Source: an uncultured Bacillota bacterium (GTDB lineage Bacteria; Bacillota; Clostridia; Oscillospirales; Oscillospiraceae). From it: 38,295 nt of DNA. Below, one piece after another: positions 1 through 38,295 of the stretch. The position numbers were made by a program, and so were the translations under genes. Every line of letters begins with the position of its first letter. Position 1 is the first letter of the stretch. The notes beneath the pieces were generated by a model that searched no databases, was not told the DNA's origin, and saw only the letters and a program-made list of their open reading frames with translations. Location of the stretch: positions 1 to 38,295 of the forward strand of contig CANDKT010000009.1 of the NCBI GenBank assembly GCA_947385365.1, written 5' to 3'.

Positions 1-53
1 CGCGACCACCACATACCAAGACACTCTTTCCCTACACGACGCTCTTCCGATCT
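1..53 (+). other. Illumina adapter sequence at contig end (artefact)
   Basis: Bases 21-53 match the 33-nt Illumina TruSeq read-1 adapter, from ACACTCTTTCC to GCTCTTCCGATCT. Bases 2-10 match GCGACCACC of the P5 primer, so bases 11-20 are probably miscopied primer too. Genuine genome sequence appears to begin near base 54, where similarity to the region upstream of the second CHAP gene (about 3143 onward) starts. This stretch has no biological meaning. Confidence 0.96.
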
Positions 54-129
54 GGTGTAAGGCAAATCTGAAAGCTGAAATCCCGTTCCTACCAAGCACA
101 ACTACACAAAGAAAGGAATGAGGTCTTTT

Positions 130-1671
130 ATGATGCAGGTTCTGAAGAACGGTCTCACCCGCATGGGTGCGCTGATGTTGGCTCTGGTGCTGTTTGTGTC
201 GATGCCGGTCCAGGCGTCGGCGGCGGCGACCACGAAGGTGAAGATCGACTACAACGGGAAAGTAGTCGACAGCTTCAACGACGTAGAGGCCAAGTACATC
301 ACTGGCACGGGCAACAGCAGCACGGGCGAGTATTCCGACGCACAGTATGTGAAGAACTACTACGCGAAGGTCTACGGTGTAGAGGTCCACGACTTGCTCC
401 CAGGGAAGACGCCTAAGTCATCGACGGAAGGGTATAGCTTCCGGCAAATCCAAACCGCGATCCTGCCCGGTGACATCGGCTACCACAACACGAACGACAA
501 GGGCAGTCCTCACTGGTTCATCGTTAAGTCCGTTTCTGGCGACAACATAACTGTCATCGAACAGAACTGGAAATGGAAGGAAGGTTCTTACACCTACGCC
601 AACGCGAACCGCACGGTCACGCTCAATGTCACGCCCTATTTGAGAGTGTACCGTCTCTATCGAAACGGCCAGTCGGCGAACCAACCTCAGAGCAGCTCGG
701 CGGCGAGCAACCCGGCATTTGTCGATGGCATCTATTACATACAATCCGCGCTCCCCGGTAATTACGTGGTGGACATACCTGGAAGCTCTGCGGAAAGCGC
801 GCAAGAAGCCAATCTCTGGACATGGAACGGGGGCAACAATCAAAAGGTATGGATCCACTCGATCGGCGGCGGTCGGTACAGCATTGATTTCGTACACAGC
901 GGACAAGTTATGAACATCTATGGCAACCCCGATACGTCCGTGACCGGCATGAAAATCATACAGTACAAGTGGACTGGGGAAGGCTGCGAAAAATGGGCGA
1001 TCCTTCCGAATCCGGATGGGACAGTTTGCCTGGAAGCGAACGGGCTCTACCTTGACGCCTATCAAGCCACTGCAAAGGGGTGCGACGGTTGCCCGTTGAT
1101 CGCCTACACGCCGAACGGCGGGACCAATCAGAAATGGCGTCTCATTTCCGAGAACGATGTCCCCCAGCCGAACCCCGACCCCAATGCCAGTGCAGCTGTG
1201 CGTTTCCCCTTGAAGGGCGGCGTCACCAGAAGCTCCAGCGCGAAAACAAGCGGGTTCTACTGCGACTACAGAGCCTCCAAGGGAACGCCCATCTATGCCC
1301 CGGCAAACGGAACCGTGACCTTGTATCAAAGTTACGCCGTCAACCACAGGAAACTAGCCAGTTACGGCAACAACCTGGTATTTACATCCAGCGATGGTGT
1401 TTATACCATGAAGATGGCTCACCTCTCCGGTTTTGGCAGCAGCTTGCCGTATCACCTCAAGTATACCTCCAGCCTGCCCTATCCCTGCTCCGTTAGCAAG
1501 TACAGCTGCGAAACCGTTCCTGTTTCTTCCGCTCAGCTCCCAGTTTCCCAAGGCCAAGTTCTGGGGTATGTGGGCGATACGGGTAACGCCAGTGGTCCGC
1601 ATTTGCACTTGGAAGTCCAAAAGAATGGCGTGCCCGTCGATCCAGCTTCGGTCTTGACCGTTTGGAACTGA
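130..1671 (+). CDS. Secreted CHAP-like / ricin-lectin / M23-like protein, catalytic residues lost
   Basis: A 513-residue exported protein. A signal peptide (about 1-33) is followed by a CHAP/NlpC-P60-like domain (about 36-185), a ricin-type beta-trefoil lectin domain with QKW/EKW repeats (about 200-345) and an M23/LytM-like domain (about 360-510). The CHAP domain keeps His128 and the EQNWKW strand, but the catalytic Cys is Asp70; the paralogue at 3224 has Cys70. The M23 domain keeps the HLH motif (491-493) and Asp379, but the first zinc-ligand His of HxxxD is Gly375. Both enzyme domains therefore look inactive, which suggests a wall- or glycan-binding role. ATG 130 is preferred over the in-frame ATG 118: the paralogue uses the equivalent ATG, and GAGG lies 6 nt upstream of 130 whereas the only candidate for 118 is too close. 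No clear sigma-A promoter is visible before the adapter boundary. Confidence 0.82.
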   Translation: MMQVLKNGLTRMGALMLALVLFVSMPVQASAAATTKVKIDYNGKVVDSFNDVEAKYITGTGNSSTGEYSDAQYVKNYYAKVYGVEVHDLLPGKTPKSSTEGYSFRQIQTAILPGDIGYHNTNDKGSPHWFIVKSVSGDNITVIEQNWKWKEGSYTYANANRTVTLNVTPYLRVYRLYRNGQSANQPQSSSAASNPAFVDGIYYIQSALPGNYVVDIPGSSAESAQEANLWTWNGGNNQKVWIHSIGGGRYSIDFVHSGQVMNIYGNPDTSVTGMKIIQYKWTGEGCEKWAILPNPDGTVCLEANGLYLDAYQATAKGCDGCPLIAYTPNGGTNQKWRLISENDVPQPNPDPNASAAVRFPLKGGVTRSSSAKTSGFYCDYRASKGTPIYAPANGTVTLYQSYAVNHRKLASYGNNLVFTSSDGVYTMKMAHLSGFGSSLPYHLKYTSSLPYPCSVSKYSCETVPVSSAQLPVSQGQVLGYVGDTGNASGPHLHLEVQKNGVPVDPASVLTVWN

Positions 1672-1686
1672 CCTGACCCGGTAAGT

Positions 1687-1713
1687 GATCCCCCGTCCGC
1701 AAGGCGGGGGATC
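1687..1713 (+). terminator. GC-rich hairpin after the CHAP/ricin/M23 gene
   Basis: A perfect 9-bp stem, GATCCCCCG with CGGGGGATC, encloses a 9-nt loop 15 nt after the stop codon. No T-tract follows, so it may be an RNA-stabilising stem or a weak terminator. Confidence 0.5.
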
Positions 1714-1750
1714 TCAGCGGGACACAACAGATAGAACGGAGGTGAAAGAT

Positions 1751-1942
1751 ATGCTTTTGAGCGCGATTGCCTTTGGGATGAGCCTGGGCGCCACCTTGGG
1801 CGTCTCCATTGCCACAGTGACCGGCATACCTGCCGCGACCTGCACGGCCGCCGGAACCATCGCGGGCGCTGTCGTAGGCGCTGCCGTGGGCCTTGACGAG
1901 TCCGTGAACCTCAACGCCCAGGTGGAACAGCAGCTTTGCTGA
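1751..1942 (+). CDS. Small Gly/Ala-rich hydrophobic peptide
   Basis: A 63-residue peptide with an excellent GGAGGTGA site 6 nt before ATG 1751. Residues 3-48 are almost entirely hydrophobic or small (LSAIAFGMSLGATLG, then AGTIAGAVVGAAVG), with GxxxG/GxxxA spacing like a glycine zipper. The tail is polar (DESVNLNAQVEQQLC) and ends in Cys. One or two membrane helices are plausible. The family is not recognised. A holin-like partner for the upstream wall-binding protein, or a bacteriocin-like peptide, are guesses from composition and position only. It has no counterpart next to the second CHAP gene. Confidence 0.6.
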   Translation: MLLSAIAFGMSLGATLGVSIATVTGIPAATCTAAGTIAGAVVGAAVGLDESVNLNAQVEQQLC

Positions 1943-1963
1943 GCCGCCTGCCCCCAAAACGCC

Positions 1964-2024
1964 GCGGTGCGAAACTCCAAATTTGAAAGCCGGGTCCCAA
2001 CGCGAAAATGGAGCTTCGCACCGC
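1964..2024. repeat. Long inverted repeat upstream of CRISPR leader 1
   Basis: A 16-nt arm at 1964-1979 (GCGGTGCGAAACTCCA) pairs with 2009-2024 (TGGAGCTTCGCACCGC) with one mismatch, around a 29-nt loop. It lies between the small peptide gene and the array promoter and has no T-tract. It could end upstream transcription or mark a recombination scar. Confidence 0.7.
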
Positions 2025-2060
2025 CCCCCAGCCTTCCCCCGGGAAAAAACAACGTCCTTG

Positions 2061-2103
2061 TGTCGAAAAAGCGCTTGCCTTTTGCCCCCCTCTTTGGTAC
2101 AAT
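2061..2103 (+). promoter_or_regulatory. CRISPR array 1 leader promoter
   Basis: The -35 TTGCCT (2075-2080), a 17-nt spacer and the -10 TACAAT (2098-2103) form a good sigma-A promoter pointing into the array. The heptamer TGTCGAA at 2061-2067, a perfect match to the Spo0A box, lies 7 nt before the -35. The same arrangement precedes array 2. The leader runs another 68 nt to the first repeat. Confidence 0.8.
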
Positions 2104-2171
2104 AAAGCTGCCTTCGGAAACTCCGCCTAAAAATCCCCCCCGCTTGCTCTCCCACGTTGTGCTGTTTTGCC

Positions 2172-2875
2172 GAAGCATCCCACTCCCCTCACGGGGACGG
2201 AAACTGATAGCCCAGTCAATGTCATCGGGGTTGAAGCCGAAGCATCCCACTCCCCTCACGGGGACGGAAACACATCAGTCGCAATGAAGTAAACCGGTAC
2301 GAACGAAGCATCCCACTCCCCTCACGGGGACGGAAACCTAGGCTACTATTTTCGCCCAAGAAAGCCGCGAGGAAGCATCCCACTCCCCTCACGGGGACGG
2401 AAACCGAACCTGTTTTGCTTTGGCAACATCGTCTTTCAGAAGCATCCCACTCCCCTCACGGGGACGGAAACTGGAGAACATATACACCTTGCTGCCCTGC
2501 GGCCGAAGCATCCCACTCCCCTCACGGGGACGGAAACTTTGGCTATGGAATAGTTTTTATTGTGTTCGGCGAAGCATCCCACTCCCCTCACGGGGACGGA
2601 AACAGTATGCCCATGATACGAATCATCATAGGGGTTGGAAGCATCCCACTCCCCTCACGGGGACGGAAACGGCGGAAACCGTCGCATCGGTGACATCGGC
2701 GGAAGAAGCATCCCACTCCCCTCACGGGGACAGAAACTTAGTCACGCACACCCACAACCAGACAGTCAAAAATAGAAGCAGTTCACTCCCCTCACGGGGA
2801 CGGAAACACTTCCGTTTTTCGAGGATTTTCAACTATTTCAGCGAAGCATCCCACTCCCCTCACGGGGACGGAAAC
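2172..2875 (+). CRISPR. CRISPR array 1: 11 repeats, 10 spacers
   Basis: The 33-nt repeats start at 2172, 2239, 2305, 2372, 2439, 2505, 2571, 2638, 2705, 2775 and 2843. Spacers are 33-37 nt. The repeat begins GAAGCATCCCACT and ends CCCCTCACGGGGACGGAAAC. The CCCC/GGGG stem is followed by exactly 8 nt, ACGGAAAC, the usual type III crRNA 5' tag after Cas6 cleavage. Eight of the first repeats are identical; the ninth has CAGAAAC at its end and the tenth has GCAGTTCAC in place of GCATCCCAC, so drift lies toward the leader-distal end, while the eleventh is intact. Transcription is rightward from the leader. No spacer has an obvious match in this window. Confidence 0.98.
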
Positions 2876-2956
2876 CGCCTCACCAAGCTCGACGCGCTGT
2901 ATCTGCCAAAAAGGCTTTCAAAAACCGCCTCTGTACGGGGCGCGGAGCAAACCGGA

Positions 2957-2986
2957 CGTCGCGCCGAATGGCGCGGCGTTTTTTTT
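2957..2986 (+). terminator. Intrinsic terminator after CRISPR array 1
   Basis: CGTCGCGCC (2957-2965) pairs with GGCGCGGCG (2970-2978) around a GAAT loop, followed by eight T. It would end the array 1 precursor transcript. Confidence 0.9.
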
Positions 2987-3000
2987 GCGCAAACAGGGCG

Positions 3001-3154
3001 TCAGCCCTGAACTTTCCGTTTCCGCAAGCGAGAAGGAAGTGTAAGGCAAAACCCGCGAAGCTCCGCGCGGCAGGGACGCGAAAAACTTTTGAAAAAAGTT
3101 TGACTCAGCCCTGAACTTTCCGCTTCTGGAAGCGAGTAAGAGGTGTAAGGCAAA
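3001..3154 (+). repeat. Two direct copies of a 50-bp element upstream of the second CHAP gene
   Basis: 3001-3050 and 3105-3154 are about 80% identical; both begin TCAGCCCTGAACTTTCCG and end GTGTAAGGCAAA. The end of the second copy is also found at 55-67, upstream of the first CHAP gene. Between the copies lies a short inverted repeat (AAACTTTTGAAAAAAGTTT). The gap from 2876 to 3223 otherwise holds only the array 1 terminator; no gene or convincing promoter is visible. Confidence 0.8.
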
Positions 3155-3223
3155 TCTGGAAGCCGGTTCCCGTTCCCACGAATAACCACCCAAACCACAC
3201 ACAAAGAAAGGAATGAGGTCTTT

Positions 3224-4360
3224 ATGATGCAGGTTCTGAAGAACGGTCTCACCCGCATGGGTGCGCTGATGTTGGCGCTGGTGCTGTTTGTGTCGATGCC
3301 GGTCCAGGCGTCGGCGGCGAAGGCCACGAAGGTAGAAGTCAACTGCAACGGGAAAGTCGTTGACAGCTTCTACCAGGTGCAGGCGAAGTACATCCCCGGC
3401 ACGGGGAACAGCAACACGGGGACTTACAGCTGCGCGCAGTACGTAAAGAACTTCTACTCGCAGAAGTTCGGCGTAGAGGTCCACAACCTGCTGGCGAACC
3501 AGACGCCGCTGTCTTCCACAGCGGGGTGCAGTTTCCGTCAGATCTCCTCGGGGATTTTGCCCGGGGACATCGGGTACCAGAGCAACTCCAGGGGTGGTGG
3601 CCACTGGTTCATCATCAAGACGGTTTCGGGGAACTCGATGACGATCATCGAGCAGAACTGGAAGTGGGCGGAGGGGTCCAAGACCTACGCTTACGCGAAC
3701 CGCACGGTGACGTTCGGGTCGACAGCGGGTTTGAAGGTGTTCCGTCTGTGCCGCAACGGCCAGCCGGCGAATAACCTCTCGGGCGGCGGCTCGAGTTCCC
3801 AGCCTGCGGCAAGCACTCCGGGGCGCGACACCGCGGCGGTCGAGAAGCTCCTGTTCCAGGCGGACTACTACGCCAGCGTCTACGCGGATTTACGCCAGGC
3901 GTTCGGGAACGACTCCGGCAAACTGTACCAGCACTGGAAGACCTACGGGATCAAGGAAGGCCGGACCGCGTCTCCGCTGTTTGACGCCCGCTGGTACCTC
4001 GCCCACAACCCCGATGTGGCGAAGGCTTACGGGGCGCAGAACTACGAGATGGCGTACAACCATTTCGTAAACCACGGCCTGTGGGAAGGGCGTCAGGGAT
4101 CGCAGTACTTCAGTCCGACGGTTTACCTCGGGCTGTACCCGGACCTGAAACAAGCGTTCGGCAGCAATTACCTGGCGGCAGCCGAACACTTCCAGGTCTA
4201 CGGGCTGCGTGAGTTCCGGCAGGCCTCCGCGGAGTTCTCGATCCGCGTGTACAGCGACCGCAACCCGGATGTGGCGCAGGCGTTCTCGAGCAACCTCCAA
4301 CGCGTGGCGCATTTCACCGCCTACTGCCAGTACGGTGCGGAACGCCGCCCCTGCGTCTGA
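3224..4360 (+). CDS. Secreted CHAP-domain protein with C-terminal NPDV/EGR repeats
   Basis: A 378-residue paralogue of the protein at 130. The signal peptide is near-identical (MMQVLKNGLTRMGALM...), followed by a CHAP-type amidase/peptidase domain (about 35-180) with Cys70 (YSCAQYVKN), His127 (GHWFIIK) and the EQNWKW strand, so the catalytic set is intact here. After a Ser/Gly linker come about four imperfect repeats of 40-45 residues (about 207-375) of the form YL..NPDVA.A....A..HF..YG..EGR, common in Firmicute exoproteins and probably wall- or matrix-binding. The likely role is peptidoglycan cleavage. AGGAATGAGG precedes ATG 3224. Its C-terminal half is unrelated to that of the first copy, so a shared head has been joined to different tails. 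Confidence 0.85.
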   Translation: MMQVLKNGLTRMGALMLALVLFVSMPVQASAAKATKVEVNCNGKVVDSFYQVQAKYIPGTGNSNTGTYSCAQYVKNFYSQKFGVEVHNLLANQTPLSSTAGCSFRQISSGILPGDIGYQSNSRGGGHWFIIKTVSGNSMTIIEQNWKWAEGSKTYAYANRTVTFGSTAGLKVFRLCRNGQPANNLSGGGSSSQPAASTPGRDTAAVEKLLFQADYYASVYADLRQAFGNDSGKLYQHWKTYGIKEGRTASPLFDARWYLAHNPDVAKAYGAQNYEMAYNHFVNHGLWEGRQGSQYFSPTVYLGLYPDLKQAFGSNYLAAAEHFQVYGLREFRQASAEFSIRVYSDRNPDVAQAFSSNLQRVAHFTAYCQYGAERRPCV

Positions 4361-4378
4361 GCCCTGCCCCTGGACCGG

Positions 4379-4406
4379 CTCCCTCGCCCCCCAAAAGGCG
4401 GGGGAG
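4379..4406 (+). terminator. Terminator-like hairpin after the second CHAP gene
   Basis: CTCCCTCGCC (4379-4388) pairs with GGCGGGGGAG (4397-4406) with one G-T pair. The following run CTCCCCCTTTC is only weakly T-rich. Confidence 0.6.
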
Positions 4407-4422
4407 CGGTCTCCCCCTTTCT

Positions 4423-4463
4423 TGTCGAAACCGCTTGCTTTCTGTCCGCCTCTCTGGTACAAT
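4423..4463 (+). promoter_or_regulatory. CRISPR array 2 promoter with truncated leader
   Basis: The TGTCGAA heptamer (4423-4429), -35 TTGCTT (4435-4440), a 17-nt spacer and -10 TACAAT (4458-4463) match the array 1 leader base for base in layout. Unlike array 1, the first repeat begins 1-2 nt after the -10 box, so transcription would start inside it. This may also be the promoter for the cas genes, because no other is visible before cas10. Confidence 0.75.
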
Positions 4464-4464
4464 A

Positions 4465-5486
4465 AAAGCATACCTCCTCTCACGGGGACGGAAACCCTAC
4501 TTCATCGTAGGCTTAATGCTGCATGTGCTGTATGTGGAAGCATCCCCCCTCACGGGGACGGAAACGGTCTTGCGGTTGTGACAGCGACGGTGCTTCCGAA
4601 AGCATCCCACCCCCCTCACGGGGACGAAAACGTTGGCTCCTTCACGTTCGGCTGGTACTCCATCGGTAAACATTCCACTCCCCCCTCACGGGGACGGAAA
4701 CTCTTTGCCTATCGCGGCATCAAGTGTATATGGTAGGAAGCATCCCACGCCCCTCACGGGGACGGAAACACTGTCATAAGTGCTGTATGCTCCCTGCCGA
4801 TTCATTCCATTCCCCTCACGGGGACGGCAACTTCTTTGCATCCAAGTCATTAAAGTGCCACCACTCAAAAAACTCCCTACCCCTCACGGGGACGAAAACT
4901 CGAAGGTCTGTCCCTGGCTCTTGTGGATGGTCAGGATTCATTCTACTCCCCTCACGGGGACGGAAACAGACCACGGCAAGTGACATCAGTCGGTTCAGGC
5001 AGAGATGTATTCTCCACCCCTCACGGGGACGGACGCTCGCAATTTAGTCGCTTTGCGATGTCGATCACACCCCTCACGGGGACGGAAACCTGGAAAAATC
5101 CACTTGCATACCGCATCTTCTCCCCCTTACGGGGACGGAAACTGCCAATCCGATTAACGAAATCGCGTTTGCTACAGAAAACGTATCTCCACCCCTCACG
5201 GGGACGGCAGCTCTTTTTGGGTGAAACCCTGTTCTTGTCCCAGCGAAACATCCACTTCCCCTCACGGGGACGGAAATATCCAATAGGCGTTGTTGTGCAT
5301 AATCAGGTCAGGACCCCTCAATTTCCCCTCGCGGGGACGGAAACTCTCCGACAAAGTGCGCAGTCACTGTATAAGTGCAGAACGTGCCCACCCCTCACGG
5401 GGACGGAAACAGCAGCTCGTCTTGCTGTGCCTTGTTGAACCGGTGGCTCTCAAAACGTACCCCCACCCCTCACGGGGACCCGAAAC
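4465..5486 (+). CRISPR. CRISPR array 2: 16 degenerate repeats, 15 spacers
   Basis: Repeat 3' ends fall at 4495, 4565, 4631, 4701, 4769, 4831, 4899, 4967, 5036, 5089, 5142, 5211, 5277, 5344, 5410 and 5486. The repeat is the same as in array 1, but its first 13 bases (GAAGCATCCCACT) are altered in most units. CCCCTCACGGGGACGGAAAC is kept exactly or with one or two changes. Tag changes occur at 4631 and 4899 (ACGAAAAC), 4831 (ACGGCAAC), 5036, 5211 and 5277, and the final unit ends ACCCGAAAC. Two units are only 53 bp from the one before; others are 62-76 bp. The array runs straight into cas10. Confidence 0.95.
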
Positions 5487-5509
5487 TTATAAATGCAAGG
5501 AGACGCGGT

Positions 5510-6985
5510 ATGGAAAAGTACCTGACCATCCTGGAGGTGTCTCAGAAACAGGCGTACATCTTCGCCAGCAGGCAGCTCAGAGAAAACGCCGCCCGTTCTG
5601 CCGACATCCAATACGTCACCGACAGCGCGTTCTTTACCCGCGTTGCCGGAACCCGCTACCTCGAAGCGCAAAACTTGGTCTACTCCGGCGGCGGTCACAC
5701 CGTCCTGCAATTCGATTCCAAAGAACAGGCCGTCGAGTTCGCCCGCGCCGTTACAGAAGCCGTCCTCCGCCTCTACCCCGGCTTGGAGCTGTTCGTCAAA
5801 ACGCTCCGCTACGACGAAGCAAAATCCCCCGGCGAAAACCTGAAAGAACTCTCCAAAGCCCTGGAACAGAAAAAAGCCACGCGTACCGCTTCCTTCCGGC
5901 GGCTGGACTTCGGCTTGGAGCTTCCCGCCCCAGCCGACGCCGCGCCGGACCGACCCGATCTACGGGAACTCAATCCCCCCGACGGCTTCCACTTCCCGAA
6001 CCGCTTCGATCAGCTGGTCCAAGCTCTCCCCGGCGACACCGCTGAGAACTTCCTCGCCGTTGTCCACATCGACGGCAACGCGATGGGAACCCGCGTAGAC
6101 GATATCTACAAAGCCAACTCCGACGATTGGGAACACTGCCGTACCAGTCTGCAACAGTTCAGTCAGGGCATCCAGAACGACTTCAAGACCGCCTTCCAGG
6201 AGACCGTGGACGAGGTGATCCGTATCCTTCAACCGGAACACGACCTGCCTATCCGCCCCGTCATCTTAGCCGGTGACGACGTGTGCTTTGTCACCGCCGG
6301 GCGCATCGGTTTGGAGTGCGCCCGGATCTTTTTGCAGAAACTCGCCGCCCGCGCCAACCCCAAACAGCCCGGCCGCCCCTACGCCGCCTGCGCCGGCGTC
6401 GCGCTGGTCCACCTCAAGTACCCCTTCCACCGCGCCTACGACCTCGCCGAAGAGCTTTGCTCCAGCGCAAAACGCTTCGGGGCCGCCCTGGACCCGGAAG
6501 GCCGTATCTCCGCGATGGATTGGCACATCGAGTTCGGCCAGCTCAAAGACAGCCTGTCCGCCCTGCGGGAGGATTACCGGACCGAAGACGGCTGCCGCTT
6601 GGAATTGCGCCCCGCCGCCGTGCTGGTCCCGGACGGCTTGCCCAAACCCGCCCCGGAACGCTTCTATAACTACTTCCGCACCCTTTGCGGCGTCATGCAA
6701 AACAAGCAAAAGCTGATCGCACGGAGCAAAATCAAACAGCTGCGCACCGCCCTGAAACAGGGCGAGACCGAAGGAGAGTTTTTCCTCCGCGACCGCGAGA
6801 TCAGCCAGCTGCTCTACGAACCCCTCCAGGCCGCCTACCCCTTGCAGGACTGGCCCGAGGTCTTACGCCAAAAAGGCGCGTTCCGCGCCTTCCCCGAGAA
6901 GGACGGCTCCGTCAAACGCTGCCTGTTCTTCGACGCCATCGAACTGCTCGACCACTACCAGACCCTTGAGGAGGTGTCCCTGTGA
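5510..6985 (+). CDS. cas10: Cas10, HD-less type III-D large subunit
   Basis: A 491-residue multidomain subunit of the type III effector. The N-terminal part carries a palm-like start (SQKQAYIFASRQLRE, 11-25) typical of Cas10. The active palm has IDGNAMG (187-193) and the GGDD-equivalent AGDD (254-257), followed by AGVALVHLKYPFHRAYDLAEE. The two Asp expected for cyclic oligoadenylate synthesis are kept. There is no N-terminal HD nuclease domain, and the protein is much shorter than Cas10 with HD (usually 700-900). The system therefore probably acts through second-messenger signalling and RNA cleavage rather than ssDNA cleavage. AAGGAG lies 7 nt before ATG 5510. The open frame extends back into the last repeats, but only as array sequence. 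Its stop overlaps the next start by 4 nt. Confidence 0.92.
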   Translation: MEKYLTILEVSQKQAYIFASRQLRENAARSADIQYVTDSAFFTRVAGTRYLEAQNLVYSGGGHTVLQFDSKEQAVEFARAVTEAVLRLYPGLELFVKTLRYDEAKSPGENLKELSKALEQKKATRTASFRRLDFGLELPAPADAAPDRPDLRELNPPDGFHFPNRFDQLVQALPGDTAENFLAVVHIDGNAMGTRVDDIYKANSDDWEHCRTSLQQFSQGIQNDFKTAFQETVDEVIRILQPEHDLPIRPVILAGDDVCFVTAGRIGLECARIFLQKLAARANPKQPGRPYAACAGVALVHLKYPFHRAYDLAEELCSSAKRFGAALDPEGRISAMDWHIEFGQLKDSLSALREDYRTEDGCRLELRPAAVLVPDGLPKPAPERFYNYFRTLCGVMQNKQKLIARSKIKQLRTALKQGETEGEFFLRDREISQLLYEPLQAAYPLQDWPEVLRQKGAFRAFPEKDGSVKRCLFFDAIELLDHYQTLEEVSL

Positions 6986-8961
6986 GTCAACGCATCACGC
7001 TCCCTGTGCGGATGGAACTGCGTTCCGACGCCGTGTTCGGCTCCGGGTACAGCATCCCCGGCGGCGAGGACGTGGCCGTCTGCCGGAACGACGCCGGTCT
7101 GCCTTACGTCAAAGGCTCCACCTGGAAGGGCCTGCTGCGGGAGAGCCTGGAAAATCTGACCGCTTGGGGCGTCGGCGTCCCCGCCGACGTGGACGCCCTG
7201 ATGGGCGAACCCGGCTGGAACGGCTTGAGCGGCGGACGCCGGGTGCAGCTCACCGAGCTGTCCCTGCTCGACCCCCCGGACGACCCTGAAGACTGCTTCG
7301 CTCTGCGCGTCTTCACCAGCTTGGAAAACGGCGTCGTCAAAAGCGGTTCGCTGCGCACCGTGTCCTGCGCCCGCGCCGGTTTGACCTTCTCCGGGGAGAT
7401 CTCCTGCGACGAGACCGATCTGCCTCTGCTCCGGGACGCCCTGGCCGGGATCAAATGGGCCGGGACCCAACGAAACCGCGGCTTCGGACGCGTCCGCTTC
7501 ACCGTCGGGGACGCCCGCGCTTCCCAACTTGACGCCCCCGGCGTCGCCGGGACTTGCCTCCGCGTCCGGCTCCGCACCGAACTGCCCGTGGTCCTCACCG
7601 ACCCCGGCCGCAGCGACGGCAACTCCGCCGAAACTTACGGCTTCATCCCCGGCTCCGCCCTCCGGGGCGCGGCGATGGAAGCGTTGGCCTCCCGTGACCC
7701 CGCCTGGTTCGCCGCCCACAGAAAAGCCCTCCTGCACGCCCGCTTCCTGGACGCCGTGCCGGTTCCGGACCCGTCCCTGGTTCCCCTGCCCGCCCTGCGC
7801 GGCTTCTACGAGGACAAGGAGGAGTCCTGTTTAGAATGCGTCGTCCAGAACGGGGACTTCACGCCCCGCTTCAAACGCGCCAAATTGGGCGCGTTCTGCG
7901 CCTTGGACGGGGACGTCATCCGCGGCTGGACCGCCGCCACCGGCGGCGCGACTCGCATCCATCGGGGCGGAGACGGTCAGGACCCGCAGATGTTCCAGGT
8001 CCGCGCCCTCAGCGCGGGACAGGACTTGGAAAGCTACATCCTCTTGGACGAGACCCCCGAACTGGCCGGGACCCTAGCCCAGGCGTTGAGCGGGACGCTC
8101 TGGCTGGGCGCGGACCGCTACGCCGGGTACGGCAAGTGCCGCGTTCAGGTCGAAGCCGCCCCGCGCCCCGCGTGGCAGACCGCCTACGGTTTCCCGGACG
8201 GCTCCACGCCGGAACAGGAACTCTACCTGCTGGCCGTCTCCCCCTTCACCATGCTGGACGCCTTCGGCGAACCCTGCGGGTTAGACGAGACCCGCCTCAG
8301 ACAGCGGCTGGGCGTGGAAGAACTCACGGTACAGTTCTGCGCCACCGCCCTGTCCCAAGCGGGCGGCTACAACCGGACTTGGGGCTGTCGGGCTCCGTCC
8401 GTGCGGTTCTACGACCGGGGCAGTCTCTTCCACCTGAGCTGCAAACCCGCGCCGAAACTCGACGCCCTGCGTCAGATCCAGCGGGACGGCCTCGGCATAC
8501 GCCGGGAAGAAGGCTTCGGACAAGTGCTGTTCCTGCCCGCCGCGCGCGTGGACGGACTGCGCCGAAAGGCGAAGCTGGAACCTGCCCCCGACGCCGGGAC
8601 CAGTACGCAAACGCGGCTCCGCCGCGCCCGGTACCGCTGGGTCATGGACCACACCGGAGAACTGAACGCCTGCGGCCTGTCCAAGAGCCAGATCGGCACG
8701 CTCCAGTCGCTCTGCGAGAAGGCTATGTCCAAGGGCGGGGACTGGACCGAACTGGACGCGCACCTGAACCACAACCTGTCGAACCGAGGCGCGCTGCACG
8801 GTGAGCGGTTCCAAAAAGCGGACCGACTCATCCGGGCCGTGCTGGAACGGCCTCTCCGGGAGACGCTGGGACTGGAACGCTGCGGCGACAGCATGACGGA
8901 GCGGTTCGCGCTGCTGTGCCTGCTCTTCGACCACAGCCGTAAGGGAAAGGAGGCGGAGTGA
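6982..8961 (+). CDS. Cas7-Cas5(Csx10)-Cas11-like fusion
   Basis: A 659-residue fused RAMP protein. Residues 1-185 form a Cas7 domain: GGED (27-30), then YVKGSTWKG (42-50), and a Gly-rich RNRGFGRVRF near 163. Asp30 sits where Csm3-type subunits carry the target-RNA-cleaving Asp. Residues 190-535 look like Csx10, the Cas5 of type III-D: YGFIPGSALRG near 218, GADRYAGYGK near 375, GIRREEGFGQVLF near 505. Residues 546-659 are helical and resemble a Cas11 small subunit. Cas7-Cas5-Cas11 fusions are known from the type III-D variant of Synechocystis, and the rest of this operon matches that variant. The start is GTG 6982 in a GTGA overlap with cas10, preceded by GAGGAGGT. The Cas11 assignment rests on position and helical character only. 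Confidence 0.85.
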   Translation: MSQRITLPVRMELRSDAVFGSGYSIPGGEDVAVCRNDAGLPYVKGSTWKGLLRESLENLTAWGVGVPADVDALMGEPGWNGLSGGRRVQLTELSLLDPPDDPEDCFALRVFTSLENGVVKSGSLRTVSCARAGLTFSGEISCDETDLPLLRDALAGIKWAGTQRNRGFGRVRFTVGDARASQLDAPGVAGTCLRVRLRTELPVVLTDPGRSDGNSAETYGFIPGSALRGAAMEALASRDPAWFAAHRKALLHARFLDAVPVPDPSLVPLPALRGFYEDKEESCLECVVQNGDFTPRFKRAKLGAFCALDGDVIRGWTAATGGATRIHRGGDGQDPQMFQVRALSAGQDLESYILLDETPELAGTLAQALSGTLWLGADRYAGYGKCRVQVEAAPRPAWQTAYGFPDGSTPEQELYLLAVSPFTMLDAFGEPCGLDETRLRQRLGVEELTVQFCATALSQAGGYNRTWGCRAPSVRFYDRGSLFHLSCKPAPKLDALRQIQRDGLGIRREEGFGQVLFLPAARVDGLRRKAKLEPAPDAGTSTQTRLRRARYRWVMDHTGELNACGLSKSQIGTLQSLCEKAMSKGGDWTELDAHLNHNLSNRGALHGERFQKADRLIRAVLERPLRETLGLERCGDSMTERFALLCLLFDHSRKGKEAE

Positions 8962-8962
8962 G

Positions 8963-10219
8963 ATGGCCGCACGGTTTACTTACGCCGCCGTCTACCAGAT
9001 CGAAGCGGTCTGCCGCACGCCTCTGCGCACCGGCGGGCCGGAGGGCGAGGTGGAAGAGATCCTCCGCCGCCGGGATGGCAGAGCGTTTGTACAGGGCGCG
9101 TCCCTGGCCGGAGCTTTGCGGGGGTTCCTGCGCGACCCCGCAACCGCGGAAGCGCTCTTCGGAAGTCAGGACCGGGCCGGACATCTGATCGTCTCCGACG
9201 CCCTCTTCGACCGGGAGAGCGATCCGTTCACCCGTCCCCGGCTGCGCATCGACCCCCGCTCCGCGACCGGGGCCGCCGGCGGTAAATTCGACGTGGCCCA
9301 CATGGGCGCGGGTTCCAAACTGCGCTTCACCCTGGTCTGGCAGGGACCCGCTGAGCGGAAAGAAGAACTGGAAACGGTCGAACAGCTCCTGAGCTACCTG
9401 AACGCGGGACTCATCCGGCTCGGGGCGCAGAAGTCCAACGGGTTCGGACAGCTGACCCTGACCGTCCGCCGCCGCCGGCTGGACCTCACCGTTCCCGCGG
9501 ACCGGAGCGCGTGGCTGGACGAGGATTGGGACGGGGAACCGTTCCCTCTGCCCGCCGCGCCGGACGCCGGACGCGTGACCTTCACCGTGACGGGACGCGC
9601 CGACAGCCTCCTGGTCAAGAGCGCGCCGGAGGTCACAGAGGACGGCAAACGCTACACCCCGAACCTCTCCGAGAACGGGACCGCTCTCCTGCCCGGCTCC
9701 TCCGTCAAAGGCGCGGTCCGCGCCCGCGTGGACTACATCGCCAAGACCTTAGGGCTGGGACAGGACCTGACCGACGCGTACTTCGGTCGCATGGCGCGTA
9801 AGGGCGAGGACAACGGTCTGGCCGGGCAGGTCTTCTTTGAAGACGGCGTGCTTTCCGGACCGCGCGCCAAGATCAGCCGCATCCGCATCGACCGCTTCAC
9901 CGGCGGCGTGCAGCGGAAAGGGCTGTTCACCGAGGAACCGCTCAGCACGCCCTTGACGTTGCGCGTCAGCGCACCGGCGGAACCGCCCCTGTGCGCACTG
10001 CTGACATACGCCCTGCGGGACTTAGGGCTGGGGCTGTACGGCCTGGGCAGCGGCTGGGCCGTGGGACGGGGCCGGGTGGCAGTCGAAACCCTGGAGATCT
10101 CCGCCCCCGGCGGCCAACAGGCCGCGCTCCGGTTCGCGCCGGAGGGTCGGGTCGAGGCCGACGACCCCGACGGTCTGCTGAACGCCTGGCTGAACGCTCT
10201 GGAGGAGGTGCGGCAATGA
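8963..10219 (+). CDS. Double Cas7 (Cas7-2x) backbone subunit
   Basis: A 418-residue protein with two Csm3-like RAMP domains in tandem. Domain 1 (about 1-175) has RTPLRTGG, FVQGASLAGALRG and the Gly loop LGAQKSNGFGQL. Domain 2 (about 195-390) has ALLPGSSVKGAVRA, ISRIRIDRFTGG and the Gly loop LGSGWAVGRGRV. It would supply two neighbouring crRNA-binding backbone positions. In domain 1 the region that normally holds the catalytic Asp reads GGPEGEVEEIL, with Glu where Asp is expected, so domain 1 may not cleave; domain 2 has EDGKRY nearby. It begins 1 nt after the previous stop with AAGGAGG upstream, and ends in an ATGA overlap. Confidence 0.85.
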   Translation: MAARFTYAAVYQIEAVCRTPLRTGGPEGEVEEILRRRDGRAFVQGASLAGALRGFLRDPATAEALFGSQDRAGHLIVSDALFDRESDPFTRPRLRIDPRSATGAAGGKFDVAHMGAGSKLRFTLVWQGPAERKEELETVEQLLSYLNAGLIRLGAQKSNGFGQLTLTVRRRRLDLTVPADRSAWLDEDWDGEPFPLPAAPDAGRVTFTVTGRADSLLVKSAPEVTEDGKRYTPNLSENGTALLPGSSVKGAVRARVDYIAKTLGLGQDLTDAYFGRMARKGEDNGLAGQVFFEDGVLSGPRAKISRIRIDRFTGGVQRKGLFTEEPLSTPLTLRVSAPAEPPLCALLTYALRDLGLGLYGLGSGWAVGRGRVAVETLEISAPGGQQAALRFAPEGRVEADDPDGLLNAWLNALEEVRQ

Positions 10220-10593
10220 AAAGGGAACCCTTAAACGTGCCGGAGGCCCTGCGTCAGGGCCGGACGCTGCCCTACGCGCTGATTTATAGCCTGAGCCGCA
10301 TGACGCTTGGCCCCACGCCGGAGTCCGTGGACCTGGACGAGCTGATCGAAGCCCGCTTCTTCAACGCTACGGAGGAAGTCCGCATCTTCCGGGACGAGAC
10401 CGGCCTGCAAGCGGTCCGGTTGGTCCAGGAGGCGGACGACGTCACCTTGAACGAGTCCTTCTCGCTGGCGAACCGGGCCGCGTTCGGCGGGACCTTGACG
10501 CGGACCCAAACGCTTGACTTTGACGACGACGGACAGGCGTTTATCGCCTGCACCCGGCTGACCGGCTGGAAGGAGGGTCCCCCAAATGCCTAA
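10216..10593 (+). CDS. csx19: Csx19-like type III-D accessory subunit
   Basis: A 125-residue protein with LDELIEARFFNATEEVRIFRD in the first half, resembling the head of the Csx19 (TIGR03984) family, which is confined to type III-D loci. The C-terminal half is Asp-rich (DFDDDGQAFIACTRLTGW). In the Synechocystis III-D variant, Csx19 is a structural subunit of the complex. The start at ATG 10216 overlaps the Cas7-2x stop, and its own end overlaps the next start by 8 nt, so translation is probably coupled. Identification rests on the short motif plus position between the two Cas7 genes. Confidence 0.68.
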   Translation: MKREPLNVPEALRQGRTLPYALIYSLSRMTLGPTPESVDLDELIEARFFNATEEVRIFRDETGLQAVRLVQEADDVTLNESFSLANRAAFGGTLTRTQTLDFDDDGQAFIACTRLTGWKEGPPNA

Positions 10594-12475
10594 CGACACC
10601 ACGGTCCGCGCCCCTTACAACTTCGTTCCCTTCTCCAACAAGATCCTGCCCTACCAGCGGAACGAACTCCCCGCTCACGACGCCGTCGACCCTGCCCTGA
10701 AAACCGGCGAGATCCACGTCACGTTCACGGCGGATACGCCGGTGTTCGTCTCCGACGGGCGGAAAAACGACCCGCATTTCTTCCGCGGCCCTGACGGGAC
10801 GCTCCAGATCCCCGGCTCCAGCGTCCGGGGGATGATCCGGGCGAATATGCAAATCTTAGGCTTCGGTCTGGTCCGGGTCGGGGAGGATATGGAAGACCAG
10901 CGGGCGTTCTACCGCAAAGTCGCCGACGCCCGCCAAAGTGTTGGCGGGGAACTGAAAAATTACTACGACGCTACGCTGGCGGTGCAGGTCCAGCGCGGCC
11001 CGTCCGGAAAAAGCCGCGCCATCCCGCGGAACGTGAAAGCGGGGTACCTCCGGAAGGAGGGCGGGAAGTACTACATCCAGCCGGTGAGCGGCAGCTACCT
11101 GCGGGTGTCTAAGAAAACGCTGGCCAACGCCGGGCTAGACCAACGCTACGCGCAGACGATCCCAGTGCGGTACCGCGCCGACGGGGAGCGGGTCACGGCG
11201 GTGTTCCGCGCGAACGGTCCGGACACCGGTCGGAACGGCGTGCTGCTCTGCCCAGGCGTGGATATCAACGGGGATGGGACCCGCGGCAAATCGCCGAAAC
11301 CACCCGCGCACCGTTACATCTTCCCCCCGGCGGACGAGACGGCGGACCCGGTCGGCATCTCCAAAGAAGACGAGTTGGCTTACGCGGCGGACTGGGAGAA
11401 CCGGGAAAACAGCCTGAAAGGCGGGACGAAACTCAACGGACAGACGGTCCGATACGACCCGGCGTTCTGGAAACTGCCCGAGGAAGGACAGGAAAAGCCG
11501 GTGTTCTACATCCAGCACGACGGCCATGTGTTCTGGGGGATGACGCTGTTCCTGCGCATCGGCTACCGGAACACGCTGCGGGAAGGTTTGCCCAGAAGCC
11601 ACCGGGAGAAGCAGGACCGAACGGATTTCCTGGACTGGCCGCGGGCGATTTTAGGCTGGGCGGGGGACGAGACGTCTTACCGTTCCCGCGTATCGTTCGG
11701 GGACTTCCGCGCGCAGGGGGACCCGAAGGAATCGGCTCCATTCAAGACGGTCCTGAGCGCGCCGAAGATCAGCTACTACCCCGGCTACGTGGTCCACGGG
11801 GACCACTACAACAAGAGCCGGAGCGGAGAGGGCAAAGACGACGGGTTCCGGCTCCGGGGCTACAAGCAGTACTGGCTCAAAACGGCCCAGCCGGAACCTG
11901 CGGAGAAGGACAACGTGGCGTCCCAACTGCGCCCGCTGCCCATCGGAACGAAGTTCCGGGGCGTCATCCGCTACAAGAACCTCAGGCCGGAGGAATTGGG
12001 GCTGCTGCTGTGGGCCATCCGGCTGGAGGAGGGCTGTTACCAGAGCGTGGGCATGGGCAAGCCTTACGGCTTCGGCCGGGTGAAGGCGTCCATCGACGCG
12101 CTGCGGGAGTTCGACCTTGGAGGTTTGTACACGCCTCAGAACCTCTGCGCGGCCCCTGCCGCCGCGCCGGACGGCGCGGTACAGGCGTACATCGACGCCT
12201 ACGACGCCGCGGCGTCTCAGGCGATGCACTTGAAGAAACCCAAGAAACGTCCGTCCGTCACCAGCTTGGAGGAGATCAAGGACTTCTTTTACCTGAAACG
12301 AACGATTCGGGCGCAAGACGAGGTCAGCTACATGACGCTGGCCGAGTACCAGAACACGCGCTGGCCGTTGCCGGACACGGCGTCGTTCCGCAGGGAAGCC
12401 GAAGAGGCCGCTCTGGCAGCTGCGCCGGGGGACACGTCCGTGGAAGCCTTGATAAAGCGGATCAATCACAGGTAG
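10586..12475 (+). CDS. Cas7 with large insertion (TIGR03986-type RAMP protein)
   Basis: A 629-residue RAMP protein that opens with APYNFVPFSNKILPY, the hallmark of the TIGR03986 family found in type III-D. LQIPGSSVRGMIRANMQ (about 72-88) is the RAMP loop, and GMGKPYGFGRVKAS near 490 is the C-terminal Gly-rich loop. Between them lies an insertion of some 300 residues typical of the Cas7-insertion subunit, which caps the 3' end of the crRNA in the known III-D variant. DPHFF ahead of the RAMP loop includes an acidic residue that could be the cleavage Asp. AAGGAGGG precedes ATG 10586. No frameshift is seen. Confidence 0.85.
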   Translation: MPNDTTVRAPYNFVPFSNKILPYQRNELPAHDAVDPALKTGEIHVTFTADTPVFVSDGRKNDPHFFRGPDGTLQIPGSSVRGMIRANMQILGFGLVRVGEDMEDQRAFYRKVADARQSVGGELKNYYDATLAVQVQRGPSGKSRAIPRNVKAGYLRKEGGKYYIQPVSGSYLRVSKKTLANAGLDQRYAQTIPVRYRADGERVTAVFRANGPDTGRNGVLLCPGVDINGDGTRGKSPKPPAHRYIFPPADETADPVGISKEDELAYAADWENRENSLKGGTKLNGQTVRYDPAFWKLPEEGQEKPVFYIQHDGHVFWGMTLFLRIGYRNTLREGLPRSHREKQDRTDFLDWPRAILGWAGDETSYRSRVSFGDFRAQGDPKESAPFKTVLSAPKISYYPGYVVHGDHYNKSRSGEGKDDGFRLRGYKQYWLKTAQPEPAEKDNVASQLRPLPIGTKFRGVIRYKNLRPEELGLLLWAIRLEEGCYQSVGMGKPYGFGRVKASIDALREFDLGGLYTPQNLCAAPAAAPDGAVQAYIDAYDAAASQAMHLKKPKKRPSVTSLEEIKDFFYLKRTIRAQDEVSYMTLAEYQNTRWPLPDTASFRREAEEAALAAAPGDTSVEALIKRINHR

Positions 12476-12487
12476 GAGGGAGTGCCT

Positions 12488-13801
12488 ATGGCAAAGAAAA
12501 TCGTCCTGTTTCTCAGCGACCCGAAGTCCGGCGACCCGAGGACCTACCAGTGTCCTGACGGCAATCCGGTCCAAGGCGTCCAGACCAACGAGGCTCCGGT
12601 GAAGTACCTGCTCCGCGCCCATACGGGGATCAAAACAATCCTCTGCGTGGTCACGCCGCTGGCCCAGGCGACCTTGCCGATTCTCCGGGAAGCGGTCAAG
12701 GCGCAGGCCCCGGCGGTGATCGTCAAGGAGATCCCCTTCCAGGATGGGGCGGACTTCGCCGCCGGACCGCTGGCGCGGATCATGGAGGAAGTGCAGAAAG
12801 GCGACGAGATTCTGCTGGAACTGACCGGCGGACCGCGGGACGCGATTATGCAGCTGCTTCTGACCAGCCGCGCGCTGTCTTACAGCGGTATCCCAACCGC
12901 CGGGGCGGTGTACGCGAACCTCGGGGCGAAGGAGATCGTGGACTGTTCCCAGCTGATCCGGTTCTTCGACCTGGTGGGCGGGATGCAGGAATTGACCAGT
13001 TTTGGCCGCGTGACCGCTCTGCGGGCGTACTACCAGGACCGGACCGAGCCGGAAATCACCGCGCTGCTGGACGCGATGGAGCGGTTGAACGAGTCCATCA
13101 CCCTCTGCCGCACCGGGAAGATCGACCAGCATATCGCGGCGTTCAACGCCGCGATGGAGTCCGCCCAGAGCTGTTCGGACCCGTTGATGCGGGCGTTGCT
13201 GCCTGCGTTCCGGGCCAAGTTCGGCCGGAAATTGAACGTGCCCGGCTTGATCCGCTGGTGCCTGGGCAGCGATATGATCCAGCAGGCGCTGACCATCTAC
13301 AAGGAGCGTATCGCGGCCTACATCCTGAACACGCGGAGCGGCACGTTAGTCGAACCGGTCCCCCGCGCGCGGCTGACGGAGCGGGAGGCGAAATCCTTGG
13401 ACCTCTTCCTGGACGCCAAAAAGGACTACGAGACCGAAGAGGAAATCCGGTTCCGTATGCTGCTGAACCTGGGCAACTTGAAAAAGTACCAGTTCTACGA
13501 CGAAACGACCGGCGTCTGGCAGGTGGACCCGGCGGTGCTGACGTTGGAGTACCTGGACGAGCTTGCGCCGCGGAGCTACCACTTCCAGATCCACTGCGCG
13601 ATACCCAAGCTGCGGGCGATCCTGATGGACTACCAGTACATCCGCATTCTGCGGAACATGACGAACCACGCCAACGATGAGAGTACCAGCGGGGAGCTGC
13701 TGGAATACCTGGTGAAGCAGGGGTACCCGCAACCTGAGGAGGCGGGGGTCCCGGAAGTGAAACAGGTGCTGAACCAAGCGTTGGACCACTTGAAGACTTG
13801 A
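12488..13801 (+). CDS. CARF-HEPN ribonuclease of the Csm6/Csx1 type
   Basis: A 437-residue putative effector activated by cyclic oligoadenylate. The N-terminal Rossmann-like CARF domain (about 1-160) carries LTGGPRDAIMQ (112-122), the counterpart of the ligand-loop motif of CARF proteins. The C-terminal part is helical and contains the HEPN RNase motif Rx4H at Arg389-His394 (RNMTNH). Csm6/Csx1 proteins degrade RNA non-specifically when Cas10 makes cOA, which fits the HD-less Cas10 here. ATG 12488 is chosen over GTG 12482 because AGGAGGG lies 7 nt before it but only 1 nt before the GTG. The gene sits inside the cas transcription unit, 12 nt after the Cas7-insertion stop. Confidence 0.83.
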   Translation: MAKKIVLFLSDPKSGDPRTYQCPDGNPVQGVQTNEAPVKYLLRAHTGIKTILCVVTPLAQATLPILREAVKAQAPAVIVKEIPFQDGADFAAGPLARIMEEVQKGDEILLELTGGPRDAIMQLLLTSRALSYSGIPTAGAVYANLGAKEIVDCSQLIRFFDLVGGMQELTSFGRVTALRAYYQDRTEPEITALLDAMERLNESITLCRTGKIDQHIAAFNAAMESAQSCSDPLMRALLPAFRAKFGRKLNVPGLIRWCLGSDMIQQALTIYKERIAAYILNTRSGTLVEPVPRARLTEREAKSLDLFLDAKKDYETEEEIRFRMLLNLGNLKKYQFYDETTGVWQVDPAVLTLEYLDELAPRSYHFQIHCAIPKLRAILMDYQYIRILRNMTNHANDESTSGELLEYLVKQGYPQPEEAGVPEVKQVLNQALDHLKT

Positions 13802-13817
13802 AGTAGGAGGACGTGAC

Positions 13818-14558
13818 GTGCTGAGCCGCTTCGAATTTTCCATGCGCCCCGACGGTCCGTGCCGTCCTCAGTCGGAGTGGGCGTACCACCTGTACGCCGC
13901 GCTGCTGGAACGCCTGCCGCCGGAGTTCGCCCAGCGCGTCCATGAGGACGGGGCCTCTCCCGTGAGTCAGTACCTCTGCGTCCGGGAGGACACGCTGTAT
14001 TGGACCGTGAACCTTCTGGGCGAGGCGGCCGAAGCGTTGGCCGGACCGGCGTTGGAGCAATGCCAACCGTTCCAGCTCCGGAAGAACGGCGTGGTCCTGA
14101 CGCCGGAGCTGGAACGGCGGGAGCAGATCGCCGATGTGGAAGAACTGTTCCGGCAGGGTGCCGCCAGAAGCCGTCTCCACCGCTTGGAGTTCCGCACCGC
14201 CGCGGCGTTCAAGAGCCAGGGACAGTACCGCAGTCTTCCGACGCCCCGGCTGGTCTTGCAGAGCCTGATGAAGAAATGGAACGGCTGTTTCCCGGACTGT
14301 CCTATCGTGGACGAGGACGGGGAGGGAATGGACGCGATGGCCGGGAAGTTGAACTTCCATGCGTTCTCGCTTTGGAACGCGGCCTATGTACTCAAAGGAC
14401 AGTCCATTCCTGGGTTCCGGGGGACCCTGACGGTGGAAAACAAACTGTCCGGGTTCCACCGGGAGCTGGCCGACGCGCTGCTGTTCTTCTCCGGGTTCGC
14501 CGGAGTCGGGATCAAGACCGCCTTGGGTATGGGCGGCGTCCGGCATCAGAATCTATAA
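13818..14558 (+). CDS. cas6: Cas6 CRISPR RNA endoribonuclease
   Basis: A 246-residue protein with the Cas6 C-terminal signature SGFAGVGIKTALGMGGVR (about 224-241), the Gly-rich loop that binds the repeat hairpin. The N-terminal start LSRFEFSMRP fits the first ferredoxin-like fold. It would cut repeats at the 3' foot of the CCCC-TCAC-GGGG hairpin, leaving an 8-nt tag, and so serve both arrays. The start is GTG 13818 with AGGAGG 7 nt upstream. An N-terminal His near residue 24 (YHLY) may be catalytic, which is usual but not universal in Cas6. A terminator follows within 6 nt, so this is the last gene of the main cas unit. Confidence 0.92.
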   Translation: MLSRFEFSMRPDGPCRPQSEWAYHLYAALLERLPPEFAQRVHEDGASPVSQYLCVREDTLYWTVNLLGEAAEALAGPALEQCQPFQLRKNGVVLTPELERREQIADVEELFRQGAARSRLHRLEFRTAAAFKSQGQYRSLPTPRLVLQSLMKKWNGCFPDCPIVDEDGEGMDAMAGKLNFHAFSLWNAAYVLKGQSIPGFRGTLTVENKLSGFHRELADALLFFSGFAGVGIKTALGMGGVRHQNL

Positions 14559-14563
14559 AAAAC

Positions 14564-14590
14564 CCCCGCTCCTGACGGAGCGGGGCTTTT
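14564..14590 (+). terminator. Intrinsic terminator after cas6
   Basis: CCCCGCTCC pairs with GGAGCGGGG around TGAC and is followed by CTTTT. It separates the effector genes from the CARF/sigma-like pair. Confidence 0.88.
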
Positions 14591-14618
14591 CAGAACGAAC
14601 CAGAAAGGAGCGCTTTTC

Positions 14619-15248
14619 TTGAAGAAATTCTTTACCACCGTGTCCTTGCAGCCGCTGCCGGGGGACCTGTCCCTGATGTCCTACCAGGCCGTAGGCAATT
14701 CCAAGCTGCAAATGGACGCGGAGACCAGTTTCCCCATCCTGACGGCGGTGAACGGCTACGCCCAGCCCGGAGAGGACTTCCGGCTGATCGCGGTGATGCC
14801 GGAGAACCCGGCGACGCTCCGGAACCGGGACGTACTGTCCGCGCAGCTGACGGAGCTGTGCGCGCGGCGGGAGCTGACCTGTTCCGCCGGAGTGGAGACG
14901 GTGCTGGCGGAGGACTCCCAGGAGGTAGCCGCCCACGCGCGGACGTTTTTGAAGCTGCTGGACTACGTGGGCGACGACGATGAACTGTTCGTGTGCATGA
15001 CGTTCGGAACGAAACCGCTGTCGCAGGCGATGCTTCTGGCGGTGCAGTACGCCTACCGGGTGAAGCGGAACGCGTCGATTTCGTGCGTGGTGTACGGGGA
15101 GGTGGACCGGAGCGGTCCGAAGCCTTGGACGAAGGGGAAGGTGTACGATATGACCGCGCTGCCCCGGTTGGACGAGATCGTGCATCTGCTGGCCCAGCGC
15201 GGGGTCTCCGATCCCAAAGCGGCGCTGAACTCCATCCTGTCGCTGTAA
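14619..15248 (+). CDS. Stand-alone CARF-like protein
   Basis: A 209-residue protein with an apparent Rossmann-like CARF fold. DDDELFVCMTFGTKPLSQAMLLA spans about 119-141, where FGTKP (129-133) is at the place of the TGGTK/THGFR ligand loop of CARF families, followed by a strand ISCVVYGEVDR. No HEPN, nuclease, protease or DNA-binding domain is visible in the remaining sequence. It could be a ring nuclease, a cOA sponge or a sensor that controls its neighbour. The start is TTG 14619 with AAGGAG 8 nt upstream. It lies 13 nt before the sigma-like gene, strongly suggesting co-translation, and sits behind the cas6 terminator, so the pair may be expressed separately. CARF assignment is by motif and context. 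Confidence 0.65.
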   Translation: MKKFFTTVSLQPLPGDLSLMSYQAVGNSKLQMDAETSFPILTAVNGYAQPGEDFRLIAVMPENPATLRNRDVLSAQLTELCARRELTCSAGVETVLAEDSQEVAAHARTFLKLLDYVGDDDELFVCMTFGTKPLSQAMLLAVQYAYRVKRNASISCVVYGEVDRSGPKPWTKGKVYDMTALPRLDEIVHLLAQRGVSDPKAALNSILSL

Positions 15249-15261
15249 GGAGGGGGTTCGT

Positions 15262-16068
15262 GTGAGCAGACAAGACCAGCCGAACATGAGGGAAACGTTA
15301 GAAACCCTGTGCGTCCAGTGGGCGGCGTTAGGGCCGGAGGACGAGGGAAAGAAGCTGGACGTTCAGAGCCAAATCTTTGAGATCGTGTTCGACCTGTTCA
15401 AAGGACGGGAGGACGAGATCGTCACCGTTTTCCTGAACGATTGGCAGAAGTTCGACCCCGCGCGGGGTTCCGCCTACGACTTTTTCTCGGTCCGCCTCCG
15501 TTACCAGAAACTCAACGCCTACCGGAAACAAAAAACGCATCAGGACCGCACGGTCACGAAGCTCATCCAGCTGGACAGCGGCGAGGAAGAAGATCCGACG
15601 GATAGACTTCCGGCGGGTTGGGACTCCGACCCGGAGCTTTTGCTGATGTTTGACGCCGCCGCCTGCGAGCTTCTGATCGGCATTCTGGAACTGCCCAAAC
15701 GGCTCCGGGGGCAGGCGAACAACCCGACACGGCATCGTTACTTCCGGCTGTTTTTCACGAACAACGCGGTCACGTGCCTGCACGGCTTCGGCGTGCCGGA
15801 GAGCTGGCTCCGGAGAGAACGGGACCTGTTCGCGGCGATGCAAGAGGAGTTCCTGGACTTCTTCCTGCGGGAACACTGCCGCACCATTCCGGACATCTGC
15901 CGTTCCCCGCTGAAACTTCACGGGGAGCTGGTGGAAGGGCAGAGCATGGAGGAGACAGCACTGCCCTTGCCGGGGGACGTGTACGCCAGCTACCTGAACG
16001 TAGGCGAGAACGCGGTGAGCCAACAGAAGAAGTTCTACCTGAACGAGATCCGGAACTGGCTGTCCTGA
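15262..16068 (+). CDS. Sigma-70-like factor linked to type III CRISPR
   Basis: A 268-residue protein. Residues 50-90 read like sigma-70 region 2: a helix EIVTVFLNDWQ, then FDPARGSAYDFFS (64-76), then RYQKLNAYRKQK, matching the family pattern W..FDP.RG.F..Y......R..D..R. The last 30 residues (YASYLNVGENAVSQQ from 241, then KKFYLNEI) resemble the region 4 helix-turn-helix. The middle (100-230) is longer than in ECF sigma factors and unrecognised. It would recruit RNA polymerase to a dedicated promoter set. The start is GTG 15262 with AAGGAGGGGG upstream. Pairing with a CARF protein in a type III locus recalls the CalpL-CalpT-CalpS system, where cOA frees a sigma factor, but no protease or anti-sigma gene is seen here. 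It may instead be a sigma-like DNA-binding protein without polymerase contact. Confidence 0.6.
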   Translation: MSRQDQPNMRETLETLCVQWAALGPEDEGKKLDVQSQIFEIVFDLFKGREDEIVTVFLNDWQKFDPARGSAYDFFSVRLRYQKLNAYRKQKTHQDRTVTKLIQLDSGEEEDPTDRLPAGWDSDPELLLMFDAAACELLIGILELPKRLRGQANNPTRHRYFRLFFTNNAVTCLHGFGVPESWLRRERDLFAAMQEEFLDFFLREHCRTIPDICRSPLKLHGELVEGQSMEETALPLPGDVYASYLNVGENAVSQQKKFYLNEIRNWLS

Positions 16069-16086
16069 ACCGCCGTCAGGCGGTTC
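16067..16086. terminator. Short hairpin between convergent sigma-like gene and metY
   Basis: GAACCGCC pairs with GGCGGTTC around GTCA, overlapping the stop codons of both convergent genes. There is no T-tract on either strand; it may act weakly in both directions. Confidence 0.5.
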
Positions 16087-17368
16087 AACGGACGGCGGCA
16101 AAGCCCTTTTCCAGATCGGCGAGGATGTCGTCGATATGCTCCGTGCCGATGGACAGGCGGATGGTGTTGGGTTTGATGCCCTGATCCAGCAGCTCCTGCG
16201 CGGAGAGCTGGGAGTGGGTCGTCGTGGCCGGGTGGATGACCAAAGACTTCACATCGGCCACGTTGGCCAGCAGAGAGAAAATCTCCAGGCTGTCGATGAA
16301 CTTGTGCGCTTCCGCCTGTCCGCCCCTGATCTCGAAGGTGAAGATGGACCCGCCGCCATTGGGGAAGTACTTCTCATACAGCGCGTGGTCCGGGTGATCG
16401 GGCAGGGAAGGGTGGTTGACTCGTTCGACTTGCGGGTGCCGGGCGAGGAAGTCCACCACCTTCTTCGTGTTTTCGGCGTGGCGTTCCACGCGCAGAGATA
16501 AGGTCTCCACGCCTTGGAGGAGCAGGAACGCGGCAAACGGCGAGAGCGTCGCGCCTGTGTCCCGCAGGAGAATGGCCCGGATGTAGGTGACGAAGGCGGC
16601 GGGACCGGCGGCGTCCGCGAAGGAAACGCCGTGATAACTGGGGTTTGGTTCCGCGATGGGCTTGTATTTGCCGCTCCGCTTCCAGTCGAACCTGCCGCCG
16701 TCCACGATGACGCCGCCTAAGGTCGTGCCGTGGCCGCCGATGAACTTGGTGGCGGAGTGGACCACGATATCCGCGCCGTGTTCGATGGGCCGGATCAGGT
16801 AGGGCGTGCCGAAGGTGTTGTCGATGACCAGAGGCAGACCGTGGGCGTGCGCGATCTCCGCGATGGCGTCGATGTCCGGGATGTCGGAGTTGGGATTTCC
16901 TAACGTCTCCAGGTAGACGGCCTTCGTGTTGGGCTGGATGGCGGCGGCGAGCTGCGCCAGATCGTGGGCGTCGACAAAGGTCGTGGTCACGCCGAACTGA
17001 GGCAGCGTGTGGCTGAGCAGATTGTAACTGCCGCCGTAGATGGTCTTCTGGGCCACGATGTGGTCCCCGGCCTGAGCCAACGCCTGGAGCGTGTAGCTGA
17101 TGGCCGCCGCGCCGGAGGCGGTCGCTAACGCCGCCACGCCGCCTTCCAACGCCGCGAGGCGTTTTTCCAGCACGTCCTGGGTGGAGTTGGTCAGGCGTCC
17201 GTAAATATTCCCCGCGTCCGCCAGACCAAACCGAGCCGCGGCATGGGCGGAGTTCCGGAACACGTAGCTTGTGGTCTGGTAGATCGGCACCGCGCGGGCG
17301 TCGGTGGCCGGGTCAGGCTGCTCCTGGCCGACATGGAGCTGGAGGGTCTCGAATTTGTAGCTGCTCAT
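16085..17368 (-). CDS. metY: O-acetylhomoserine sulfhydrylase
   Basis: A 427-residue PLP enzyme of the Cys/Met metabolism family that makes homocysteine from O-acetylhomoserine and sulfide. It begins SSYKFETLQLHVGQ and has TTSYVF, the phosphate-binding YGGSYNLLSHTLPQ region, DNTFGTPYLIRP, and the PLP Lys208 in SATKFIGGHGT. Length and motifs fit MetY rather than the shorter cystathionine gamma-synthase. ATG 17368 is the start because it begins the conserved N terminus and has AAAGGGG upstream; the frame is open further upstream without a plausible site. It is transcribed alone from a consensus promoter through a leader of about 195 nt. It runs toward the CRISPR locus and is unrelated to it. 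Confidence 0.95.
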   Translation of the reverse strand: MSSYKFETLQLHVGQEQPDPATDARAVPIYQTTSYVFRNSAHAAARFGLADAGNIYGRLTNSTQDVLEKRLAALEGGVAALATASGAAAISYTLQALAQAGDHIVAQKTIYGGSYNLLSHTLPQFGVTTTFVDAHDLAQLAAAIQPNTKAVYLETLGNPNSDIPDIDAIAEIAHAHGLPLVIDNTFGTPYLIRPIEHGADIVVHSATKFIGGHGTTLGGVIVDGGRFDWKRSGKYKPIAEPNPSYHGVSFADAAGPAAFVTYIRAILLRDTGATLSPFAAFLLLQGVETLSLRVERHAENTKKVVDFLARHPQVERVNHPSLPDHPDHALYEKYFPNGGGSIFTFEIRGGQAEAHKFIDSLEIFSLLANVADVKSLVIHPATTTHSQLSAQELLDQGIKPNTIRLSIGTEHIDDILADLEKGFAAVR

Positions 17369-17435
17369 GAGAAGGATACCCCTTTCGTTTTCATTTGGTC
17401 CCGCCGCGCAGACGCGCGGAGGGTTTTTTATCGCC

Positions 17436-17513
17436 TTACGCAATCGGTCCAGGCGGCAGCATTCGGCCGAAGCGGAAATTGTTCCGCAGAAGTTCCGGAA
17501 AACGCGCGTTCAT
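17436..17513 (-). CDS. Possible upstream ORF in the metY leader
   Basis: A 25-codon frame, MNARFPELLRNNFRFGRMLP then PGPIA, starts at ATG 17513, with AGGAG 12 nt upstream, within the metY 5' leader. It contains no Cys or Met run of a classical attenuator. It may be a leader peptide or chance. Confidence 0.3.
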   Translation of the reverse strand: MNARFPELLRNNFRFGRMLPPGPIA

Positions 17514-17567
17514 ATGCGGTCACGCTCCTGACGTTCGATAAACCTATCAACTTGATTGGTTTGTTGG

Positions 17568-17596
17568 ATTATAGCACGGCCCCGGCGCGGTGTCAA
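17568..17596 (-). promoter_or_regulatory. metY promoter
   Basis: On the minus strand, -35 TTGACA (17596-17591), a 17-nt spacer and -10 TATAAT (17573-17568) give a full consensus. Just downstream is the imperfect inverted repeat CCAATCAAGTTGATAGG, a possible operator for a sulfur regulator. Confidence 0.9.
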
Positions 17597-17670
17597 GCCT
17601 TTTTCCCAAAATTATCCCGCCCATCTTAGATTCTTCCTCTGGAGGGAGAACATCCCAAAAAGGAAAAACC

Positions 17671-17724
17671 GGATTCCCCCCGAAGGGGGAGAATCCAAAA
17701 AAGAAAGTCTGTAAGAGACCGGCT
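17671..17724. repeat. MITE-like palindromic element, copy 1 (partial)
   Basis: The palindrome 17671-17696 (GGATTCCCCCC, GAA, then GGGGGAGAATCC) is followed by an arm at 17711-17724 (GTAAGAGACCGGCT), the inverse of the CCGTCTC arm of the copies at 29440 and 35590. The left arm is not clear here. Confidence 0.6.
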
Positions 17725-17773
17725 TGCAGGTTTCGGGCAAGTGCGTTATGATAGGGGAAGGGAGGGAATGCTT

Positions 17774-18751
17774 ATGCCGAAGAACGCCTACCAAAAGACC
17801 AAACTGCTCCATCTGGCCCGCCTGCTTCTGCGGGAGACGGACGAGGAGCATCCGATTTCCGTGTCGGAGATCATCCGGCGGCTGAACAACCAAGGCATCA
17901 CAGCGGAACGGAAGAGCATCTACGATGACATGGAGGCGTTGCAGTGCTTCGGCCTGGACGTGCAGTACCGGAAAGGCCGGGGCGGCGGTTGGTTCATCGG
18001 GGAGCGGGAGTTCGAGCTGCCCGAAGTCAAGCTGCTGATGGACGCGGTCCAATCTTCCCGCTTCATCACCCAGAGGAAGAGCGACGCGCTGCTGCGGAAG
18101 CTGGAGGATCTGGCCAGCGTCCATCAAGCCCGTCAGCTTCAGCGTCAGGTCTACGTCACCGGGCGCATCAAGGTGATGAACGAGAGTATCTATTACAACG
18201 TCGATACGCTCCACGCCGCGTTAGCGGAGCGGCGGGCGATCACCTTCCAGTATTTCGACTACGACATCCACCGCCGGAAGGTTTTCCGTCGGGGCGGCCA
18301 GCGTTACGAGGTCTCGCCCTACGGGCTGATCTGGAACAGCGAGAATTACTATCTGGTAGCCTTCGACCACAGCCACGAGGAACTGCGCCATTACCGGGTA
18401 GATAAAATGCACGCCATTGAGATCACCGCGCAGGCGCAGGCGGGCCGGGAGCGTTACCCGGATTTCCAGCTGGCCGACTACGAGCAGAAGCATTTCGGGA
18501 TGTACTCGGGCCGGGAACTGACCGTGACGCTCCAAGGGCGGCGGGAGATGGCCGGTGTGGTCTGGGACCGCTTCGGGCAGGACGTGATCCTGGTCCCCGC
18601 CGGGCCGGAGCATTTTACGGTGACGTTACCGGTGGTGATGAGCCCGCAATTTTTTGGGTGGCTTTTTGGGTTGGAAGGCGGGCTGACTCTGATCGCGCCC
18701 CCGCAAGCGGTCCGCGCCTACCGTCAGAAGCTGCTCGCCGCGTTGGAGTAG
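17774..18751 (+). CDS. WYL-domain transcriptional regulator
   Basis: A 325-residue regulator with an N-terminal winged helix (about 5-75: ISVSEIIRRLNNQGITAERKSIYDD) and a WYL effector domain (about 140-235) whose core reads SPYGLIWNSENYYLVAFD, then HYRVDKM. A C-terminal WCX-like extension ends the protein. WYL proteins sense nucleic-acid-related or other small ligands, and some control defence loci. This one is separated from the cas genes by the divergent metY, so a link is not supported. ATG 17774 is chosen because GGAGGG ends 7 nt before it; ATG 17768 is too close. A bidirectional terminator follows the stop. Confidence 0.88.
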   Translation: MPKNAYQKTKLLHLARLLLRETDEEHPISVSEIIRRLNNQGITAERKSIYDDMEALQCFGLDVQYRKGRGGGWFIGEREFELPEVKLLMDAVQSSRFITQRKSDALLRKLEDLASVHQARQLQRQVYVTGRIKVMNESIYYNVDTLHAALAERRAITFQYFDYDIHRRKVFRRGGQRYEVSPYGLIWNSENYYLVAFDHSHEELRHYRVDKMHAIEITAQAQAGRERYPDFQLADYEQKHFGMYSGRELTVTLQGRREMAGVVWDRFGQDVILVPAGPEHFTVTLPVVMSPQFFGWLFGLEGGLTLIAPPQAVRAYRQKLLAALE

Positions 18752-18766
18752 CCGGAAAACAAAAAG

Positions 18767-18801
18767 GCATGGCGTCTGCTCTTCCGGAGCAGACGCCATG
18801 C
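18767..18801. terminator. Bidirectional terminator between WYL and SLH-protein genes
   Basis: A perfect 15-bp stem (GCATGGCGTCTGCTC with its complement) around TTCCG. CTGTTT follows on the plus strand and TTTTTG on the minus strand, so it can end both convergent genes. Confidence 0.92.
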
Positions 18802-18820
18802 TGTTTCATGTACGGTTTGT

Positions 18821-21800
18821 TCAGGTTTCCAGGAAGTTTTTCAGCATCTGGGCGACCTGTGCGCGGGTCGCTTGCCCCTGCGGTCCGAGCTGCCCGTTGT
18901 CGTAGCCGCTGAGGATGCCTTGGCTCACGGTCCACTGGATAGCTTCCTTGGCGTAGTTGCTGATCTGACCGGCGTCCGGGAACTGGGACAGGTCCTCGTC
19001 AATGGAGGGGGACCCGGCGTAACGCCAGAGCATCGTGGCCAACTGCTCACGGGTGATGTTGCCGTCCGGGTTGCTGCCGTCGCTCACGCCGTTGGCGACC
19101 GCCCAAGCCATGCTCTTTTCGTACCAAGTCGCGCCGCCGTCGATCTCCGCGCCGTTGAGGCGCGCCAGAACTGTCACCAGCATCGCGCGGGTCATGGGGG
19201 CGTCGGGGTGGAAGGTGTCCTCGCTGGTGCCGGAGAACAGTTCCCGGGCGGTGACGAACGTGATGGCGCGGTCGGCCCAGTGCTGGGCGGAGACGTCCGC
19301 GAAACGTCTGCTGTTGTCCACGAGTTTCACGGTCGTGCCGTCGGACACTTCCACGATGAGACCGGTGTCGGTGGTTTGGGAGGTTTTGAGGATCTCCGCG
19401 GAGCCGTCGTCCTTGACCAGGAGCGCGACCGTACCAGGTGTGGTACTGGCGGGGATCTCCACTTTCACGGGGGTTTTGCTGCCTGTTTTCACGGTCACGG
19501 CGGGAGCGGTTTCCGCATCCTTCGCAGGTTCGACCTCGGGGACGGGCAGGAGGATGGTCTGGTTTTCCTTCTGCGCGGCGCTGACCGCGGAGGCGGGCAG
19601 TTTGACTTCGGCGGTCATTTTGCCTTCGGCGTCGGTTTTGACCGTGGCGGACGCGCCGTTCTTCTGGGTGATTGTGGTCACGCTGGAGCCGTCTTTTTTG
19701 GTCTCGACCTTGGTCTGAGAGCCGTCGGGGTACTTAGTGGTCTCTGTGACGGTTCCGGTGGTTTTGTTTTCCGTTTTCGTTGTAGTGGAACCGTCTGGAT
19801 TCTTTGTGGTCGTGGTGGTGGTTGTGGAGGAACCGCCGGAGCTGTGCGAACCGCCGGAGCTGCGCAGGACGCCGGAGGCGGTGAGGAGCAGATCCCCTGT
19901 GATTTTTCCTTCTGGGATGGTGATGTTCCCCTCGGAGGGGTCGTACTCAAAGTCAGAGAAGCTCTGACCGTTCATCGTGATGGAAATGCTGCTGGGCAAA
20001 CGGTAAGAGCTGCTCTCTGTTTGGAGCTTGCCGGTGTAGGATTTGCCTTCTTCCACGGAAGCGGGGCCTTCGGCCTTGAGGTTTGTCAGGTCGTAAGTCA
20101 CGGTGTAAGTCTTTGCGGTCTGGATCGCCTTGAAGGTGGCGTTGACGGTGACGTCCTCGTCGGGCATGGAGAAGGTACGGACGTTGCCTGTTCCCGCGAG
20201 GTCGACCGGAGAGCCGTTGGTTTGAGTAACGGTGAGTGTGTCCAACTCGTAGCCGGCGTCGGGTTTCAGGGTAAGGGTGATCGAAGTACCTTTGCCGGCC
20301 TGGACCGCGCTGCATTCGATGACGCCGTTTTTCAAGTCGGGAGCGAGGTTGATCTTATGGAAGTCCTGGTCGTAAGCGGGGACGGTGACTTGGACCGGCG
20401 CGCCTGCTTTGTGGGTACTGGTTTCGGCGATACGCACCTGATATTCGCCGTTGGGGAGGCCGGTGACTTCCTCGCTTGCCACAGGGGTCCAGTTGCTGGC
20501 GGTCTGGGCTTTGTACTCATATTTGGCGTAGTCGGGGCCGAAGCCGGTCAGTTTCCCGTCCTGATTGCTGGCAGCCGTAGGCTTGACGCCGAAGATGGTC
20601 TGGCTGGGGACAGAAGGACCTTCAGCTTTTTCGACGGCCTGGGCGCAGGCCGCGGAGCGTGTGCCTTCGTAGTAAGTGCTGGGGTCGGCGGTCACGTCCA
20701 CGGAGAGTTGCGCGCCGATGTCTGCTTCAGTCAAGGTGTAGGTCTTGCCGGTCGCGCCGGGGATCGGTTCCGCGCCGCGTTTCCACTGGTAGCTCAACTT
20801 ATCCTTCCCTGCGCGGGTCATTTCCAGCTGTTCGATGTCCGCTTCCAGCGTTTGGCCAAACGTTGGCGTAGTGTTGCGGATGGCGGCGTCGTTTTCCAGC
20901 GCGCGGAAGACCTGGACGGTGATACGTTGTTTCACGGTCTGGTTTTCCTCGGCGGCGATCTCCAAGGTGAGCGGGCCCACATTGGTTCCCGTTGCGTCGG
21001 GGACGGCGGTGACGGTGAGCTGATTTCCGCTGCGGCTGAGCGTGACTTTGCCGTCTGTTTCGGCGCGGGTCCAGTTCACGTTCTGGTTGGAGGCGTTTTC
21101 TGGTTCCACTTCGGCGGAGAGCGTCAGGCTGTGATTGGGATGGGACTCATTGGTGTAGACCTTGAGGACGGTGTTCTCGTTCACAGGCGTACCGTTTACC
21201 TTGACCGTGAGGCCGGTGACGGGGACCGGGACAGGTTCCGCATCTTTCAGGTACCAGCGGAGGGTTTCCTGTTCTGCTCTGGGGTCGAAGGTCTTGCCGC
21301 CGGAGTAGGAGAAGGCGGAGGGAGCCACGCCGGTCGGCGTGCAGATGTAGAAGGTATCTTCTTGGATGTTGTCGAGTACGACGTTGGTGGAACCGGCGAT
21401 CTTGTCTGTGGTGACGGTCAGGACTTTTCCGGCGGGCCAAGCCGCGGTACCGCCGCCGGTGACTTCATCGACGGACAGGTCCTGGTTGAAGCGGAAGAGT
21501 CCGCCGTCCGAGGTATCGAGGCGGATGGTATCGGCCTGGAGCGTTCCGCCGTTGAGGGTGCCGCGTTTGAGGACGATGAGGCTTTCGCCGACCTTGTTAC
21601 CGGGTTCCAGGCAGCCGCCGTTGAGCGCGGCGTTGACTTCCGCGCCGTCCACGAGGATCGAGGCGGTACCGGACACGTTTCCGGAGTCCCGGCTCCCGCC
21701 GTAGACGGGGCCGTGTCGGAGACCTTCGCCGAGGGTGATGGTGACGTTCCCGGTGACATTTTTGCTGCTGGTATTTCCGCCGTAGATATTGCCGCCGATG

Positions 21801-24800
21801 CTGGCGCCGGAGAGGTTCATGGTGACGTTGCCGGTTGTCGTGCCGCTGTAGGAGGTCTGCACGACTGCGGTGACGGTCCCGCCGGAGAGGGTCAGGTGGA
21901 CGTCGCCGGTGGTACTGCCGGTGTATCCGGCGGCGTAGACGTTCCGCCAGGAGCCGGACTGGATGGTCAGATTGGTACCTTCGGTGACTGCGGTGGCGCG
22001 GCCGCCGCCTGCCACATTGAAGAAGTAGCTGCCGGAGGGGTTACAGGTGAGGTCTTCTCCGAAGACGACGCGGTTTCCGTTGGCCGCGATGTAGCGCAGC
22101 TTGGCGGTATCCAGGGTGATGCTCATATGTTCCAGGTGGGTATCGCCGTGGAAGCCGAAGTTAAACTGGGAGACGATACCTTCCGTTCCGGTTGCGCTGG
22201 TGAGGAGGACGGGGTAATCATGAGTGGGAAGTTCGGTATCGCCGCTGAAGGTGACGTTGCCGGTGAAGACGATACTGCCTTGCGTACCGTCCGGGGCGTT
22301 CCGCATCAGCTTGCCCAGTTTCAGGTAGGCGGAGTCCAGCGTCTGGACGGGAGTTTCTGGGGTCCGGCCATTGTCGCGGTTGGTTCCGCTGACGCCGTTG
22401 ACGTAGATTGTGTAGTGGGTGATGTGGCGGTTGATGATCTCAAGGCGGCAGTCCGCGCTGGCCAGCTGGTCTGGTCCGGCGGCGTAGCGGACGTAATAGA
22501 CGCCGATGTCCAAGCCGGGGATCTCCGTTGTTCCGGCGGGGACGCTGGTGTAGGTACTGTCGCTTTCCTCCCGGTATTCGTAGGCTTTCCCAGCGTCGAG
22601 ACCGGTGATCGTACCGGTGTCCAGTTCCTGTTCGGGCTGAGTCACGCGCAGGCCGTCGGGCGCGTCAGGCAGCTGCACCAGTTCGATTTTGCCTTCTTGG
22701 GTCAGGTCCGCGCAGCAGCGGTAGATGGGGATGACCCCGCTGACCGGCGAGACCAGGCCGGATTGCAGGAGGGTTCCGTTGTAACCTTCGCTGTCGGTGA
22801 CGTCGGGTTCCATCGTCATAGCCAGGACGTTCGCGCCGGTCTGGTTCATGGGGAAGACGTAAGCGCCTTCCGGGAACACGACGGCGCGTTCTGCGGTCAG
22901 CTGGGCTTCGTTGGAGGAACCCACGTACTGCTGGAGCATAGCGGCGGAGTTTGCTTCCAGCTCGTACCAGGAGACTCCGTTTTTGGTCATCAGCTCCGCC
23001 ACGGTGTCGGACCACGCCTCGCCCTTAGGGATGACGTAGGCGGTCGGGCGGGGTCTGGAACGTTCCGCGATGTCGTAGCGGTAGATCGTACCGGAGGCGT
23101 TCGCGTTGACGGGGGTCCCGTCGCCCAGGTTCCAGGTGGGCCGGGAGATGACGTAGCCGTTGGTTTTGGAAGCCGAGTGGGTGAGGACGACGAGGTCGTC
23201 TTCTTGGTAGAACCCGCCGTTTTGGATCAGGTTGTTCCGGCCTTCGGCGACGGCGCGGCGGACGTCGTCGGCGTGCGCGGCTACGTAGTCGATCAGGCTC
23301 TCGACGACGACGTATTGGGAGAGGACGCGGCGTTCATAGAAGGACAGGCCCGCGCCGATCCCGCGCGTCTCGATCAGGAAGGAGAGGCTCCCATAGAGTC
23401 CGTAGTAGGCGCGGCCGATGGCGTTGTTGACGGTAGAGGCGTAGCTTCCGTAGTTGTAGGGGCGGAGGTTCTGGGCAGAGGCGGCTTCAAAGGCGTTGTG
23501 GACCATATCCTGCGCCATTTCGTTGACGGCGGCGGAGGAGTTCAGGCTCCCAGCCGCGCCGACCTGGACGTCGTCGAGGGTAGAGCTGGTGCCTGTGGTG
23601 GTGGCGTTGAACTCATGCCCGTCGATTGCGACCTCAGGCAGGAACAGGTTGTAGATATGGTGGACGTTTTCGATCTCCTTGCTCTGGACATACAGGTGGT
23701 CGCGGTTCATGTCGGTGTTTTGCGCGACGTTGGCGCGCTGGTAAGGATTCGCGCCGTCCCCGTTCAGGCGGGGCACGACGTAGACGTTGACGGCGTTCAG
23801 GACCTCATCGCCATACGTGCCGTTCAGGGCTTTGATGACGGCCAGCGCGCCTTCTCCGCCGGCTGGTTCGTTGGCGTGGATCTCGGCCTGGTAGTGGATG
23901 GTAGGTTTTCCGTTGCTCCGGACCAGGGCCGCCGCTTCTTCCAGCGTACTCGCTCCGGAGAGGTCGGTCTGGGAGAAGACGACGACGGGGACATCGTAGT
24001 GGTAGACGGGGGTCTGGCCGATGATGTAGAGGTACATGGAGTCGGCTTCGCCGTCCAGTTCGCGCAGGAAGGCCATCATCTCGTCCTGAGTGGTCTGACG
24101 GTGGGTTTCTCTTTGGAGGGTGAAGGCGGGGGTTTCGAACACATGGGCGTAGTCCGGCCACAGGCTGGGTGAGGAGGGCAGGAGTTTTTCCAGGACCTCG
24201 TCGGTATACTGGCTCACGGTGGTGGTGGGTTCGAACCCGTTGCCGTTTCGTTTACCGGGGTCGATCTGGAGTGTTTTCCCGGTTTCGGAATCCTCTTGGG
24301 TGAAGATGAGGTTTTTCTTTACGGTGTAAAAGGATTCGCCGGAGGCTTTGTAGCAGTAATTGCCCACGGCGAGGCCGGGGTAGAAATAGGTGGTCTGACC
24401 GTCTTCGGTGCGGACGGAGGCGGGGGCGATCTCGCTTCCGGATTCGAACCCGCTGGACAGCGCAACGGTCAAAGTTTCCGGCGCGACCAGGCTCAATCCG
24501 GCCTGATCCTTCCCGCCGGAGATGGTCCAGTACTTCACGCCTTCGGCGGTGGTGACGGTCATCTGTTCCGTGCCGGAGGCGGTGTAGACGAAGGCGTTAT
24601 CTGCGGTGGTATCGGGGGCGGTGAGGTAGGCTTTGTTATAGGGGGTGCCGTCGAGGAGGAGTTTTGTGCTGCCGGTCACGTTGGACAGGGAGAGGGCGGC
24701 GTTTTCTCCCAGGCGGAGCGTGCCGCCTCCGGTGAAGCGTTCCACGGCCAGGGTCCCGCTGCCGATGGCGATCTCGTCGTGTTGGGCGGCGGTCAGTTCC

Positions 24801-25768
24801 ACGGAGACGGCACCGCTGCATTGGGTGCTGACGGCGCCGGTGACTTTCGCGTTGTCGAGGGACAGGCGGATATCTCCGTCCAAGCCGGTCCGGCCTCCGG
24901 CGACGAGGTCGCTGTCGACGGTGGTGTCGGAGATGGAGATGGACACGTTGCCGGTATGGCTGCCGCTGGTGTAGGAATTGCCGCCGTAGAGTTTCCCGGT
25001 GATCTCGCCGCCGGTTATAGTGATCTCCATATCGCCGGTATGGTTGCCGTTGTAGCTGGAGCAGAGGGAGTTATCCACTTTGCCGCCGCTCATGAGCAGT
25101 TTTGCGGTCCCGGTCATATTTTTCTTGTAGTTGCCGACGTAGAGGTTGCGCCAGGTCCCGGAGCGGACGGTCAAGTCCGAATCGCCTGCATGATCGGTCT
25201 CCTGCTGGCCGCCCACCAGATTGAAGTGGTAGCCGTTGGATTTGGCGACGGTTGTGACGTTCTCTCCGATCACCAGCGGGTAGCCGTTGGCGCAGAAATA
25301 GGTCAGGTTTTCGCTTTTTTCGTTTTTGGTCAGCGTGATGTTTTCGTAGACGGTCGGGCCGAGGTTGTTGTAATTTTTCGTGATATTCAGCCCCAAGTCC
25401 GGAGTTTTTCCGGTAACGGTGATGGTAAAGGCGTGGTTTTTGAATTTTTTCGGGCTGGGTCCATTGGTGGTGGCGAAGCTCACGTCGCCGGTGACGAGGA
25501 TACGGCCTGTTGCGTCGGGGTCTTCCGCCAGGTTTTTCTCTGCCAGCAGTGTGTAGAGGGCGTCGTAGGCGGAGGTCATGGATTTGACTGGGGTGTCCTC
25601 TGTTTTCCCGTCGTTGTCGTTGCTGCCGGAGCTTCCGTTGACATACACGGTCGCGTCGTAGGCTTGGTCGGGCGGTTCCGCTGCGAGGGCAGGTACTGGG
25701 AGCATGGATACGAGCATTGCGAACAGGATCATCATGCTGGTCAGGGTACGTGAGGGAGTACGCTTCAT
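18821..25768 (-). CDS. Giant S-layer-anchored M14 carboxypeptidase-like protein
   Basis: A 2315-residue exported protein. After the signal peptide (1-28) a Gly/Thr-rich beta-repeat module (about 35-470) opens with TVYVNGSSGSNDNDGKTEDT. Next is a zinc carboxypeptidase M14 domain (about 560-870) with HANE (His631, Glu634), the DMNRD motif, zinc His718 in IDGHEF and catalytic Glu800 in LIETRG, so it is probably active. A second copy of the beta-repeat module begins near 1121 (TIYVNGVSGTNRDNGRTPET). Ig-like and repeat domains (from about 1518) and a Thr-rich linker (about 1986-2012) lead to three SLH domains (about 2155-2315) that bind the wall's secondary polymer. It probably trims peptides or proteins at the surface. 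ATG 25768 has GGAG 10 nt upstream; the frame is open upstream but lacks another site. Confidence 0.9.
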   Translation of the reverse strand: MKRTPSRTLTSMMILFAMLVSMLPVPALAAEPPDQAYDATVYVNGSSGSNDNDGKTEDTPVKSMTSAYDALYTLLAEKNLAEDPDATGRILVTGDVSFATTNGPSPKKFKNHAFTITVTGKTPDLGLNITKNYNNLGPTVYENITLTKNEKSENLTYFCANGYPLVIGENVTTVAKSNGYHFNLVGGQQETDHAGDSDLTVRSGTWRNLYVGNYKKNMTGTAKLLMSGGKVDNSLCSSYNGNHTGDMEITITGGEITGKLYGGNSYTSGSHTGNVSISISDTTVDSDLVAGGRTGLDGDIRLSLDNAKVTGAVSTQCSGAVSVELTAAQHDEIAIGSGTLAVERFTGGGTLRLGENAALSLSNVTGSTKLLLDGTPYNKAYLTAPDTTADNAFVYTASGTEQMTVTTAEGVKYWTISGGKDQAGLSLVAPETLTVALSSGFESGSEIAPASVRTEDGQTTYFYPGLAVGNYCYKASGESFYTVKKNLIFTQEDSETGKTLQIDPGKRNGNGFEPTTTVSQYTDEVLEKLLPSSPSLWPDYAHVFETPAFTLQRETHRQTTQDEMMAFLRELDGEADSMYLYIIGQTPVYHYDVPVVVFSQTDLSGASTLEEAAALVRSNGKPTIHYQAEIHANEPAGGEGALAVIKALNGTYGDEVLNAVNVYVVPRLNGDGANPYQRANVAQNTDMNRDHLYVQSKEIENVHHIYNLFLPEVAIDGHEFNATTTGTSSTLDDVQVGAAGSLNSSAAVNEMAQDMVHNAFEAASAQNLRPYNYGSYASTVNNAIGRAYYGLYGSLSFLIETRGIGAGLSFYERRVLSQYVVVESLIDYVAAHADDVRRAVAEGRNNLIQNGGFYQEDDLVVLTHSASKTNGYVISRPTWNLGDGTPVNANASGTIYRYDIAERSRPRPTAYVIPKGEAWSDTVAELMTKNGVSWYELEANSAAMLQQYVGSSNEAQLTAERAVVFPEGAYVFPMNQTGANVLAMTMEPDVTDSEGYNGTLLQSGLVSPVSGVIPIYRCCADLTQEGKIELVQLPDAPDGLRVTQPEQELDTGTITGLDAGKAYEYREESDSTYTSVPAGTTEIPGLDIGVYYVRYAAGPDQLASADCRLEIINRHITHYTIYVNGVSGTNRDNGRTPETPVQTLDSAYLKLGKLMRNAPDGTQGSIVFTGNVTFSGDTELPTHDYPVLLTSATGTEGIVSQFNFGFHGDTHLEHMSITLDTAKLRYIAANGNRVVFGEDLTCNPSGSYFFNVAGGGRATAVTEGTNLTIQSGSWRNVYAAGYTGSTTGDVHLTLSGGTVTAVVQTSYSGTTTGNVTMNLSGASIGGNIYGGNTSSKNVTGNVTITLGEGLRHGPVYGGSRDSGNVSGTASILVDGAEVNAALNGGCLEPGNKVGESLIVLKRGTLNGGTLQADTIRLDTSDGGLFRFNQDLSVDEVTGGGTAAWPAGKVLTVTTDKIAGSTNVVLDNIQEDTFYICTPTGVAPSAFSYSGGKTFDPRAEQETLRWYLKDAEPVPVPVTGLTVKVNGTPVNENTVLKVYTNESHPNHSLTLSAEVEPENASNQNVNWTRAETDGKVTLSRSGNQLTVTAVPDATGTNVGPLTLEIAAEENQTVKQRITVQVFRALENDAAIRNTTPTFGQTLEADIEQLEMTRAGKDKLSYQWKRGAEPIPGATGKTYTLTEADIGAQLSVDVTADPSTYYEGTRSAACAQAVEKAEGPSVPSQTIFGVKPTAASNQDGKLTGFGPDYAKYEYKAQTASNWTPVASEEVTGLPNGEYQVRIAETSTHKAGAPVQVTVPAYDQDFHKINLAPDLKNGVIECSAVQAGKGTSITLTLKPDAGYELDTLTVTQTNGSPVDLAGTGNVRTFSMPDEDVTVNATFKAIQTAKTYTVTYDLTNLKAEGPASVEEGKSYTGKLQTESSSYRLPSSISITMNGQSFSDFEYDPSEGNITIPEGKITGDLLLTASGVLRSSGGSHSSGGSSTTTTTTTKNPDGSTTTKTENKTTGTVTETTKYPDGSQTKVETKKDGSSVTTITQKNGASATVKTDAEGKMTAEVKLPASAVSAAQKENQTILLPVPEVEPAKDAETAPAVTVKTGSKTPVKVEIPASTTPGTVALLVKDDGSAEILKTSQTTDTGLIVEVSDGTTVKLVDNSRRFADVSAQHWADRAITFVTARELFSGTSEDTFHPDAPMTRAMLVTVLARLNGAEIDGGATWYEKSMAWAVANGVSDGSNPDGNITREQLATMLWRYAGSPSIDEDLSQFPDAGQISNYAKEAIQWTVSQGILSGYDNGQLGPQGQATRAQVAQMLKNFLET

Positions 25769-25903
25769 TTGAGTTGCTCCTTTCATCCTCGTCATTCTTC
25801 CAGACAGCCGTATTTGGCCCACGGGCGCGGTATTTGAGGAAATGGTTCTCTTGTCCGGGTTTCCCGGACGCAAGGGGGGCTTATTTCCAGCTGCTAATTT
25901 TAC

Positions 25904-25931
25904 ATTATACACAAAAAAAGTTTTCTGTCAA
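25904..25931 (-). promoter_or_regulatory. Promoter of the giant SLH-protein gene
   Basis: On the minus strand, TTGACA (25931-25926), a 16-nt spacer and TATAAT (25909-25904), with an A/T-rich spacer, as in strongly expressed surface-protein genes. The leader is about 130 nt. Confidence 0.88.
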
Positions 25932-26034
25932 CCGAGAAGGTTGTTTGTTTTTCGACCTTTCGGGGGAAGGATGCCCGGCGGGCAGTTCCGAGGATGGGAG
26001 GAATGCAGGTACGGCAAGGTTTTGAGGTTCCGGG

Positions 26035-26430
26035 TCAGGATTTATTTTCCTCTGTTTGGTTCAGGCGTCGTTCCAGTTCGGAGAGGCGGATCAGGGCGGC
26101 GGCCAGCGCGAACAGCGCGGCCCAAAGGTTCCGGCGGGCGGGGCCTTGGATCGTTTCGTCCTGTCCGGTGGACTGTTTCCAAACGTCCAGGGCGATGAGG
26201 AAGAAGAAGATCAGCGCGCCCACGCCGATGGCGTTGGAGATGATGTTGTGTCCGGTGAGGTCGATTCCGACGGGGGTCTCGCCGCGGAGCAGGCGGCAGA
26301 CGTCCTCCCGCTGCAAGGAGATGCCCCGGTAGGACAGGAGGAGCGCGAAGACGAGCAGGGCTAAAAATCCCTGAGAGCCTTTCATGATCTCCAGCTGTTT
26401 TTTTAATTCGTTTCGCTCTGCTTCGCTCAT
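26035..26430 (-). CDS. Small membrane protein of unknown function
   Basis: A 131-residue protein. An N-terminal charged helix (MSEAERNELKKQLEIMK) is followed by membrane segments at about 21-37 (GFLALLVFALLLSY) and 63-83 (NAIGVGALIFFFLIALDVW), then a weaker hydrophobic stretch AALFALAAALIRLSE and a charged tail. The family is not recognised. AGAGGTGAT before ATG 26430 sets the start; an ATG 21 nt earlier lacks a site. It is likely monocistronic between the rplA terminator and the SLH-protein promoter. Confidence 0.7.
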   Translation of the reverse strand: MSEAERNELKKQLEIMKGSQGFLALLVFALLLSYRGISLQREDVCRLLRGETPVGIDLTGHNIISNAIGVGALIFFFLIALDVWKQSTGQDETIQGPARRNLWAALFALAAALIRLSELERRLNQTEENKS

Positions 26431-26485
26431 AATATCACCTCTGTAAGCCATATTATGAGGGAATCGGGTTTCGGTTCGGGATAGA

Positions 26486-26516
26486 AAACGCTCCCGGTCC
26501 AGGACCGGGAGCGTTT
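26486..26516. terminator. Terminator after rplA
   Basis: AAACGCTCCCGGTCC pairs with GGACCGGGAGCGTTT; on the minus strand it reads into TTTTC. It ends the rpmG-rplA operon. Confidence 0.9.
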
Positions 26517-26530
26517 GGGATATGTTAGGA

Positions 26531-27223
26531 TCAGACCAGCTTTGCGCCGTTGATTTTGATACCGGGGCCCATCGTGGAAGCCACGGTGCAGCTTTTGATA
26601 TACTGACCTTTAGCGGCGGCGGGCTTTGCCTTGATGATGGCGGCCATGAGCGCGCTGAAGTTCTCGGCCAGTTTCTCGGGGCCGAAGGAGACCTTCCCGA
26701 TGGGGCAGTGGATGATGTTGGTTTTGTCCAGGCGGTACTCCACTTTACCGGCTTTGATCTCGTGGATTGCCTTGGTCACGTCCATTGTGACGGTGCCGGC
26801 TTTGGGGGAGGGCATCAAGCCCTTGGGGCCGAGCAGTTTACCCAAGCGGCCCACGACGCCCATCATATCGGGGGTGGCGACGACGACGTCGAAGTCGAAC
26901 CAGTTTTCCTTCTGGATACGTTCGACCAGGTCCATATCGCCTACGAAGTCGGCGCCAGCGGCGCGGGCTTCGTCGGCTTTGGCGGCCTTGGCGAAGACCA
27001 GCACGCGCTGGGTTTTACCGGTGCCGTGGGGCAGGACGATTGCGCCGCGGACCTGCTGATCGGCGTGGCGGGAGTCGACGCCCAATTTGACGTGCAGTTC
27101 CACGGTCTCGTCGAACTTCGCGGGAGCGGTTTCCACCACGAGGCCCATAGCCTCGCTGGTGTCGTACAGGGTATTCTTGTCGATTTTCTTCGCGCTGTTC
27201 TGATACTTCTTACCTCTAAACAT
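26531..27223 (-). CDS. rplA: Ribosomal protein L1
   Basis: A 230-residue large-subunit protein that forms the L1 stalk binding 23S rRNA and, in many bacteria, its own mRNA. The L1 signature is clear: [66 protein letters not shown] precedes ATG 27223. It is the last gene of the rpmG-secE-nusG-rplK-rplA operon; rplJ-rplL, which often follow, are absent and a terminator stands instead. Confidence 0.98.
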
Positions 27224-27236
27224 TCTCCACCCCTCC

Positions 27237-27662
27237 TTACTCGCCCACGACGACGCCCATAGAGCGGGCTGTACCGGCGATCATGCTCATAGCGGCCTCG
27301 ATACTGGCGGCGTTCAGGTCGGGCATTTTGGTCTCGGCGATTTTGCGGACATCCTCTTTGCTGATTGTGGCGACTTTTGTTTTGTTGGGCACGCCGGAGC
27401 CGGACTCGATGCCGCAGGCTTTTTTGATGAGGATAGCGGCGGGGGGTGTTTTGGTCACGAAGGTGAAGGAGCGGTCGGCGTAGACGGTGATGATGACGGG
27501 GATAATCATTCCGACGTCGCCTTTGGTCCGTTCGTTGAACTCCTTGGTAAAGGCGGCGATATTGACGCCGTGCTGGCCCAGCGCGGGGCCGACGGGGGGG
27601 GCGGGCGTCGCCTTACCGGCGGGGATCTGAAGTTTTACATATCCTGTTACTTTTTGTGCCAC
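27237..27662 (-). CDS. rplK: Ribosomal protein L11
   Basis: A 141-residue protein of the GTPase-associated centre. It has the typical head [32 protein letters not shown] and the C-terminal [10 protein letters not shown]. The start is GTG 27662 with GGAGGTG 8 nt upstream. The 118-nt gap to nusG holds a small inverted repeat (GGAATTG, GTTCAATTCC) and GTGGGAGG, possibly a translation-control leader, but no gene. Confidence 0.98.
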
Positions 27663-27780
27663 GGGAAAGCACCTCCATAAGAAAAAATGTGGTCATCTGG
27701 CGGAATTGGTTCAATTCCTCCCACTTGGAGCGGCTGGGGGCCGCAGGGATTCGAAGAAAAGGCGGGCGGGGGGGTTCCGC

Positions 27781-28305
27781 TCAAGCGTGAGCGGGTTCCA
27801 CCTGATCCAGTTCCAGTTCCACGGGGGTCTCGCGTCCGAACATGGAGACCACCACGCGCACTTTGCTCCGGTCCAGGTCGATTTCCTCGACGGTGCCCAG
27901 GAAGGATTCCAGTGCGCCGTCTGTGATGCGCACGCTGTCGCCGGCCTGGTAACTGACCACGATCTCGCGTTTTTCCACGCCCAGCGCGGCCACGTCGGCT
28001 TCGGACAGGGGGATGGCCTTATTGCCCTCGCCCAGGAACCCGGTGACGCCGCGGATATTGCGCACCACGTGCCAAGTCTCGTCGTTCATGACCATTTTGA
28101 CCAGCACGTAGCCGGGGAACACTTTCCGTTCCACCTCTTTGGGGCCGTTGTCGGTAATTTCGGTGACGGTCTCGAGGGGGATACTGATCTCGTGGATCAG
28201 GTGCTGCATATTACGGTTTTCAACGTACTTTTCGATGGTGGCTTTCACCGTATTCTCGTAACCGGAATAGGTGTGTACCACGTACCAGTTTGCGTTGTCA
28301 GCCAT
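27781..28305 (-). CDS. nusG: Transcription antitermination factor NusG
   Basis: A 174-residue factor that binds RNA polymerase and affects pausing and termination. NGN domain: NWYVVHTYSGYENTVKATIE, PGYVLVKMVMNDETWHVVRNIRGVTGFLG. C-terminal KOW domain: GDSVRITDGALESFLGTVEEID. ATG 28305 is preferred, with AGGGTGG 6 nt upstream and the secE stop 1 nt before it; GTG 28314 in the same frame would overlap secE. Confidence 0.97.
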   Translation of the reverse strand: MADNANWYVVHTYSGYENTVKATIEKYVENRNMQHLIHEISIPLETVTEITDNGPKEVERKVFPGYVLVKMVMNDETWHVVRNIRGVTGFLGEGNKAIPLSEADVAALGVEKREIVVSYQAGDSVRITDGALESFLGTVEEIDLDRSKVRVVVSMFGRETPVELELDQVEPAHA

Positions 28306-28306
28306 C

Positions 28307-28603
28307 TCAGCCACCCTGGAACAGCGAGATAATCAGCCGGATCAGGCTTCCGGCCAGGTAGTCGAAGGCCCAGATGAACACGCCCACGATGACCACGCAG
28401 GCGATGACGATCAAGGTATTGTTGATGGTCTGTTTCCGGGTCGGCCACTGGACTTTTTTCAATTCGCTTCTCATTTCCTTGAGCCACTTTCCGGCGCGGG
28501 CGAAGAAGCTGGGCTTGGAGGAGTCAGATTTCTTGTCCTTTTTGGGTTTCGGAGATTTCTCCGGGACAGGAGTCACCTGTTCGTTCTTTTCATTTTCAGC
28601 CAT
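28307..28603 (-). CDS. secE: Preprotein translocase subunit SecE
   Basis: A 98-residue single-span subunit of the SecYEG channel. A Lys-rich cytoplasmic head leads to the SecE motif KEMRSELKKVQWPTRKQTINNT and one transmembrane helix (LIVIACVVIVGVFIWAFDYL). The head is longer than in the shortest Gram-positive SecE proteins. It lies 35 nt after rpmG and 1 nt before nusG. Confidence 0.96.
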   Translation of the reverse strand: MAENEKNEQVTPVPEKSPKPKKDKKSDSSKPSFFARAGKWLKEMRSELKKVQWPTRKQTINNTLIVIACVVIVGVFIWAFDYLAGSLIRLIISLFQGG

Positions 28604-28638
28604 TGTTACCCTTCTTTCCTTTCAGCGCGGGGGTGCGC

Positions 28639-28806
28639 TTACTTTGTCTCATTGTGGACGGTGTGCTTTCTGCAGAAGGGGCAATACTTGTTCAATTCCA
28701 AACGGTCGGGGGTATTTTTCTTATTTTTTTTAGTATTGTAGTTTCTCTGTTTGCACTCGGAACACCGCAGGGTGATCTTGATGCGCGCGCCGGCTTTTGC
28801 TGCCAT
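28639..28806 (-). CDS. rpmG: Ribosomal protein L33
   Basis: A 55-residue ribosomal protein. [16 protein letters not shown] and [11 protein letters not shown] give the four-Cys zinc ribbon, so it is the zinc-containing form. GGAGGTG precedes ATG 28806. It is the first gene of the secE-nusG-rplK-rplA operon, downstream of a structured leader of about 260 nt. Confidence 0.96.
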
Positions 28807-28898
28807 TTGATCGGCACCTCCTTCAGATATTGAGCGGCTGCGAATTTGAGCTGCCGCGTTGCGGACCGTATGCAGGGCGTGGGCTGAGAGCAGCAAAA

Positions 28899-28932
28899 CG
28901 CCGGATCTGGCCCGTTGGGCCGGGATCCGGCG
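28899..28932 (-). terminator. Attenuator-like hairpin in the rpmG leader
   Basis: CGCCGGATC (28899-28907) pairs with GATCCGGCG (28924-28932), with inner pairing of GGCCC and GGGCC. On the minus strand it is followed by TTTTG. It lies between the promoter at 29074 and rpmG, about 90 nt before the gene, so it could be a conditional terminator. The rest of the leader shows no gene. Confidence 0.65.
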
Positions 28933-29073
28933 GCATATTGCTTCTTCTGAGCAGTAGAAAACCGCGGTGAGATCCGGCCGAAATTGCCTCCCTGTGTTCC
29001 AATTGGTCAGGGGATCGCGCGTCATACACCGCGTACACGCGCGACGAAAAGGCCCCTTTCACAGGTAGGACTT

Positions 29074-29102
29074 ACTATATCACACCTCGCCCGTCCCGTC
29101 AA
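29074..29102 (-). promoter_or_regulatory. Promoter of the rpmG-rplA operon
   Basis: On the minus strand, TTGACG (29102-29097), 17 nt, then TATAGT (29079-29074). Confidence 0.88.
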
Positions 29103-29152
29103 GCCCTTATTTCAGAATTTTCACGAAAAACTCGGATTCCCGCTGAAACAGG

Positions 29153-29182
29153 AAAAACACCGCATTTTCATGCGGTGTTTTT
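29153..29182. terminator. Terminator after tRNA-Ser
   Basis: AAAAACACCGCA and TGCGGTGTTTTT form a 12-bp stem around TTTTCA, with T-runs on both strands. It ends the tRNA transcript on the minus strand. Confidence 0.9.
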
Positions 29183-29209
29183 CGCCTGCATCTTCTGAGC
29201 GGCACAGGT

Positions 29210-29298
29210 TGGCGGAGGCGGTGGGATTCGAACCCACGAGCCCTTGCGGGCTACCTGATTTCGAGTCAGGCTCGTTATGACCACTTCGATACACCTCC
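29210..29298 (-). tRNA. tRNA-Ser (anticodon CGA)
   Basis: The minus strand folds as a class II tRNA: acceptor GGAGGTG with CGCCTCC, anticodon loop CTCGAAA inside the CCTGA/TCAGG stem, a long variable arm (AGCCCGCAAGGGCT), T-loop GGGTTCGAATCCC, discriminator G and an encoded CCA. Anticodon CGA reads UCG. Confidence 0.97.
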
Positions 29299-29389
29299 GT
29301 AGGGAAGCGATTCCGTTTTTCGGCGCAGACGGTTTGGACCCGCGGCAACTCCGTCTGACGCGTCCTGCCGGACATCGGGGGCTGCTACT

Positions 29390-29418
29390 AGGATAACAGA
29401 CCGCGCCGTGAAAATCAA
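29390..29418 (-). promoter_or_regulatory. tRNA-Ser promoter
   Basis: On the minus strand, TTGATT (29418-29413), 17 nt, then TATCCT (29395-29390), about 90 nt before the mature tRNA. Confidence 0.7.
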
Positions 29419-29439
29419 GTAGTATTTGGAATTTTCGCG

Positions 29440-29541
29440 TACCCGTCTCATAAAATCGTATTCTCCCCCGAAAGGGGGAGAATACGCATCTCTGAAACGT
29501 GCCATTTTTCCGTGCAGAACAGGAAGTCGGGAGACAGGCAT
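29440..29541. repeat. MITE-like palindromic element, copy 2
   Basis: The left arm 29440-29452 (TACCCGTCTCATA) is an imperfect inverse of the right arm 29529-29541 (GGGAGACAGGCAT). A perfect palindrome at 29458-29485 (GTATTCTCCCCC, GAAA, and its complement) sits near the left arm. The layout matches the copy at 35590. No coding capacity. Confidence 0.75.
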
Positions 29542-29582
29542 TCGGACTGGAACGTTTGGGCCGGGTCAGGAAAGGTACTGCT

Positions 29583-30011
29583 TTACCACTTTAACGTCCC
29601 GTCTCCGCCCATCCATTTTGTCATTTCCTCGATACGTTCCAAGGGGAACGGCGGAGATGACACGGGCTTCATCGCGAGGGACATCAATTTCATCGGATTG
29701 TCGTCCGCAGCGATACGGTTCGAACGCAGCGTCCCGCAAATTTTGCAGCGGTGAATGACGGCCCACTCGCCTTTTTTTCTCACCCAAACAGCGATTGGTT
29801 CCATAACGCCCCCGCAATCGGACTGCCGGTCGCCTGGTTCGACGTCCAAATGCTGGCTGGTCAAGCAGTACGGACAGTGGTTGCGATGTTCGCTTCCCGC
29901 GCTGTCCGCCGTGACGATTCTCCCGCAGACCTTACAAGTAAAGGCATCCTCGCACGGGCGCGTCTTATAGTACCCTTTTTGGAATGATTTTCTCTTGTTT
30001 TCCCGATTCAT
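29583..30011 (-). CDS. RNHCP-domain zinc-ribbon protein
   Basis: A 142-residue protein of the RNHCP family (PF12647), named after the motif seen here as RNHCPYCLTSQHLD. Zinc-type Cys pairs occur in FTCKVCG, HCPYC and HRCKICG, and the GDRQSDCGG and DDNPMKLM stretches also fit the family. Its function is not established; the fold suggests RNA, ribosome or protein binding. ATG 30011 has AGGAGGTTT 6 nt upstream. It is preceded by a promoter, a 12-residue leader peptide and a stable hairpin, a layout typical of genes induced by ribosome stalling. Confidence 0.92.
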   Translation of the reverse strand: MNRENKRKSFQKGYYKTRPCEDAFTCKVCGRIVTADSAGSEHRNHCPYCLTSQHLDVEPGDRQSDCGGVMEPIAVWVRKKGEWAVIHRCKICGTLRSNRIAADDNPMKLMSLAMKPVSSPPFPLERIEEMTKWMGGDGTLKW

Positions 30012-30047
30012 GGGAAGAAACCTCCTGAAAATAAAAATCGTCAGCTT

Positions 30048-30083
30048 CCGGGAGGTTTGTCGGATCTACAGCAAACCTCCCGG
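30048..30083 (-). promoter_or_regulatory. Attenuator hairpin before the RNHCP gene
   Basis: A perfect 12-bp stem (CCGGGAGGTTTG with CAAACCTCCCGG) begins at the base after the leader-peptide stop codon. On the minus strand a U-rich tract (GATTTTTATTTT) follows about 10 nt after the stem. The stem carries GGAGGTTT, the same as the ribosome binding site of the RNHCP gene. Confidence 0.75.
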
Positions 30084-30122
30084 TTATGCCGCAATCTCCG
30101 CTGTATTGTGGATCATTTTCAT
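30084..30122 (-). CDS. Leader peptide MKMIHNTAEIAA
   Basis: A 12-residue frame starting at ATG 30122, with AAAAGGAGA 7 nt upstream and ending TAA at 30084, directly against the hairpin. It lies in the transcript from the promoter at 30218. Size, ribosome binding site and hairpin contact are those of a regulatory leader peptide; the sequence is not a known stalling motif. Confidence 0.62.
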   Translation of the reverse strand: MKMIHNTAEIAA

Positions 30123-30217
30123 GAAGCGATCTCCTTTTGTTGGTCCCGATTCTTTTTTATGTTCCCGCCCTCTAGTGAATTGGGAGTTTGGTTATGGAGC
30201 TATCGGCGGACAGGTCA

Positions 30218-30246
30218 AGTATACCACGATTGCCGGCGTCGTTCAA
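30218..30246 (-). promoter_or_regulatory. Promoter of the leader peptide-RNHCP unit
   Basis: On the minus strand, TTGAAC (30246-30241), 17 nt, then TATACT (30223-30218). It is followed by a leader of about 200 nt. Confidence 0.8.
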
Positions 30247-30327
30247 CCCTTTTATTACTTATTACGCTGGGTTAGGGCGACAGCATTTGAAATCAGCCGA
30301 AAAGGATATCAAGAAGGTGGAGTGGAT

Positions 30328-30540
30328 TCAAGACGGCGGCAAAACGCTTTTCTGGATACGGATTCTGCGGCCAAAGTCAGCATTTCTGTAGAGCGTCAGA
30401 GCAGTTTTGCGCAGAACATTCCGGTTGAGGGGGAACATATCTTTACAGGTCCTGGAAGCGTCCTCGTTGAAGATGACATTCAGACACCAATGCAGCTGTT
30501 CCCCTATGGACCAGTGCTTGCGTAAAACTGGTGTTTTCGA
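30328..30540 (-). pseudogene. ISAs1-type transposase remnant (C-terminal fragment)
   Basis: The minus strand encodes about 70 residues ending at TGA 30328: HWSIGEQLHWCLNVIFNEDA, then SRTCKD and NVLRKTALTLYRN. This matches the C-terminal pattern of ISAs1-family transposases (HW.IEN.LHW.LDV.F.ED..R, then LRK.AL.L). The N-terminal catalytic part is missing; upstream of 30540 the frame is lost and the DUF4180 promoter begins at 30558. It is an old, truncated insertion sequence. The rest of the gap 30123-30627 holds only promoters. Confidence 0.85.
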
Positions 30541-30557
30541 TTCGGGTTCAAAAAGAG

Positions 30558-30586
30558 TTGCGCGGATGCTTGCGCTATGCTATAAT
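30558..30586 (+). promoter_or_regulatory. DUF4180 gene promoter
   Basis: TTGCGC (30558-30563), a 17-nt spacer, then TATAAT (30581-30586), 41 nt before the ATG. Confidence 0.82.
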
Positions 30587-30627
30587 CAAACTGGCAGATC
30601 GTTTACTGATATGAAAGGAGGCGCAAG

Positions 30628-30993
30628 ATGGAGATCCGGAAAGTAGAGAAACATAACGTGTCCTGCGCCGTGATCCAGAGCAGCGAACTGGTGATTTCCG
30701 ACGGGCAGTCCGCGTTGGACTTGCTCATGACGGCCAACTACGAGGCCGGAACCAAGAACATCGTGATCGATAAAAAATGGATCGTGGAGGACTTTTTTGT
30801 CCTGAGTTCCGGGCTGGCCGGGGAGATTTTGCAAAAATTCGTCAATTACGGCGGGCGCATCGCCATATTCGGCGACTACTCCCACTACACAAGCAAGCCT
30901 TTGCACGACTTCATTTATGAGAGCAATCAAGGGAAATTCGTGTTCTTCACCGCGACCGAAGCGGAAGCGATTGAGCGGCTGACCGGCGGTTAG
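30628..30993 (+). CDS. DUF4180-family protein
   Basis: A 121-residue cytoplasmic protein of the DUF4180 family, recognised by the sequence VEDFFVLSSGLAGEILQKFVNYGGRIAIFGDYSHYTSKPLHDFIYESNQG in its middle and end (about 50-105). It resembles an anti-sigma-antagonist-like alpha/beta fold, but its function is unknown. AAAGGAGG precedes ATG 30628. It is a single gene between its own promoter and a strong terminator. Confidence 0.88.
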   Translation: MEIRKVEKHNVSCAVIQSSELVISDGQSALDLLMTANYEAGTKNIVIDKKWIVEDFFVLSSGLAGEILQKFVNYGGRIAIFGDYSHYTSKPLHDFIYESNQGKFVFFTATEAEAIERLTGG

Positions 30994-31040
30994 CACGGCG
31001 CGAGCGAAGCGCGAACGCGAAACAGAGAAGATTTGCCAAA

Positions 31041-31085
31041 GGAAAATTGGCTGCCCCAAAGGACAGCCAATTTTCCTCTTTTTTT
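31041..31085 (+). terminator. Terminator after the DUF4180 gene
   Basis: GGAAAATTGGCTG pairs with CAGCCAATTTTCC, followed by TC and a T-run. Confidence 0.92.
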
Positions 31086-31152
31086 GCCGTTTTGCAACGC
31101 CCCCCTTTTTTCCATTTTGCAACGGACCCTTTTTGCCGTTTTGCAACGGGCC
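31085..31152. repeat. Imperfect tandem repeats before the spoIIE 3' end
   Basis: Three units of about 20-27 bp share CC(G/A)TTTTGCAACG followed by a C-rich and then T-rich run. Each core is a small inverted repeat (CGTT, TTGC, AACG). They lie downstream of both convergent genes. Confidence 0.7.
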
Positions 31153-31166
31153 CACAAAAAACTCTT

Positions 31167-33488
31167 TCAGCGCGTTTCGATACGGATGACCAGAGCGGTG
31201 CGGTCATCGGTTGCCTGGACGGGGCTTTCGGTAATGAGTTCACGGGCCAAATCTTTGGGGCTCGCGCCGCGGAAGGCGGTCAATTTATCCCGCAGCCACT
31301 GATCGTCCCGGGAAGCGCACACGCCGTCGCTGACCATCAGCACGCAGTCGCCGGGGGACAGGCGCAGGGAGAACTGATCCATAGGGTTTCGTTCTCCCTC
31401 GCCCAGCCCGGCGGGGAGGGAACTGCCGGTCAAACGCTGCACGCCGCCGTTTTTGCGGACGTAAGTAGGGGCCGCGCCCAATTTGAACAGTTCCCCTTCG
31501 CCGGTGAACAGGTCCACCTGGAGCAGGTCGACGGTGGTGAACCCACCGGTTTCCTCCCCGCGCAGGGCCAGCGCGGAGGACAGGGTCGCTAAGGCTTGCC
31601 GGGGGGCGACGCCGGCTTGCAGGAACTGTTCCAGCAGACGCACGGCTAAGGAACTTTCCCGATTCGCGTCCGGACCGCTGCCCATGCCGTCGCAGAGCAG
31701 GACGTACAGCTTACCGTCGGCGCGTTTGAAGTAGGTGCCTGCGTCGCCGCTGACCGTCTCGCCGTTTTTCTTCTGGGCGGCGATCCCGGCCACGGCCATC
31801 AGGGGTTCTTCCTGGAGCAGCGCTAAGGAGTTCTCACTCTGTCGCTCCAGGCGCAGAGGGACCCCCAGCAGACGGGACAGCTCCGCCAGACGGCCCGGAC
31901 GGGTCAGGGCGGCGCAGCCGGGGCCTTCGGCCTCCACGCGCAGCAGGCCCCGGCCATCCCGGAACACCGCCGTGCGGACGTCGATGCCAAGCTCTTTCAG
32001 CCGCTGCCGCAGGCGGCATTCTCCGTCCGGCTCCGGGACCAGCTCCCGGCTCAGTTCCGACGCGGCCTCCCCCAGCAGATCGGACAGCTGCATATACTGA
32101 CGGCACACCGCCCGCCGGTTTTCCCGCACCCGCGCGTTGTACTGGCGGCGGTAGAACAAAGCGGTCAGCTCTTCGTTCACGGCGGCGAGGTACGCGGGGA
32201 AGTGCAGGCAGCGGTCCGCGAAGTGTTGCGGGAAGTCGCCCGCTTCCGCGTGTCCGCGTTCCACCATCGCGGGGGTGGCGTCGTTCATGGCGTTGAAGGT
32301 GGAGGTGTAGTCCTGTTTCCAGCAGCGGTCCCGGATGGAACAGACCCGGCACACGCGGCTCGCGGCGCGGTCGAAGACGGCGGCCACGTCGTTGTCGTTC
32401 CGAGGCGGCCGGAACGCGGCGCGTAGGGCGTCGCTCAGCGTGCGGAAGGCGCGGGCGGTGGATTCCAGCTGTTCCTGGACCAGTTTCTGAGCGTGGAGGT
32501 CCGCAGGTCCGGAGACGTCCGGGGCCAGCCAGACGCCCAGACGGCGCATGGGGCGTTCCGGCAGGAGCAGGAAGATTAGGGTGGCGAGGAAGACTTCATA
32601 GAGGATCGCGGCGGAGTCCAAGCGGTCCCAGGCCCATAGGATCGCCAAGGCGTTGGCCAGCGCGTAGACCAGCGCGGCGTCGGAGCGTTTCCGGCCCCGG
32701 CGCAGGCCGGCGCCTATCCCGGCCAGCCCGCAGGCCATCGCGTACAGCGGGAAACCGCTCCCGGCCCAATCCAGCGCGGCACCGACGCCCAGGCCGACGA
32801 CGGCTCCGGCCGTCAAGCCGCCTTGCCAGGCGGCGCACAGCACGGTGAGGAGACCCAGACAGCGGCCCAAAGAGATGCCGTAACATTCCAGCGGGACCAG
32901 CGCCATAAGCAGGGAGGCCAGCAGGACCAGCAGCCCAACCCTACGGGCTGGGGAGAGGAGCCGGTTTTCTCTGCGGGCGCGCATGGGCAGCAGGACCAGA
33001 CGGTAACACCACGCGCCGCCTCCGGCCAGGCAGGATTCCAGCAGCAAACGGGCCGCGCCTTCGGCGGTGACGCCCTGTTGGGTGAGGATGAGCCATCCGG
33101 TGCCGCCGGTGAGCAGTCCGGCGAGCGTTGGCATGACCCAGGGGCGGCGGAAGAATTTGGTGTCGTAGAAGGCGAAGGCGGCGGCGAAGGTCAGCACGGC
33201 GGCGGAGGTATGGCGGAGACCTTGAGCGAAGCCCAGCATACACAGGTAGCCGAAACACGCGCCGGTCAAGGCGGCGGCGCCGCACAGACCGGGTCCGGCA
33301 GCGGCGGTCATGGCGATCCCAAAGGGGGCGCAGTCCTCCAGCAGCGCCGCGCCGGACAGCACCGCGGCCAGTAAAAAGTGGATCGCCATATCCGCGGCCA
33401 GGGGCGCGGTGGGCAGAGGTAACCGTATCCGCCCTGATTTTTCCGGTTCACGTTCCAGTTTGCCTAACGGTTCCGGTATATTACCCAT
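31167..33488 (-). CDS. spoIIE: Stage II sporulation protein E, PP2C phosphatase
   Basis: A 773-residue membrane phosphatase that dephosphorylates SpoIIAA and so activates sigma-F in the forespore. The N-terminal third is a stack of hydrophobic helices (about 30-310). The middle contains a Cys-rich stretch RVCRVCSIRDRCW. The C-terminal PP2C domain (about 560-770) has LYVLLCDGMGSGPDANRESS and SPGDCVLMVSDGVCASRDD with the metal-binding Asp residues. ATG 33488 has AAAGGAGA 9 nt upstream; the longer open frame upstream has no site. It is strong evidence for an endospore former. Confidence 0.96.
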   Translation of the reverse strand: MGNIPEPLGKLEREPEKSGRIRLPLPTAPLAADMAIHFLLAAVLSGAALLEDCAPFGIAMTAAAGPGLCGAAALTGACFGYLCMLGFAQGLRHTSAAVLTFAAAFAFYDTKFFRRPWVMPTLAGLLTGGTGWLILTQQGVTAEGAARLLLESCLAGGGAWCYRLVLLPMRARRENRLLSPARRVGLLVLLASLLMALVPLECYGISLGRCLGLLTVLCAAWQGGLTAGAVVGLGVGAALDWAGSGFPLYAMACGLAGIGAGLRRGRKRSDAALVYALANALAILWAWDRLDSAAILYEVFLATLIFLLLPERPMRRLGVWLAPDVSGPADLHAQKLVQEQLESTARAFRTLSDALRAAFRPPRNDNDVAAVFDRAASRVCRVCSIRDRCWKQDYTSTFNAMNDATPAMVERGHAEAGDFPQHFADRCLHFPAYLAAVNEELTALFYRRQYNARVRENRRAVCRQYMQLSDLLGEAASELSRELVPEPDGECRLRQRLKELGIDVRTAVFRDGRGLLRVEAEGPGCAALTRPGRLAELSRLLGVPLRLERQSENSLALLQEEPLMAVAGIAAQKKNGETVSGDAGTYFKRADGKLYVLLCDGMGSGPDANRESSLAVRLLEQFLQAGVAPRQALATLSSALALRGEETGGFTTVDLLQVDLFTGEGELFKLGAAPTYVRKNGGVQRLTGSSLPAGLGEGERNPMDQFSLRLSPGDCVLMVSDGVCASRDDQWLRDKLTAFRGASPKDLARELITESPVQATDDRTALVIRIETR

Positions 33489-33572
33489 CGTGTCCGTCTC
33501 CTTTGTGCAGTCCGCGGCCGCCCGGCGGGACGCGGAGTCCCGCGGGGGCAAATCGAGGGAAGGGATAGGTCT

Positions 33573-33606
33573 ATTATAGCTTGTCCGGCGGGAATACCTC
33601 GTCGAA
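33573..33606 (-). promoter_or_regulatory. Probable Spo0A-controlled spoIIE promoter
   Basis: On the minus strand, -10 TATAAT (33578-33573) lacks a good -35. CGTCGAA at 33600-33606 of the plus strand matches 6 of 7 positions of the Spo0A box TGTCGAA and overlaps the -35 position, as expected for a Spo0A-activated promoter. Confidence 0.5.
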
Positions 33607-33808
33607 ACCGGTTGGCGAAGTCTGACACGTTTTGGCGTTGGAAACGGGTCAAAATCAAGAAAACGACCGTCTTTTCTCCAAAACGGCCAAATCAGAAGTT
33701 TTACGCTCCGGTCCTGAGCCGCTTTTTGGGACGGGACGCTGTCGTTGCCGTCCGGCGGCGGCTGAGGGGCTGCGTTTGCGGATCCCGACCCTGCGGTCGA
33801 AACTTCGG

Positions 33809-33837
33809 TTGACATTGTCGAAAAGGGACGGTATGAT
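33809..33837 (+). promoter_or_regulatory. Promoter of the YerB-like lipoprotein gene
   Basis: TTGACA (33809-33814), a 17-nt spacer, then TATGAT (33832-33837). A perfect Spo0A-type box TGTCGAA (33816-33822) lies inside the spacer, where binding would repress. The remainder of the gap 33489-33880 shows no gene. Confidence 0.82.
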
Positions 33838-33880
33838 AAAGGCGGACCCGATGGGGAAGCAAAAAAGGAGGGCGCGGGGA

Positions 33881-35032
33881 ATGAAGAAAAAGAAACTGGA
33901 GGCGGTCCTGACCGGGCTGATGCTGACGGCGGTTTTGCTGAGCGCGTGCGGGGGCGGCGGCGGGAGCAGCGAGTCGTCTTCGTCTGGGGACGGCTCGCTG
34001 CCGGATGAATCCAGCGTCCCGGCGTTCCAGCCGCAGCCGGACCTGGACCCAAAACCGGACCCGGAACCGGTACTGCCCTATACGAACCCGCTCACTGGGG
34101 AAGGTTCGGCGGTGGACCTGGGCGCGAAGCGGCCTGTTGCGGTCATGCTCAACAACCTGAAAAAGGCGTTGCCGCAGCTAGGCGTGTCCTGCGCGGACGT
34201 CATCTACGAGATCCCCGCCGAAGGCGGTATCACGCGTATGATGGCTCTCTACCAGGACGTGAGCGGCGCGGGGAATATCGGTTCGGTACGTTCCGCGCGG
34301 GACTACTACGTCTCCTTGGCCTACGGCCACGACGCGATTTTCCTGCACGCGGGCGGCAGCCCGCAGGCTTACGACAAGATCCAGAAGCTGAAAGTCTCCG
34401 CTCTGGACTGCGTCAACGGGCCGTATGAGGGGACTCTGTTCTGGCGGGACGCGGACCGGAAGAAGAACAAGGGGTTTGAACACAGCGTGCTGACCTCCAG
34501 CGAGAAGATCCAGGAGCTTTTGCCGACCTACAGCCGCCTGCGTCTGGAGCATGAGAGCGGCTTCTCGGTTGGCTGGGAGTTCCAGGAGGACCCCGCTCCG
34601 GCGGATTGCCAGGACGCGCGGAAACTGACCGTGCCGTTCTCGAATGTCAAGACGGGCGTGTTCACCTACGACGCGGACAGCAAGCGTTACTTGGTGGAGG
34701 AGTACGGCGCGCCTTACATAGACGGCAACACAGACGAGCAGGTCGCGGTCCGGAACGTGCTGGTGCTGTACACGGACGAGTCCGTGATCGCGGGGGACTC
34801 GGCGGGACGGATGAAAGTCCGCACCACGGGTACCGGGGACGGTCTGCTGCTGTACGACGGCAAGGTGTTTGAAATCGGCTGGTCGCGCGCCAAAGAGACC
34901 GATTGCTTCACCTTCACGCAGGGCGGTCAGACGAAGACGCTGGCTCCCGGGAAGAGCTACATCAACATCCTGGGCAAAAATAAGAAAGATTCCGTGACCT
35001 GGGAAGGGGCTTCAACCGGGGAGGGCGGATGA
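33881..35032 (+). CDS. DUF3048 (YerB-like) lipoprotein
   Basis: A 383-residue lipoprotein. The signal peptide has lipobox LLSAC (Cys near 23), followed by a Gly/Ser/Pro-rich tether (about 24-70). The DUF3048 domains follow: RPVAVMLNNLKKALPQ, ADVIYEIPAEGGITRMMALYQD, NIGSVRSARDYYVSLAYGHDAIFLHAGGS, and the C-terminal KSYINILGKN. YerB-type proteins are wall-associated with an undefined role. AAGGAGG lies 8 nt before ATG 33881. The stop shares a base with the next start (TGATG), so translation with ogt is coupled. Confidence 0.92.
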   Translation: MKKKKLEAVLTGLMLTAVLLSACGGGGGSSESSSSGDGSLPDESSVPAFQPQPDLDPKPDPEPVLPYTNPLTGEGSAVDLGAKRPVAVMLNNLKKALPQLGVSCADVIYEIPAEGGITRMMALYQDVSGAGNIGSVRSARDYYVSLAYGHDAIFLHAGGSPQAYDKIQKLKVSALDCVNGPYEGTLFWRDADRKKNKGFEHSVLTSSEKIQELLPTYSRLRLEHESGFSVGWEFQEDPAPADCQDARKLTVPFSNVKTGVFTYDADSKRYLVEEYGAPYIDGNTDEQVAVRNVLVLYTDESVIAGDSAGRMKVRTTGTGDGLLLYDGKVFEIGWSRAKETDCFTFTQGGQTKTLAPGKSYINILGKNKKDSVTWEGASTGEGG

Positions 35033-35505
35033 TGGAATTTTACCTTTTCGACACGCCGTTCGGAGCTATGGCCTTGGGACAGGAAGCGGACGCACTCGTC
35101 CGGCTGTACCTGCCCGGTACGCCGACGCCTCGGATCGCCTCGCACGCCACGCCTCTGCTGGAGCGGGGACGCGGGGAGCTGTTGGAGTACCTGGCCGGGA
35201 CGCGGCGGTCGTTCGACCTGCCGCTGGACCCGCAAGGTACGCCGTTCCAGAAAAAAGTGTGGGACGCGCTGCGTGAGATCCCTTACGGACAGACCCGCTC
35301 CTACAAAGACATCGCCCAAGCGGTGGGTTGTCCGCAGGGGTACCGCGCGGTGGGCATGGCGAATCACCGCAACCCGATTCCCATCTTCATCCCATGCCAC
35401 CGGGTCGTCGGTCGGGACGGTTCCCTGACGGGCTACCGGAGCGGTCTGGAGCTGAAACGCCGCCTGTTGGAGCTGGAGGCGTCTGGGGAAGACGGGGAAA
35501 AATGA
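35032..35505 (+). CDS. ogt: Methylated-DNA-protein-cysteine methyltransferase
   Basis: A 157-residue suicide repair enzyme that moves the alkyl group from O6-methylguanine to its own Cys. The active site IPCHRVVGRDGSLTGYRSGLELKRRLLELE is complete, with the PCHRV Cys, and the helix-turn-helix YGQTRSYKDIAQAVG precedes it. Size fits the Ogt class without an Ada domain. ATG 35032 has GGAGGG 6 nt upstream; ATG 35029 is 3 nt away and less likely. Confidence 0.95.
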   Translation: MEFYLFDTPFGAMALGQEADALVRLYLPGTPTPRIASHATPLLERGRGELLEYLAGTRRSFDLPLDPQGTPFQKKVWDALREIPYGQTRSYKDIAQAVGCPQGYRAVGMANHRNPIPIFIPCHRVVGRDGSLTGYRSGLELKRRLLELEASGEDGEK

Positions 35506-35589
35506 AATTTTTCCGAAAAATTAAAAATTCCCCTTGTAAGCTCCGGGAAAGCCTGATATCATGGCTATTGAAAGAATGTGTTTCCCGGC

Positions 35590-35715
35590 ACGCCCGTCTC
35601 GTAAAAGCGGTATTTTCCCCCCGAAGGGGGAGAATACAAAGAATCCACGTTCTTTGTTGTCAAATGGAGAAAAACAGCACCTGACACGTGGAAAAGCAAT
35701 TTGTGAGACAGGCGT
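35590..35715. repeat. MITE-like palindromic element, copy 3
   Basis: The arms ACGCCCGTCTCGT (35590-35602) and GTGAGACAGGCGT (35703-35715) are inverted with 10 of 13 matches. The inner palindrome at 35610-35637 (GTATTTTCCCC... with ...GGGGGAGAATAC) lies next to the left arm. It sits directly upstream of the shortened glmU gene. The rest of the gap 35506-35750 holds no gene. Confidence 0.78.
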
Positions 35716-35750
35716 ATTTCCCGGATGGATGAAAGAGGAGGAGCTAAGTT

Positions 35751-36437
35751 GTGATAAAAGATCGTTCGGTCGCGATGGCGGCCAGACGCCAGCAGCTGCT
35801 GGATGCCGGAGTGGAGATGATGGACCCCGCCGCCGTCTACGTGGAGGACACCGTGACGGTAGGCGCGGGTACGGTCCTGCTTCCCGGCACGATTCTGCGG
35901 GGCGGTACTGTGATCGGGGAAAACTGCCGGATCGGTCCCGACGTGATGCTGACCAACTGTCAGGTAGGCGCGGGCAGTACGATTAACGCGTCCCAATGCG
36001 AGGACAGCGAGATCGGCGCGAATTGCCAGATCGGTCCCTACACCCACATACGGCCTCACTGCGTGGTGGGGGACGAGTCGAAGATCGGCGCGTTCGTGCA
36101 GCTGAAGAACTGCACCTTAGGGGTGGGGACCAAGATGGCGCACCTGACCTACGTGGGCGACAGCGACGTAGGCGACCACTGTAATTTCGGCTGCGGGACC
36201 GTCACGTGCAACTACGACGGGTTCCGGAAGTTCCGCACGACGATAGGGAGTCATGTTTTCGTAGGGTGCAACACGAACTTCGTACCGCCGGTGACGGTGG
36301 GAGACGGCGCGTACATCGCCGCGGGCACGACCGTGACCGAGGACATCCCCGCCGACGCAATGGCCATAGGCCGCGCCCGCCAGGAGATCAAAGAGGGTTG
36401 GGCGGAGAAAAACCGGAAAGAAAAGGGGAAGCAGTAG
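35751..36437 (+). CDS. GlmU acetyltransferase domain only (no uridylyltransferase half)
   Basis: A 228-residue left-handed beta-helix protein equal to the C-terminal half of GlmU. It starts in the linker helix (RRQQLLDAGVEMMDPAAVYVEDTV) and carries the glucosamine-1-phosphate acetyltransferase site: GAFVQLKNCTLGVGTKMAHLTYVGD with the catalytic His, then NFGCGTVTCNYDG. The N-terminal nucleotidyltransferase domain of about 230 residues, with its GTA..P motif, is absent. GAGGAGG before GTG 35751 shows that this is a real start. Position before prs and pth is the usual glmU place in Firmicutes. UDP-GlcNAc synthesis would need a separate uridylyltransferase, or the protein has another acyl acceptor. 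Confidence 0.87.
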   Translation: MIKDRSVAMAARRQQLLDAGVEMMDPAAVYVEDTVTVGAGTVLLPGTILRGGTVIGENCRIGPDVMLTNCQVGAGSTINASQCEDSEIGANCQIGPYTHIRPHCVVGDESKIGAFVQLKNCTLGVGTKMAHLTYVGDSDVGDHCNFGCGTVTCNYDGFRKFRTTIGSHVFVGCNTNFVPPVTVGDGAYIAAGTTVTEDIPADAMAIGRARQEIKEGWAEKNRKEKGKQ

Positions 36438-36506
36438 GCAACATTCAGAGATAAACCTGTCCGGCTGGCGGAACCCGGCTGGGCATAATAATGGGAGGAT
36501 AGAGCG

Positions 36507-37490
36507 ATGATCGCACATGGGAAGGATATCAAGGTATTCACCGGTAACTCCAACCCCGAACTGGCCAAAGGAATCTGCCGGGAGTTAGGCATCCCGCTGG
36601 GGAACTCCGTGGTCGGCGCGTTTTCGGACGGGGAGAACTTCGCTTCCATCTACGAGACGGTCCGCGGCTCGGACGTGTTCGTGGTGCAGTCGACCTGCTC
36701 GTTCGAGAAGGACGGCAAGAACGGCACCGTCAACGACGCGCTGATGGAACTGCTCATCATGATCGACGCGCTGCGGCGTGCTTCGGCGGGCCGCGTGACC
36801 GCGGTGATTCCCTACTTCGGCTACGCCCGTCAGGACCGCAAAACCAAACCCCGCGACCCTATCTCCGCCAAACTGGTCGCGAACCTCATCACCTGCGCCG
36901 GAGCGGACCGGGTGCTGACGATGGACCTGCACGCCAATCAGATCCAGGGATTTTTCGACATCCCGGTGGACAATCTCCTTGGCTCCCCCGTTTTCGTCGA
37001 GTACTTCACCCGGAAGTACGCCGACATCCACGACGACAGCATCGTGGTATCCCCTGACGTAGGCAGCGTGGCCCGCGCCCGCGCGTTCGCGCAGAAGCTG
37101 AATATGCCGCTGGCCATCGTGGACAAGCGCCGCCAAAAAGCGAACTCCTCCGAGGTCATGAACATCATCGGCGACGTGAAAGGACGTCACGTCATCCTGC
37201 TGGACGATATGGTGGACACAGGCGGTTCGCTGTGCCACGCCGCGCAGGCGTTGGTGGAACTGGGCGGCGCGCGGGACGTCACCGCCTGCGCCTCCCACGG
37301 CGTACTCTCCGGCCCCGCGATCCAGCGCATCAACGACAGCGCGTTGGACGAGGTGATCTTCCTGGATACCATCCCCGTGCGCACCAGCGTACACAGCAAT
37401 AAGATCCGCTACATCTCCGTGGCCCATATGTTCGCGGAAGCGATCAGCCACATCTACATGGAGACCTCTGTCTCCCCGCTGTTCCTGTAA
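36507..37490 (+). CDS. prs: Ribose-phosphate pyrophosphokinase
   Basis: A 327-residue enzyme that makes PRPP from ribose 5-phosphate and ATP. It has FSDGENFASIYETVRGSDVFVVQS, YFGYARQDRKTKPRDPISAKLVANL, the metal-binding DLHANQIQGFFDIPVDNL and the PRPP loop LLDDMVDTGGS. Length is typical. GGGAGGAT lies before ATG 36507. It lies 69 nt after the glmU-like gene, probably in one transcript; a hairpin follows. Confidence 0.97.
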   Translation: MIAHGKDIKVFTGNSNPELAKGICRELGIPLGNSVVGAFSDGENFASIYETVRGSDVFVVQSTCSFEKDGKNGTVNDALMELLIMIDALRRASAGRVTAVIPYFGYARQDRKTKPRDPISAKLVANLITCAGADRVLTMDLHANQIQGFFDIPVDNLLGSPVFVEYFTRKYADIHDDSIVVSPDVGSVARARAFAQKLNMPLAIVDKRRQKANSSEVMNIIGDVKGRHVILLDDMVDTGGSLCHAAQALVELGGARDVTACASHGVLSGPAIQRINDSALDEVIFLDTIPVRTSVHSNKIRYISVAHMFAEAISHIYMETSVSPLFL

Positions 37491-37518
37491 GCGGAGCGGA
37501 TTTCATTTCAACGCCTCA

Positions 37519-37543
37519 GGGGCGGGTAGAAACTACCCGCCCC
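37519..37543 (+). terminator. Hairpin after prs
   Basis: GGGGCGGGTAG pairs with CTACCCGCCCC around AAA, followed by CGTTTGG. The stem is strong but the T-run is short, so read-through into pth is possible. Confidence 0.65.
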
Positions 37544-37584
37544 CGTTTGGGCTGTCCCGGCGAATGCGGAAGGAGAACGTAAGC

Positions 37585-38175
37585 ATGGCTTTTTTTCAGA
37601 ACCGAGGCGGAGCGGCTTGGCTGATCGTGGGGTTAGGGAACCCCGGCGACCAGTATGAAAATACCCGCCACAACATAGGATTTATGGCACTGGACGAGTT
37701 GGCCGAACGGCGGAACGTCCCCGTCCAACGCCTGCGCTTCAAGGCCCTGACTCAGTTGACCGCCGTCTCCGGGCAGAAGGTCCTGCTGATGAAACCCGTC
37801 ACCTATATGAACCTCTCCGGCGAAGCCGTGCGTCCCGCGGCGGACTTCTACAAAATACCGCCGGAACACGTGCTGGTCCTCTCAGACGACACCGCCCTGC
37901 CTGCCGGAAAGCTCCGCATTCGGAAATCCGGTTCCGCAGGCGGGCATAACGGTTTGAAGAGCATCATCCAGCACTTAGGTACGGATCAGTTCCCGCGCCT
38001 CCGCGTCGGCGTGGGGCAGAAACCTCACCCGGATTTTGATATGGCGGATTGGGTCCTGAGCAAGTTTCAGGGCGAGGATAAGAAGTTGATCGACGCCGCA
38101 GTCGCCCGCGCCGCGGACGCGGTGGAGTGTATCCTTGCGCAAGGCTTCGACACGGCTATGTCGCGTTTCAACTAG
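37585..38175 (+). CDS. pth: Peptidyl-tRNA hydrolase
   Basis: A 196-residue enzyme that releases peptides from dropped-off peptidyl-tRNA. Motifs: LIVGLGNPGDQYENTRHNIGFMALDEL with the catalytic His, KPVTYMNLSGEAV, and RKSGSAGGHNGLKSIIQHLGTDQFPRLRVGVG. In the usual LVLSDDLAL-type motif it reads LSDDTALPAG. ATG 37585 has AAGGAG 9 nt upstream; an earlier ATG at 37564 has no site. The prs-pth order is conserved in Firmicutes. Confidence 0.97.
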   Translation: MAFFQNRGGAAWLIVGLGNPGDQYENTRHNIGFMALDELAERRNVPVQRLRFKALTQLTAVSGQKVLLMKPVTYMNLSGEAVRPAADFYKIPPEHVLVLSDDTALPAGKLRIRKSGSAGGHNGLKSIIQHLGTDQFPRLRVGVGQKPHPDFDMADWVLSKFQGEDKKLIDAAVARAADAVECILAQGFDTAMSRFN

Positions 38176-38262
38176 CCCAAAGATTGCCTACGTTCAGGTC
38201 ACGCAGAATCGGGGGCCAGGGGTTGCTTCTTATTAACTGACCACTTTCCGCCGCATCGGGGT

Positions 38263-38282
38263 CCAGGGGGCTGGCCCCCTGG
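38263..38282. repeat. GC-rich inverted repeat at the right edge
   Basis: CCAGGGGG pairs with CCCCCTGG around CTGG, within a GGTCCAGGG-type direct repeat (38260-38268 and again 38287-38295). No gene is visible from 38176 to the end. It may be a terminator for pth or part of a dispersed repeat cut off by the window edge. Confidence 0.55.
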
Positions 38283-38295
38283 CGCGGGTCCAGGG

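Follow-up and report, generated by a model that had tools for sequence, protein, structure and literature searches.

A stand-alone CARF gene paired with a divergent sigma-70-family gene in a type III-D CRISPR locus: a candidate one-step switch from cyclic oligoadenylate to transcription

Gene content of the locus

The window analysed here is a stretch of 38,295 nucleotides from an uncultured Bacillota bacterium. It carries a type III-D CRISPR locus, at the 3' end of which lie two closely spaced genes, one encoding a CARF protein (P0001) and the other a sigma-like protein (P0002). The features of the locus are as follows.

2166..2885, strand unassigned: CRISPR array 1
4470..5480, strand unassigned: CRISPR array 2, with degenerate repeats
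5375..6985, plus strand: cas10, likely start 5513, AGDD cyclase motif (PADLOC Cas10d, E 2.2e-102; motif scan)
6982..8961, plus strand: Csx10-like cas5/cas7 protein of type III-D (NCBIfam Csx10, E 4.6e-20; PADLOC Cas7/Cas5_IIId)
8963..10219, plus strand: cas7 of type III-D (PADLOC Cas7_IIId, E 5.4e-51)
10216..10593, plus strand: conserved small gene in the effector operon (Pfam gave no match; related loci have homologues in the same position)
10586..12475, plus strand: cas7, TIGR03986 (NCBIfam, E 1.8e-92)
12482..13801, plus strand: CARF-HEPN ribonuclease, Csx1/Csm6-like, with an RNMTNH motif (PADLOC CARF_HEPN, E 1.2e-37; motif)
13818..14558, plus strand: cas6 (PADLOC Cas6_IIIa, E 3.2e-39)
14564..14585, minus strand: hairpin 3' of cas6, terminator-like on this strand
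14619..15248, plus strand: P0001, single-domain CARF protein, proposed cyclic oligoadenylate sensor (TTG start, 209 aa)
15262..16068, plus strand: P0002, divergent sigma-70-family protein, proposed CARF-controlled sigma factor (GTG start, 268 aa)

The initial annotation had described a type III-D locus ending in this pair, and the NCBIfam and PADLOC models identified its cas10, Csx10-like, cas7, CARF-HEPN and cas6 genes. The coordinates, the reading frames and the 13-nt gap of the pair are as claimed, and P0001 and P0002 are each preceded by a visible AGGAG-type ribosome-binding site. A terminator had also been placed behind cas6; a hairpin is indeed present there, but it is listed as terminator-like solely on the minus strand, so that transcription of the cas operon could run on into the pair and the two genes may share a transcript with the cas genes. 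A promoter scan found no standard sigma-70 promoter in 4300-16100.

Elsewhere in the window, 18821-25912 on the minus strand holds an open frame of great length, 2363 aa. Positions 1-52 resemble an Illumina adapter; a similar adapter stands at the end of contig C18 (L132), which has 48 nt in common with positions 53-100 of the window. Judging from these sequences, the two contigs are probably neighbours.

The nucleotide signal and the CARF protein

Type III Cas10 proteins make cyclic oligoadenylate (cOA) on meeting target RNA, and CARF domains bind cOA. All 16 Cas10s inspected have an AGDD, EGDD, DGDD or AGDE palm motif and none has an HD in the first 60 residues (for L026, where the gene is split, only the C-terminal part was read); the motif scan likewise found no HD in the first 60 residues of the Cas10 of the window. 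These four palm variants count among the likely active cyclases, and an HD domain occurs in 3% of type III-D systems, in the excerpt available from PMC11229360. Because the cyclase motifs are kept and the HD is absent, the type III-D locus should, judging from sequence, act through a nucleotide signal.

P0001 had been called a CARF-like protein, and this holds: over residues 1-208 it matches the PADLOC model CARF2--CARF (PDLC01821) at E 2.7e-66, a strong match to a single domain along its whole length. The match to TIGR02221 (E 0.0027) is far under the model cut-off, and Pfam gave no match. When the profile of the CARF family was searched against PDB, solved CRISPR CARF proteins of the APE2256 family were retrieved at E 8e-4; TAL-repeat proteins rank higher in the same search, via many weak repeated pieces only. 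In a 21-member alignment, L17, Y22, F38, P39, I40, N69, T128, K132, Y159, G160 and D177 are invariant and G130 and P133 nearly so, and the family conserves a T-x-G-T/S-K-P block and a Y-G block, the former presumably resembling CARF ligand sites. The stand-alone protein would thus be expected, from its family, to bind cOA. No relatives of P0001 were found in viral contigs.

The sigma-like protein

As a single sequence, P0002 matched nothing in Pfam, PADLOC or PDB, and its best NCBIfam match reached only E 0.17; at E 0.01 it had no relatives in plasmid or phage records. The family profile is far more informative. Sigma factors make up 43 of its 45 PDB matches, and it also retrieves RpoD genes from five other contigs. 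In hhalign comparisons it aligns to RpoD-type sigma factors at E 2.4e-7 with null reversed controls, and to ECF-type rows with probabilities of only 7.6, 0.9 and 0.1. This comparison used 14 of 22 sigma rows, namely six RpoD-type (four RpoD and two other) and eight ECF-type; L057-L059, L066, L068, L070, L089 and L091 were left out.

A region 2-like block had been noted in P0002 from its residues alone, and FDPARGSAYDFFS does sit at residues 64-76. In the predicted model, residues 11-91 match region 2 of the sigma factors CnrH and SigK, so that region 2 is supported by the family profile and, more weakly, by the predicted fold. An SLD-P-I-G-E-D linker of the region 3.2 type appears in the family alignment, where it aligns to RpoD, and is weak in P0002 itself. 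As for the C-terminal HTH of the initial annotation, a helix pair is predicted (238-245 and 249-267), but no standard region 4 was recognised, and the P0002 family gave no match to region-4 profiles. The motif ERDLF..FLDF..CRT, at about residues 186-208, is well conserved and seems specific to the family. SigI models are the best named matches of the family in NCBIfam, weakly matching up to four of 15 members (best E 1.4e-5) and P0002 itself not at all. Taken together, profile and model identify P0002 as a divergent member of the sigma-70 family with a region 2.

Conservation of the gene pair

In all 23 loci examined, a sigma-like gene lies directly 3' of this CARF gene, which argues against chance neighbourhood and bears out the pairing across type III loci. 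The sigma-like calls comprise 15 clear P0002 homologues, seven made by profile comparison and one by position and one motif; the gap is -8 to +31 nt in 22 loci and 141 nt in one. The loci were reached from both genes. A search that started from P0002 gave clear relatives in G091, G014, G387 and G398, with the CARF gene directly upstream in 5/5 including the window, while 18 of the 23 loci were yielded by the CARF-only route. A search of genome contigs with an alignment of five CARFs found 20 loci, among which L014, L021, L022 and L025 lie on the contigs of the relatives found from P0002. The next gene was a P0002 homologue in 14 of these 20 (hmmsearch E at most 1.4e-35; the profile itself included four of these sequences). 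In the other six (L026-L031, with L029 cut by the contig end), whose CARFs are 24-30% identical to P0001, it encodes a larger sigma-like protein of 376-570 aa. Weaker P0002 matches in G011, G156, G178 and G171 (E 9.6e-4 to 0.0092) were excluded; the sites in G011 and G156 hold unrelated-looking proteins.

A class-wide CARF search of 391 genomes gave matches in 16. In G824 and G902 a stand-alone CARF gene is followed by a sigma-like gene with a 4-nt overlap and then by cas10, and in 13 other genomes the matches lie inside longer open frames of 411-670 aa. The sigma-like call in G902 (L053) was made from position and a region-2-like block alone, and database searches gave the protein no support. 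The larger proteins as a set of seven rows (L026-L031 and L052) align to the P0002 family in hhalign with probability 86 and E 5e-6 (reversed controls 0.1), from the SLD linker through the predicted C-terminal HTH; a five-row set against the P0002 family alignment (A5) gave a weak match, with probability 14, and their predicted structure (A8) is poor (pLDDT 58.6).

The pair occurs in varied contexts: after cas6 (the window and L012), between CARF-HEPN and cas6 (L013, L014, L017, L018 and L024), between cas7 and cas6 (L015, L019 and L021), and away from cas genes (L022). In G387, the contig with a CARF-HEPN-CARF-sigma cluster is not the one that carries a set of cas genes. No type III locus was found in pair-bearing G014, where a Cas10-palm match on C39 is below cut-off and has no cas neighbours. 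A close cas10 (E 5.8e-86 or better) is present in six of 394 genomes of the order, three of which have the pair (G091, G398 and G000, the last being the genome of the window); no such CARF was found in the other three (G134, G389 and G521). Neither L019 nor L021 shows the pair cleanly as the only effector, since L019 has a 607-aa gene upstream of cas10, for which a Pfam search gave no identity, and L021 has Csm-like genes upstream (both by eye).

CARF and sigma distances remain correlated after removal of the cas7 distance (partial r 0.43, partial Mantel p 0.002) in 12 of the 15 core loci, those with an intact cas7 (L013, L022 and L025 are out). This covariation bears on a reading in which the two products never touch. 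Some CARF proteins cleave their ligand, and P0001 could accordingly be a cOA ring nuclease or buffer that merely shares an operon with a sigma factor regulating the cas genes separately; the motif before cas10 described below would fit such plain autoregulation. We consider this quite unlikely, since adjacency is kept in 23/23 loci of varied context, one of them without cas genes, and CARF and sigma covary beyond cas7.

Several neighbours of the pair were seen in passing. The orphan pair of L022 (L009, 11160-15833) stands beside a kinase-vWA-PP2C operon with a recombinase-like gene upstream, in a genome where no type III locus was detected. In the distant lineage, Csx20-type genes adjoin the pair in L028 (11778-12134; PADLOC Csx20, E 4e-32) and L027 (9492-9905; by eye), and two GTPase-like genes (by eye) lie immediately 5' of the pair in L031 (2-1660).

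A promoter-like motif at pair-bearing loci

Pair-bearing loci are marked by a promoter-like motif, CCCTGAA-N17-CGA(G/T), first spotted in intergenic DNA as CCTGAA-N18-GA(G/T)TAAG. The exact pattern CCCTGAA-N17-CGA occurs 18 times in 16 pair-bearing stretches, other spacers from 10 to 25 give 0-4 occurrences, and none of 200 letter-permuted patterns reached 18 (mean 0.48, largest 7); since these stretches also supplied the pattern, the spacer and permutation figures are descriptive. More independent are the sites in L013 (963 and 1028), L021, L132 and L133, which fall outside the nine seeds, although two of those in L132 are near-copies of the ones in the window. An exact search for CYCTGAA-N17-CGAGWA in 394 genomes found any site in 48 of them, with the highest counts in G000 (5) and G398 (4) and no count above 3 for the backwards-read control; of the other pair-bearing genomes, G091 had none and G387 one. 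Motif scores of 14 or more were also reached twice in L028 of the distant lineage, neither time before cas10. The 36 hits of one scan include four places counted twice (L021/L133), and two of its four control hits (L099) lie on the contig of L025, itself in the core list.

When the pattern was relaxed slightly, to C/T at position 2, a spacer of 17-18 and C/GGA, seven of ten pair-bearing loci with cas10 had a site within 161 bp 5' of that gene (L012, L013, L014, L016, L017, L021 and L024; the cas10 of L013 is incomplete). The window, L019 and L020 (208 bp available) had no such site, nor had either of two pair-less type III-D loci (L100 and L101) or any of seven loci of the distant lineage. P0002 would, judging from its family and these sites, bind core RNA polymerase and initiate at CCCTGAA-N17-CGA(G/T) promoters. 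An alternative use of core binding is that the protein occupies the polymerase on signal and stops transcription, as an abortive-infection effector. Region 2 is the main core-binding part of a sigma factor and is better preserved here than region 4, as that account would have it; a positioned bipartite motif upstream of genes of the same locus argues instead for promoter-directed use, and we rate the effector account as very improbable.

The motif has a second association. CRISPR-like repeats lie within 600 bp upstream of about 21 of 31 sites (a figure combining three repeat scans), often 60-260 nt away, and downstream of one site only. The sites could therefore belong to another regulator or be a leader-like element of array borders that travels with the loci, the targets of the pair lying elsewhere. 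This is a serious rival to the promoter reading, and the repeat counts lowered our confidence both in the switch and in the fuller regulon proposed below. A leader, however, would be fixed to one end of the array, and the upstream repeats run either way, forward before L021 3037 and reverse before L021 12807. About ten sites have no repeats in reach (e.g., L013, L132, L016 20356 and L017 11723), and one of the two pair-less loci that have no site before cas10 does have an array nearby (by eye). Given repeats in either orientation and the repeat-free sites, a promoter role is still favoured, and we regard the border element as improbable. In L133, L021, L024, L014 and L020, motif-led operons often begin right after a CRISPR array, in either repeat orientation.

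Genes behind the motif

In the window, the two sites and the genes around them are as follows.

118..1671, plus strand: paralogue of 3224-4360 with Ricin-lectin and M23 peptidase domains (Pfam PF14200, E 1e-19; PF01551, E 6.2e-17)
3002..3048, plus strand: promoter-like site CCCTGAA-N17-CGAGAAG
3106..3152, plus strand: promoter-like site CCCTGAA-N17-CGAGTAAG
3224..4360, plus strand: secreted, CHAP-like protein (by eye), 82 nt 3' of the second site (no Pfam match)

Both sites precede 3224-4360, and two motif copies at the end of contig C18 are the presumed upstream copies for 118-1671. These two genes flank CRISPR array 1 and have similar upstream DNA and a similar signal-peptide region, both being secreted by eye.

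One gene that recurs behind the motif encodes a protein of ~120 aa (MKxVLWISRHxMT...). A site lies just upstream of it in G000 (C18), G398, L015 and G091, where comparison of coordinates places site L014 13807 before the gene at C13:68628; a variant site precedes it in L018, a site lies 220-290 nt upstream in L024, and in L023 the gene adjoins CARF. It is present in two of 198 genomes of the family, G000 and G091, both pair-bearing, and is missing from G014, the third pair-bearing genome of the family. That the protein is a Csx20-like ring nuclease is a guess; a Csx20 identity was tried and dropped (E 0.05 in one of six, hhalign probability 0.5, nothing in PDB below E 0.1).

Three further sets of genes stand behind the motif in G398: a vWA, PIN/kinase and PP2C triad (kinase and PIN below Pfam cut-offs), an operon of DUF697, MBL, a 354-aa protein and Hsp70, and an LRR gene with a topoisomerase-like gene after it (by eye). 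A similar triad adjoins the orphan pair of G014 (pairwise BLAST E 3e-45, 2e-26 and 5e-30), and a weaker site in L017 precedes a homologue of the PIN/kinase N-terminus (E 6e-44). Small hydrophobic peptides are encoded behind sites in L012 and L024. The functional link between CARF and sigma that the initial annotation had proposed thereby gains a candidate regulon.

Proposed mechanism

We propose, with a little better than even confidence, that the CARF-sigma pair is a one-step switch in which cOA frees the sigma factor to drive a local regulon together with the cas operon. As long as the cell is at rest, P0001 would act as an anti-sigma factor and hold its sigma-like partner inactive. Upon target RNA, a Cas10 without the HD nuclease motif would make cOA, a dimer of the stand-alone CARF protein would bind it, and binding would free the sigma-like protein, which could then steer RNA polymerase to CCCTGAA-N17-CGA(G/T) promoters. 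Transcription of the cas10 operon by this sigma would be positive feedback. Further targets would be the ~120-aa gene and local defence-like operons, which encode vWA-PIN/kinase-PP2C and DUF697-MBL-Hsp70 in G398, hydrophobic peptides in L012 and L024 and, in the genome of the window, secreted proteins of which one carries an M23 peptidase domain. CRISPR immunity would in this way set off a transcription programme alongside the CARF-HEPN RNase. A bolder form, to which we give somewhat less than an even chance, is that the second messenger of the CRISPR system gates a sigma factor directly, with neither protease nor third protein, and that this factor runs a dedicated immune regulon of cas10 feedback, the ~120-aa partner (maybe a ring nuclease ending the signal) and nearby genes for defence or lysis, among them the vWA-kinase-PP2C set and the secreted M23 peptidase.

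The sign of control is uncertain. The main rival to an anti-sigma is the opposite arrangement, in which a degenerate region 4 leaves the sigma inactive and the ligand-loaded CARF dimer is a co-activator that completes promoter binding. Region 4 is unrecognisable in the P0002 family, and the conserved ERDLF..FLDF..CRT stretch looks family-specific, both of which would suit a co-activator; against it, CalpT-CalpS and Csx30-CASP-sigma operate by release from inhibition, and sigma-I, which also has no sigma-4 domain, works with its own C-terminal domain, in the excerpts describing these systems. We consider the co-activator unlikely, though a real contender, and favour anti-sigma release because of the analogy with CalpT and Csx30.

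Toxic enzymes account for many of the known type III CRISPR effectors. With a compact receptor-sigma pair, adaptive immunity could instead switch specific genes on, converting RNA sensing into a promoter-specific transcription programme and reprogramming gene expression in one step, and the stand-alone CARF gene family would gain a role. The candidate promoter makes the idea directly testable with a reporter, and a two-gene switch from cOA to transcription would serve as an RNA-sensing tool.

Comparison with known systems

The initial annotation had reported no Lon-like protease or anti-sigma gene, and none was seen among the locus proteins scanned (5375-16068); NCBIfam, PADLOC and Pfam gave no match to a SAVED-Lon protease sensor among them. 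Cas7-11, the Csx29 protease and Csx30 are not what this locus encodes, as it is a type III-D locus with separate cas7 proteins and cas10, and gRAMP models gave partial matches only, far under cut-off.

In the CalpL-CalpT-CalpS system, cOA from a type III system leads to sigma release and a transcriptional response, as the excerpt of PMC12751052 describes, and the switch proposed here would likewise end in sigma release. Its sensor, however, is a SAVED-Lon protease that cuts a separate anti-sigma, whereas here a bare CARF protein stands beside the sigma. In type III-E, CASP-sigma has sites within its own locus, one before an EcsC-like membrane protein (PMC10028731, in part), and a DUF697/EcsC-like gene is also found behind the motif in G398. 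Unlike the pair, the Csx29-Csx30-CASP-sigma system is controlled by protease cleavage of Csx30, without a second messenger, and CASP-sigma resembles ECF sigma factors, while for the P0002 family RpoD-type rows are the better match and ECF-type rows the poorer.

Direct gating of a partner-sigma complex by a cyclic nucleotide has a precedent in RsiG-(c-di-GMP)2-WhiG (excerpt of PMC8325347). RsiG is a coiled-coil protein of another fold, the nucleotide is different, the role is developmental, and the nucleotide there arms the anti-sigma. SigI of Bacilli and Clostridia has, like P0002, a region 2 and a non-standard C-terminal domain; within the excerpt of PMC10575876, sigma-I has no sigma-4 domain and functions with its own C-terminal domain, recognises a -10 motif CGWA, which recalls the CGA(G/T) seen here, together with an A-tract -35, and is held by RsgI. 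The RsgI partner and the A-tract set SigI apart, and the matches of the P0002 family to SigI models are weak, P0002 itself having none. Csa3 also couples CARF to transcription control, but its DNA-binding HTH domain is fused to CARF and no sigma is involved.

No paper among the matches listed in the open-access literature describes a CARF-sigma-70 pair; an earlier mention in a CARF census or in neighbourhood surveys is possible. The theme of CRISPR signalling to a sigma factor is already known from CalpL/T/S and CASP-sigma, and the pair, with neither a protease nor a separate anti-sigma among the locus proteins scanned, would be a further variation on it.
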